This document shows positions 1-64,000 of a stretch of DNA of 64,000 nucleotides, piece after piece. The notes beneath the pieces are model-generated. The model did no database searches. It was not told where the DNA came from and was given only the letters and a program-made list of their open reading frames with translations. The stretch's first letter is position 1. The number at the start of each line of letters is the position of its first letter. The DNA is from Heliopora coerulea (Eukaryota; Cnidaria; Anthozoa; Scleralcyonacea; Helioporidae): positions 421,001 through 485,000 of the forward strand of contig JASJOG010000199.1 of assembly GCA_030142905.1 (NCBI GenBank), read 5' to 3'. Made by a program: the position numbers and the translations under genes.

Positions 1-1
1 T

Positions 2-478
2 GAAGATGGGGAAATAGAACAATCTGTAAAAGTTATCAGAAAAGCTTCGGAAAAAACAGTCAACAAAATCTATGCAGAGTACGAAGCAAAACAAGCTGAG
101 AAAGCAAACTCTTTCCTTACAGACATGCTAATCAGTTTCCTTACTCAAGAATTCCTCAAAATGCCTTAAAGGCCTTAATCCCGAATAAAACTGATTAGCA
201 TGCTAATCAGTTTCCTTACAGACATGCTGATCTCTTGGGAGGATTAGATGCTATTGAAAGCAGTGAAGAATTGGGTAAAGAATCAAGAGCTGATAAACTC
301 TTAAGAAGAAGATGTAAAATCTATCGTTGAAAGATTCACACCATTCCTACCATTCCTAGGAATCATAAGTGGTAGGGTAACAGTTGGTAAACATGTGATC
401 GCGCGAAACGCTCAGAGAAGCGAACGATCGGAACAAGATAATAATGATAATAATAATGGTGAAAAGCCGCATGAATAA
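2..478 (+). pseudogene. Partial, broken gene of a possible virus-like element
   Basis: The window opens inside a reading frame rich in Lys and Glu that runs to a stop at 167-169. The sequence from about 310 to 478 again reads as protein (it contains FTPFLPFLGIISG, a short hydrophobic stretch, and ends in an Asn-rich tail GEKPHE before TAA at 476-478). Between them a segment containing GACATGCTAATCAGTTTCC is repeated and inverted, which breaks the frame. I do not recognise the protein. It converges on the lectin-like gene on the other strand (36 bp between the two stops), a compact layout more like a virus or large DNA transposon than a coral gene. The virus-like reading is inference. Confidence 0.3.
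190..211. repeat. Perfect 22-bp palindrome
   Basis: The 11 bases ACTGATTAGCA are followed immediately by their exact reverse complement. Half of it also occurs at 126-137 and downstream, so the palindrome seems to come from an inverted duplication inside the broken gene. Confidence 0.8.
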
Positions 479-513
479 ATTTTCATATACTGAAAAAGAA
501 TATGAAAATATTG

Positions 514-1358
514 TTACTCAATAGGGTGGTGATCAATGTTATACCATTTTTCACAAAAAAGTTTATGATACATTAAAATATTTTTTCCCTCCATAATTCC
601 TTTTCGAAACGCAATCAATGCAATATCTTCTTTAAATAATCCAGTTCCAGCCAAATTCATAGCTAAATTGGGAATCCAATATTTTTGGAATTCAAAGCCC
701 CAATTTCCATGTCATAAACTAATTGTGAATCTGTTGAAGTAAAATTTGTTAATTTCACCCCATTACAGTAAACAGAACTTTTATCGGTTCGTGATGAACC
801 ATCATCATACCTATGTATGGATAAACTACACCATTTATTGAGTAAGTCTGCGTTGGTTTTGTTTTTGTATGGCGCAACAGCATCAATAGTAGTACCTATT
901 CTAATAAATGTATTTACAGAATTTGAAATGATAAGATCTTTAAGTGATGAAAACCATACAAAACGGTCGCTTTGTCTGAAAAAACAATTTCTTAACCATT
1001 TTATACTTCCATCATAACCTCTCAATCTGTAAACCACGAAAAAATTTGTTATGTTTGGTGTACCAGATGATGAACTCAAATCTATGTCTGAAATAAAAAC
1101 TTCTTTTCCATTGAATTCTACGAAATATTTGTTATTCACTCTGTTTCTGTTTGTACAAAGTTTGGGTTTTATTCTATTTTCACTTTGACAAGCATCATTT
1201 TGAGATAATGATTGATCATAAAGATTAGATATTCTTCTGGTGGTTTTATTAAGAGAAAGTTCGTTGTTGTTTGCTCTATCTATCTTATAAAATCCTGTTG
1301 ATTCTTTAAGTTCGTTTAAAATTATATTTTCCAAAAGCGAACTGTTTATGTAATTCAT
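514..1358 (-). pseudogene. Concanavalin A/LamG-like lectin-fold protein, frameshifted
   Basis: The frame from 1358 to 663 codes for 231 residues. Its second half has the look of a concanavalin A-like/laminin-G jelly roll: alternating hydrophobic strands, the segment NKWCSLSIHRYDDG, and the hairpin SSVYCNGVKLTNFTS. After residue ~229 the frame stops, but the neighbouring frame continues without a gap to a stop at 514-516, with text typical of the last strands and the helix of such domains (DIALIAFRKG, YHKLFCEKWY). One small indel near 662-672 therefore broke the gene. No signal peptide or membrane segment is visible. The fold call rests on pattern only. It sits between a convergent gene and a zinc-finger gene, perhaps from one mobile or viral element. 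Confidence 0.45.
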
Positions 1359-1431
1359 GTTTATGATATCATATTTGTTGACTGGATTATATTTTATAAT
1401 TGGTGTGTTTAGAATGAGCTCCCCAGTGATT

Positions 1432-1653
1432 TCTCCTCCTTTTCGGATAGATAGTCTTTATTGTTGTTGTCGTCATCATGGTAACCATAAAATAGACTCA
1501 TCTCTTTATTATTTATTTTTTTATGATTTTTCTGATTCTGATTCTCCTCCTTTTTGGATAGATAGTCTTTATTGTTGTTGTCGTCATCATGGTAACCATA
1601 AAATAGACTCATCTCTTTATTATTTTTTTTTTATGATTTTTCTGATTCTGATT
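1432..1653. repeat. Tandem duplication, two copies of ~111 bp
   Basis: The block starting TCTCCTCC at 1432 recurs at 1543, with the same GGATAGATAGTC and GTCATCATGGTAACC segments and few differences. On the minus strand both copies read as Asp/Asn-rich peptide (YHDDDNNNKDYL), so this may be an extended low-complexity coding segment or spacer. Confidence 0.85.
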
Positions 1654-1759
1654 CTTCTAAGTCAACTATTTTTCGAAAATGTTTGAAACATAATGAACAA
1701 TGTAGTTCTAGACAATGAATATGTTGTTAGTCACGTGTATCCAAAATGTTCTAAATATA

Positions 1760-2131
1760 TCAAATAAAACAATCATAACATTGTGAGTGTTCCAAATAAT
1801 CCAAATATCGTAAATACTTACATTGAGACCATTGAGATGACATTCTTATTTTATTATATAATATATATTTCATAAGGCTTTTCCTTATGAAATTAGTTAA
1901 TATTTTTATAATGAGATGACATATGTTTTTCATTTCGAAAATATTTGATGAATAACCACAAATTCCACAATTAGATTGATCCTTTATAGCTTCTATTGCT
2001 CCCCCAAGATTATGTGCTTTTCTCAAATGAAGTTTGATTGCTATTTCACTAGTTGTGTTGTAATCACAAATTGGACATGGAAAGATAATTGTTTCATTTC
2101 CCTTAATAAAAATATTTCTTCTTCTTGGCAT
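1760..2131 (-). pseudogene. Small C2H2 zinc-finger protein, probably frameshifted
   Basis: The start at 2131 is followed by a basic N-terminus (MPRRR). Residues ~19-40 form a textbook C2H2 finger, C-X2-C-X12-H-X4-H (CPIC to KAH). A second CGIC pair begins a second finger at residue ~55, but its histidines are out of frame: the adjacent frame supplies an H-X3-H at the expected distance. The remaining C-terminus in the open frame looks like random read-through. The real product was probably a two-finger nucleic-acid-binding protein. The G-rich CACGTG-containing block at 2200-2440 lies just upstream and could be its promoter or an element end. Confidence 0.4.
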
Positions 2132-2204
2132 TGTCTCCTTTAATATAGATTATTGACTTTAACTCAAAAATCGATTTTCATAATTCATATAAGAGTTATG
2201 AAAT

Positions 2205-2440
2205 TTTGTTCACGTGATTCTTCACGTGATTAGGGTGTGGTGGTTTAGCGGGGGCGTGGTTAATATGGCATTGATCACGTGATTGTAGGGCGAGATTGGG
2301 GTGTGGTTGTCACGAGATTGTAGGGCGAGATTGGGAGAAGGCGTGGCTTAATTGGTGGGCGAGTTTGTACGAAGTTGGGCGAGGGGAGGGGCGAATTTCC
2401 ACGAAGTTGGGCGAGGGGCCGGGGCGTGATTACTGGGGAA
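2205..2440. repeat. G-rich block with CACGTG motifs and short direct repeats
   Basis: This stretch is unusually G-rich on the + strand for the window. CACGTGAT occurs three times (near 2211, 2223 and 2277), GTAGGGCGAGATTGGG occurs twice (2286, 2321) and CGAAGTTGGGCGAGGGG twice. It separates the zinc-finger gene from the start of the 2.45 kb array. It may be a promoter with E-box-like sites or the terminal region of a mobile element. Confidence 0.5.
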
Positions 2441-3937
2441 GTTTTTTTCTGAAATAGGAGAAAATTGTGCGTTTTCCTAAAACAGAGAATATTTTACGAA
2501 AATGTCCTGACACCCGCCTTTTACATCTACTAATATCTCTGCCAAACTTCATCTGCTTCTTTAGACTTAAAAGTCGTAGTTTAGAATACGGAGAACCTGT
2601 GTCGTTTTTTATGGCCCCAACAGCTTAACATACTGAGTTTGCTCGAACCGAAGAAAACCTTTGGAAAATTACGATCTATAATCCTTACATCACTTCACTG
2701 AAAACTGTTTAAAATTCTATCATTCATCCGTTTGCAACATGAAATCATTCATAGCGATTTAAAAGATTCTATTTTGGCCCCTAAAACAATTTTCACTCTC
2801 TATCTTTAAGAATCTATGATAAGCAAATGCGTCAAAAAAACCTGTAAAGTCATAGAAACTTACAGCGGCCCTCATCTTTCAAGTGTCGTTTATGTTGGCA
2901 GCACGAAATTTTTATTATGCGCACGTGGCGAAACTTTAGCGTTTCTTTTGTATAAGAAAAAGAAAGAAACATATACAGTCTCCTTCATATTATTAAGTGC
3001 CATATAATAGTTGATCAAAGTTCTTCCCCTCCCGTAAATCGTTGACGTCAAATTTTAAGAAAAGTTTCATGACATGTACGAGCAACATTGCTGTAAAACC
3101 GCGGCTTAAGCTGAAATCCGAAAATAAGATTAGGAACTGCATGAATGTTTATGATATCGTCATCAGTAAACGATTCCATGTTTAATGCAATTGCATTACA
3201 ATTTAGAAAGAGTATTCGACGTGGGAATAAAATCTTATTTGTTTGTCGTCAGGTAAACATTTGGCCCGCAAGCTGCGTTCGGCCTCTAAACCCGAAATGA
3301 AGCCATTGGCGTTTTTAATAAGAGGAGCCGGTGTCGTAGAGATTAGCGACTTCTGTAGTTAGTGACCTCCTGGACATTCACATTTAGCTAGAAATCACCT
3401 TTTTAGGTTTATATAAAGATTAGGGTTAGAATTGTTCTTAGTGTTATGTCAACAGTCAGGATTACGATTAGGTTTAGATATACAAATAATTAGTATAAAC
3501 TTAATAAAGGCTAATGCAAAAACTGCAGTGTGATTGGCAATGGTATTCGATATCTTCCAGTCAAAAGATATAGTCAATTGCACGTTAGTTCGACATGTGA
3601 GTATCGCGAGATCAATGGTCAGAGCGTCTCACCAGTCGTCACAGGGCATCAGACACTGTGTCAGACCTTTCCATTTCCCGTGCACTATCCATTTCAATTT
3701 TAGTGTATCGTTCACCGCTAAGTATAAGTGCTTGTGATCATACTAGGGGTCACTTGTGCCTGATATTCGTCCATCGCTCTCACACCGTCTACTAGGCAAA
3801 GGCTTTTCGGGAGTTCAGGTTATCCGTGAGGCTATCAGGCAAAGATGTATAGGGAGTAGAGGTTGCGTGTGAAGTTAAATACTCCAATAGCGGACTGTCG
3901 ATCCTTCAACTAATGTACATTTTTCCTTGTTTTGCAG

Positions 3938-3955
3938 GGATCAACTTTGGTTTAG
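3938..3955 (+). CDS. Candidate 18-nt cassette micro-exon, unit 1
   Basis: The exon GGATCAACTTTGGTTTAG is preceded by CTAAT, a pyrimidine tract and TTTTGCAG, and followed by GTAAGTGCC. Read in phase 0 it gives GSTLV followed by TAG, so this edge copy may be dead or a poison exon. Read with one base completing the previous codon it is open (DQLWF). It shares Val at codon 5 with the other copies in phase 0. Confidence 0.45.
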   Translation, partial: GSTLV

Positions 3956-6385
3956 GTAAGTGCCTGAGTAGTGAAGCAGCAGACATCGGATATCAACGTT
4001 GTATGACTTTTTTTTACAGCGAATTTATGACGATTATTGCGAAATTACAAGTTGGATTGTACATTAAATTGGGCCACATCAAAAATTAATATTTGAGAAT
4101 CGATAAGAATTCTTGGGTCGAAGTGTTTCGAAATTCGGTGATTTCTTTAGTTGATCTAAGAAGTTTCCATAACTTCCAAATGACATGATAGTCGTCAGTC
4201 ATTCAACATTTATCAAACCAATATTCGTAAGATGACCTGCCGATACCTACTTATAATATGCCAAGTTTAGAATTTCATATCAATAAGAGGGTTTGCTCGT
4301 TTCCAAAGAAAAATTCGGACGTATCGAAAAATGTTAAGGACATCTTTAAATCAGTCATAGTTCTATCAACAACATGATGCAGCTTCGAATTGTTCAAGCT
4401 TCCAAGCAAAGTGGTAACGAATGAAATTGAAACCTGTAATCTGGTAAAATGAAATACTAGATTAGATAAAAATAGTATGTAGTTTATGGAGAGAAAAGCA
4501 CAAGATACAGGGACGTAAGATGGCATGTAAAGTGTGGTTAAAAATTTTGGAACTTATGCCATTTTATTTTTATTTGTTATCAACGGCTGGTTGTTTGAAG
4601 CCAGATAGTGTATTCAGTGGGTTAGTCTCAATGAGTAATCAGCGGTATCCATGGATTGAACAACTGTGCTTAAAGTTTGTCCGCCAAATTGCGTATTATA
4701 AACTTTATAGTGCTACTTCTTGATAAGGAGCAACAAGTCCTCACGGGATTTCTTGTTTTCTACATCCAATGCGATGTTTGGAAAACCAAAGTGCCACTGC
4801 ACTACAAAGTTGCACGTGTAGCCGATTTTACACGGAAGACACGACTGCTGGAAAAGTAGCACAAAAAAGTTGCAGAAAATCGGACGAGTAAAATATTTGG
4901 TTACAAAAGAGATACATTGTCGTTTGTGTAGCCCATATATTTGCCAAACTTCATATGCTTGTTTAGACTTAAAAGACGTAGTTTAGAATACGGTGAAACT
5001 GTGTCGTTTTTTCCGGCGCCGACAGCTTAACATACTGAGTTTGCTTGAACTGTAGGAAAGCTTTGGAAAATTAAGATAAATAATCCTTACATGGCGTCCC
5101 TGAAAACAGTTTAAAATTCTATAATTCATCAGTTTGGAACATGAAATCATTCATAGCACTTTAAAATATTCTATTTTTGCCCCTCAAACAATTCTGACTC
5201 TCCATCTTTAAGAATCTGTGCTAAGCAAATGCGTCTTGTTCGGAATCCTCTATGTTGTTAGCATCGGTAAAAATTGGAGGGCTAAAAAAACCTGTAAAGT
5301 CATAGAAACTTACAACGGCCCTCATCTTTCAAGCGACGTTTATGTTGGCAGCACAAAATTTTTATTTTGCCCACGTGGCGAAACTTTAGCGTTTCTTTAG
5401 TATAAGAAAAAGAAAGAAACATTTACAGTCTCCTTCATATTATTAAGAGAAATATAATGGTTGATCAAAGTTCTTCCCCTCCCGTAGATCGTTGACGTCA
5501 AACTTTAAGAAAAGTTTCATGACATGTACGAGGAACGTTGCTTTAAAACCGCGTCTTAAGCTGAAATTCGAAAATAAGATTAGGAACTGCATGAATGTTT
5601 ATGATATCGTCATTAGTAAACGATTCCATGTTTAATGCAATTGCATTATAATTTAGAAAGAGTAAGTATTCGACGTGGGAATAAAATCTTATTTATTCGT
5701 AGTCAGCCGAACATTTGGCGCGCAGGCTGCGTTCGTCCCCTTAACCCGAAGTGAGGCCATTGTCGTTTTGAATAAGAGGAGCCGGTGTCGTAGAGCGACT
5801 TCTGTAGTTCGTGTCCTCCTGGACATTCACATCTAGCTAGACATCAGCTTTTTAGGCTTAGATAAAGATTACGGTTAGAATTGTTCTTAGTGTTTGGTCA
5901 ACAGTCAGGATTAGAGTTAGATTTAGCAATACAAATGATTAGTATGAACTTAATAAAGCCCAATGCAAAAACTGCAGTGTGATTGGCAATGGTATTCGAT
6001 ATCTTCCAGTCAAGAGATATAGTCAATTGCACGTTAGTTCGACATGTGAGTCTGGCGAGCTCAATGGTCAGAGCGTCTCACCGGTCGTCAAAGGGCATCA
6101 GACACTGTCTTAGATTTCTCCATTTACCGTGCAATATCCATTTCAATTCTAGTGTATCGTTCACCACTAAATATAAGTGCCTGTGATCATATCACCGTCA
6201 CTCCTCCCTGATATTCGTCCTTCGCTCTCACACCGTCTTGCAGGCAAAGTTTTTTCGAGAGTTCAGGTTGTGCACGAGGCAATCAGCCAAAGTTGTATGG
6301 GGAAAGTAGGTTCCGTGTGAGGCTAACTTCCCCTATGTCGGACAGTCGATCCTTCAACTAATGTACATTTTTCCTTGTTTTGCAG

Positions 6386-6403
6386 GGAGAAAGTTCGGTT
6401 GAG
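6386..6403 (+). CDS. Candidate 18-nt cassette micro-exon, unit 2
   Basis: The exon GGAGAAAGTTCGGTTGAG has the same branch-site, pyrimidine tract, TGCAG acceptor and GTAAGT donor as the other copies. Phase 0 gives GESSVE; with one base completing the previous codon it gives EKVRL; the remaining phase contains TGA. It differs from unit 1 at 5 of 18 bases. Confidence 0.55.
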
Positions 6404-8836
6404 GTAAGTGCCGGAGTAGTGAAGCAGCAGAAATTGGATATCAACTTTGTATTGCTTCTTTTTTTTCCTTTGAATTTACGACGGTTATTCCCAAATTACA
6501 AGTTGGATTGTACATTAAATTAGGCCATATCAAAAATTAATATTTGAGAATCGATAAGAATTCTTGGGTCGAAGTGTTTCGAAATTCGGTGATTTCTTTA
6601 GTTGATCTAAGAAATTTCCATAACTTCCAAATGACATGATAGTCGTCAGTCATTCAACATTTATCAAACCAATATTCGTAAGATGACCTGCCGATACCTA
6701 CTTATAATATACCAAGTTTAGAATTTCATATCAATAAGAGGGTTTGCTCGTTTCCAAAGAAAAATTCGGACATATCGAAAAATGTTAAGGACATCTTTAA
6801 ATCAGTCATAGTTCTATCAACGACATGATGCAGCTTCGAATTGTTCAAGCTTCCAAGCAAAGTGGTAACGAATGAAATTGAAACCTGTAATCTGGTAAAA
6901 TGAAATACTAGATTAGATAAAAATAGTATGTAGTTTATGGAGAGAAAAGCACAAGATACAGGGACGTAAGATGGCATGTAAAGTGTGGTTAAAAATTTTG
7001 GAACTTATGCCATTTTATTTTTATTTGTTATCAACGGCTGGTTGTTTGAAGCCAGATAGTGTATTCAGTGGGTTAGTCTCAATGAGTAATCAGCGGTATC
7101 CATGGATTGAACAATTGTGCTTAAAGTTTGTCCGCCAAATTGCGTATTATAAACTTTATAGTGCTACTTCTAGATAAAGAGCAACAAGTCCACACGGGAT
7201 TTGTTACTTCTAACATCCAATACAATGTTTGGAAAATCAGAGTGCCACTGCACTACAAAGTTGCACGTGTAGCCGATTTGTCACGGAAGACATGACTGCT
7301 GGAAAAGTAGCACAAAAAAGTTGCAGAAAATCGGACGAGTAAAATATTTGGTGACGAAAGAGGTACATTGTCGTTTGTGTAGCCAATATATTTGCCAAAC
7401 TTCATATGCTTGTTTAGACTTAAAAGTCGTAGTTTAGAATACGGTGAAACTGTGTCGGTTTTTATGGGCCCGACAGCTTAACAAACTGAGTTTGCTCGAA
7501 CCGTAGAAAAGCTTTCGAAAATTAAGATTGATAATGTTTACATGACTTCACTGAAAACAGTTTAAAATTCTATAATTCATCCGTTTGCAACATGAAATCA
7601 TTCATAGCGCTTTAAATTATTCTATTTTGGCCCCTCCAACAATTTTAACTCTCCATCTTTAAGAATCAGTGCTAAGCAAATGCGTCTTGTTCGGAATCCT
7701 CTATGTTGTTAGCATCGGTAAAAATTGGAGGGCTAAAAAAACCTGTAAAGTCATAGAAACTTACAACGGCCCTCATCTTTCAAGCGACGTTTATGTTGGC
7801 AGCACAAAATTTTTATTTTGCCCACGTGGCGAAACTTTAGCGTTTCTTTAGTATAAGAAAAAGAAAGAAACATTTACAGTCTCCTTCATATTATTAAGAG
7901 AAATATAATGGTTGATCAAAGTTCTTCCCCTCCCGTAGATCGTTGACGTCAAACTTTAAGAAAAGTTTCATGACATGTACGAGGAACGTTGCTTTAAAAC
8001 CGCGTCTTAAGCTGAAATTCGAAAATAAGATTAGGAACTGCATGAATGTTTATGATATCGTCATTAGTAAACGATTCCATGTTTAATGCAATTGCATTAT
8101 AATTTAGAAAGAGTAAGTATTCGACGTGGGAATAAAATCTTATTTATTCGTAGTCAGCCGAACATTTGGCGCGCAGGCTGCGTTCGTCCCCTTAACCCGA
8201 AGTGAGGCCATTGTCGTTTTGAATAAGAGGAGCCGGTGTCGTAGAGCGACTTCTGTAGTTCGTGTCCTCCTGGACATTCACATCTAGCTAGACATCAGCT
8301 TTTTAGGCTTAGATAAAGATTACGGTTAGAATTGTTCTTAGTGTTTGGTCAACAGTCAGGATTAGAGTTAGATTTAGCAATACAAATGATTAGTATGAAC
8401 TTAATAAAGCCCAATGCAAAAACTGCAGTGTGATTGGCAATGGTATTCGATATCTTCCAGTCAAGAGATATAGTCAATTGCACGTTAGTTCGACATGTGA
8501 GTCTGGCGAGCTCAATGGTCAGAGCGTCTCACCGGTCGTCAAAGGGCATCAGACACTGTCTTAGATTTCTCCATTTACCGTGCAATATCCATTTCAATTC
8601 TAGTGTATCGTTCACCACTAAATATAAGTGCCTGTGATCATATCACCGTCACTCCTCCCTGATATTCGTCCTTCGCTCTCACACCGTCTTGCAGGCAAAG
8701 TTTTTTCGAGAGTTCAGGTTGTGCACGAGGCAATCAGCCAAAGTTGTATGGGGAAAGTAGGTTCCGTGTGAGGCTAACTTCCCCTATGTCGGACAGTCGA
8801 TCCTTCAACTAATGTACATTTTTCCTTGTTTTGCAG

Positions 8837-8854
8837 GGAGAAAGTTCGGTTGAG
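8837..8854 (+). CDS. Candidate 18-nt cassette micro-exon, unit 3 (same as unit 2)
   Basis: Sequence and flanks are the same as in unit 2 (GESSVE in phase 0), because units 2 and 3 are near-identical over ~2.45 kb. This looks like a recent duplication or gene conversion, so the copy adds dosage or a redundant choice, not a new peptide. Confidence 0.55.
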
Positions 8855-11292
8855 GTAAGTGCCGGAGTAGTGAAGCAGCAGAAATTGGATATCAACTTTG
8901 TATTGCTTCTTTTTTTTCCTTTGAATTTACGACGGTTATTCCCAAATTACAAGTTGGATTGTACATTAAATTAGGCCATATCAAAAATTAATATTTGAGA
9001 ATCGATAAGAATTCTTGGGTCGAAGTGTTTCGAAATTCGGTGATTTCTTTAGTTGATCTAAGAAATTTCCATAACTTCCAAATGACATGATAGTCGTCAG
9101 TCATTCAACATTTATCAAACCAATATTCGTAAGATGACCTGCCGATACCTACTTATAATATGCCAAGTTTAGAATTTCATATCAATAAGAGGGTTTGCTC
9201 GTTTCCAAAGAAAAATTCGGACATATCGAAAAATGTTAAGGACATCTTTAAATCAGTCATAGTTCTATCAACGACATGATGCAGCTTCGAATTGTTCAAG
9301 CTTCCAAGCAAAGTGGTAACGAATGAAATTGAAACCTGTAATCTGGTAAAATGAAATACTAGATTAGATAAAAATAGTATGTAGTTTATGGAGAGAAAAG
9401 CACAAGATACAGGGACGTAAGATGGCATGTAAAGTGTGGTTAAAAATTTTGGAACTTATGCCATTTTATTTTTATTTGTTATCAACGGCTGGTTGTTTGA
9501 AGCCAGATAGTGTATTCAGTGGGTTAGTCTCAATGAGTAATCAGCGGTATCCATGGATTGAACAATTGTGCTTAAAGTTTGTCCGCCAAATTGCGTATTA
9601 TAAACTTTATAGTGCTACTTCTAGATAAAGAGCAACAAGTCCTCACGGGACTTCTTACTTTTTACATCCAATGGGATGATTTGAAAACCAAAATGCCACT
9701 GCACTACAAAGTTGCACGTGTAGCCGATTTTACACGGAAGACACGACTGCTGGAAAAGTAGCACAAAAAAGTTGCAGAAAATCGGACGGTTAAAATATTT
9801 GGTTACAAAAGAAGTACAGTGTCGTTTGTGTAGCCCATATATTTGCCAAACTTCATATGCTTGTTTAGACTTAAAAGTCGTAGTTTAGAATACGGTGAAA
9901 CTGTGTCGTTTTTTCTGGGCCCGACAGCTTAACATACTGAGTTTGCTCGAACTGTAGGAAAGCTTTGGAAAATTAAGATAAATAATCCTTACATGACGTC
10001 CCTGAAAACAGTTTAAAATTCTATAATTCATCAGTTTGGAACATGAAATCATTCATAGCACTTTAAAATATTCTATTTTTGCCCCTAAAACAATTTTCAC
10101 TCTCCAGCTTTAAGAATTTGTGATAAGCAAATGTGTCTTATTCGGAGTTCTCTATGTTGTTAGTATCGGCAAAAATTGAAGGGCTAAAAAAACCTGTAAA
10201 GTCATAGAAAGTTACAGCGGACTTCATGTTTCAAACGACATTTATGTTGGCAGCACAAAATTTTTATTGTGCGCACATGGCGACAATTTAGCGTTTCTTC
10301 TGTATAAGAAAAAGAAAGAAACATATACAGTCTCCTTCATATTATTAAGCGGCATATAATAGTTGATCAAAGTTCTTCCCCTCCCGTAGATCGTTGACGT
10401 CAAATTTTAAGAAAAGTTTCATGACATGTACGAGCAACATTGCTGTAAAACCGCGGCTTAAGCTGAAATCCGAAAATAAGATTAGGAACTGCATGAATGT
10501 TTATGATATCGTCATCAGTAAACGATTCCATGTTTAATGCAATTGCATTATAATTTAGAAAAGTAAATGTTCGACGTGGAAATAAATTCTTATTTGTTCG
10601 TCGTCAGCCGAACATTTGGCACGCAGGCTGAGTTCGGCCCCTGAACCCGAAGTGAGACCATTGGCGTTTTGCATAAGAAGAGCCGGTGTAGTAGAGATAA
10701 GGGACTTCTGTAGTTCGTGTCCTCCTGGACATTCACATCTAGCTAGAAATCAGCTTTTTAGGCTTAGATAGAGATTACCGTTAGAATTGTTCTTAGTGTT
10801 AGGTCAACAGTCAGGATTGGGGTTAGATTTAGCAATACAAATGATTAGTATGAACTTAATAAAGCCTAATGGAAAAACTGCAGTGTGATTGGTAATGGTA
10901 TTCGATAACTTCCAGTCAAAAGATATAGTCAATTGCACGTTAGTAGGACATGTGAGTATTGCGAGATCAATGGTCAGAGCGTCTCACCAGTCGTCACAGG
11001 GCATCAGACACTGTGTCAGACCTTTCCATTTCCCGTGCACTATCCATTTCAATTTTAGTGTATCGTTCACCACTAAGTATAAGTGCCTGTGATCATACTA
11101 GGGGTCACTTGTGCCTGATATTCGTCCATCGCTCTCACACCGTCTACTAGGCAAAGGCTTTTCGGGAGTTCAGGTTATCTGTGAGGCAATCAGGCAAAGA
11201 TGTATAGGGAGTAGAGGTTGCGTGTGAAGTTAAATACCCCTATAGCGGACTGTCGATCCCTCAACTAATGTACATTTTTCCTTGTTTTGCAG

Positions 11293-11310
11293 GGAGAAAC
11301 TTCAGTGGAA
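11293..11310 (+). CDS. Candidate 18-nt cassette micro-exon, unit 4
   Basis: The exon GGAGAAACTTCAGTGGAA lies between TTTTGCAG and GTAAGTGCC. Phase 0 gives GETSVE, close to the GESSVE of units 2 and 3, with the Val codon changed from GTT to GTG and the Glu codon from GAG to GAA, both silent. The one-base-offset reading is also open (EKLQW). Confidence 0.55.
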
Positions 11311-13744
11311 GTAAGTGCCTGAGTAGTGAAGCAGCAGACATCGGATATCAACGTTGTATGACTTTTTTTTACAGCGAATTTATGACGATTATTGCGAAAT
11401 TACAAGTTGGATTGTACATTAAATTAGGCCACATCAAACATTAATGTTTGAGAATCGAAAAGAATTTTTAAGTCGAAGTGTTTTGAAGCTCGGTGTTTTC
11501 TTTAGTTGACCTAGGAAATTTCCATAACTTCCAAATGACATGAGTGTCGTCAGTGATTCAACATTTATCAAAGCAATATTCGTAAGGTGACTTTGCTATA
11601 CCCACCTGTAACATACCAAGTTTGGAATTTCTTTTAAAAAAGGGGGTTGCTCGTTTCCAAAGAAAATTTCGGACAGATCGAAAAATGTTAACGACATCCT
11701 TAAACCAGTCATAGTTCTATCAACGACATGATGCAGCTTCGAATTGTTCAAGCTTCTAAGCAAAGTGGTAAAGAATGAAAATGAAGCCTGTAATCTGGTA
11801 AAATGAAATACTAGACTAGATAAAAAAAGTATGTAGTTTATGGAGTGAAAAGCGCAAGATACAGGGACGTAAGATGGCATGTAAAGTGTGGTTAAAAATT
11901 TTGGAACTTACGCCATTTTAGTTTTTTTTGTTATCAGCGGCTAGTTGTTTGAAGCCAGATAGCGTATTCAGTGGGTTAGTCTCAGTGAGTAATCAACGGT
12001 ATCCATGCATTGAACAACTGTGCTTAAAGTTTGTCCGCCAAATTGCGTATTATAAACTTTATAGTGCTACTTCTAGATAAAGAGCAACAAGTCCACACGG
12101 GATTTCTTACTTCCAACATCCAATACAATGTTTGGAAAACCAGAGTGCCACTGCACTACAAAGTTGCACGTGTAGCCGATTTGTCACGGAAGACACGACT
12201 GCTGAAAAAGTAGCACAAAAAAGTTGCAGAAAATCGGACGAGTAAAATATTTGGTTACAAAAGAGGTACATTGTCGTTTGTGTAGCCAATATATTTGCCA
12301 AACTTCATAAGCTTTTTTAGACTTAAAAGTCGTAGTTTAGAATAGTGAGAAACTGTGTCGTTTTTTCCGGGCCCGACAGCTTAACATACTGAGTTTGCTT
12401 GAACTGTAGGAAAGCTTTGGAAAATTAAGATAAATAATCCTTACATGACGTCACTAAAAACAGTTTAAAATTCTATAATTCATCAGTTTGGAACATGAAA
12501 TCATTCATAGAGCTTTAAAATATTCTATTTTTGCCCCTCAAACAATTTTCACTCTTCATCTTTAAGAGTCTGTGATAAACAAGTGCGTCTTATTCGGAGT
12601 TCTCTATGTTGTTAGTATTGGCAAAAATTGGAGGGCTAGAAAAACCTGTAATGTTATAGAAAGTTACAGCGGACTTCATGTTTCAAGCGACGTTTATGTT
12701 GGCAGCACAAAATTTTAGTTGTGTGGACGTGGCGAAAATTTAGCGTTTCTTCTGTTTAAGAAAAGAAAGAAACATATACAGTCTCCTTCGTATTATTAAG
12801 TGGCATATAATAGTTGATCAAAGTTCTTCCCCTCCCGTAGATCGTTGACGTCAAATTTTAAGAAAAAGTTTCATGACATGTACGAGCAACATTGCTGTAA
12901 AACCGCGGCTTAAGCTGAAATTCGAAAATAAGATTAGGAACTGCATGAATGTTTATGATATCGTCATCAGTAAACGACTCCCTGTTTAATGCAATTGCAT
13001 TACAATTTAGAAAGAGTAAGTATTCGTCGTGGGAATAAAATCTTATTTGTTCGTTGTCAGCCGAACATTTTGCCCGCAGGCTGAGTTCGGCCCCTGAACC
13101 CGGAGAAAGGTCATTGGCGTTTTGAATAAGAAGAGCCGGTGTCGTATAGATAAGCGACTTCTGTAGTTAGTGACCTCCTGGACATTCACATCTAGCTAGA
13201 AATCAGCTTTTTAGGCTTAGGTAAAGATTACGGTTAGAATTGTTCTTAGTGTTAGGTCAACAGTCAGGATTAGGGTTAGGTTTAGGAATGCAAATGATTA
13301 GTATGAACTTAATAAAGCCTAATGCAAAAACTGCAGTGTGACTGGCAATGGTATTCGATATCTTCCAGTTAAAAAATATAGTCAATTGCTCGTTATTTAT
13401 ACATGTGAGTCTGGCGAGCTCAATGGTCAGAGCGTCTCACCGGTCGTAACAGGACATCAGACACTGTCTTAGATTTGTCCATTTATCGTGAACTATCAAT
13501 TTCAATTCTAGTGTATCGTTCACCACTAAGTATAAGTGCTCGTGATCATATGGGGGTCACTCCTCCCTGATATTCGTCCTTCGCTCTCACACCGTCCAGC
13601 AGGCAAAGCTTTTTCAGAAGTTCAGTTTTTGCGTGAGGCAATCAGGCAAAGGTGTATGGGGAGTGGACATTCCGTGTGAGGCTAAATTGCCCCTTGGCGT
13701 ACTGTCGATCTTTGAACTAATGAACATTTTTCTTTCTTTTGCAG

Positions 13745-13762
13745 TGTGGAAAGTGGGTTCGG
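13745..13762 (+). CDS. Candidate 18-nt cassette micro-exon, unit 5
   Basis: The exon TGTGGAAAGTGGGTTCGG is preceded by a slightly altered pyrimidine tract (TTTCTTTCTTTTGCAG) and followed by GTAAGTGCC. Phase 0 gives CGKWVR, the most divergent residues at positions 1, 3, 4 and 6 but still Val at 5. It differs from the unit 2 exon at 8 of 18 bases. Confidence 0.55.
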
Positions 13763-16201
13763 GTAAGTGCCTGAGTAGTGAACCAGCAGACATGAGAGAT
13801 CAACGTTGCATGGCCTTTTTTTTTGTTGTGAATTTACGACGATTATTCCAAAATTACAAGTTGGGACGTACATTAAATTAGGCCATATGAAACATTAATG
13901 TGTGAGAATGGATAAAAATTTTTGGGTCATAGGGTTTCGAAATTCGGTGTTTTCTTTAGTTAATCTAGGAAATTTCCATAACTTCCAAATGACAGGGTGT
14001 CGTCAGTGATTCAAGATTTATTCAACCAATATTCGTAAGATGACCTACCGATACCCACTTATAGTATGCCAAGTTTAGAATTTGACATGAATAACGGGGG
14101 TTACTTGTTTCCAAAAAAAATTTCGGACATATTGAAAAATGTTAACGACATCTTTAAATCAGTCATAGTTCTATCAACGACATGATGCAGCTTCGAATTG
14201 TTCAAGCTTCCAAGCAAAGTGGTAACGAATGAAAATGAAACCTGTAATCTGGTAAAAATAAAATAGTAGATTAGATAGAAATAGTATGTAGTTTATGGAG
14301 TGAAAAGCACAAGATACAAGAATCCAAGATGGCATTTAAAGTGTGGTTAAAAATTTTGGAACCTACGCAATTTTATTTTTTTTTGTTATCAATGGCTGGT
14401 TGTTTGAAGCCAGATAGCGTATCAATGGTTTAGTCTCAGTGAATAATCAGCGGTATCCATGGATTGAACCACTGTGCTTAAAGTTGTGTCCGCCAAATTG
14501 CGTATTATAAACTTTATAGTGCTACTACTAGATAAAGAGCAACAAGTCCTCACGGGATTTCTTGTTTTCTACATCCAATGCGATGTTTGGAAAACCAAAG
14601 TGCCACTGCACTACAAAGTTGCACGTGTAGCCGATTTTACACGAAAGATACGACTGCTGGAAAAGTAGCACAAAAAAGTTGCAGAAAATCGGACGAGTAA
14701 AATATTTGGTTACAAAAGAGGTACATTGTCGTTTGTGTAGCCAATATATTTGCCAAACTTCATATGCTTGTTTAGACTTAAAAGTCGTAGTTTAGAATAG
14801 TGAGAAACTGTGTCGTTTTTTCCGGGCCCGACAGCTTAACATACTGAGTTTGCTCGAACTGTAGAAAAGCTTTGGAAAATTAAGATGGATAATCCTTACA
14901 TGACGTCACTAAAAACAGTTTAAAATTCTATAATTCATCAGTTTGGAACATGAAATCATTCATAGCGCTTTAAAATATTCTATTTTTGGCCCCTCGAACA
15001 ATTTTCACCCTCTATCTTTAAGAATCTGTGCTAAGCAAATGTGTCTTGTTCGGAGTCCTCTATATTGCTACCATCGGTAAAAATTGAAGGGCTGAAAAAA
15101 CATATAAAGTCACAGAAACTTTCAGCGGCCCTCATGTTTCAAGCGACGTTTATCTTGCCAGCACGAAATTTTTATTGTGTGTACGTTGCGAAACTTTAGT
15201 GTTTCTTTTGTATAAGAAAAAGAAAGAAACATATACAGTCTCCTTTATATTATTAAGTGGTGTATAATAGTTGATCAAAGTTCTTCCCCTCCCGTAGATC
15301 GTTGACGTCAAATTTTAAGAAAAGTTTCATGACATGTACGAGGAACGTTGCTTTAAAACCGCGTCTTAAGCTGAAATCCGAAAATAACATTAGGAACTGC
15401 ATGAATGTTCATGATATCGTCATTCGTAAACGATTCCATGTTTAATGCAATTGCATTACAATTTAGAAAGAGTAAGTATTCGACGTGGGAATAAAGCCGT
15501 ATTTGTTCGTCGTCAGCCGAACATTTGGCGCGCAGGCTGCGTTCGTCCCCTGAACCCGAAGTGAGGCCATTGGCGTTTTGAATAAGAAGAGCCGGTGTCG
15601 TAGAAGTAAGCGACTTCTGTAGTTAGTGACCTCCTGGACATTCACATCTAGCTAGAAATCTGCTTTTCAGGCTTAGATAAAGATTACGGTTAGAATTGTT
15701 CTTAGTGTTTTTTCAACAGTTGGGATTTGGGTTAGGTTTACCAATACAAATGATTAGTATAAACTTAATAAAGCCTGAAGCAAAAACTGCTTTGTGATTG
15801 GCAATGTTATTCGATATCTTCCCATCAAAAGATATTGTCAATTGCACGTTAGTTGGACATGTGAGTATCGCGAGCTCAATGGTCAGAGCGTCTCACCAGT
15901 CGTCACAGGGCATCAGACACTGTCTTAGATTTCTCCATTTACCGTGCAATATCCATTTCAATTCTAGTGTATCGTTCACCACTAAGTATAAGTGCCTGTG
16001 ATCGTATCAGGGATCACTCCTCCCTGATATTCGTCCATGGTTTTCACACCGTCTAGCAGACATAGCTTTTTCGGAAGTTCAGGTTGTGCGTGAGGCAATC
16101 AGTCAAAGGTGTATAGGGAGTAGAGATTGCGTGTGAGGCTAAATTGCTATATGGCGGATTGTCGATCCTTGAACTAATGTACATTTTTCGTCTTTTTGCA
16201 G

Positions 16202-16219
16202 CATTTCACATGGGTCGAG
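16202..16219 (+). CDS. Candidate 18-nt cassette micro-exon, unit 6
   Basis: The exon CATTTCACATGGGTCGAG is preceded by CTTTTTGCAG and followed by GTAAGTGCC. Phase 0 gives HFTWVE (Val codon GTC). It differs from the unit 2 exon at 10 of 18 bases, while the 38 bases upstream differ at only 4 and the first 20 bases of the downstream intron at only 2. The LINE insertion begins ~285 bp downstream and leaves the splice signals intact. Confidence 0.55.
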
Positions 16220-16503
16220 GTAAGTGCCTGAGTATTGAAGCAGTAGAAATCGGATATCAACGTTGTATGGCTAGTTTTTTGCTGTGAATTTATGATGATT
16301 ATTTCCAAATTACAAGTTGGATCGTACATTAAATTAGGCCGTATCAAACATTAATGTTTGAGAATTGATAAGAATGTTTTGGTTGAAGTGTTTCGAAGTT
16401 CGGTGTTTTCTTTAGTTGATCTAGGAAATTTCCATAACTTCCAAATGACAGGAATGTCGTAAGTGATTCAACATTTATCAAACCAATATTCGTAAGATGA
16501 CCT

Positions 16504-17899
16504 TTAACATTCAACATTCAAAGTAATTTTATTTCTCCATTATGGATTTTCAGAAATAATTACAATTAATAATTATATGCGTTACAAATCTATATTTACA
16601 TTAACATCATTAATTACCCAACCTACGTGAATTTCAACTATACATTACAACCAATAACAAGGTAAAAATTTAACTATTCATGCATACTATAATAACAGCC
16701 ATTTCAACTTTAAGGAACTGAATATTGATTTATTAACAACTAGTAATTCTTCCAACACTCTTTATATAATTTGTTCCTTATTAAAATCTTAAAAGTTCCG
16801 ATGTTAGAGATATTCTCAATATCATCCTCAAGTTCGTTCAATAATTTAGTCGCCCTATATAAGAATGAACGCTGCCCTGCTGCAGTTCGATGAAGGGGAA
16901 TCTACAACTCGTCTTTACATCTTGTGTCTCGATCATGTGTTTGCGACCTAGATACAAATCTTCTGGCAAGATATGATGGAGCTAAGTCATTCAAACACTT
17001 AAATGTCATAACAGCATCTTTGTATCGCAACATATAATCAAGAGGCAACCAATCTAATTGTTTCAGTGCAGGCGTGATATGATCAAACCTCCTTATACCT
17101 GTAACGAGTCTTGTAGCAAAATTTTGCACGCTTTGTAGTTTAGCTATGTTCTTCGTAGAAGTATTTGCCCACACTGAGGAACAATAATATAGTTTACTAA
17201 AAACTAAGGCATTTATAATCACTGTTGAGGTCCGATTGTCCAAAATGTGTTTCACTCGATTAATTTGACAAAGGGACTTTGTGCATTTGGAGACTACTTG
17301 GACAATATGTTCATCATAACTCAGGCTTTTGTCAAACTCCATCCCTAAATCTTTCGCTGAAGAAACGGGTCGTAGTATCTTTCCAAGGAAGGGTACTCGA
17401 AAGTCCTGAACTTGATTTAACATTTGTGGGGTACCAAATAGAACGAGTTTAGTTTTTCCAGGGTTGATGAGTAGGCTACTAGAGCAACACCATTCAGCAA
17501 CTCTCTTTAAATCGTCCGCAAATTGGGTTCCCCCAGCACTGATGTTTTTCAATGAAAATGACAAATACATCTTTGAATCATCGACGTACGATTCCAAAGG
17601 ACAAACTGTAGGAACATTAGGAAGGTCGTTAATATAGATGTTAAATAATGCCGGGCCAAGTATAGAGCCTTGAGGCACTCCATGTGTGATCATGCGAGCT
17701 TCTGAAAGTATATGACCAAGTCGCACTGACTGCCTCCTTTCTGAAAGATAACTCTTAAACCAAGCAACGGCCTTCCTGGATACACCCAAGGAACGCAGTT
17801 TCTCAAACAGCAGTGAATGTTCAATACTGTCGAACGCCTTTGATAGGTCCAACAACACCACCGCGGTTAACTCTTTCCTATCTTTAGCCTCGAGAATCA
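16504..17899 (-). mobile_element. 5'-truncated CR1/Jockey-like non-LTR retrotransposon
   Basis: The unit-6 sequence is interrupted after AAGATGACCT (ends ~16503) and resumes at TTCCGATACCCACC (~17903). The inserted block runs on the minus strand: its 3' end carries two copies of TTGAATG in place of poly(A), as in CR1/L2-type elements, and its 5' end cuts off inside the reverse transcriptase. I see no clear target-site duplication. It postdates the array unit it sits in, so it gives a relative age for unit 6. Confidence 0.85.
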
Positions 17900-17900
17900 T
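16740..17900 (-). pseudogene. Reverse transcriptase C-terminal half of the LINE
   Basis: The frame shows RT motif A (VVLLDLSKAFD), motif B (HGVPQGSILGPALFNIY) and the catalytic box YVDD, then the thumb and C-terminal region. The apurinic endonuclease and first RT motifs are missing. A TAG at about residue 387 (just below 16902) interrupts the frame, but the same frame continues with IPLHRTAAGQRSF and ends at 16740-16742, so this is a nonsense mutation. The ~55 residues that precede the RT in the long open frame (up to 18062) are read-through of the array unit and not part of the element. It is not expected to be active. Confidence 0.85.
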
Positions 17901-18215
17901 ATCTTCCGATACCCACCTATAAAATGCCAAGTGCGGAATTTCATATGTATAATGGGGTTGCTCGTTTCCAAAGAAAATTTCGGACATATCGAAAAATGTT
18001 AACGACATCCTTAAATCAGTCATAGTTCTATCAACGACATGATGCAGCTTCGAACTGTTCAAGCTTCCACCGAATGGGGCTGGAATTAAAATGAAACTTG
18101 TACTCAGGAAAAAATGAAATACTTGATCAGATAAAAGATAATATGTACTTTATAGAGTGAAAATTGTAAATTACAGGGACGGAAGATGATACATCAAGCG
18201 TGATGAAAAATTTTG

Positions 18216-20840
18216 AAAGTTCTGAATACGAGGTTGATTAACTCGTAGATTTGTCATCCTTAATGGAAAATGGTACAGATATAGTTACTTTTTAGCCTTT
18301 GATGCTGCACTTGCAGATGTCCTCTTGGTAAAGCTTCTAAAGAGGAAGTATTTCCTTTTGTGTGATCATATGGCGTAATGTTCTCTTTTGTTCGCTGGCT
18401 CCGTCGCAGACTTTCTGTCCCATACACGTATCATTTAGCAGTTGGAATTTTCTGAGTCTCTTCAGTCGAATTAGGAGTTTATTTAGGTTAAATCCCTTAA
18501 ACTAGCATAGGAGACTTCTACACTACAGTCAAAAACACTTAACATGCCTCCTTCTGGTAATTTGCAATGGGGTGGTAGATGAATATTTTTAATGACTCAC
18601 GAGTAAATAGTGATCTTGTAGAGTTGTTATTCTATTACACCAGCAGCGTTCAGTAAATAAGGGTACAAAGTAACTGAAAGAAGGTACATAGTTTTTAAAA
18701 TTCTTCATCACACTCGATAATTTGAAACCCGCAAGCTTTATTGTAAAATTTTTATTTTAACAATGTCGTCGTATATTTTGCTATTTTACTCTTCACTGAA
18801 TTATACATGCACGGACCAAGTTGTGATAACCGTGAAAATATTACCCAGCTCCCAAATTATTGGTACCATGGCAACAAAACTAGATTGCACTATATGACAT
18901 ATCTTTTATTTTTATTACGTTTATCTTAAAGATAAGTACACTCCGTAGTGGACTTCTAATTATTTGAAAGACAGAAATGCTCGTACACGAACGTTCCATT
19001 AATTTCAGTTTGCATAATAAGGACTGTATCGAGCCATGTTGACGCCGTACTTTGGAGCTACTTAAACTTTGAGGTGTTTGGTTTTAACAAACAGCAAAAC
19101 AATGGAAGTTTAGGAAGTATGTGATTGGCTTGCTTTAGTTCGCAATAACTAGCTTGGGATATTTTGCTCTGTTGACGGTTTTTCAAAACAAGATGTAGTC
19201 TCTCTCTCCGGCAGTCGTGTTTGGCCAAATTTTAATCAACTCTTAAAACCTGGAAGATAGGTGTTAACTTTATTTAAACAAATGGAGATCAAAGCATTTC
19301 TAATCAAACGCGTTTCTGCTTCTTAATGATTAAAAATATTCAGCGGACGTTGTACACAAAAGCACCAGATTTTTTATTTGTTTTTTTTTTTTTAATATTC
19401 ATTTATTTTGAAGCGATCCTGCGAGATTTTTCGTTTTACTCGTTCAACTTGGAACGATCGTGTGATTGTTCTACGATAAGTTCGTTTATCTGTGTTGTAT
19501 TTGAAGATTTTGTTGTATGATTGAATAAATAAACTGTAGTCCGTGAATTTCTGGAAGTCAATCACTCGAAGCACTTTTATTCTCTCTTAAAATCTTGCGA
19601 TCATCGTCCGTTGAAATTAATTTAAGAGGTACTCCCTTCGTTTTAACGAAGAGCGAACGACGTGATTTTCTTCAATTCATGGGCTACTACGATGTTCAGA
19701 TTAAGCAGACCAAGCTCCAATAAGAAACGTGCGGAAATCAAGTGGTCAAAATGGAGGTCAAGTTATCACGGTTATTTATCCGGGTTCTCTTTACCCGATT
19801 TACAAATTGTAGTCTAATACAGCATATTGTTAACTACTTTTGGATTAGGAAACATTTGTTTCGCCAAGTTTTCGTTAAACAACTTCCTTAGCCTCTCTAT
19901 TAGGTGAAAATTTGACGAAAGAGTCGCACGTAAACAACCAAACATCGGAATACCTCGAAGACATCTTTACTAAAATCGATTTAAAACTTTCAGCGAAGGG
20001 CTAATTGTGGGAACATGCAAACATGAATGCATAGGGAAAAACGGGAGGCAAGTCATTTAAAAAACCTATATATACTCGAGCAAAATCAGATGTTTGAAAC
20101 AACTCGCGAAATTGACCATACAAAATGTCTTACAATCACTGAAGGCCTCACGGGAAGTATTGCGCAATTTTGCAAATTCGTGACCGCGAAATTTAAAAGA
20201 AACAAACCAGAAACGTAACCGAAACCTAGACTCTGGGTTGCATAGGTTGTCCGAGTAATAAATCATAATTTGGGAAATACTTTGAGGCTGGTTATGGGGT
20301 AGGTTCTACACTTGGTAATGCTACTTGATGAGTGCTTTGGACGTTACATGCGGAGAAAAAGTTCGGGTAGAGCTGAAGAATTGATATGACATAGATGCTA
20401 TGTGTGTAAAAACTTAGAATTTAGATTTTCTTAGTTAAGGTTAAATTAGGGCAGCTAATATTGGAGCAAAAGACGATTGAAATGGACAATTTTTCAGTGT
20501 TATTAAAGCCTGGTTTTTTATATATTGTTAACGATTGAACGTTTCTGGCACAAAAGATGTTAAAACTACCAAGCTAATACTTCTAAAAAAGTCGAGGGAC
20601 AGGCGCAACTTCTAAAAAATACAAGACAAGTTTCGGTTCCGCTTCCTTAATTGATATCATACATTTTGGTGACTTATTTTTGTTACTTCAGCTCTGATTG
20701 ATCATAATAAATTCAACAAATCCAAAAAATTTTAAGGCCAATGTACATGATACGATTGTCTTATACGATTTTTCGTATAAGAAATTCAAAAAGTCAACTA
20801 GTCCGGAAAGTGATGAGTAATTAGTACGTCTCATAGAGAA
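18216..20840. other. No recognisable gene
   Basis: After the array ends I see only short frames of 60-67 codons, a T-rich run near 19382-19396, and no convincing pair of splice sites around coding-like sequence. If the micro-exon array lies in an intron, this would be more of that intron. Confidence 0.5.
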
Positions 20841-20879
20841 TTTAAAATGATGAAATTTGTTTACTTTGAAAAGGACTCG

Positions 20880-21900
20880 ATTTTTTAATGACGCTTAGAC
20901 GAATACCAATTAAAGAAATCGTTAGTTCGGTGGAGCAGGGCTCAAGCAATTTACCATCTGACAAAAAGGATAATATACTAGAAAAAGCAAAGGGTATTTG
21001 GAAAAATCCCGAAATTCCGCCCACTTAGGGAAGTCCAGAAAATCCTTAAAAGTTCAATTAAAAGTAAAAACAGTCCGAATCTGAAATCCAAATTTGTTAA
21101 AATTAATGTCGAATTCAAAAAATCATGATCACGTTTCGATAATATGCAGATATTTATGCTAGAGACTTGCTGAACGTCGTGCCATTTCAAGAAATGCTGT
21201 AGGAACGAGTTTCTGTGGTGTTTAGGCTGAGAACAATTTTTTCCTCGTAACTTGGCAACAGTCGGAAACGTAAGAGGTTCCAGTATGAGAGAAGTCAGCA
21301 ATGACATACGACAAAATCTTTGGGAGAATTGTGGAGGAGAAAGAAATTCGAAAAATCCGCGATACTGAAGAAAAATTCTCGATACTTCAGAAAAAATCAT
21401 CGGGATTTTTCAATCCAAAAAAAATCTTTTACGCTTTTTTTGGAGCAATACGCCGATCGAACAGAACTTAACAGCACCGTTAAAAAACGAAGAACTGCCC
21501 TGAACCAGAATTTAACTCGACAAGAGAGACAGGTATTGAACTCTAAGCTGATAACAGTATTTTAACGATAAAGGCGGATAAAGGAAACTCGACCGTTCTG
21601 AACAAAACTATGTGGAGCACGTGTTCAAATGCCTCAACAGGAGATGTACGAAAAGATTACGGATAAAAAAAAAATCCGACAAGCAAGACGGAAATGGAGC
21701 TGTAAGAAAAGTTTTTGAAATTACGAAAATGAGGAAACTTGTCGAAATCAGAGTACCGGAAATTAAGACCTTTCGACTCGAGTACAGTCTGATTTTGTGG
21801 TATTCCAAAAATCAATAAGGTCCCCTTAATTTCTGAACACGACCATTTTAGCATTGAAGAGGAAGCATCTACGAGAATTATTTTACGACCAATTCATAGT
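20880..21900 (+). mobile_element. Decayed Penelope-like element, 5' half
   Basis: Fragments in all three + frames line up with the N-terminal half of a PLE reverse transcriptase: IPIKEIVSSVEQGSSNLP near 20890, LTRQERQVLNSKL near 21515, ADKGNSTV near 21575, then KLRPFDSSTV, an FYGIPK-like IPKI motif and ILRPIHS near 21880. Many frameshifts and stops separate them, and a segment around 21000-21400 looks inserted or diverged. The 140-aa frame on the minus strand at 20978-21400 is antisense noise. The element is dead. Confidence 0.6.
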
Positions 21901-21904
21901 TGCA

Positions 21905-23476
21905 TGTGATAGCTGACCTACCAGTTATCAAAGTATTTGGCTTCTCTCTCTCTAAACGTCTCTGTGGTGGCAGTAAAAATTCTGTCAAGATAAGAAGAGA
22001 GTTTTGAGAATTTGTAAGTGCGCAGAAGGTCGACACAGGTGAAGCAATTGCATCTTTCTATTTGATTTCTCTGTTTACATCTATTCCAGTTCCACTAACT
22101 GTGGACGTCGTCAAGTGAAAGCTTTTTAGAACTTTTGCCCAAGTTATGGGATTTCTTTTCCTGGTACTTAACTACAGTTGTTTTAAAAGGGGAATTGCCA
22201 CGCCAATCAATTTTTATCTAAATGAAAAGCCTTATTACAAAAAAATAAAAGCCCTAAATATATTTCTCCAGCCGTCATTCATTGACGAGAGATAAGGAAT
22301 GAAGCAGATGGAAAATTTTGAAATACAGCGCCGCTATTTTCTCTTTGTCAGTGGGCGCCTAAAATCAGCGGTGTCTCGAGTGTGACTTCAGTTGAGTGTT
22401 TAGCTTCTATTGGTTTATTGCGTTTAGCAATTAGCATGGTTGTTTGACTCCCTTGGTTAGTAGGATTCTTATAACGTGTACGTGGATTTAACAACCAGTG
22501 ATAAGAGCTAGTCATCAAGTTCAAGTGACCCTGAGGAAAACAATACAGAGAGGTTGAATAAGCACAACAATGCTGAGCCGATTGACGATTTGGGGGTGAA
22601 ACCGTATCAATTTGAGCCAGTAAGACAACCTGATGGTGACGATGAGTAACTTGAGGCGAGTGGTAACCAATATGGACCTGCTTGGAATTTGCATAAGCCA
22701 CGGTATTCTTTGCTATTGCAATATAACTCCTTGGTTGTCTTCGTGAGTACAGTTTGTATGTTGAGTGGCATTCCAATATCCGCAAGTAGCCGTCGAAGTC
22801 AGATTACGTCTTGAATGGCCATACTGAAAGCTATGTATTCCACTTGTGCTGTTGATATTGAAACGGACACTTCCTGTTTTAGTCAACCAGGTCGCTGTTC
22901 CTAGGTCTTGCCAACATAAACTCATTTCCGTTTAGTCAGATTAAACAATTAAAGATTTGCAGACGGCAATGGTTAGTAACCTTTCTCTCTTTCCAATGTT
23001 TACACCACAATCTCCTGAGGCTTGGGTGAAACCAACTTTCTAGGCGTACTGCCGGAAAGTTTTACTCCAACATTGCGGCGACTGCTTCAACCCATCTAGT
23101 GACGTTTTAAGCTTGCATACCAGACGTTCTTTTCTACGTTTTACATGTACGTACAGTATCCTTTTAGTTGCTGCATATATATTTCTTCATAAGGTTTTCT
23201 TTTGTTCAGAATGGAATCCACGTTCATCTGGAGAATAAGCATGTAATTCCGAGCTCCAGAAGCTAACAATTACCGTAATGACGAAAAACGCACAGCCAGA
23301 GATAGAATGTCATCACAGCAGATTTGATATTTCTGGACATATCCCTTGTAACTCAGAGTCCTTTGAAGTGTTGCACTGTACAATCGATACGATGCTTCAC
23401 CTCGAACACCCATTTACCTTCAAAAGCTTTACGGCCAGGGGGTAGCTCGGACAAGTTTCTCGAGTCGTTTTCAATA
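21905..23476. other. No recognisable gene; unassigned minus-strand frames
   Basis: Two minus-strand frames, 22348-22785 (145 aa) and 22713-22925 (70 aa), overlap. I recognise no family, the composition (many Gln, His, Asn, Thr) is not distinctive, and neither shows clear splice signals. They may be chance frames. Confidence 0.35.
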
Positions 23477-23578
23477 AACCTAACATTAACCCTAACCCTA
23501 ACCCTAACTCTAACCCTGAATCGTAACCCTAACCTAACCCTAATCTAACCCTAACCTCAACTGTAATCCTAATCCTAA
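23477..23578. repeat. Degenerate interstitial telomere-like tract
   Basis: About 100 bp of CCCTAA repeats on the + strand (the complement of TTAGGG), perfect for three units near 23488-23506 and then interrupted by CTCTAA, CTGAAT and CTCAAC variants. TTAGGG is the metazoan telomere repeat. The decay points to an old internal tract, not a chromosome end. Confidence 0.85.
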
Positions 23579-26500
23579 GCCGGCATTGATTCTATCTTTT
23601 AGCATCAAGCTTCCATTCTTAGGTGTGGTCAGTTGTTATTGTTTCTTCTATGGTTAAATGTTGGTCAATCTCGCGTACATCGTAAGCGAGATGATGAATT
23701 TGATGACTTGTATTCGCAGTCTCTGTGTTAATCCTAACCCTGTCTGACTAGTGAACTCTTTCCAATCTTGTAGATCAGCACGGCTCATGGGGCTGTTGCT
23801 CTTTTTCATCTTCTTCCAATTCCTCTGTTTTTTCTCCTGTGCGTCTCATAGTTTCGGTTTCTGCTTGTTTCAATTCCTCGACTTCTTGTTTTTGTTCTGA
23901 CTCGATATGTCATTTATATTGTTTCCTTGTGGCTAAAGTCGTTTTCTTTAAGTTGGACATCTCAGCGGAAAAACACATACCGTTTCGTTCTTTGACATCC
24001 TTCCGACGTCAAGCTGTTGTCAAAGAAGCGTATTTTCTTCCGTATTTTTTAAACTTTCGTCGGTCGTCGTCTGGCGCGGGTGGATAACCCATGCATCCCA
24101 ATACTCGTAGGTGGCTCACATCTGCTTTCTTTCTGCACCACCGCTAGTAGGGAGTTTTGTTGTACTTTGTCGCCGTCGTAGGCAGCCTTCGGCCAGTTGG
24201 CTTCCGTATAAGACAGGTTCGGCAACCCCACATACGCGATGATTGAATAAGCTGACTCACAGTTCGATTCGTCCATTCTACTACGCAGTGCTACTGAGGT
24301 GAATGTGGCACAGTAAACCCATGTCTCATTCCTTTTTTCCTTCAGATAATTCTGAAGCACTGTCGACAGGTTCTCGCCACCACTGATATGTTTGCAGAGT
24401 TGCCATCGTCACACCGGCATCATTCTTTGTTACAGTTTCAAACTGTTAATTTGAACTTATCAAGTACTTCGGACTTGTTTTTTATGAAATACGCAGGACA
24501 ACATTGATTGTGATCATCGGTAAACGAGTTTTTTTCTCGACCTATTCATTCACTATACTTTGGACCACACACGTCCACACACCAGTCATAATTTCCCCGT
24601 TAACCGAATCTCTAGTATAGCAGGAAACGGATTACGGTGCATCTGTCCTGCCCAACATTTTTCAGAAAATGATAGACCCGTTAGTACCTCTGCGGTAATA
24701 CCTAGTACAAGTTAATGCAAGCTCTTATTCAATGCATTTCTTCAGACGTAACTCATGCTGATGTGGCCTTGGTGTTGATTGCCATAAATCGATATTTTCA
24801 ATTGACGCTGCTGAAGGGGGTGCATCAGAGACGGCTGTACAATTTAACTGATACAATTTGTCCACAAGGAGCCCATATACTTGGCATTCCACTCTTATCT
24901 CTGATCCAACACTGACTGCGACCAAATCTCCCCTTGTTGCCTTCAAAAACTGCTGGCTGCACCGGAAACAGGTTGCACATGAGTTTAGGTGCGTACAATA
25001 CATCGTAGAATTCAGCTCCTTAGGGCGTTCTTCCCCGAAGAAACATGCTCATATGCACATTGCCAGGCCCCAGAACTTTCTTCGGCTCCTCGCATGACTT
25101 TACAAAATATACTATAGCGGTATTAATGGCCAATGTCCATAGCGCTTTCTGCAATTGTAACTGAAATTCAGTCGTTTTCTTGACGACGCTTCGTCTTTGA
25201 CTGTCTCAGAACCAACTGCTAAACTCAAAGACCAGTCGCCAATAGTAGAAGCGTTTTTATTTTCGAATTTCTAAGTAGTCTATTTATTCTCGTCTAGTTT
25301 GGCGACTGACCATTTCTACTCTATAATTGAAAAAAAAACATCAGCAAAACGAATGGTTTTGGTGTTAAGACTACCTCCTTATGAAGTGAAGGTCCACCGA
25401 TTCTCAGCGATATACAAATCAATATTTTTTTTACTTCAAAGTCACTCTGTACACATAACCTGAAAAAGGACTCAGATTTAACTAATTCTATTCCTTAGCA
25501 TTTCAACAGATTCCTTGTACTTCGGAAGTTAATGGGGCAAATAAACATGATTCTGAACTGCAGCAGAGTTCCGTTTCAATAATTTCTCCACTAACATGTC
25601 GACCGTGGTTGGACGTTTGAAATCCGTTTGGCTCTTTAGTTGTTTAGGCAATTACGTTTGACCGGTATTTTGCACCTCCCCTTCCACCTCCACTACAGTA
25701 ACGTGAACCTGTTCCTTATTTCTTTTATTTGGAATTTCTTGCTCATTTGTGTTAAAGTCTCATTTGCTGTGCTATTGCATTCATTATTTTTGATTAAATA
25801 TTCTCCAACAATACACGATAGTTAAACGGCAAAGTTACGAACATAGGGAGTTTGAAAATATATCCAAGTTGGATTTTTTCTTCATATAACTGCATAGCTC
25901 TTACTTCTGAAAATATGTATTTCTGAATTTGGCTTGACGGTGATTCAGATTTCAAGAACTAATTTGGATTTAACTGTTTTTAACTTCTGAAAAATTTTTT
26001 CTTGGTAACAAAGGAGGTCGTAGTTATATAAAATCTTCATAAACGATGGCCAGAAAGTAGTGGCATTTTTAAACCAAAATTCTACTTGATAACCAAATAA
26101 CTTCATGCTGGTCAAATAGTTGTTACGATTGCGACCATTTATGAGTGATATCGGGTTTCTGGCCCGGATGTCTTCTCTTTGCAGTTATATTCTGAATGGA
26201 CGTCGATTATTTTAGATGTTACTTTAATCTTTCTGTAAATGAACTGGCTCATGTATAATATGATGAAAAACCTGTGTTATATTAGCGTGTTATATTAGCG
26301 TTTTATCATGAGCAAGATTATGGCATTGCACGATTTCGCAAATATCTTTCATATTTTGTGCTATTTTGCTTATATTCAGCAGCTAGTGAACTTTGTTGAA
26401 ATAAAACAACGGACGTCGACCAAATTATTGATTGGGATTTTCGTATCGACGTGGCATCGACGTCGAAATTTTAACGCCGATTTGATTTGTGTTATTAACC

Positions 26501-26584
26501 TGTTATTCGACGTAGTTTCAACGTCGATGAACAAGGTCGAATCGAGATCTTAATTCTTACCCGCTGGGTTCATGATACCGAGGT
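23579..26584. other. No recognisable gene; several unassigned frames
   Basis: Minus-strand frames at 24049-24360 (103 aa, three Cys) and 24725-25003 (92 aa, six Cys) are the longest. They could be exons of a decayed secreted or receptor protein, but I cannot match them to a family. The + frame at 26308-26553 contains repeated ACGTCGA words (26448-26530) that look like a transposon end rather than coding sequence. Confidence 0.35.
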
Positions 26585-26589
26585 GGATC

Positions 26590-26630
26590 TAGACTAGTTC
26601 AACTAGTTTCCGCAAACTAGTCAACTTTTC
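26590..26630. repeat. Palindromic ACTAGT cluster at the left end of the element
   Basis: AACTAGTTTCCGCAAACTAG is an imperfect inverted repeat around CCGC and is preceded by a further ACTAGTTC. The motif recurs at 26814, 26866, 26916, 26970, 26980 and 26990. Confidence 0.6.
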
Positions 26631-26829
26631 GAAAGAATGAAAAATGTTGATTGGATTTTTTATTGCATGGAATATTAAAATGATATCATTTTTGTTTTTG
26701 CACAACATATTTACCCTGCTAAAATACTCTAGTACGTTAATTCTGTTCTAAGTTGCAGAATGTGCGTGTGTAAAGCGTTTAATCACACTGAAACGACTGG
26801 TTTCGTGGGGAAACTAGTCAAATTTTACT

Positions 26830-27015
26830 ATGATTGGCTGATTCTAATAATTCAATTAGAGTGAACTAGTTAAAGCCGCCTCCTATTGGCTAAAGGCGCC
26901 CAAGCAATTACAGTGAACTAGTCAAAACTGCCTGCTTTTGGCTAATCGCCTAAATCCCAATTAGAGCGAACTAGTCGTGAACTAGTCGTGAACTAGTGGA
27001 AAAGTATAAATAGAC
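26830..27015 (+). promoter_or_regulatory. Promoter-like block: repeated GAACTAGT, inverted CCAAT boxes, TATA box
   Basis: Three degenerate ~50-60 bp repeats each contain CAATTA-AG-GAACTAGT; the first two are followed by ATTGGCT or TTGGCT (inverted CCAAT boxes), and the third has GTGAACTAGTC doubled. TATAAATA follows at 27005-27012. The order (upstream repeats, CCAAT, TATA) is that of an RNA polymerase II promoter. A start site ~30 bp beyond the TATA would fall near 27035, downstream of the first ATG at 27016, so the ATG at 27046 is the more likely start. Confidence 0.5.
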
Positions 27016-27180
27016 ATGGCGTCGCAGAGGTTGCACATTTGTGGTATGGATGACTGTTTACCTAAGGAATTGGATTTGTTTATCGAGCGACGAACCGGTT
27101 TTAAGCTACATGAAAATTATATTTATTCACAACATCGGAAAAGCAGACCCACCGTGCGCCAAGCCGCACGTATTTCATAA
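27016..27180 (+). CDS. Small ORF (54 aa) directly below the TATA block
   Basis: ATG at 27016, a second in-frame ATG at 27046 (favoured if the TATA box is used), and TAA at 27178-27180. The peptide is charged and has no signal peptide or membrane segment. In another frame the sequence stays open from about 27130 to 27280 and ends near CTCAAGGTACAT, which could be a splice donor, so an indel may have split a longer exon. I do not recognise it. Confidence 0.3.
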   Translation: MASQRLHICGMDDCLPKELDLFIERRTGFKLHENYIYSQHRKSRPTVRQAARIS

Positions 27181-27394
27181 AGCGCCAGCCTGAAGCAATG
27201 CGGAAAGCTATGAAAGTTCAGAGTGGAATGGCCGACTCGTTACCCTTGGCTGGTTTACTCAAGGTACATTAATGAAGTCTTTTGTCGACCATGTTTTGGA
27301 AGTGCGTGTGGGAAGAGTGCCAGTTAGCTCAGTAGACGATTAGGAGCATCATTTACGTTGTGGACGGCTGCTAATTTTGCATTTGCCGCCTACC

Positions 27395-27905
27395 TGTCGA
27401 TCTGACGATGGACTAAGATAATTTTGAACTTCTTAACATTCCTGTTGGTCATTCTGCTGTTTGACTGAGCTGATTTTGGATTTGATAATCTTCGTGGTTG
27501 TTAACCTTCACCAGCACTAAGATTACCATGAATGGATTAAATTTCCTGCCTTCAATTTTGCTGCTGGACTAAAATGATTTTGTATTTCTCCGCCAACCTA
27601 ATTAATCTGCTGCTTGACTAAGATGATTTTGAGGTGATTTTGGATTTATTGGCCTTCCCACTTGTCAATCTGATGATAAACTAAGAGAATTTGGACTTAT
27701 TAACTTTCCTGTCGGCCTTTCTACTCCTGGACTGCGTTGAGTTTGGATTTATTAACTTGGCTGCTAGTTAGTATGCTGCTAAGTTAAGAAATCTTGATAA
27801 TCCTCTTACTTCGTCCCATTTTACTTCTAGAGGGACATAATTTTGAACTTACCATAATAACCATCTTGCCAGAGTAAGATGATTTTTAAGCTGGACGAAA
27901 ACAAT
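27395..27905. repeat. Degenerate minisatellite, ~60-70 bp period
   Basis: Words such as GGACTAAGATGATTTTG, GGATTTATTAAC and CTTCCTGTCGGTC recur in the same order about seven or eight times with strong divergence and variable spacing. It has no open frame and follows the small ORF inside the putative 2 kb element. Confidence 0.6.
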
Positions 27906-28634
27906 TTTTAGTCAATCAATCTTTCTGACATAAGGCATTCTGATATTATGGGGTTGGATTTTTTGATATTTAATGTATTCAGCGAAGGTGTGCGACCAAT
28001 TATTTATGTTTTGTCAAGGAAAACCAATTTTTCAAATATTTACCTTGAGCAAAATCTTCGTTTAATACCAACATATTTTATGAGGTTCTAACCCATAATG
28101 GTGCAAGGATACACATTAGAATATCATTCTGGCTTACTCCAGACAATTTCATTTGGTAAAGGGGATATCTGCTCCTTAATGGGTTGTTTATCAGGTAAAT
28201 AAGGACTTAAAGCGAAACAGGCAAGTAACATACCTGTAAAATAGTTGATGCAATAATTTACAGCCTGTCAGTGTACTACTATGCTTGTGACAGACTACTT
28301 TCATCACTTGCATGCCATACAGCTTTTTACTAAATGGCTTTTTATTTAATGGACCCTGTAATTGGTCTTAACTCTTCAACTCATTTGCACCAGATCACAA
28401 TACAATGTCCAGTATTTGTAATGATTTCAAAATGTCTTTCATGACAATAGGAAAACAAAAATAAATGAAATATGACTTTTAAAATTTTTATTCACAAAAT
28501 CTCAATGAAAAACAAAATTACAGTTTAGAGAAAACTTAAATTTTAAAAATTCTTTAATGGAAGCAGCCCCTAGCCCCCCCTCTCCTCATAGCATCTTTGG
28601 TATCCGGAAACTAGTCACATAATTTCCTAGATCC

Positions 28635-30795
28635 AGCCCTGATGATATGTGATAGATTGTGAGATCCGTACAAAATGAGAGGATAATCCTTGTGCGAAAA
28701 CGGGTGACCTTCGCTGAGGACCAAATCTTGAAGGGGTCTTAATCCATAACTTTGGCGTGAAACATCGCGGTGGTTACACGTGTTTGTTGATTAGAAAACT
28801 CGGACAAACACTGCAATATAACGGCTTTCTAACTAACGATGGTCGCCTGTAGAGGATGTTCTTGGAGAACGTTATAGAGCGTATGCGTTAGGTAATGAGA
28901 AATACAAATACAAATGAATAATTTTCTCTCTTATTTTGGGCATTAAGTTTAATTAACAGAAACTAGAGCGATGAATGCGAGCTTATCACCGATGTCATGA
29001 TCGATTTGTGTGTTTCACAGCTAGCTGCATGTAAGCTACCATTTTATTGGAAAAATACCTTTACCATAGTACAAATTACCGAGATTCTTCCCTCCGTCCA
29101 AGAAGTGCAGAAAACGTAAATAATACCAAATGTCGTACGATTGAAACTTTCAGTCATTGTAGCCGAAAGTGACGTAAAATAATTCTTTTAAACCTGATGT
29201 TTGCTTTATCGAATTATAACTGTGTTGATCGATTATATCAATCATTTAGTTCGGATCTGTTCCTAATCCAGCGGCAGCTATCGACCTTTTAATATTGGCT
29301 ACCGCTAACATGCCTGAAGTAAGAAAATTGAACGCGGCCGTAACCACTGATCTTTATGAGAACCAAACTCACGTATCGTCCTTGTCAGCTTGATAAGGTA
29401 TCATATTTCCCTGGAATGCAGTACCACTTTGAATATGTTGCGCATAAGAGAGTTTTGTTTACGCCTGTGCGTCATTCTTGGTGAAGCATTAGGGTAGAGA
29501 AAGTTTTGTAAACATACATTTTCACCATTTGCCTTAGTTGTGAGACAATCCTGGCTTTCCACCGTACCGTTGCCGGTAAAACGGAGATTACGTTAAGTCC
29601 GTTCGTAGCTACGCATGTAACTGGCCACGGCAGCGGTGACATGAGCTAACTTATCGTTCTTGTGCCTCTTTAAAATTGTTAATCGACGATAATATAAAGA
29701 ATACTTCATCTCCACTAACATTTCTTATGAGCAAGTGTGGACACCAACAAGACCCTCAAAGCAGCAATTGATGACACCAATCCTTTTTTGCAAAGGAATC
29801 ATTTTGCAATGTTTGTCCGAGTTTTCCAGTTAATTCATACGTTGCACCACCCGTTGCATTTCACATCAAAATGATGGATTGTTCAAATTCTAAAACACGA
29901 GCTGTATACTGGAAATACAGAGCAAAATGACAATGAAAAGGACTTTTTCCTTTAAAATTGCTAGAAATGAAGTTTCGGAGGCCCAAATAGTTCGAATTTT
30001 GATAGTAAAAAATGTTGGAGCTCCCTTAAATTCTGTTTAATTAATTAAGTTAGATTTTCCCTTGTAAAAGATCTCTTCACGGAGCTGCTCGATTGCTGCA
30101 GACTAGACTGGAGAAATGATGATAATGGCAAAATTAAGCAATCGTATATAAATGTTGAGAAATCGTGGTCTGTCTGGCCGGAAGCAAGAGATATTAATAT
30201 TATTTCAAAAATGGGTTTCTATCGCTCATATTTTTGTTGTATTTGACGTTGGGATCACCGAAGCATTTCTAGTCCAGGAAAGTAGATGGCATGGAAAAAA
30301 CGAAGCAAAAATTTAACAGAAGATCCGAGCTAGCCGGTTAAATTACTTTACACTGCATGCGTTTTGTTTCCTGAAGATAGTGCTCTTCGTTCCTTGTTTG
30401 CTTTTTTGTCTTGCTCCACGTTCACTTCAAGTAAACACCCGACTCTTTACCCTTTAAATTTTTTTAAAGAAATACAATGTTAATAATCAGTAAACCTAAT
30501 TTTCTTTCGATTACGATTGCATAGAAGTCGTAATCTTATGCCTTACGTAGAATTTTTGAGTTAAAAAAATTTATTCTTGTTTGGGAGGGAAAAAAATTTC
30601 TCATATTTAATGTATAGTAAATTAAGAGAAGTGTCAAATTTTGCCTTGGTTAACATTGTCGTTTCCGTAAAAATGTTAGAAATAGCTGGGGTTCTCTCTG
30701 AAATGTGAAAGTTCTTTTCCAATTTTTCGGTGTTTACCCAAATCTGGCACAACTGGTGGCTTTAGATTCTAATTTTAAATTTTTTAACCTTACAG
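28635..30795. other. No recognisable gene
   Basis: I see no long frame, repeat or RNA gene here. If the Rab-like exon below belongs to a live gene, its upstream exons (with the P-loop and switch regions) should lie in or before this stretch, but I could not find a GXXXXGK(S/T) coding segment. Confidence 0.4.
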
Positions 30796-31082
30796 TTTCA
30801 TTACTAGTGGAATCTTCGTTTATGATATCACTAATGAACAGTCATTCCTTGACATCTGTTGGCCTATTCAAGATTGTCTACGTGTAGATCTTAATGAAAA
30901 GATGCTCATTGTTGGGAACAAATCCGACTTAGAGGATCAAGGAAAAGTAAATGTTAATGAGGTGAAGACGTTTGCCCAGAAAAATAATGTAAGACATATC
31001 TCGTGTGATGCCAAAGAAGGTATCACCGTTGAACTGGCCTTCTATAAACTTTTGGAAGATGTTTTAAAAGACATCGACAAAG
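30796..31082 (+). CDS. Internal exon of a Rab/Ras-like small GTPase
   Basis: The exon is bounded by a pyrimidine-rich CCTTACAG acceptor and an AAAG/GTGAGT donor; it is 287 nt (one base, 95 codons, one base) and open throughout. It encodes the second half of a small GTPase: FVYDITNEQSF (strand 4 and helix 3 of Rab proteins), the guanine-specificity motif NKSD in MLIVGNKSDL (G4), and ISCDAKEG, a variant of the SAK loop (G5), then the last helix LAFYKLLEDVL. The P-loop, switches and any C-terminal prenylation cysteines would be in other exons, which I do not see. It may be part of a spread-out live gene or an orphan duplicated exon. The frame is intact, which argues against long decay. Confidence 0.65.
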
Positions 31083-32599
31083 GTGAGTATTTTGATAGCA
31101 ATGTAACAGCATCAATCTTTGTTCATCGAGTCTGGTAAACACCAGTAAAGCGAGCACAAGCACGAGAGGTAAGCAGTCAATTACAGAATTTAAGCAGGTA
31201 TTCCTCGAGGACGACACAAGGCTAAGCCCAAGCAAACAAAATAAATGCAAGCACATGCGTGAAATAAGCGTACTTCTACCTGCGGTTGTTTCAGCCCTGG
31301 TTGACACGTTACATTTTAATAGTGTTTGCCCTCACATCGCTTCTATAAACCAGGTTTTAAGTAGGGTGGTCCACTGGGCTCTTTTTCTGGGTTAGTCGTA
31401 TGACTTTTGTGTGTCTATGGAAATAAATACACTAATAGATTCACAAAGCCACAATCTTTTTTTGACAATTTACCAGGTCTGGTTATTAAGTCGCAAAAAC
31501 TCTCCTTCCGAAAACATTTACTGGTCCATAGTCTACTGAAGTGAAAACCGTAATTTTTTTTTCAGAATTTAAGTTTTGTCTGTTTTGTGATTTGTTATTA
31601 TTTAATTGCACTTCTCGCGTGATCGCTAAACAGATAGGTAAACACATACAAAAACAATCAAACACTGTCTTCCAATTTAAATATCGTAGATGATATCACG
31701 CACGAATAACTCGCAAAGTACCAAATTCGATGCTCATCATGTTGCCCTTTTTGATTAAAAATAATCAATTTATGAAGAAGGAACGCTACTGTACATGTAA
31801 CCTTAAATCTGGTTATTAGTTGATTTGTGCAATGGAACTATAATGGCAGGAACGTAGTAGAGTTGCGTGCCGACCAAGTAACGATCACACTCTTTCCAAC
31901 GGGTCAAAATCTGTCTTCATTTCCCTCAATGTCTTTTTTATGCTATTTTACCACGTTCGTTTTACATATTTTCATTTCCTGCTTACTGACAAGGTAAAGT
32001 GCTTAATATCGTTATTTTTACAACTGAATCAAAATGTATTGTCTGTCCAGGAAGGAACAGAGTAACAATCTACGTACGTTCTATAAAGAAATTAAAATAC
32101 CTTAAACCCAGTAACTAAAGCATTAAATCCTAAGTCATGAAACTCAAAAGACACGAAGCTAATAACATGCGTCAGTCACGAAATTGATAACATGCGATAT
32201 ACCTGTTCATACCTGTCGCAGCCTTTCCCATCTTAGGTTTTTGTCCCGAAATCTTTACTATTACACTTAACTTTATAGTGGTTGTATGAGCAGCATTCTG
32301 GTGGACGTATAACTTGCGGAAGATTAGCAAGTCGTGGCCGGGCTTAACCATTGGGCCTGTTGGGGAGTGCGGGTATATCTGGATGTTGTGGCAAACTGTG
32401 AACCACGTTGAAATGTCCCGATTCATGCTGACGAACCTCTGTCCGTCCCCCGATCAGGAGAAACGTGACACGACTTAAGATGGTTGTGGTAAACGACCAT
32501 GTTTTCGCCTACTGGTGATCAGACTTGATCGTTGATGCCTAACTTGTTGACTACACGATAGGGCCCTATGTCGTGGATCTTTATCCACGGCTGTCTCAA
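31083..32599. other. No recognisable gene
   Basis: No convincing exon follows the Rab-like exon here. The 94-aa and 84-aa minus-strand frames (31023-31307, 32172-32426) overlap exon or repeat sequence and match nothing I know. Confidence 0.4.
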
Positions 32600-33310
32600 T
32601 AACAACAATCAAGCGATGAGCGTAATTGGATGGCCAATTGTCCACCAGAATTCAAACCGCTTTTCTTCCGCCGTTATGTAGATGATTGTTTTGCTGTTTT
32701 TCGTTCTCCTGATCACGTTCGACCTTATCGTGAACATCTAAACTCACAACATCCCAACATTTCCTTCACTCGCGAGTTGGAGAATAATTCAACTCTCCCC
32801 TTTCTGGAGGTCCTGATCGATCGCTCGGACGGGTTTTAAACTTTCTGTTTACAGAAAGCCCAGTTTCACCAGTTTATTCACAAATTTTGACAGTCTGATC
32901 CCTATATCTAATAAACGTAATCTGGTTTATAATTTACATAATCGTTATTTTAAAATCTGTTCTTCTTACTACCTCTTTCATTCCGAGTTACTTAACCTAG
33001 AAAAACTTCTCAACAATGGATATCCTGAAATTTTACTTGACCGCTGCATTAGAGTTTTTGTCGATAAACTGTTCAGTCCGCCCACGCGAAATTCAAACAT
33101 CCCTGATAAAACTGTCCAACTATTTTCTCCCTTTCACAGGTTCACACTCTACAAATCCCAATTCAAATTGCGAAATTATGTTCCTCTGCTTTCCCACACG
33201 TTATCGTACGTCTCATCTTTCAGTTAGACAGACGACTATCAGGTTTCTTTTCCTTCAAAGACCGAAATCCCAAGTCGATGAGATCGCGTATCACATCCTG
33301 TTTGTCCATT
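32600..33310 (+). mobile_element. Penelope-like element remnant, RT 3' half
   Basis: A + frame from 32630 shows the PLE reverse transcriptase core FFRRYVDDCFAVF (YVDD box), then the PLE-typical NSQHPNISFTRE and TLPFLEVLIDR. A frameshift near 32837 moves the protein to the next frame, where it continues with VYRKP, FTNFDSLIP, HSELLNLEKLLNNGYP and, after another shift, FSFKDRNPKSMRS near 33240. The GIY-YIG endonuclease that follows in canonical PLEs is missing. The element is dead and is unrelated in position to the PLE fragment at 20.9 kb, which supplies the other half. Confidence 0.8.
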
Positions 33311-33689
33311 TTTTTTCTTAATATAGTTTGTCCCTAGCGCTTGATCTTAAGCTGCCATCATCATCCCCTCGGTTTCTTGTTTCACTGTCCCTTCTTTCAA
33401 CCAATTCCTGCGATCCTAGTCCTTAATTTCTTCAGTTGTTCTCTCAAATTGACTGTGTAATGCCTTCTCCCTATATTCTCTATTTCGCTCATATTGCTAT
33501 TATTATTATGGTTTTATTTAGCCAGTTCATATTCTGGCCATTATTCCCTCCCACCAAATATTGCTGGGAGGTAAGCGAGGTACACGTGTTCCCATTGGTT
33601 CACATCAAGGCTGACGCGCTTCGACTGCACGTTCACTACTCTGGCTGTAGCACTCCATCAAACACTTTACCAGTTATTGTTTCCCCTCA

Positions 33690-34042
33690 GAGAGCCCCGT
33701 CCGCTGCATTGTACTGATTATCCTAATTACACTGTCCTCATCTCCAATAATCTTCCTCACTACTCTGGCACCACCTCCCAGTCATCCAATTATTACCGGC
33801 ACCACTTCCACTCTGTACCTTCTCTTTTTTCTGGTTTCGAATGCCAGCTGCCGATACTTCTGTGACTTCGTTCTCGTCGCTTCCTTGATGTTCTGCTCTT
33901 GAGCGCGTAACATATCTACTAACCAGATCTTCCTCGCTTTCTCGTACTCTAATGTCAAGTCTGGTCTGCGTGCAGAGCTGGTCTTTCTCATCCTATGCTC
34001 CTCCTCCTCCTCCCCCTCCTCATTATTATTATTACAATTCAC
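33690..34042 (-). mobile_element. LINE remnant with restriction-like endonuclease (copy 1)
   Basis: The minus-strand frame contains RRPDLTLE, IWLVDM, SQKYRQLAFETR and VVPVIIG, the order and spacing of the RLE domain at the C-terminus of R2/R4/Dong-type non-LTR elements. A stop replaces the next Ala, but the frame continues with LGGGA to about 33690. The upstream RT is absent; an Asn/Glu low-complexity run from a microsatellite precedes the domain. Confidence 0.6.
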
Positions 34043-34173
34043 ACAGCACCCAGTTAAGGATATTATTATTATTCATATATTTGACTGTATGTATACTTGT
34101 CCAAACACCGGGTCACCGCCGGGGTCCAAGAGTGAGAGTGCTCTAGAAGTCTATTCTCCAGTTGGACCAATTT

Positions 34174-34650
34174 TCATGTTCTTATAGATAATGTTTTTCT
34201 AAGTATATGTGCAGTACCAATAAGAGTGATCTTCTGCAGTTCTTGAAGCTTGCTATTTCCCGGAATTCTCTCGACATTCCTACTAGTTCCCTTTCGGATC
34301 ATTCCTAGTGCGCCCATGATGACTGGTATCGTTGTTGTGTTTAGATGCCACATCCTGGTGATCTCAATTTCCAGGTCTTTATATTTCTGAAGTTTATCAT
34401 ATTCTTTAGTCGAAATGTTGCTATCACAGGGAACTGTAATGTCAATAATTTGACATGTCCTTGCTTTGAAATCTTTGATAACAATGTCTGGTTTATTGGC
34501 CGTGGTGGTACGGTCTGTGTGAACTGTGAAGTCCCAAAGAATTGTCACATCTTTTCCATTGGTGACCTCTGCAGGATGATGGTCGTACCATTTCTTAGGG
34601 ACTTTGATGTTGTAATGCTTGCTCACATTCCAGTGGATGTATTGGCCTAA
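34174..34650 (-). mobile_element. LINE remnant with restriction-like endonuclease (copy 2)
   Basis: Below the microsatellite the minus frame reads KVPKKWYDH, LWDFTVHTDR, KPDIVIKDFKARTCQIIDI, KYKDLEIEITRMW, IPVIMGALG and, at the end, KITLIGTAHILRKTLS. This is the C-terminal region of an R4/Dong-like LINE, including the PD...D-type nuclease core. It is intact to its stop at 34174 but has no RT in front: the frame enters straight from the ATT/ATC repeat. It is a different family from copy 1. Confidence 0.7.
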
Positions 34651-34651
34651 A

Positions 34652-34654
34652 CGA

Positions 34655-34697
<43 letters not shown>

Positions 34698-34925
34698 CAT
34701 TATTATTATTAATAATGATTATTATTATTATTATCATTATTATTATTATCATTATTATTATTATCATTATTATTATTATCATTATTATTATTATCATTAT
34801 TATTATTATCATTATTATTATTATCATTATTATTATTATCATTATTATTATTATCATTATTATTATTATAATTATTATTATTATAATTGTTATTATTATA
34901 ATTATTATTATTATAATTATTATCT
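34652..34925. repeat. Long ATT/ATC microsatellite
   Basis: About 270 bp of TTA repeats, organised from ~34720 to 34858 as a higher-order 15-bp unit (four TTA-type triplets and one TCA) repeated about nine times, then TTATAA variants. It creates spurious poly-Ile and poly-Asn frames on both strands. Confidence 0.95.
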
Positions 34926-34929
34926 GGTT

Positions 34930-35274
34930 TTAATTTATAAACCAAAAAGCTTTCTCTTACAGTTGGTTTACTTTTTACATGTTTTAGACAAACTAAAACT
35001 ACTTTTATTCAATCATACATACATTGAGAAAAATTTACATAATAGTTACCATAATTGTCAACTAACACTTATAATGAATCAAAATTTATTTAAAAATATA
35101 AAAATCTAATATAAAAATAATAATAATGATAATTATTATTATTAGTAGTATTTTCATTATTATTAAAATAACAAATTTATTGCCCTTGACACAGTACCAA
35201 AAATTCAGAAACTTATGATAAATTAAAAGTTATTAAGAGATATAAAAATCATTAAAATCATTAAAATTATGTGA
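34930..35274. other. AT-rich spacer with short ATT/AAT runs
   Basis: No gene. AATAATAATAATGAT and TTATTATTATTAG runs near 35115-35165 suggest decayed microsatellite. Confidence 0.5.
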
Positions 35275-37873
35275 TCAAATAAAACTTAAACGACTTTCCC
35301 CACTACTTAGTTCAAGGTTAGTTTGAATGGTTTGTTTTTGCGGGGATGCTGTGGCACCTCTCTTGCATGCCAATGCCGATCTAATGAGGGCAAATGAAAG
35401 GGAGCATCCCATCCAAGCCAAAGTAGTACTGTACTCCGTCTTTCTCTTACTTGCTAGGAGCTCAGCCATACGTTTGTATGCAATGGAAGTTTGTTTTTCT
35501 AACCTTCCTGTGATTTACCATACCAGAGGTGTAAAGGAGGCATACTCAACTTCCCTGACACTATCGGCGTATTCCCTATTCTTTGCTTGTTCGTGTTTCC
35601 TGCATAGGGCTTGAATGTTGGTGCTGCGGTAGCTTGGTGCATTGGGGTCAAACACTCTGACATCAAACTGCACATTGCTGCCTACCCCACAAACCCTTAG
35701 CGCATATATCCAATCTGGCATCTTCTTGTTATTTGGCTGATCGTGGAAGTACGTGCTTTCCACTGAAAGGGTGCAAAAGAGGCTCTTTTTCCACATTGGT
35801 AAGGATTTCACTCAAACAATCTGCTCTAAGATCGTGGGTTTCGTTGTGACGAAAAATTGTAAATCCTCCATGTGGGCAGATCATTGTGTGGTCAGCAGAG
35901 AAACTTACACCACATATACAATAAAGCAGTAACTTTCTCAGTTGCCATCCATATCTTTAGGCTGACAGCATCACGGAACTCGCCTTTATTCAGACTAAAA
36001 CTCTGATCTTTCATTGGTAATGCCGACAACCACGACGATTTAACCTTTTTCACCAAGAAGATTCATTATTCTTTGCCTCTGCAATGGTAGATTCTCTCTA
36101 ATTCCTAAAACCATACTTTAAATTTGGTGATTGTTTTGTTGCCGCTGGCTGACCTTAATATTCTATATTGTGGCCTTCTAAATGATTCTGCTTGATCGAT
36201 GATCATCTTCTTCAGGGGCTCATTGATCTTCTTAGACGCAATAAATTGGCTACTTGCTTCAAGTACTGGATTTATGATGTTAATTTCTCCATGGCGTGTT
36301 AGTAAGGAGAGCAATTTCCTCTCTTTAACTAAAAATTGACTTCTACCTGTCAGGGCAGGAATCAATTTTTTACTGATGGCATCTTCCAATGGTTGAAGCA
36401 AAGCGCCAATGTTTTCATTTGTTCACATAGTGTACCGCCATTTCCCCATGATACGTTGTGTAAATGCAGCGTATGTTGAATGGGGAATATATTTCAACTA
36501 TTTTTGCTAGCATTGAAATGTCCTCGACCCATTCCTCCATTTTGTTTGCCACGTCTTCACGAACAAAGGATGCTGTACGAACGCCGAGCCGAGTAACCTC
36601 TGACCTTCAGTCGTCAACCCAATGTTTGTCCTTTGAAGCAGCTTCTTGAATATATTTCGGTTTAACTGCCAAAGAAGTTTTTATTGCATTTGGAAAGTAT
36701 CCAAACAAAGGACTAATGTCTCTAAGATGTTGCCACCACCTTCGAAGCGCTTGGATTCATCCTGCAGCGGTAGAATCGCCTGCAAACCACACTTGTTTTA
36801 CCTCCGCATCTTCTTCTCTTAATCTTCTAATCAGTATAATAATGGCCAGGGCATACATAGCCCTGGCCTGTGCATCGCCTTGTCTTATACCCTCTGTGGA
36901 CGAAATCTCTGCTCCTCCATTAATAAATAATCGAATTGGTTTGCTGTATGTGTTGTTAAGCATAGTTGATATACACAGACATATAACCCTGATATTATGC
37001 AAAGCTGCGTTTCGATTGTGTTGAAGGCATTTTCGGCATCAACCAGAAGTAAGGCCTCTGTTTCATCGAACGCTTGTATTTCTTTCATGGCATGAACGAC
37101 AGCTTCACAGCCTGCTTCGTGACCAGCTCAAGTTTGTATAGGCCCTGCAACTGACTGGATATCTTTCCCAATCACTTTTAAGATCGACTTTATAATAATG
37201 CGTCTTGAAACTTCTCCAATCCCAATTGGCCTGATTCCAGGATCTTTATTCAGTGGGATTAAACGGCAGGTAACAAATACCGATACACTTTGAGGTGGAA
37301 CAAATGATGTACGTAAATAGCACGCCACTCTCGCCAGGGCGTTGATTAAATCTGGGCGCTTTTAAACGAAAAACAAAAATGGTACCATTCATGGGCATCT
37401 ACGCCTGAACGACCAGCAGCTTCCTGTGTTCTATTCCCAGCTTCTTTGATGGTTTCTCCGGTTATTCGTTGGAAAATTATGGCATCATAGTAAGTTTCAT
37501 CGTCTTCTGTTTCTTGGAGATGTACGTCTTATGGTGGAGTCTTTCTTTCAGGATGTCTGTCTATTAATAAGTTCCCTGGTGGTTTGATATGTGGTATTGC
37601 TATTTTCATCAGTCCCACTGGTACAAGGTCGTCAACCGACAGAAGGCCTTTGTTTGCATAAGAAACTAAACTAACAGCTTGATGAACTTTTCCTTGGAGC
37701 ATCAGGCGATTAAAGGCTATCCCAATCTCATCTACCTCATTTGTTCCATTTGCATTTGATATAAGATGCTTTTGGATACATTTCCCTTCACGTAATAGAC
37801 TATCAATGTTATAAAACAAAGATTTTGTCGTGGTGACAAATTTCAGTATCGCTTTGAAAAACGTCTTAACCAT
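35275..37873 (-). mobile_element. Decayed RLE-type non-LTR retrotransposon (copy 3, long)
   Basis: Minus-strand fragments, in the right order, come from one element: an upstream domain (37873-37529), the RT entry RLIPLNKDPGIRPIGIGEV (~37270), ALLLVDAENAFN (motif A, ~37040), STEGIRQGDAQARAMYALAI (motif B, ~36870), QVWFAGD (motif C, where the usual second Asp-containing ADD reads AGD, ~36785), a thumb segment PLEDAISKKLIPALTG (36401-36330), then FDVRVFDPNAPSYRSTN and VEYASFTPLV (35700-35520) and MAELLASKRKTEYS to ALIRSALACKRGA (35469-35350). Many frameshifts and stops separate the pieces. The AGD and the breaks make it inactive. The clade (R2, NeSL or a relative) is uncertain. Confidence 0.75.
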
Positions 37874-37889
37874 GGTGAATGCTTATACA

Positions 37890-37970
37890 AGACAGTTCTG
37901 AAAATGTTTCCTTCTGACCAAAGTTTCAGCCGCCGCTGTTTCCTTCTGACCAAAGTTTCAGCCACCACTT
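37890..37970. repeat. Short direct duplication of ~43 bp
   Basis: TTTCCTTCTGACCAAAGTTT followed by CAGCCGCC or CAGCCACC occurs twice in tandem, immediately beyond the 5' end of the long LINE remnant. Confidence 0.6.
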
Positions 37971-38389
37971 TTCATTGCGAAAGAATTTTAATTTTACGCC
38001 AAACAAAGAGAAAGGATAATCTTCAGTTCCTATTGTAGTCCCAACGTCTTTGTTCTACGAACTGAGTTGCTGAGACCGGGGCATATCCACGTTTTTATAA
38101 GGACGTAGACAACTACTTGGAATACAGTAAGGTTTTGATTGCTTTAAACAATTATCGTTTAGTTTTGTTACTAAGTTAGGCAGCTAGCTCGAATTGCTTG
38201 AACGTTTTTCAAAAAAACAAAAAAGTAAATACAAACAATTTTCTCCAACGTAATGTAACATGTAAATTTAAGAAACAGATTATATTCACCCAAAGTAATT
38301 GATATTCATCCGTGACAGAAACGTGGTTCGACCAGACGGACTCACGACTATGTGGTAATTTCCTTTTTGAGAACTGACGTAATGAAATC

Positions 38390-38590
38390 CTAAGGTAGAT
38401 GAATGATCGTCAAGCCCTATGCTCAGAAAAACGATTTCTGAGCCCCAGACGAGGATCGAACCCGCAACCTTCTGATGGCCGGTGAGACGCTCTAACCATT
38501 GAGCTACCAAGGTTCAGATGGTAAGCTAAGGTGCAAGTTCGATATATATGTGCAACCTAAGCGGAAGCCACTATATATTAGTAATGATTG
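38390..38590 (-). mobile_element. tRNA-derived SINE, copy 1
   Basis: Read on the minus strand it contains an A-box-like TGGTAGCTCAATGGTTAGAG and a B-box GGGTTCGATCC with tRNA-like spacing, then the tail CTCAGAAATCG...CTTGACGATCATTCAT. The 65 bp beyond the head (38525-38590) is shared with the copy at 57.4 kb. The 74-aa frame here is a by-product. Confidence 0.85.
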
Positions 38591-38601
38591 GTGCAGTTTT
38601 C

Positions 38602-38743
38602 ATATTTTAGAAACTTGAGAGCTTGGATATATCTTAAGATAGATGAATGATCGTCAAGCCCTATACTAGTTTTTCTGAATATAGGGCTTGACGATCATTC
38701 ATCTGTCTTAAGATATATCCAAGCTCTCAAGTTTCTAAAATAT
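38602..38743. repeat. 64-bp near-perfect inverted repeat, 14-nt loop
   Basis: Arms 38602-38665 and 38680-38743 pair at 63 of 64 positions around a 14-nt loop. The loop-proximal part of each arm is the SINE tail (GGGCTTGACGATCATTCAT), so the hairpin joins two SINE tails head to head plus shared flanking sequence. Confidence 0.9.
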
Positions 38744-38969
38744 AATGAAATTCCACGAAATCGGCAACATACGGCGATCGACACCCGCTCGACGAAAACC
38801 TTGGACTTTATCCAGTGGAGTAGCCAGGATTTAACTTCCATGTGGGCACAAGAAAGGCACGATTCTATAATTTTTGAAGTTTATAATGTCGAATGTGCAA
38901 TATGTTTGAAAAATTTGCCCTAGAAAAAATGCTTTTTCCTCCCCTAACACTTCGGTTCTTATTTTGGGA

Positions 38970-39125
38970 AATGTGGGAGCTTGGAAATATCTTGAATGAT
39001 AGATGAATGTTCGTCACGTTTTATCCTCTGAATACGATTTCTGAACCCCAGAAGGGGATCGAACCCACAACCTGATGATGACCAGTGAGATGCTCTAACC
39101 ATTGAGCTGCCAAGACTCAGAGGTG
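38970..39125 (-). mobile_element. tRNA-derived SINE, copy 2
   Basis: It has the same head (GGCAGCTCAATGGTTAGAGC on the minus strand, GGGTTCGATCCCC B box) and a more diverged tail than copy 1. Confidence 0.8.
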
Positions 39126-39199
39126 AGCTGACTCCAAGACTCAGATGGTGAACTGGTAATCAGGTCTCATTTATCTCGAGCTCATTTATGTCATTAGGT

Positions 39200-39345
39200 C
39201 TCACATATGTCGAACTTGCACCTTAGGTTACTATCTGAGTCTTGGTAGCTCAATGGTTAGAGCGTCTCACCGGTCATCAGAAGGTTGCGGGTTCGATACC
39301 CCGCTGGGGTTCAGAAATCGTTTTCTGAAGAGAAAGAGCTTGGCA
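39200..39345 (+). mobile_element. tRNA-derived SINE, copy 3
   Basis: + strand copy: CTTGGTAGCTCAATGGTTAG at 39241, GCGGGTTCGATACCCCGC near 39288 and the tail CAGAAATCGTTTTCTGA. It faces copy 2, about 110 bp away. Confidence 0.8.
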
Positions 39346-40735
39346 AACGTTCTTATGACATTCAACTGCGGTTCTTCGCTGCTAGTCTCAGTATTACCAC
39401 TTTCTGCTGAATCTGTTCTTTTCTAGTTAGGACTAACTTGAATTTCACAAATTGAAAATTCGAATAAAGACAGTTAGACTTTTAAATCAACTCCTTCTAC
39501 AATACGTTTTAACGGCAACTGTCCAAAACATTAGTCGGAACCCACTCGCAACCATCGAAACTTGAGCGTGTTGATATGATTCGATTTCAGGCAAAATGTC
39601 CAGTTACATATTAATTTATGCGTTGTTTTAAAATCTGTGTTGTTTCTTTTAACTATCCACAATAAATGCAACTAATCACCTTTGTGGCGTGCTAGATTCT
39701 CTTCCCGGCAGTGGTCATTTACAGGGGTTGTCATGCATGCTGACAACCCTACCTTGTTGGAAAATATAAATTAGAGGTATAAGCATCGAAGAATAGCTCG
39801 AAATTACCGAGTTGTTTTTTTTACTCTACGTAGTGGTGATCTGGGGGGTTTTTTGATAATTACTGGGAAATCCAAGTCACACGATAATTTTTGATCAGTA
39901 AATCTTACTAAAGCTTTAGTAACCGTAAATAGTCACAACAGTCAGAACCCGCCGTGGACTCATAACCACGTTCTGGTGACGCTTCATTGATGAAAGGAGT
40001 TTTCTTCCCACCAAATGGCGAATATCTCCATGATAACACCTGATACCTTCACGATATAAAGTTTTAATGGAACTTATACACTAATGTGGTTTAATGAAGA
40101 GTTATTTCTGGTCCTATGTTTCCTATAATGGGAAGTTTTTCGTTAAGTTTGTAACTTAAGCCACACTTTTTGACGAATTAAATGTACACTTTGCCGCATT
40201 CGATATTTCCTCATGTCTTCAATTATCATTTGTTCTGTATCACTTCATCCTTTTTAGTACATAAATAATTTTGTCTTTATACCTAAATCTTCAAAGAAGG
40301 ACGAAATTCCTGATTCAGAACAGCTTACTGCTCACTTGTGGCGTAACCAGTTGAGAAGTTGGATGAGGCCTGTTCTTGTCTGCAAAATATGAAACTGTTT
40401 GGCTTTGACTGAGCATGTAAACTTATCAAGACAACCGACATTGGAGAACTTGGAAATTTTTACCTTTTATTTTTAAATTAGATCTCAAATTTCATGATTC
40501 CCTGGTATCACAAAGTTGTTGCTGAAAACTTAAAATTCCCATGTAGAGACTTGCGAAAGTTAAAATGTCTTGACCTTTTTTAAGGTCACGTAAATTTGAT
40601 ACCCTTTATAATTTTCAAATTTTGTGACACACCTCCTATCCATTAAGGAATACATAACAGCGTCACTGATACTTTCTTCTAATGGGTTCGTTATTGGTAA
40701 GAGCATTAATTTAAACAATTGGATTTTTTTCTTAG
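39346..40735. other. Upstream region or intron of the Roc-COR gene
   Basis: No exon I can support. The next exon begins at a splice acceptor and needs an upstream exon ending in phase 1, so at least one 5' exon is missing from my reading; it may lie here or further upstream. Confidence 0.4.
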
Positions 40736-42736
40736 ATTTAGCGCGAGAGTTTCTGTATTTCACTTCATTTCAACTGGCCCTCAAAGATGGAAGGGCAAAG
40801 AATGATCGAATTCCAATTATGATAGTTGGTCAAGATCGATCTGGCAAGACATCCCTGATGAACCATCTTTTAGGACTACCATTCAATTCAAATGAGCCAA
40901 GTACTGTTGGTATAAATGTAGAAATCGTCGAGTTGACCGCAGAAAACGCAGAAGAGCCTTGGAAGACACAAAACAATCAATTTATGAATAGTAAGAGTGA
41001 AGTTGAAAAGCAAGTTGTCAAACAAGCTGCTGAGATAGTCAAGCAAGATCCATTACATTTACGACCCGAACCAAGAATTTTTTCCAGACTTGGCGGATTA
41101 TTTGAGCCACAGGGAAATGAGCCACAATTACAAGATCACGATGCAGGTCTTTCGTACTCACGACTAAGTGGTGATAAAATGTGGTCATTCATCAAAACTA
41201 CCAAGAAGAATGTACCACCTACTCGTGTCTCCGTTCATGATTTGGCTGGGCAAAGCATTTTTTATGAAACACATCAGTGTTTTCTTAAACTGGAATGCCC
41301 GTACGTTCTGACTCACGACCTGACCAAACCTCTTGACGACCCTGCCCATCCACGATTCAAATCCAAGCTTACCGGAAAGCAAACGAATTTACCCAATTCT
41401 ATGCTGGTCACCAACTTGGATTATTTGCTGATGTGGTTAACAGCCTTGGACAACCTTGGAGGACGTGCTAAGAAAAAGTTCCCCCAATTTGCTCTTCCTC
41501 CAGTTTTGATTGCTCTAACCAACAGTGATCAATTTCATGGCGATCTTGATGAAATCAAGACGAGAATCAAAGAAGCTGCTCGTGAGAAAGCTGGAGGTCA
41601 TGTTTTTGTCGAGCCATTCGTAATCGACAATACATCATCTGAAAGATCTGGGGCGGATATTAGAAAGCTTCGAAAACGGCTATATGAACTGTGCCAGATC
41701 ATCCTTGACAGTCAGGATGACTTCCCACTTAACTGGCTAAATTTTGAAGCAGCTCTTAGCCAGATGTCCGAGAAAGAGAAGTGTATTTCTTTGCAACAAG
41801 CCAAAGAAGTCGCCGAAGTCTGCAATGTGAAGGCAGTCGACGAAGCCTTGAAATTTTTTCACCGTCGTGGAGTATTAGTCCATCATACCGGATCCGATTC
41901 TGTCGTGCTGAATCCTCCATGGCTGATGAAGCTTTTCACGGATGTAATCACAATCCCCGAAGACGAAAACGCCATTACGTCACCGCATATAAAGTACCTT
42001 CAGTCCAAAGGTATTTTAATGAAAGATTTCTTTCATGGCCACTCGCATGGAGAACTTCTGATGGAGATGATGACAAGATTCAGCCTAATGTGTGAATGGG
42101 CGCATACCGGAAAAGCAGGCTTCTTTTTGCCAGTCGTGGCCCCTATAATGGTAAAAGGTGAGGAAATAGAAGAGAAGCTTTCGTCAAGCCCAGTTGCCCC
42201 AGTGTTCGTAAAATTTCTCAACAATCATCTTCCAATTGGAGTATATGTCCGAGTCCAGGTGGCGCTTATCAACAAATTCCGTCGCAGCTTAATCATACAA
42301 GAGCCTCAGTTGTTCTCCAACTACACTTTGGTTCCAGTTAAATCACGTCATGGTGAGCATTACGTTTATCTGATAAAGCTGTGCGAGAAAATCAAAGTTG
42401 GTGTAGTCCCCAGAAATGCCAGTCAGGAAGATCTTGGGTTCTTCCTTCGTCATCTGTCGAAATCTCTTATGAGTTGTTTTGAGGAAATTAAATCTGCCGA
42501 GTATCATTTATACTGTGAGATGGAACCTAAGCTCGTCTTCAAATGTTCTGCTTGCTCAGGAGAAAGAGAGAAATGTTACCGACACGACATCGTCGGGTGC
42601 AAGCATGACGAGTGTGGTCATTTCTGGTCGTTGGATGAGTTGCAGCAACAGCCAGAAGATCGTCCTTGTCAATATCGAAACTATTTAGAACTATCGATAT
42701 TTTCTCTGGAGCGCGTGAAACCATGGCTGTGCACAG
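40736..42736 (+). CDS. Roc-COR GTPase, large exon (gene continues to 46647)
   Basis: Acceptor TTTTTTTCTTAG at 40735 and donor ACAG/GTAAAT at 42736; 2001 nt (2 + 666 codons + 1). Roc GTPase domain: P-loop GQDRSGKT (residues 31-38 of the exon), G3 DLAGQ (168-172), and at the G4 place TNSD (261-264), a departure from NKxD/TKxD. The COR domain follows (~350-560), with NPPWLMKLFTDVI and the FLPVVAP stretch. A cysteine cluster near 605-625 (CSAC, then three more Cys) could bind zinc. The architecture, with the death domain of the last exon, is that of ROCO proteins of the MFHAS1/DAPK-like type, large-family members in cnidarians, thought to act in cytoplasmic stress, death or immune signalling. The open frame extends 5' to 40624 but lacks any ATG there, so 40736 as exon start is preferred. 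Confidence 0.9.
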
Positions 42737-44282
42737 GTAAATAATAAACCACAGTTATTGTTTTGCGTCATCGTTAAATTAGTTCTCTGTTTTGGTGTAC
42801 TTTAACTTGCTAATGCAGGACATTGTACTGCAGAGTTATAATTACTGACTTTACTAAAGTGAATCCTTTCTTTACCATTGCACGTTTTTGGAGAAGTTAA
42901 TTTAGTTAATTTAAGGCTACCGAGGAGATACTAACCACGCCCTGTAGAATCTTTTTCCTTTAAATCACAAATTTGTATTGTTTCATTCAGGTTTAATGAT
43001 AGTAATAAAAATAGATTGTGTTTTACGGCTGATATTAGGAAAGTTGGAGCAAGGAGACATTCATAGATGTTGGTCAGACATTCGTCAAGCTCAATTGAAC
43101 CTCGTCCCCGTCTGGGAATCCTCAATCCTTTTTCTTAGGTTAATTTGAGGTTGACGAACGTCTAACAAACATGTATAAGTTGTGTTTTGATTTTATCTTT
43201 ACGGTATGTTTACACGATTGGATGCGAACCCTGGAAAGGTCACCAACCTGGTCAAATCTTCCAGTCTAGTGTCTGCAAGTGTTCACGCGAACCCAAAGTC
43301 AGGCCTAGACCTAATCTGGCTTTTAGTTTATCCGACTTAATGCGCCTCGGAGGGTTGGGATGTAACAGTTTGAATGATACTTCATGTGAAAATGAGTTTG
43401 TTTGACCTACATCAAGAGGCGAAGGATTGGGTACGGGTTTGGATTTTTGCAACGATGATATTGCACTTTGACAAGACTTTATTTGCCAGCTTGTTGAGTC
43501 TCTCCGTGAAGATGACTTCAAAAGCTGCCTCTAGTATCGAGGAAAAAAACAAAGTAGTGCATTTCGGGGATCTTTTTGAACGGTTGAGCTGAGCAAGTAA
43601 CCCACCTCATGGCCTTAGGTAGGATGAACCATTCTCGTCTAGCAGGCACTTCACATGGTGTAAGTTAAATTTTGTCGTCGCCAGGGTTGCAACAAAACCC
43701 GGGATTACAGCCAATTTCTGGTCGCGGAAAGAGCTCCTGATATAATTAATATTTGTTAAACCACTTTTATCTGGGGGGTTGCAAACACGAAGAAACGTTG
43801 AAAATCACAAAAAACCAGGAAAAGGATGAGATCTTTTGAATCTGTTTGTCTTGAATACGATTTGTGATTAAGAAATGACGTTATTGGTGGTTTTATTGTT
43901 GGCTATTGTATATGTCATCATTCCCTTTGTAAAAAATATTAACATGAATCGATTATAATCTCTACCATTACCAATATACCAATATAGCATAGCTGTCATG
44001 CAACCACCAAGTTATAATGATGGCAAATCAGATCGGGGATGTCCAGGGCTAGCTAAAGGTAGCAAAACGAATGTTTGACAATGTAAAGACACCAATCTTG
44101 ATTCTTCTTGAATTTCGCCAACATAAAGAGCTGCGAACAAATTTCTATCTGAACTGGAGTTGCTGTGCAAATTAAAACAGTATAAAACAGTAGATTTGAC
44201 TATCCAGGTTGTTCTGGTATGGGCCGTCGACAAAAGCTATCAAGATTTGTAAAATCAAATAGGGTACATGTTGTCCTTTCAG
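42737..44282 (+). other. Intron of the Roc-COR gene
   Basis: No exon in the required phase is evident. Short frames around 43187-43592 overlap on both strands and look like chance. Confidence 0.5.
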
Positions 44283-44360
44283 AGACACCGTCGACGACTA
44301 CTCGAGCATGTGGAGCTGATCGTGGTGATGTAGGAAGCTCACGTTTTGCAGGAATCAAAG
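44283..44360 (+). CDS. Roc-COR gene, small linker exon
   Basis: Acceptor GTCCTTTCAG at 44282, donor CAAAG/GTAACT at 44360; 78 nt (2 + 25 codons + 1). Its two leading bases complete the G left by the large exon as GAG, and its last G is completed by the next exon, so phase fits on both sides. It encodes a Ser/Thr/Gly/Arg-rich linker (TPSTTTRACGADRG...) between COR and the death domain. The call rests on splice signals and phase, not on a domain. Confidence 0.65.
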
Positions 44361-46345
44361 GTAACTGAATGAACAGTGGATTGAGTCAATTAAGTCTTGA
44401 GTCTATCAGAATGCCAATGTCTATTTTTAATCGTTTCGATTGTTTGGTAACATCGTGAATACGCTTAAAACACGGAACGGAAAATGTCGGAGTGGAAGTG
44501 GCGTGTCCAGGGTTTCACTTTTGGTGGGCTGAAGGGGACAAAGGTTCACGTCAAGGAGGGGGCATAATTTTTTAAGTGAATGATACAATTGTCTTGACTC
44601 AATCGTTCTATTGTTGAGCTGTCTTGCAAAAATTCTCACAAATTTGTCCATACCGAAGGACTTTGCACGTTCAGACTCAATGCTTAGAATTCCCGAGATT
44701 GCTCAGCCTGCTGTCGGCCATTGTGGTGTGTTGTAACTGCACAACTTCTTGTGCAGTTGGGTATCGAGAATCGCAGTTGAATAGAGCATTCTAAATCTGT
44801 TAGATTTTTAAAGTTTCACTCTTCGAGTCTGTCGCAGCCTGCCTTACAGATTGCCAGCGATATTTTTAGAAAACATCGAATCAAGTCACCGGATGGTCTA
44901 TTAAATTAATTCTAAATTTAATTGCCATGAAATGTGCGGGTCATGTTTGAAAACATTACCAAGGGATGATAAGCTTCAATTAATCCAACGCTTCAATTGT
45001 GAATGGAAAATTGGCCCAAACGCTTTTCTAGACTTCACCATACTAACACCTCATATGGGGGGAACACATGGGGTGGCAAAGCATTGATTCAGGGTGGTAC
45101 ATGCCCCCCTGTGCCCCCCTAGTGGACACGCCACTGCGGAGTGGTTTTGGTGTCCAACAAGTATCAGTGGGCACGTTCCTTCTATTAAAAATGCAATTCA
45201 ATCCACTTGATCGGTTTGAATCGGAAACAGTTCAGTTTGTTGAGTATTTTTTCGACATTTCGAATAAAGTGAAAAGAAAGTAGATTATCAGCAGTTAGAC
45301 AAGAATGTAATTTCGTACCGCTATGTGAAACGTTACCGTTACTATTCTGATAATATATGGGAAAATGTCTTTGAAATGTGATCAGTTGATTACAGAGAGC
45401 TCAATTCCGAACTGGAATTACATGTAAGTGTATGAATAGCGTACAATGCAATAAATCCTGTTTCTACCGACAAAAATTAAATTCATGGTTTTTTGGTAGC
45501 GACAGATCCGATCTGTTCTCAGAAGAATGTGGTGGTGGTGCGATATGTTGGTTTGCTTCGTACCTCATGTGATGTGGTGCACATTTCCGTGTACCACATC
45601 ACACCACATCATTTTCAAAATTTAATGTCAGGCAGAGTTGGCTATGTAAATATTGTTCATACTTTTATCGAATTTTATCGGCAGATTTATTTTTACCGAC
45701 ACTGAAATGCTGCAGTTGATTTTTAATTACATGTGTCGGTGCTTTAAGAATGTCTTGTCGGTATAATTGTCTCAAATTTCTTCTGCTCATCCTATTCAAT
45801 ATTCCTGGCTACCGGACTGGATACAAGTGCACCTGGCCAGTCTTCTTTGAGTGACGAGGCTTCTCTGTTTATTAATCAAGAGCTTGAAATCACTTTTGCT
45901 CGTTAGCTTTTCATATTCTCTTTCTTTCCACTCTTCTAAATTTGTAAAATAAATTTGTAATATGGACTATCGAGCATGAACAGAAAGTTTTTCGTCGCTC
46001 ATTTCGTCACCCATTCTGCGAAATTCGTATGTGTTTATGGATTGTTAAGAAAGTAAGAAAATAATGAATTAACTGCATGAATTGTATATTATTTGTTCAT
46101 ATCCCTGTTTGATTGGTTTCTTTCGTTTCCCGTTATTTACAGAGTATGTAAGCTTCAGGTCTTTTCATATTACGTTTTGCTCAAGTGAAAGATGTCAGCA
46201 GTTCTGTTTCTTTGTTTATGGAACATCCCCTCTTACTTTTTATGGTAATCTTAGAACTCTTTTCTTACCCAACAAACTCTCATTACTTTACTTCCAGTGA
46301 AACAATTGCAATTGTAGGGTTGGTTTTGTTTTTCCTTTTTGGTAG
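44361..46345 (+). other. Second intron of the Roc-COR gene, with repeats
   Basis: Contains two patches of an interspersed repeat (near 44500-44560 and 45040-45140, sharing GTGTCC/GGACACGCCACT wording). No extra exon is evident. A repeat of TGTGGTG and its complement near 45530-45610 forms a short inverted repeat. Confidence 0.45.
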
Positions 46346-46647
46346 AAGAAGAACAACTAAGCTCACCAGTTTCTTTGCAAAACGAAGAACTTCCTCGAAT
46401 AGCGCAAAGAATTCCACGGATATGGAGGGAAGTGGCATTGCTGACAAAAAAATTTGAACCACATGAGATTGAAACTATTTCATGCTCTCGAGTTGACGAA
46501 GACCAAACGTCGAAAGCTCTGACCATGCTTCTTCGATTCAAAGAAAGGCAGGGAGATAGAAAAATCCTAGCTAATGCATTGAAAGAGTTTAATATCGATC
46601 TATCTGAGCAAGTACTATTTGGACATTTTATCGATAATGGCAGTTGA
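46346..46647 (+). CDS. Roc-COR gene, last exon: death domain
   Basis: Acceptor CCTTTTTGGTAG at 46345; the two leading bases AA complete the previous G as GAA, then 99 codons and TGA at 46645-46647. The peptide has the six-helix death-domain pattern: LPRIAQRI, RIWREVALLTKKF (the conserved W and L core), HEIETISCSR, SKALTMLLRFKERQG and ILANALKEF. Death domains form homotypic signalling complexes, so the protein links a GTPase switch to death-domain partners. An apparent upstream start at 46339 is a TTG inside the intron and is not used. Confidence 0.85.
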
Positions 46648-48440
46648 TTTTTGAATTGACTTTAAGTAGTCAATTTGTTTTCAGAAATATATAGTGACGA
46701 TTGACGAAACTTCTAAAATCATTTGCTATATTTTACAATAACTTAAGTGATGACAGCAATGTCGATTAGCGTTTTTACGAATAAGTAATTAAACTTTTGT
46801 ATAGAAAAGCGAAGTCATTACTGTATGCTAAATTGTTTGTAATAGCAGAACAATGTAACTTAGCAAAAGTTACATGAGAAATGTAGATAAACTACATTAC
46901 AATGTCTCATAAGGAATTATTTTTACTGTAAACAGAAGAATCTGTAGTTAGTACTTTTTCAAACTATTTCATCTTAGCCCAGATTTCGTATGCCACTTAG
47001 AATTACTATACTGAACAGTCTACTTTTCAAAAGCATTAAAATTGATTTCTCGTGTTTCTATTTTAGTTTGTGTTGTTGTTGTTGCACGTTTTATCGTTGT
47101 TACGCTCCTTTTTCAGTGAACACCAGTACGGTGGGCTTATTTGCAATGTGGCTAAATTACCAAATACGGAAAGATTTTTTTCTCTAGAAGTCAGAATCTT
47201 AAAGTGCTTGGTTACGAAGGCCAAGAAGTGTAACTGACAATAGGAATTAAAAATTTGTTTTAAAAGCCCGTTTCTCAAGTAGGAGCTTGAAGTTAGCAGT
47301 TCAAAAGTAAAAGTTCTTAGTTGGAAAGTAAAAGTGCGTAGTTCAAAAACTTTGCGCACGTAGTTTACTTAAGAGACGTAGACAGCGGATTCTTTCAAAT
47401 AATGCAGACACAACCTTGTACCCAGGGTCATTTGAACAAATAGGGAACAAATAGCAGTGGTAAAGGCTGAACTATTCGTCCATCTGATTGGTCGAAATCA
47501 TACTGGTATTGAATGTATGACTCCTTGTCATTGGCTACTCAGTACAATACAAGAACAGTAAAGAAGCAGTCTCCAGTCAGAAAAACAATTCAACAGAACG
47601 ATGCCCCGACCTGACTTGAAAAGGTTATACGAGGCAGACGAAATACTTTATGGATTTACAGAAAAGAAAATTGCCATTTTCATTCGATTATAAGAATCTC
47701 GTCAGTAAATCCTGTTTTTGCAGTAGAGAATGGATACGGTTGAAGTTTCTTTTTTATTTTGTTTGACCAGAAGTGTATCTCAAGCCGAAGTTAAGCATTA
47801 ATATGATTTATAAGTTAGACTTGAACTAAAGTACACATCCTCTCATATGAACTTGAAAACCGTTTTATGAAGAGGATCGGGAATATTTTGGATCTGTTGA
47901 CTTGTTTTAATTGTTGAAAAACCTAGAGTTTTGTGTCGGTATTTGAATAATACGTCGGCAACATTTAGAGCTGTTTCAAGTGAAGAGTCAAACGAAACCC
48001 ACGAGAACTTGAAAACGTATACAAACGTCAGAAGCCTTAAATTGACTACAACAAACCCATAAGTTGGTGAATTACGTTGTATTTGCCATTGCTGTGGATT
48101 TGATGATCATAGTAACGCCATCAAGGCAGTTTTGTTTCAAAGACAAGTCTCTTGAACATGCCCTGCCAGAGTGTCTAATTTTTCAGAGGAAAAGCAAAGT
48201 TTCTCTGCGTCTAACTCGTTCCCAATTAATATTCTATTCAAATACCTTTTCATAACCGACTTTACTTAAAAACATTAGAAAATAGGTCAAATTAATGTAA
48301 ACTTCAAGTTTACAGCTTAAAAAGTCTATTGTGAAAATGGACTCTATCCCAATTGAAAAAATAGGTACGCTTTGGCGTACATGCATCTACTGCTTGGTAC
48401 GAAGCACTGACTGAAGTCCGGAGTAATGAAGTGAATTTAA
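46648..48440. other. Downstream region of the Roc-COR gene; weak small frame at 47600
   Basis: Probably 3' UTR then intergenic. A 30-codon frame at 47600-47692 (MPRPDLKRLYEADEILYG...) lies ~50-110 bp below GATTGGTC and CATTGGCT (inverted CCAAT boxes) and could be a promoter-proximal exon, but no splice donor is clear and I would not call it a gene. The text AGTAAAAGT/AGTTC is repeated around 47290-47350. Confidence 0.35.
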
Positions 48441-48666
48441 AGTCTAGTGTCCATCTAATCGCTACGATCACTGTGGTTGCTCAAAAATCAGTTCGACGAT
48501 CGATTAAATGGAAACCAGTCGTTGCCAATGACTATTTTGGTTCAGTGGTGATTCTGGAGATTTTATGGCAACGAGAACCCGATTATCGATCGGTGCGATC
48601 ACTGAGTGTACTTTTCAGCCATCGCAACGATCGTAGCAATCTTAGCGACTATATGGAAACTAGGCT
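48441..48666. mobile_element. MITE, 226 bp, TAA target duplication
   Basis: The left end AGTCTAGTGTCCATCTAATC matches, at most positions, the reverse complement of the right end (AGCCTAGTTTCCATATAGTC), and TAA flanks both ends (48438-48440, 48667-48669). A 3-bp TAA duplication fits PIF/Harbinger. Internal CGATCG words recur. The 109-aa frame that covers it is not a gene. Confidence 0.65.
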
Positions 48667-48669
48667 TAA

Positions 48670-51600
48670 GCCGTTAAAGACTATTGAATACTTGAATTAC
48701 ATTCCCATTGTGACGATTGACCAGGAATCATCTATGTTGAAGAAATCACACAACGAGTGATCGGGAAAAGTCCTAGCTGCCCAGCCCTTGGTATTTGCCG
48801 TTTCATTGGCTCCGATTTGTTCTATTGTTGCTAACTTACTCACTCTTTTCAGTTTGCATGACAGCAAGGTATCTACTGGCGCATGCGCAGTAGGTACAAC
48901 ACGAGCCAAAATATGGCTCATTTTAATTTTGCCTTTACAAGGTCCATTTGTTTCCCACCTTTTTGACGTTCTGCCATTTTGGCGCAACCCCTTACAAAAT
49001 CACCTTCAGTATGAGGTTGGTGTAGACAAACTTGGAACTAGAAATATGTGTATTTATGCAACAAACCCCCGCCCACCCTTCTAGTTGATAATTTTTCATA
49101 ATTGTCAAAAACCCTAAATTTTAACCATTGAAGTTATATTTAAATCGTTGGTCTTCGTATTTACGTTTAAAATTTCCGATTCAGTTTTAAAACTTTTGGT
49201 AAGAATAACCTTCAACTGCTTAAAAACCTAGATCGTTTGCGGGTTTGTGGTATTTCGTGTGGTTTTCCACTTTCGCTTTTCACTTAATTTGTCTTAAAAT
49301 AAGATTTTTTTATTACATGGCCAGAATATCCGTCCTCACAAAAGGAAGCACTCTCATAGGTTTCGGGTCGGATAGCAGCACTTTAGACTGCTCGTGATTG
49401 AAAAACTTTTGGATATTATTTGCTCAAAAAGAATTGAAGAATACAGCATTATCTCGAAGTTGGTTACAAATGTCCAAGAGGTGATATAATAAGGATTTAC
49501 ACTATTCATTTGAGGATATGAGACTTGTGTTACCTAAATGAAACTAAGGGCCGGATTATATGGCCAGTACGGGATAGAATTTGGCACCAGATAGCCTACC
49601 CCAGGATAATTTTTGATTGTGATTATGTGGGGAAAATATTCCGACTGGGCGAGATGAAATTAAGCTTGGCGACAAATTTATGTCGACGACGTTGGCCGAA
49701 GTGTTACCGAAGTAGTCGAAGAGTGCTTTAGTAGTCGATTATGTGGAAGAAAAACGTCTTGGCTAGGTGGGATCCCGTCCTATCAGGGTAACATGAACCA
49801 GCACGAGTTCCTTTACTTGTAGACATTTACCAAAAAGAACCGTCTTAGCGGTCGATCGAAAGAGCTCAGTTGGGCATATTCCATGAAGCGAAGTTTGAAA
49901 TTTGCTCTTTTGAATCATGAAGAGTCCAGTTACCAGTATATGGCCTCCAAAAAAACAAAACTAGACGCAAGCACCAAAAAAGCCATTTCATTCCCCGATC
50001 TTAAATCATTTGCTGGCTTCAATGTGTTCAAATGACGTGAACAACTTCTGAGAGGTCCATACAAGCCAAATAAGAACGAGGTCAATATCCTTCAATCCGG
50101 ACCTCACGTTTCGTCAACAGCATACCATTCCCGTCTTTTGCTCGCGGCATTCTTGAGTGAACCAGAAGGTGATTGCTAGAAAGTATACCTTAAAATAGGG
50201 TTTCGAAGCGAGACTGAGAAAGAATTTTTAAGGAATTGAACCTACGTAAAAGCTTGAAAACATATACCACCTATTCCTAACACTAAACACAACTGTTACG
50301 TGCCGATCAAATGGAAACGCGCACACTCTGAGATCCAGTGCAAATCTAACTTTATTCTTTTTACAAACTCTGTTTTTATCTTTGTTATGTTACTATTTTT
50401 ATATTTTTAATTTCCTCCGAGTAATTAAGTTAAGATAAAGATCACACAAACAGGATACACAGTAATTAACACATTTTACACTCATGTAGACCACTTGTCT
50501 GAAATATTGACAGACATTGAACAGTTACACAACCCTAACACTAAACAATGCAAAAACCAGCAGAACGCCCTGTAATCAGTCTTTAAAGTCTTTTTCTACC
50601 ACCTCGTTCCTAGACTTCTCGCAGAAACCTTATTTTAAAGTATACTTTCTAGCATTCACCTGAAGCAGAAAATGCGGAAATACACAAAATAACTACCTAC
50701 ATACAAACAAGTATACGTACTGCGAAATATTTTTTCCCAAGTCACCAAGCGTGTAAATGGACTCAAGGCATGTCGAGATTAGTACCGTCGCATCCGCCCT
50801 TGATGTGCTGGAAAAGGGGACTATTATGAGGTTAATTTTGAGCATGTAATAAATGTTATAACATAGATGTGACCTAATAACATTTTAATTGGTTGCCATG
50901 AGTGCTCCATTTCACGATCAAACACAGGAAAACCGCAAGAAAACATTAAAAAACCCTCAAAATTTATAAGGAAATTTCTATTAAAATGTGAAGAAATAAC
51001 AAGTTATTTCTTAAATGTATAAAGAAAACAATATTGACGGCTTTCAGTGGAAAGCAGATTTTGAAACGACATTGGGGCTGGACTCTGGTGAGGAAAAAAT
51101 ATTTGGGCCGTTAGTCAACACCCAAAACAGCGAAACCGCTCGACTGAGAAACACTTCGCCTCTATCCAGCGAAGACGTGGATAAAATTTGGGAAAAAAAA
51201 AAAATCGGTGAAAACAGAAAGAACAACCAACTGGTCTCTGTCACATTTAAAGGAAGGAGGAGACCATAGAATTCTTACAGTGCATACAAAAGGTTCAAAC
51301 GACAAACTGTAAAAAGAAAACACAAAACGGAAGCAATTCCAGCGATATATATCAATTTTACGTGGTGTGAACCTCAAAATGTTCTTCAGAAAAGAAATTT
51401 TGTGGCTCAATGTTTTCTACATTTCTGTTAGAATGCAGTAGTAGTCACCTTGAGCTGACCTTGAATGAATTTGAAGTCATTTTGAAGCACTCGGACCTTG
51501 AATGAATTAAATCGGACCTTGAATGAACCTTGAATGATAATTTTTACGTAATTGGACCTTATTGACTTCGATTTTCCACTCAGTAACCTAAGGAAACCAT

Positions 51601-52084
51601 TGAGGATATGTAGAACATATGTAGACTGGTTTTGAGACTATTGGAAGACGGTGCCGGAGTAAGTTTGTGGGGGGGGGGGGGGAGCCTGAGGCACTCTTAG
51701 TATTGCGGGGCCACTTTGATGTACACCCCAACATCACAATAAATTTATTCTATAACAAATGTTTTAAGGATGCTTTGTGAATGGAAACCTAAACGATCAC
51801 CAGAACCATACGTGTAAATTGAGATCATCGATACATTATACCGGGAACGATCGACAGACCAATGTTTTATTTCCGATGAAAGCTGTGTGATGGGTTGATT
51901 CTCAGATACAATCTTTTTAATTTTTGTAAAATGTTAAATTTAGCATAAGAGTCATACACGAGGAATATTTGAGCTATATCTACCACAACTCTGGCAACCG
52001 GCGAAGAGTAACTGGCAACTCAAAATAAATTTCAACCTATATCAAAAAAGTACAAACTCGGCAAGAGAAATTCAATAGACTGAT
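48670..52084. other. No recognisable gene; diverged repeats
   Basis: 49060-49420 and 53455-53700 share wording (CCCAC..., TGTCAAAAA, CTCATAGGT, GATTGAAAA), so they are copies of one interspersed repeat. An 84-codon + frame at 51015-51269 is lysine-rich and unrecognised. A run of 14 G lies at 51669-51682, and GGACCTTGAATGAA repeats lie at 51460-51560. Confidence 0.4.
50164..50664. repeat. Inverted repeat with ~55-bp arms, possible MITE
   Basis: The left arm (from ~50164, containing GCTAGAAAGTATACCTTAAA) pairs with the right arm ending ~50664 (TTTAAAGTATACTTTCTAGC), with ~400 bp between. CCTAACACTAAACA occurs on the same strand at 50276 and 50533. The ends of the element are not sharp. Confidence 0.55.
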
Positions 52085-53040
52085 CGCATAAGCAGCCAGG
52101 TCATACCACAGTACATTAATGACATTGCAGTATCTATGACCTCGATTTGGATCGATTTCTTCCTGGTTTTAGCGGCAGAAAATTCAGTAAGAATTTTATA
52201 CACGTTCAGAGATAGCCAAAACACCAATCTCTGTTGAAAGACTTGTTAAGTTAATCAATCTTTAAGTGAATATGTGCTGTAGATTAGAAAGCTTTGGGAT
52301 ATCAACTATGATCGATCAAGGATCTTCAAGCCCTAATCACAGAAAAATGATTTCTGAGACCAAGACGGGGTATCGAACGACAACACACAGGTCGAACTTG
52401 CACTTGCGTTTACCTCTGAGTCTCGATAGCTCAATGGTTACAGCGTCTCATCGGTCATCAGATAGCTGCGGATTCGTTCCCAGTCCAGAGCTCCAGAATC
52501 GTTTTTCTGAGATCAGTGCTTGACGAACTTTTATTGATAGTCTAACCAACCTTTGTTGGCTATACAGGGGTGCACGATAGCAGTTGGGCAGTCCAAGTTC
52601 CAGAACTTGTGTTGCCTGTGCATCCTCGTCTGCATATGGTCAATGACTTCGTTAATAATGTCTTCTCCATCCGTCGAAACGGTTTCCTGGTTTTGGCCAA
52701 TTTTCGATTCAACTTGTCAAATTTTCATGGTGGCTTAATGCTGAACGCGGGGCGGTGGAATGAGCTGGCTGATTTAGAACTTCCTGCATTCTTCTTGAAT
52801 TCTAAACTACAGAGTTTATACGACCTTCCTCTTCTGTTGTTTGCTATCTTTTCTGCGCTCCACTAGGTTACTCGCGTGCCTGGTGCTTGTGCCTCTCGGG
52901 CTGCTCACGTTTGTAAACAACTCAATTTCACTAAACCGTTTTTATGGTTCTTTCAAACTTTATCGTCTGATTGAATACCTGGTTTTGCAGTACATTGGCG
53001 TTAGTTGCTGTCGATCACGAAGTGCCGTTTCAGAATATTT
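52085..53040 (+). repeat. Dispersed ~0.95 kb repeat, copy A
   Basis: This block matches, in reverse complement, 56290-57225: shared landmarks are TGACATTGCAGTATC, GGATCGATTTCTTCC, the embedded SINE, CATATGG, GTTGTTTGCTAT and GATCACGAAGTGCCGTTTCAG. The two copies differ by substitutions and indels, so the duplication is not recent. Any protein reads in the other orientation (see copy B). Confidence 0.8.
52340..52535 (+). mobile_element. tRNA-derived SINE inside repeat copy A
   Basis: CGATAGCTCAATGGTTACAG at 52425 and GGATTCGTTCCC near 52469 are the degraded A and B boxes; a partial SINE tail in the opposite direction (TTTCTGAGACC) precedes it. The same two-part structure is present in copy B, so the SINEs were in the repeat before it was copied. 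Confidence 0.7.
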
Positions 53041-54014
53041 TAATGTTTATATTATTATTAAAGTTGTTGTAATTGTTATTTATGTTGTAGTTGTCCTTGT
53101 TGTTGTATTTGTTCGTGTTGCTATTATGTTGTGATTACTGTTTTGTGAAAATCCTCCATGTCGGGGGCCCCTTTTATGTTGGGGGGTGCGCTGGAACACG
53201 TGCCGCAAGTGCCCTATTGTTAATCCGACACTGTAGGAAGACTACGATCTGCACTCTGAAAAAAAGTCTTAAATTGCTTTTTCTCCAACATCAGCATTTC
53301 ACAAAGCTGCACGAACTCTAGTAAATATACCTCAGTAAGAATTGAAGGGAATGTGCTGAAATTTTCGACAATTTAACATACCTTATTCTATACAGTGAAT
53401 TAGAGTGAACTTATTCAGTGGAATAGTTAAATAACTAGAAATACTTAACCACAATAAACCCTCGCCCACTCTATTATATTTCTTCAGAATTCGAGTAGGA
53501 TTGATAACTTTTCAAAATTGTCAAAAAGCCTAAAATTTAAGTTTTACATGACAAATCATCTTTACTGTAACTGGGACAGTTAATGCAACTAAAAAAATAA
53601 ATCAAAAATGGTCAGCTTGTTCGTCTTAAAAAGGTAGAATTCTCATAGGTGACCAGACGGATAAAAGCACCATGGACTACTCATCATTGAAAATTTTTTT
53701 TGACATATTTTTAGACATAAAAATAAATTGAAAAATTCTAAATTATTTCAAAATTGATTCCAAATGTCTCAGAGGTACCATCATGAAGATTAGAGAGTAT
53801 TCATTAGGAAGTATGAGACCTATTGTGACGACGATGGAATTAAGGAATTCTGAAACCGACAAAATATACAAAGGAAACATGAACAAATTCAGCAATTTTA
53901 TTGCAAAAAGAAGTTGGAGAAAAACACAAAACACTCAACTGCAAATTTCCTGAATGAAAGACGTGTTTAAACTCTCCGGAGAAGTTTTGACATCCTGAAC
54001 AAAGCAGTTGCTGA
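53041..54014. other. No recognisable gene
   Basis: Contains TTATTATTATTAAAG/TTGTTGT low-complexity sequence (53050-53130) that gives a spurious hydrophobic poly-Val/Ile frame, and a second copy of the repeat seen at 49.1 kb (53455-53700). Confidence 0.4.
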
Positions 54015-54500
54015 TTGAATACGGAAAAAGGAATTTGGGACAAGATGTCTTCGGTAGGGAAGACTGAAGTCGAGAAACTACTTTCGAAACCTGCTCAAAA
54101 CAATGGTTTGCAAGAAAAGTTGACCAACCATTCCGTTAGAAAATCCTCTATTCCAAGGCTTCCCGAATCAGTTGTACTTGTGAACTATGAAACTCAGTTA
54201 AGTGGTTAGTAGAACGTGAAAAGTCTTGATTCATACAAATCAGCATCCATTCAATATCAGCGAAGAATATCGTTTATACTGATTCGCTCAGCAGCTGTCC
54301 GAAGAACAAGTGCTTGACCTCGAGTTCCTATACGGTTTTTTTAGATAATTATCAAGTAAATGGTTACCTGAACGTGAAAGGTCTCGATTCATACAAATCT
54401 GCACAATTTTAGATCAACAAAGACCGTTGTTTACAATGAGTTGCTCACAAGTGTTCGGCTAACAAGTGCCAGCTCGAGTTTCTTCACGCCAAATAATGAA
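54015..54500 (+). pseudogene. Crypton/KIAA1958-like tyrosine recombinase fragment
   Basis: The + frame at 54015-54209 ends LTNHSVRKSSIPRLPES... VNYETQLSG. NHSVRK matches the H-X-X-R catalytic box and QLSG the following conserved box (normally QLSGH) of the tyrosine recombinase domain found in Cryptons and KIAA1958-type domesticated proteins. A stop replaces the His. The protein then continues with NVKSLDSYKSA and SIQYQRRISF to about 54320. A second diverged copy of this last part (NVKGLDSYKSA) follows at 54370-54480, so the 3' end was duplicated. The N-terminal DNA-binding part and the final catalytic Tyr are not seen. Confidence 0.6.
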
Positions 54501-56049
54501 CTATTTCTTTACCACTTGAAGTTAATCTTTTGCAAGACCACAACGATCTTTAAACTTGAAAATGAACGCCTGTATGTATTTAAATATGCAATTTAGCAGT
54601 CTATTCAGATAAGTAGAGTAGAATCACTAAAATAGAATGTAATTCGAAATGGATCCTTAATTTGTAGGATTGGAGAACTGAAAACGGAGTATTCTTTTCT
54701 TTGCTGGATTTCCCGACGCAAACCTACCGACACGGGGGATAAATAGAAGTGTCTGCACACCATAACAAATATGTTCACTGAAGCCCAGGACACTAGTTTT
54801 GCCCCCCCCCCTGAGTATTTTTATACATTATTGTCGAAGTATGGGACCCATAACCAGACTACCTGAAAATAGTTTGAAATTTACTTTGGTGAATTTGTTG
54901 ATTTGCCAAGGAACCGGTTTGATTACACGGTACTCGGTTTTTAAAGTTTTGTTTCTTAAGATTTTGTTGTTTGAAATGTAAGCCACAAAATAAATAATAA
55001 TAATAAAATCTTTATTTAAGGGTCGTTGTGATTTAGCTTTTAACAAACTAATTGTGGACACTATTTAAGATGAAATAAGACGAAATAAAACTTTCACTTT
55101 ATCGAGTGAACGTCTTTGTTTGATGTGCAAAGCAATTCTTTGTTGGATACTGTCTTTAGTCAATATCATTATATCCATTACATTTCGGGTTGAAGTTTGG
55201 GTTGAGAGATCTGACCTCCCGCATGCCAATGACGGCTAGACATGGTCTACACGTTTAGCCGTCCACACGATCACATCCGCTAATTTTTACTAAAAACATT
55301 CTTATTAATTGTCAAACAAGTACATAAAACCCCATTAAGTGTGAATGATGGGGTTTGGCTTTGGAGTTTGGGTAAAATTGTTTATGGCATGACAATGAGG
55401 TTAGACATCCTAGTTTTTTAGATGAAATTGGATAACATAGAAACCTACCCAAAAGCATGCAGTCGCGCCTTGATAGCTTACATAGTAAACTGTCATAATT
55501 AAAACTAGCCGCAATCAAATGTCTTCTGAACATCTGCCAGTAAATTGATTTGTACGAGGCTATCATGAATACAGGGACGTATGCCAGACTAAAATCAACA
55601 AGTATTTTCTGAATCGAGATCCCAATAGGTAGACTGATAAAAATACTTTGCTGTTGTCAAAGCAAACGACAGCGGTGCATTAACAGTGGAGTCCTGTGTT
55701 CACCTCCATCGAAGATCAGGGTAAACATGGAGGTTATTGGTCACATCCCTCAACTCATGTGGGCAACAAAGTTTCTTAAGCGTCCAGCAAACATTGACAA
55801 AACTATCATTAAGGGATAAAGGATGAACAGAGGAGCAAGATATGACTTGCGACTTCTTTGCGTGTAGGAATTTTGAGGAGACCGCTTTTCCTACGACTGG
55901 TTGAGAACTTTAATGTTGGACTTGAAAAAAGAATAACACTTACTCAAAACTAGTGTAGTTTATGAAGATATGCTGGAGTCTGTGCACCGGCTATTTTTAA
56001 ACATTGCCTGATTTCCCTAGTGAGACTTGTAATTTTGCTATCACCATAA
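54501..56049. other. No recognisable gene; possible LINE 3' end
   Basis: A run of 10 C lies at 54802-54811. AATAATAATAATAAAATCTTTATTTAAG at 54994-55020 looks like the reverse of a retroelement 3' end with AATAAA. The minus-strand 84-aa frame at 55312-55566 could be the diverged C-terminus of such an element, but I cannot confirm it. Confidence 0.35.
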
Positions 56050-56129
56050 TAATCTAAAGAAGGAAAAGCTCTTAGATATTGGCGAATAAAGCAAACCTTG
56101 TCCCCTTAAAACAGGGACCTGGTATCTTT

Positions 56130-56291
56130 TGGTACAAATTTTGATGTCCGCGTCCGCTTAATAGAAGTGTCAGCTTGATAAAGGTTATATTTGTATGGTT
56201 AATGTGGGATTCGATTCGGGACTTTGGGAACTGTCGGCTTAATACAGGGTGTCCGCTTAATGGAGGGTCGGTTAATACAGGTTTCACTGTA
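56130..56291. mobile_element. Tigger/pogo-like transposon end
   Basis: GTCCGCTTAATAGAAGTGTC, GTCCGCTTAATGGAGGGTC and GGTTAATACAGGTTTCACTG/TA form the repeated subterminal and terminal sequence of Tigger-type elements, whose ends read CAGTGAAACCTGTA, inserting at TA. Only one end is clear. Confidence 0.5.
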
Positions 56292-57225
56292 TTAAAATAT
56301 CCTGAAACGGCACTTCGTGATCGACAGCAGCTAACACCCTTGCACTACAAAAACATCTATTCAATCACATAAACGGTAGAGTGAAATCGAGTTGTTTACA
56401 AATATGAGCAGTTCAAGGGGCACAAGCACTGAGCACGTGAGTATCCTAATGGAGCGCAGAAGCAATAGCAAACAACAGAGAAAGAAGGACCAGAAGGTCG
56501 TATTAACTCTGTTGTCGAGAAGTCAAGAACAATTCAGGAAGTTCTGAATCAACCAGTTCATCCCACCGATACTAGTTCAACATTAAGCCACGATGACAAT
56601 TTGAAAGAAGTCAAATTGAAAATCGATCAAAACCAGGAGACAATTTCGACAGCTGGAAAAGACGTTAACGAAGCCATTGTCCATATGCAGACGATGATGC
56701 CCAGGCAACACAAGCTCCAAAACTTTGACTTCCCAACTGCTATTATGCACTTCTGTACAGCCAACAAAGATTGGCCAAATTTACTGATAAACGTTCGTCA
56801 AGTCATAACCTCAGAAAAACGATTTCGGAGCCCAAAACAGGGATCGAAACCGTAACCTTCTGATAACCAGTAAAACGCTCTAACCATTGAGCTACCAAAA
56901 TTCAGATGGCAAACGCACGTGCAAGTTCGATGTATGTGTTGCCGTTCGGTCCCTGTCTCTGGCTCAAAGATTGTTTTTCTAAGGTTAGGGTTTGAAGAAT
57001 GTTCATCAATCAGCGATGATTTCCCAAAACTCTCACATCTGCAGAATATATCCACCTAAAGATAGGTTAATTTAACAATTCTTTAAATGGGGATTGATGT
57101 TCTGGCGATCACGGAACGTGTACTAAATTCTCACTGAATTTTCTGCAGTTAAAACAAGGAAGAAATCGATCCAAATCTACGTTATGGATACTGCAATGTC
57201 ATATTAACAAAGTATGACCTAGCTG
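56292..57225 (-). repeat. Dispersed ~0.95 kb repeat, copy B (inverted relative to A)
   Basis: Reverse-complement partner of 52085-53040. On the + strand it contains a short frame (56601-56855) reading KIDQNQETISTAGKDVNEAI and LQNFDFPTAIMHFCTANKDW, interrupted by a SINE at its 3' end. The peptide looks helical and may descend from a coding sequence of the repeat, whose identity I do not know. Confidence 0.75.
56795..56990 (-). mobile_element. tRNA-derived SINE inside repeat copy B
   Basis: On the minus strand: TTGGTAGCTCAATGGTTAGA, then GGTTTCGATCCC, then CTCCGAAATCGTTTTTCTGA, with the partial opposite SINE tail further along as in copy A. Confidence 0.75.
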
Positions 57226-57329
57226 CCTTTGCCATCAACAGTAGCGCATCCACGGAATGGCGCACGCGATGTGTGCCCCCCTTTGAAATCATGTGAACAA
57301 TTATTAAGGTTAACCTAAAACGGACGGAT

Positions 57330-57515
57330 GAATGATCTTCAAGCTCTGTACTCAGAAAATGATTTCTGAGCCCCAGACGAGGATCGAACCCGCAACCTTC
57401 TGATGACCGGTGAGACTCTCTAACCATTGAGCTACCGAGACTCAGATGCTGAGCTAAGGTGCAAGTTCGATATATATGTGCGACCTAAGCGGAAGCCACT
57501 ATATATTAATAATGA
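57330..57515 (-). mobile_element. tRNA-derived SINE, intact-looking copy
   Basis: On the minus strand, CGGTAGCTCAATGGTTAGAG and GCGGGTTCGATCC lie in good tRNA spacing. The flank 57438-57508 (AAGGTGCAAGTTCGATATAT...) matches 38525-38590, so this longer unit is the element consensus, or both derive from one composite. Confidence 0.85.
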
Positions 57516-57921
57516 TGAAGAAATTTGTTAGCACGGATTTTTGCTAGTTTATTCACATTTCCTTCCAAACTCTGGTTTGCCGTCCTACGTTAATATACGA
57601 GCCAGAACGAGTTCTTATACTGCTAACCACTTACCCCTCGCCAGGTGCGAGGATTGTGGTCTGTGTAACGCGAATATTTCTCATGTACGACTTCTATGCT
57701 AAATTTAACATCTTATAAAAAATTAAATAGATTATATCGTAGAGTAAAGTCCATTATACTGTTATGACTTTACAGAAACAGCGATATTCGTGTGTGAATG
57801 ACATTTTGTATTCTTCGATCTTAAACAACTCAACAACTCCCCTCCCCAATCCATGACCGCGACCGAGTTCACGACTGGGTCTGTATACCAATTGTTGCAC
57901 TCTTCCCCTCCAATGGAGTAA

Positions 57922-58811
57922 GGGCCTGTTTATATGATCCCGGAGAACCGGGATGTCTCGGTATACTGGGATATCGACTTGCTTATAAGTTACTGTTACT
58001 TTCGTAGTTGCGTTTATATGGAGACCGGAACGTCCCGGTGTACCGGGATCCCGGATGAAGCAGCCGAGATCCCGAGTAGGCGGGACAAGTTTTTTTCCAT
58101 AAAAACGCGTTATCCCGGTATTCCGGGATAAATTCGACTGAACTGCGCATGCTTGTACTTTGGATATTATATTCAAAATGGCTGACATGTGCTCACGTTC
58201 AGGGTTATCAGAACCACCAAAAAAGGAAACGAAAGGAAACAACTTTCGTTGGGACGAAAGTATGCACGGTGATTTGATCGACTGCCTACGTGAGTACAAA
58301 ATATGATGTGAATATAATGGTATCGATTTTGATGCTGACAAAGTGGCCCAATACCGAGCTGTTCGGTTAGCAATGGCCAAAAAATACGAACATGATATCA
58401 GTCTGTTTGGTCCAGTTTCCGTTACTCCACCTCCTCGTCAGATGCAAGAGCTTAAACAACAGGAAAAAGCAGTGTATGACCTACAATCTAAACAGGAGAA
58501 TAATCTTATTTCGCGTGGTCATAATCGCATTTTGGAAAAGGTAGAATTTACGTCAAGGATTTTCGAAAGCTGTTCTGCCAGGAAGAAGTGGATGTGGTAA
58601 ATTAGTATAGGATCATTATGATTCACTAAAAACATTACAAATCTTCGTTTCTTTGGCTCCATTTTTTCAACTTTCCCGCGCTTTTTACTACCTGGCATGA
58701 AATTCATCCCGGGCAAGCGGGACGGCACTTCATACTCCACGTTAACCCGGGGTGAAATTTATCCCGGTATTCCGGGACATCCCGGTTCACCGGGATCATA
58801 TAAACAGGCCC
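57922..58811 (+). mobile_element. PIF/Harbinger deletion derivative, 890 bp
   Basis: Inverted ends of ~50 bp (GGGCCTGTTTATATGATCCC at 57922 and its complement ending at 58811) are flanked by TAA on both sides, the 3-bp target duplication of PIF/Harbinger. Subterminal CCCGG-containing repeats (for example TCCCGGTATTCCGGGATAA near 58112 and again near 58761) may be binding sites. It retains only the Myb-like gene; there is no DDE transposase. The 208-aa minus-strand frame across it is spurious. Confidence 0.9.
58178..58600 (+). pseudogene. Harbinger Myb/SANT-like accessory protein, one in-frame stop
   Basis: ATG at 58178, TAA at 58598-58600, 140 codons with a TGA at codon 43 (58304-58306). Residues ~20-70 resemble the Myb/SANT-like trihelix of the second Harbinger protein: FRWDESMHGDLIDCLREYK before the stop, and IDFDADKVAQYRAVRLAMA after it. 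In the family this protein binds the element's ends and helps the transposase enter the nucleus. Otherwise the frame is well preserved, so the loss looks recent. Confidence 0.75.
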
Positions 58812-61323
58812 TAAATAGTCCACTGCAGTAAACATTAACAGAAACTGACATTGTAGAGCAACTTAGTATTAGCGTCCGTAGAATTGTCTATGTTGTTCAT
58901 GACTGATCAACTCATTCACATCCATATCTTAACGGTGGCCGTCGGGGTTTTGTGCTTCGACAATGTTCGGGGCCGGCCTCTGTCGAGCAACGTTCAGAGT
59001 TTACTTCATCTCGACCTGCTTATCTAGGCTGTACCTCTTTCGCGGCGGTGTTATCTTGTATTCGAGTGTTCTCAGAGGTGAAGTCCTTATTCCTCAATCG
59101 AGGCAGGTGGGCTGCAGGACACTGCTCAGTTTGGGTTGATCATGTTAGAGTAAGAGCCTTCTTTTTCTTATTGACATCTTAATTCTACTGGTCATTTTTT
59201 CGTCCAATGACTTTTTTATCAACAAAAATATCACCAAGCTTTTGTATCATCTCACGTTTTACTCCAACGTGCAAGTTTCGAGTTTTTACACGTGAGTGAG
59301 TACCGTTTTCACGCCAAACTCACGCGAGATTGTTTGCAATAAGATTATACAGTATATTCTGTCTGTTCACCTTGTTAGTTTCTTAAAGACATTTCTTGCA
59401 CTCCAGCGAAGACGCACTTCCGCTTTTCTTCACATTTTACTACCTCAAGAAATTCCAAGAGCAGTACTGTCGAAGTGGAGGACACTTTGCCATGTCCATG
59501 AATCTTCTTGATCGAAGACAACATGGCCTCCGAATCCACTACCTTTCGAGTTAGCCCGAGGTAAGTAAGTATCCAACTCATTTTAACTATCTTTAGCTGT
59601 TTTGAAAACAGGAGATTTTACATGTAAGCGACAAATCTTTCCGACCTTCTTTCGCGGATTTATTTCCAACGTGATATTTTCAGTTATAAATGCATACATA
59701 AGTTTATGGAGCCATGCACAGGTGTTAACACTAAATAACATTCGAGATTGCCATAAGCCTGAGCTTGTGCATGAACCATAGGCCGTGTGTATCTTAGCTA
59801 TCTGCCTGTAAACATATGAAGTTCTTTTTTCTTAACATGCTTGTTGCGCCACCTTATTGATATCCACAAGCTAAGCGTGTCGTTGTACGGAGAGTTAGCT
59901 TGTACACGTAAACGATCTCAAATGGAAGCACTCGACGCTAGGGAGTGACACCAGCCAGAACAATTTGAGCAACGAAGTGAGACTTACTGTTGATCCCACT
60001 TAATTCCACCAGCCCACATACCATAACCTAACTCTACTGTACATGTACTTGTTGTTACTATTGTTTATTGCGTGAATGATGGTTAACAATATCTTGAGGT
60101 GGTAAATCACAAAGCAAAAGATCCAGAAAGTGACCTTGGACTTTGTGAAAGCTTAATTCATGTCAAATTTTACATGTTAGTAGTGCATGACTTAAGTCAT
60201 AGTTATTCAATGAGGATGGGGCTCAGAGTACTGCAGAAGCTTTGAAAGAAGAAGTTTTACATATCCCCAAGATCTAAGTGATGATATTTGACCTATTAAA
60301 TAAAGTGATGTATGCTAGTGAAGACGTGAACCTATGCCCTCAGGGGCATTGGGAATGTCACGTTTTTAAAATAGGGATAAGCATAAGCCATTCCTATTGT
60401 AATATTTTTTGGTGTGTTTTCATGAAGACTTAGTAATAAGCAACCTTATTTATGTTACATTTTACCCCATTAGTGAGATAATTAATGTCATAAAGTACAC
60501 TAGCTGTCTCACTTGCACTACTAACTGAAAATTTTAATTCCAAGAAACAAGTTGTAAAAATTGAAATGAAAGAAGGATCAAAGAGGGTTTTGTACCTTAG
60601 CAATAATCTTTCAGTTGTTGATAGCTCTGTTGGGTTACCAATAATTTCTTCTTGTTTCCCCCTAATTTAATATACTTATCCCATTATGCTTAAACTTCAC
60701 ACAAAAACTATAAATTACCAAGCTAATAGTAAAGAAATAATACATTTCACCAACTGAAGGCTCATTTCAAATTTCAGTAAATGCAAAAATTAAAATGAGC
60801 AAGTATTCACATTGTTGTAGCAGTTGTTAACCCTTTAATGCAAAGTGTCCAACATATTAGACACTGTACAATAGAGCAAAGGTACTAATGAGAAGACAAA
60901 ACAAAACAAAGAAAAAAAAATAAGAAAAGAAAAAACTATTATGGTATTGCATTGTACTTGTCCAGCCATTTGCATTGAAAGAACCCGAAATTGCCATTTC
61001 AGATTTCAAACATTCACATTGTGTGAGTTTATGATGACAGCACAGTGACAATCTTTTTATAATGTTTTGTTATTGTTCTGCTTTGATGAATCAAAACACT
61101 TACTATGGTGTAAAGATCACTTACTATTCTTGCTATAGCAATTTGGATCACTGTACATTATATTGCTTTCATTTATGTACTTCACTTAAACACTCGCATA
61201 AGTCTCCTGAACCCAAGACTTTCCTTTGAATCGAACTCCTCAGTACTTAATGGTGACCACATTCAGAAATTTCCACTCTATACCTTTAATTCCAAAATAT
61301 TTTTCATCATCAGTGCTACCATA
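58812..61323. other. Mostly featureless; weak candidate first exon near 59523-59560
   Basis: ATGGCC at 59523 opens a short frame (MASESTTFRVSP) that runs into CCGAG/GTAAGTAAG at 59560/59561, a strong donor; with upstream sequence this could be a 5' exon of a + strand gene leaving the window. No downstream exon is seen before 64000. The rest is AT-rich with no repeat or RNA gene that I recognise. Confidence 0.3.
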
Positions 61324-62506
61324 ATTTCTGGCGTATTACCCGAGGGTAATGTGTGAATTTTAATGGTTTTCAGATGCCAGTGCGGGCAATGCGTTAGGTT
61401 TTAATTCTTGTCGCACGAATAATAAACTTTTAACAAATGTGAAAAGTGCCTAGCACAAATTTGAAAATTCTGGTAAGTTTAAACTTCAACTTGTTGGAAC
61501 ATGAAATACCTAAATAATGACTGCTTGAATAATTATACTTTACAAATGCTTAATCAACGAAAAAATCGGCTATGGATGTGAAATGAGTACGTTACTAAGT
61601 TATAAAATGCCAGCAATGATATTCTAAGGTACTACTGTGCTAGCAATAGGGAGAAATCCTTACGAACTGTTACGCAGTGAAATCAAATAAGCATGCTTTT
61701 TGTCAGGTGTCGGATCGAATTACCGGTAGATAAAAATAACCAATGGGAAATCACTGCTAAATAAAAAACCAATGTATAACTTTAGAAACAAAGTTTCAAG
61801 TTACACAGAGCTGTCTTCAAGTTACACAGATCTATCTTCGCAAGGGTCCGGCCATCCTTTTAACCAACCAAAATTAAGAGAAAATGATCCTCCAATAACG
61901 CCTAAACAGTATAAATACGCGTCGATGGAATCAATTTTTTAGGGAAAATACCTCGCGCAAACGGAAAACAATCTCGTAAAGTTATTCAATTGAGCACAAA
62001 CTTACCGTTGTTGCTCATGCAGAAAAAATTGGGAATCGAGCTGCTGCACGAGAGTTCGAAGTTGATGAGCCGATGGTTCGATACTGGCGCAAAAAAAAGA
62101 CTCAATGGAGAAAATACCGCGGCATAAACGAAGTTGGCGAACTGGTATTACGAAGTTCCATGCATTGGAACGAATTTTAAAAGGGTGTGTTACAAATCAG
62201 CGAAAGCATAATCGAGCGGTGACAACAATGTTGTTGTTATTTTTTTAAAAGTTAAATAAAGATCTTAAACTAAAAATTCTATTTACGTAATAATTTTTCT
62301 GCTCTCCTTTTAGTCTGCGTTACATTACTGGTCCTTAACGCAGTCTACGATGCTGCCAGCTTACAAATAGGTATGATTTATATATTTATTATATATTTGT
62401 AGTGCGGGTAATGCGACAGTGCGGGTAATCTGATGAACATTATGTCAAAATTTTAACAAAATTGTCAAGTGCGGGTAATGCGCCGCGCGGGTAATACGCC
62501 GGAAAT
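61324..62506. mobile_element. Pogo-type deletion derivative, ~1.18 kb, TA target
   Basis: The left end ATTTCTGGCGTATTACCCG (61324) pairs with the right end ending CGGGTAATACGCCGGAAAT (62506), flanked by TA on both sides. AGTGCGGGTAATGCG-type words are repeated in the subterminal regions (61380, 62400, 62415, 62470, 62485), usual for such elements. It contains a trace of transposase N-terminus only. Confidence 0.75.
61970..62215 (+). pseudogene. Pogo/Tigger-like transposase N-terminus (helix-turn-helix remnant)
   Basis: One + frame reads AHAEKIGNRAAAREFEVDEPM then VRYWRKKK, which matches the psq-type helix-turn-helix that starts pogo and Tigger transposases (N-R-A-A-A-R-E-F...W-R-K). After a shift, KFHALERI and VTNQRKHNRAV in the next frame match the CENP-B-like second half. 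The DDE catalytic part is gone. In animals related domains were reused as CENP-B-like proteins, but this one is dead. Confidence 0.6.
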
Positions 62507-64000
62507 TACGGTAATACTGTACTTTAAAATTTTGCAAATTCTGATGGAGGCAAAAATATTCCAATTTTACTTATGCAAATGAGAAGCCATGAACCACCTT
62601 GTTCCTCAGTCATGCTATATTGTCTTGGAATTTCCTTAAGCTTGAGATTGTGTTGTGGCAGTACTGGAACATCAATAATGGATGTTATTGTTTCACAGTA
62701 ACAAAATCAACTGAGTTGATCGACTCATTTGCAAAGCAACACACTTCCATTATGTTCCATATTGAGAACACTGATTGCTCTGATATTCTCCTGTGCTAGT
62801 ATCCTGTTTGTTAATCCTGCCAGTATGTGTACACTTGTACATTAAATGACAGACAGTAAGGTATTAAATGAATGTATATGTTGTGAAAATATCAGTAGCA
62901 ATGTCAGCCCTGGATTTGAAACATGTCATCATTACTGATGATGTACATGTGAACTGTTTGAGAGGTTGTAAAGCAGTGGATGATACTAATAGTGTGAAAC
63001 TGCTGTACTGTATATGAACACATTTTTAACCCTTTAATGTCTTGGACTTATCCTTGTTAGTAGTGAAATTGTCAGGTGTTAGCCAGAGTAAATGGGTCCT
63101 ATAGAGTTGTTTTGCAAGTAGGAAGAAATCAGACTTGTTGTCATTCTCATGCTTTGGCCTTTCAGCAAATGAAATCTACTGAGGCTTACAGTTGACCAAT
63201 AAAATCCTGTTGTGGGAGCAAAATGAGCAGCAAAAGACATCAGTATTGGAACTTACTGTTTTCATTTATTTATTTTTGATGGTTTACAGTATGTTTGACA
63301 AATGTATTTTATGTTAATGTTGGTGACTATGATCATACTATGGGGCCTGTAGCCAGGGGGTTGCACTTGCAAACCCTATTTGAAGAGTACCTCCTCACTC
63401 CAAACAAACCCTTCCTGGTACATGTACAGTACAAGGTATCTTAACAAAATTGAAGCTTCAGAGCAGTGGTACCCATACTTCTCAACCTTTTTTGGATGAA
63501 TGCATGATACTGAAACCTCTTGCTTCCCTCTACTGAGCACACTAAGTCCCAGTTCTGCACCCATGGTATCACCCAACCCCAGAGCAATACCAAACTGAAT
63601 CAATGTACTGTAATAATTGGTTGTTCATTGTGGTGATGTGAAGTTAGTCAGCATTAGATTTTAACTTTAAATGACCACTTCAAACTTAAAAATGCTGTGC
63701 TACTGAATGACTGAATGCCCACCATTTGCATCCTAACACCTTTTCTGCTGCCTTGCTTCCATTGCCCCTGAGTGTTATTTGAATTCCTACTTTGCAGGGT
63801 GGTATCACCCTCATCAACAAACTCTGTTTTATAATGTAGTTTTTAAAGAGTTCCTTGTTTATGTTGACATCTTAATACTCTAAGGTGATCAAAGTACGTG
63901 AATTGGATGTCCTCACAGATATACATTCTTGAGACACAACATTTGCACAAACACACTTACCCAACTACAGTACATACCCACTCTATCTACATCACCTACC
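62507..64000. other. No recognisable gene
   Basis: Short frames only (66 and 75 codons). No repeat, RNA gene or splice-bounded exon that I can support up to the end of the window. Confidence 0.45.

Follow-up and report, generated by a model that had tools for sequence, protein, structure and literature searches.

A tandem array in Heliopora coerulea carrying candidate 18-nt alternative micro-exons

Can a tandem duplication supply a gene with interchangeable exons only six residues long? The question is raised by a locus of Heliopora coerulea that lies in the window analyzed here, a stretch of 64,000 nucleotides (assembly GCA_030142905.1, contig JASJOG010000199.1, positions 421,001 to 485,000), where a preliminary description had proposed six alternative, perhaps mutually exclusive, micro-exons. 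With a probability of roughly 55%, we favor the reading that the locus is an array of alternative micro-exons whose diversity would be kept by selection while the introns around them would be homogenized.

Self-BLAST and a MAFFT alignment resolve the array into five full units and one partial unit of approximately 2451 bp, spanning 2532-16503 on the plus strand and, past a reverse-transcriptase insertion, continuing from 17903 to 18215, where unit similarity stops (Table 1). The tandem 2.45 kb array and the six copies described earlier stand, although the sixth copy is partial and the units begin at 2532 rather than at 2541. Pairwise identity between units is 87.6-97.9%; U2 and U3, which are 97.9% identical overall, share one 18-mer, so there are five distinct cassettes. 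The 1399-bp insertion in U6, in which a minus-strand ORF (16902-18062) matches Pfam RVT_1 (E 2.6e-22), is a retroelement piece outside the exon system, and SINE pieces are also present within the array. Elsewhere in the window, a SINE-like stretch aside, searches for unit remnants returned only short matches (E 0.099 or worse), and the cassette context had no match in public contigs of viruses (viral_contigs) or prokaryotes (genome_contigs). Known non-coding RNA in the unit was rejected as a candidate: Rfam gave seven matches across the window at E values up to 0.5, none of them in the array. One block upstream of the cassette is conserved, with 16 of 200 columns variable across the six units vs 21% when all gap-free columns but those of the cassette are taken, and contains TGACGTCA in every unit. 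Separately, among the 103 relatives listed for a COR-domain ORF, Paramuricea clavata, in two rows, is the one organism named, which lends weak support to a cnidarian setting.

All six units carry CTAAT, TTTTGCAG, exactly 18 nt and then GTAAGT, and the positions and splice-type context of the six cassettes were borne out exactly. When TTTTGCAG-N18-GTAAGT was searched on both strands of the window with up to two mismatches, six matches were found, all exact, vs a mean of 0.86 and a maximum of 4 in 100 shuffles. Twelve short exon-like pairs (6-60 nt) occur on the two strands of the window, half of them the cassettes, and the acceptors of the other six score at most 10.3 bits vs at least 11.6 bits for the cassettes. 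Because six copies of one unit are not independent, a fairer test of chance uses a single unit: among 400 dinucleotide-shuffled versions of U3, two contained, on either strand, an equally strong splice-site pair (acceptor of 11.5 bits or more, donor of 8 bits or more, 6-60 nt apart in a multiple of three), on general consensus weights rather than weights trained on this species. Judged by sequence, the candidate exons are homologous, follow one another along a single strand and have splice sites of their own.

Table 1. Positions of the array, its candidate exons and neighboring features within the window
Feature	Position	Strand	Remarks
Unit U1	2532-4933	+	self-BLAST, MAFFT
Unit U2	4934-7384	+	self-BLAST, MAFFT
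Unit U3	7385-9836	+	self-BLAST, MAFFT
Unit U4	9837-12287	+	self-BLAST, MAFFT
Unit U5	12288-14742	+	self-BLAST, MAFFT
Unit U6, first part	14743-16503	+	self-BLAST, MAFFT
Inserted retroelement piece splitting U6	16504-17902	-	Pfam RVT_1; absent from U1-U5
Remainder of truncated U6, beyond insertion	17903-18215	+	82-84% identity to matching stretch of other units
Conserved block, shown for U3	7904-8102 (alignment columns 521-720)	+	about 740-940 nt ahead of each cassette
Candidate cassette U1, GGATCAACTTTGGTTTAG	3938-3955	+	acceptor 13.4, donor 10.8 bits
Candidate cassette U2, GGAGAAAGTTCGGTTGAG	6386-6403	+	acceptor 13.4, donor 11.9 bits
Candidate cassette U3, same as U2	8837-8854	+	acceptor 13.4, donor 11.9 bits
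Candidate cassette U4, GGAGAAACTTCAGTGGAA	11293-11310	+	acceptor 13.4, donor 8.1 bits
Candidate cassette U5, TGTGGAAAGTGGGTTCGG	13745-13762	+	acceptor 12.2, donor 11.3 bits
Candidate cassette U6, CATTTCACATGGGTCGAG	16202-16219	+	acceptor 11.6, donor 11.9 bits
Tentative candidate host exon, second half of Ras/Rab-type G domain	30796-31082	+	starts in phase 2

Divergence between units is concentrated on the 18-mer itself. Among 1733 gap-free 18-column windows it ranks first (0.467 vs a mean of 0.103), and the peak, at column 1461, coincides exactly with the predicted exon. Fourteen of the 18 cassette columns vary, with the length kept at 18 in all five distinct forms. An equally divergent run arose in 0 of 20000 column shuffles, in 1 of 20000 when blocks of six columns were shuffled, and in 7 of 20000 when shuffling was confined to the zone of local divergence. 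By comparison, variation is seen in 0 of the 19 core splice signal columns vs 75 of the 221 remaining columns in the zone (Fisher 0.0006, a value that flatters since the signal columns were picked for a motif shared by all units). Between U1 and U4, 7 of 18 cassette sites differ vs 10 of 439 flanking sites (Fisher 6e-07, likewise flattering, as columns 1101-1560 were chosen after viewing bins). For 8 of the 10 distinct-unit pairs, which are not independent of one another, cassette differences significantly exceed the prediction from 200-column flanks; the remaining two, U1-U3 (p 0.086) and U3-U4 (p 0.3), do not significantly exceed the local rate. Counting against the favored reading, a second divergent patch just upstream of the cassette (column 1402, 0.339) extends the divergence beyond the exon. 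Mosaic identity in U1, which resembles U4 at columns 1101-1560 and U3 at columns 1561-2000, indicates conversion or unequal exchange. An 18-mer that is the most divergent window between fixed splice signals is new here.

The preliminary description had held that any, none or several cassettes could be included without a frameshift. The length agrees with this, but free combination is interrupted by stops in two of the three frames: TAG in U1 at the cassette end in frame 0, and TGA in U2 and U3 in frame 2. The number of open combinations among the 63 non-empty cassette subsets is 31 in frame 0, 63 in frame 1 and 15 in frame 2; frame 1, with introns in phase 2 on both sides, is thus the frame expected if inclusion is free. 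Evidence on the frame conflicts, as frame 0 has an excess of synonymous codon differences (12 vs a permuted-column mean of 5.06, P 0.0235 with three frames tried), yet U1 ends in a stop there; frame 1 has one such difference vs a mean of 4.23. In frame 1, on roughly three synonymous sites per sequence, synonymous divergence is 0.11, near the unit mean of 0.10, and non-synonymous divergence is 0.54, as diversifying selection would give.

That frame 1 contrast argues against the 18-mer being non-coding, whether as a micro-exon or as another element, changed in a targeted way or exchanged as a cassette between conserved signals. High synonymous divergence in frame 0 (0.55, with 0.44 non-synonymous) and frame 2 (0.39, with 0.48), both as ratios from counts, would suit a non-coding element, but the lack of Rfam matches in the array speaks against it, as does, weakly, the constant length of the five forms, indels being rare in the unit, and we consider a non-coding 18-mer very improbable. 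Less improbable is that the whole array is a relic: an intron fragment would have been duplicated along with a single old exon, no longer used, and the pattern would reflect chance and patchy gene conversion. The retroelement and SINE pieces and the stops in U1, U2 and U3 fit such an origin, but 19 of 19 fixed core signal columns and a divergence peak on the exon are unexpected under neutral decay, and we regard it as doubtful.

The strongest of the rival explanations, though itself unlikely, is that every unit forms a small gene in its own right, within a tandem family and with the 18-nt exon among its exons, akin to clusters of rapidly evolving peptide genes whose exons outpace their introns. 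Tandem peptide gene clusters are described for sea anemones in the part of the literature available to us (PMC10210398). Within the units, the upstream block with TGACGTCA is accompanied by TATAAG at column 469 in five of six, and two donor-like sites come before the cassette, one at column 1120 (8.7 bits, 6/6 units) and one at column 731 (6.6 bits in 4/6, 4.3 in U4 and lost in U1). The column-1120 donor falls, however, in a stretch resembling tRNA-type SINEs, no complete exon set was recognized within a unit, and no conserved plus-strand acceptor above threshold follows the cassette. Beyond the cassette, certain 90-nt windows stay open in each of the five distinct units and show low pN/pS, down to a raw value of 0.32 on the plus strand (columns 1172-1261, 200 nt upstream of the cassette), which would suit a gene in every unit; the median over 141 open windows is nevertheless 0.78, and the cassette is not singled out among coding exons.

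Under the favored reading of an alternative micro-exon array, each unit would be a duplicated intron stretch bearing a single plus-strand micro-exon of 18 nt. The array itself would sit inside a larger plus-strand gene with constant exons outside it. The spliceosome would join one or more cassettes between the constant exons, so that included cassettes would add or swap six residues; selection would keep the cassettes different, and gene conversion or unequal exchange would make the introns alike. Alternative use of the cassettes within one transcript is plausible. Fixed splice signals and the divergence peak support the micro-exon array of the preliminary description, but not its suggestion of mutually exclusive, Dscam-like use: docking/selector pairing showed no excess over a reversed-sequence control at 12-15 nt, with no exact complementary 14- or 15-mers, one 13-mer and three 12-mers in the flanks, the same as in the control. 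This search covered exact Watson-Crick matches within the window, and a weak or distant site may exist. A shared RNA structure around the cassette was also rejected, as the z-scores for the five units covered (U1 0.15, U3 -2.19, U4 0.40, U5 0.96 and U6 0.60) point to no general fold. One stem, pairing the branch/pyrimidine stretch with an element 82-88 nt after the exon, is not counted as part of the system: its energy is -21.6 kcal/mol in U1 and -21.0 kcal/mol in U4 (0.003 of shuffles as good) and -16.4 kcal/mol in U2 and U3 (0.053 and 0.060), and in U5 and U6 it is no better than shuffles (0.203 and 0.433).

The closest kinds of known system are tandem duplicated alternative exons and schistosome micro-exon genes. 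With the former the array shares homologous exons and intervening introns, with length kept and contents diversified; Dscam tandem exons, however, encode parts of Ig domains or whole ones (PMC3236188, in the portion consulted), vs 18 nt here. According to the part consulted of a survey of human tandem duplicated exon substitutions, the minimum region was seven residues, so that six-residue exons would have been missed (PMC9741552). Schistosome micro-exon genes, compared by gene layout rather than by sequence, likewise have very small exons in a multiple of three (18 nt, 6/6 here); in the descriptions available to us very small symmetrical exons make up most of the coding region, whereas in the window one candidate micro-exon recurs by 2.45 kb tandem duplication with near-identical introns. 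Sea anemone SA8 genes, as far as the excerpted account goes, combine three to five microexons and large introns in a cnidarian tandem cluster (PMC10210398), but whole genes are repeated there and no complete gene was recognized per unit here, a separation made by description.

Which gene might host the array? The first recognized plus-strand exon downstream is of Ras/Rab type (acceptor 6.7, donor 11.9 bits); ORF 30788-31135 matches Pfam Ras (E 3.3e-16), its PDB matches are Rab and Ral, and the exon begins in the phase that corresponds to cassette frame 1. It is the best candidate in view, and an unlikely one. No first-half G-domain exon was recognized upstream of it within the window, no plus-strand exon pair of 30-500 nt open in some frame was found at 18216-32000 at the thresholds used (below which the Ras/Rab-type exon itself falls, with its 6.7-bit acceptor), and Pfam gave nothing above cut-offs for the seven plus-strand ORFs of at least 70 residues between array and exon. 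Searches for relatives returned no match among two candidates with an X-padded query and none in viral_contigs; with a plain query, one of two candidates matched, a protein with 90% identity across 63% of the query. Its similarity does not end at the presumed donor: by eye, 15 of 17 residues match beyond it, vs 54 of 60 inside the exon, so this relative gives no sign that the exon is under selection. That the array serves to vary how the switch II helix ends in a Ras/Rab-like GTPase, with selection diversifying the peptides and conversion keeping the introns alike, is a long shot. In frame 1 each cassette would enter and leave in phase 2, giving five residues and a split codon, at a site which, placed by hand from the PDB-match alignment, is presumably where Rab11 has T-S-A-Y-Y-R. 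Human RAB6A and RAB6A' arise from an alternative exon in a Rab gene. The likeness, if the Ras/Rab-type exon is the host, would lie in a variable segment near switch II of a small GTPase, with two forms there vs six tandem micro-exons here.

If the cassettes are spliced in, this locus would represent an exon array at the smallest scale, with a six-residue peptide as the unit of diversity, in which the exon takes concentrated change and the surrounding introns stay alike. It would then offer a natural experiment on how exons stay diverse under concerted evolution, in an array of a kind missed by gene finders that skip micro-exons. Should the Ras/Rab-type exon prove to be the host, Heliopora coerulea would possess a signaling switch with interchangeable helix ends.

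Within a tandemly repeated unit, divergence among the copies is highest in the 18 bases that the splice signals enclose. Self-BLAST of the window and alignment delimited a tandem array with a unit of approximately 2451 bp, the successive copies of which (U1–U6) are 87.6–97.9% identical pairwise. All six cassettes, the 18-nt candidate micro-exons found one per unit between an acceptor-type signal and GTAAGT, were located in the sequence exactly where the preliminary description had placed them, as was the end of the array at 18215, while its start falls at 2532 rather than at 2541. Pairwise comparison by bins of alignment columns revealed mosaic identities among units, which is evidence for conversion or unequal exchange between them. 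A tRNA-derived SINE-like fossil lies inside the array unit at columns ~1085–1162 (8462–8539 in U3), with further such copies at 38.4, 39.2, 52.4, 56.8, and 57.4 kb, and a strong acceptor-like site on the minus strand (11.5–12.2 bits) occurs in U1–U5.

Features of the array and its surroundings (window coordinates)
Feature	Position	Strand	Basis or remark
Left-edge block	1-2520		minus-strand ORFs
ORF without family	666-1457	minus	Pfam
ORF, weakly C2H2-like	1763-2149	minus	just below Pfam cut-off
U1	2532-4933		self-BLAST, alignment
U2	4934-7384		self-BLAST, alignment
U3	7385-9836		self-BLAST, alignment
U4	9837-12287		self-BLAST, alignment
U5	12288-14742		self-BLAST, alignment
U6, partial	from 14743, end 18215		split by insertion; self-BLAST, alignment
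Insertion inside U6, 1399 bp	16504-17902		reverse transcriptase ORF on minus strand, Pfam RVT_1
Branch/pyrimidine stretch complementary to element 82-88 nt past exon	3906-4065 (U1), equivalents in U2-U4		
Opposite-strand acceptor-like site, first exon-side base	near 4847, 7298, 9749, 12201, 14656	minus	score
Second half of Ras/Rab-type G domain	30796-31082	plus	similarity to Rab and Ral
Roc/COR-domain ORF, 706 residues	40624-42744	plus	

U2 was left out because of its 97.9% identity to U3. Among the remaining units, mean pairwise divergence reaches 0.467 in the cassette, whereas 1733 gap-free 18-column windows average 0.103, and the maximum coincides exactly with the exon (column 1461). Shuffling single columns never produced an equally divergent run in 20000 trials; shuffling six-column blocks did so once in 20000, and shuffling confined to the local divergent zone (columns 1300–1560) 7 times in 20000. 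The second-ranking separate window (0.339, column 1402) lies just upstream of the cassette, suggesting that the whole zone around it is lively. Within this zone, none of the 19 core-signal columns (ACTAA, TTTTGCAG, GTAAGT) varies, compared with 75 of the 221 others (Fisher 0.0006, a value that flatters the signal because the motif was chosen for its recurrence). U1 and U4 are alike over columns 1101–1560 (a stretch chosen after the bins had been seen), yet 7 of their 18 cassette sites differ, against 10 of 439 flanking sites (Fisher 6e-07). The cassette excess over fixed 200-column flanks was significant in 8 of 10 pairs of distinct units, the exceptions being U1–U3 (p 0.086) and U3–U4 (p 0.3).

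Since the copies share one ancestor, the agreement of six cassettes does not represent six independent observations. When U3 alone was subjected to dinucleotide shuffling, 2 of 400 shuffles contained a qualifying splice-site pair (acceptor at least 11.5 bits, donor at least 8 bits, 6–60 nt apart, a multiple of three, either strand). Scored with general consensus weights rather than weights trained on this species, as were the shuffles, a looser scan of the real window (any length of 6–60 nt, both strands) returned 12 short pairs, half of them the cassettes; the other six have weaker acceptors than the cassettes, and one has a donor (9.7 bits) stronger than that of U4 (8.1 bits).

The proposal that cassettes could be combined at will without a frameshift holds for their length, but stops restrict the combinations, with 31, 63, and 15 of 63 subsets open in frames 0, 1, and 2, respectively. 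Frame 0 reads GSTLV*, GESSVE, GETSVE, CGKWVR, and HFTWVE; frame 1, with intron phase 2 on both sides, reads DQLWF, EKVRL, EKLQW, VESGF, and ISHGS plus split codons; and frame 2 is interrupted by TGA in U2 and U3. Synonymous divergence is 0.55 in frame 0, 0.11 in frame 1, and 0.39 in frame 2, the corresponding nonsynonymous values being 0.44, 0.54, and 0.48, so that only frame 1 has a background-like synonymous rate, on ~3 synonymous sites per sequence. Counting against this, frame 0 shows 12 synonymous codon differences, whereas permuted columns average 5.06 (P 0.0235, with three frames tried). We lean tentatively toward frame 1.

No complete gene was recognized when the unit sequence was scanned, which favors constant exons outside the array, though the reading in which each unit is a gene of its own is kept alive by some open 90-nt windows with low pN/pS (lowest 0.32, columns 1172–1261). 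As a candidate constant exon, the Ras/Rab-type exon is the first recognizable plus-strand exon to the right of the array, and none of the seven longer plus-strand ORFs between the two has a Pfam match above cut-off. It begins in phase 2, with a single base ahead of TTC ATT ACT, in agreement with frame 1 of the cassettes, an agreement expected by chance in one case in three; its acceptor is only moderate (6.7 bits), and its single relative does not point to selection. Before this exon, the plus strand of the window showed neither a P-loop nor a DTAG motif, and a RAB1-type protein query gave no match to a first half of the G domain there better than E 2, so a first half, if it exists, would be outside the window, too divergent, or too broken by introns. 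Were it outside, the array would sit in an intron of a Ras/Rab-type gene; that this gene hosts the cassettes seems to us unlikely. On the left, similarity to the unit stops at the array's edge beside a block that we suspect to be a mobile element; if so, further units may lie beyond the window. Elsewhere, we observed an internal telomere-like TAACCC tract (23475–23578) and a 142-nt inverted repeat (38602–38743, 92% complementary) matching Rfam MIR2934 on both strands with a score below gathering. Among 103 relatives listed for the Roc/COR-domain ORF, the two with a named organism are both from Paramuricea clavata, which lends weak support to a cnidarian source.

Mutual exclusion of the Dscam type, raised in the preliminary description, found no support: a docking/selector system like that of Dscam-type arrays was sought in the window and not found. 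A stem over the branch region is present in U1–U4 and absent from U5 and U6; relative to shuffles, it is strong in U1 and U4 and marginal in U2 and U3, with U5 and U6 no better. In its proposed mode of working, within a putative host gene, the array would resemble tandem duplicated alternative exons, and the cassettes would be like the small symmetrical exons of schistosome micro-exon genes. No cnidarian micro-exon or duplicated-exon array of this form was evident in searches of open-access literature.

In conclusion, the most likely explanation is alternative micro-exon splicing with diversifying selection. One or several cassettes would be joined by splicing between constant exons, and their inclusion would vary six residues of a protein, with selection maintaining the differences between exons while conversion or unequal exchange would hold the introns alike.
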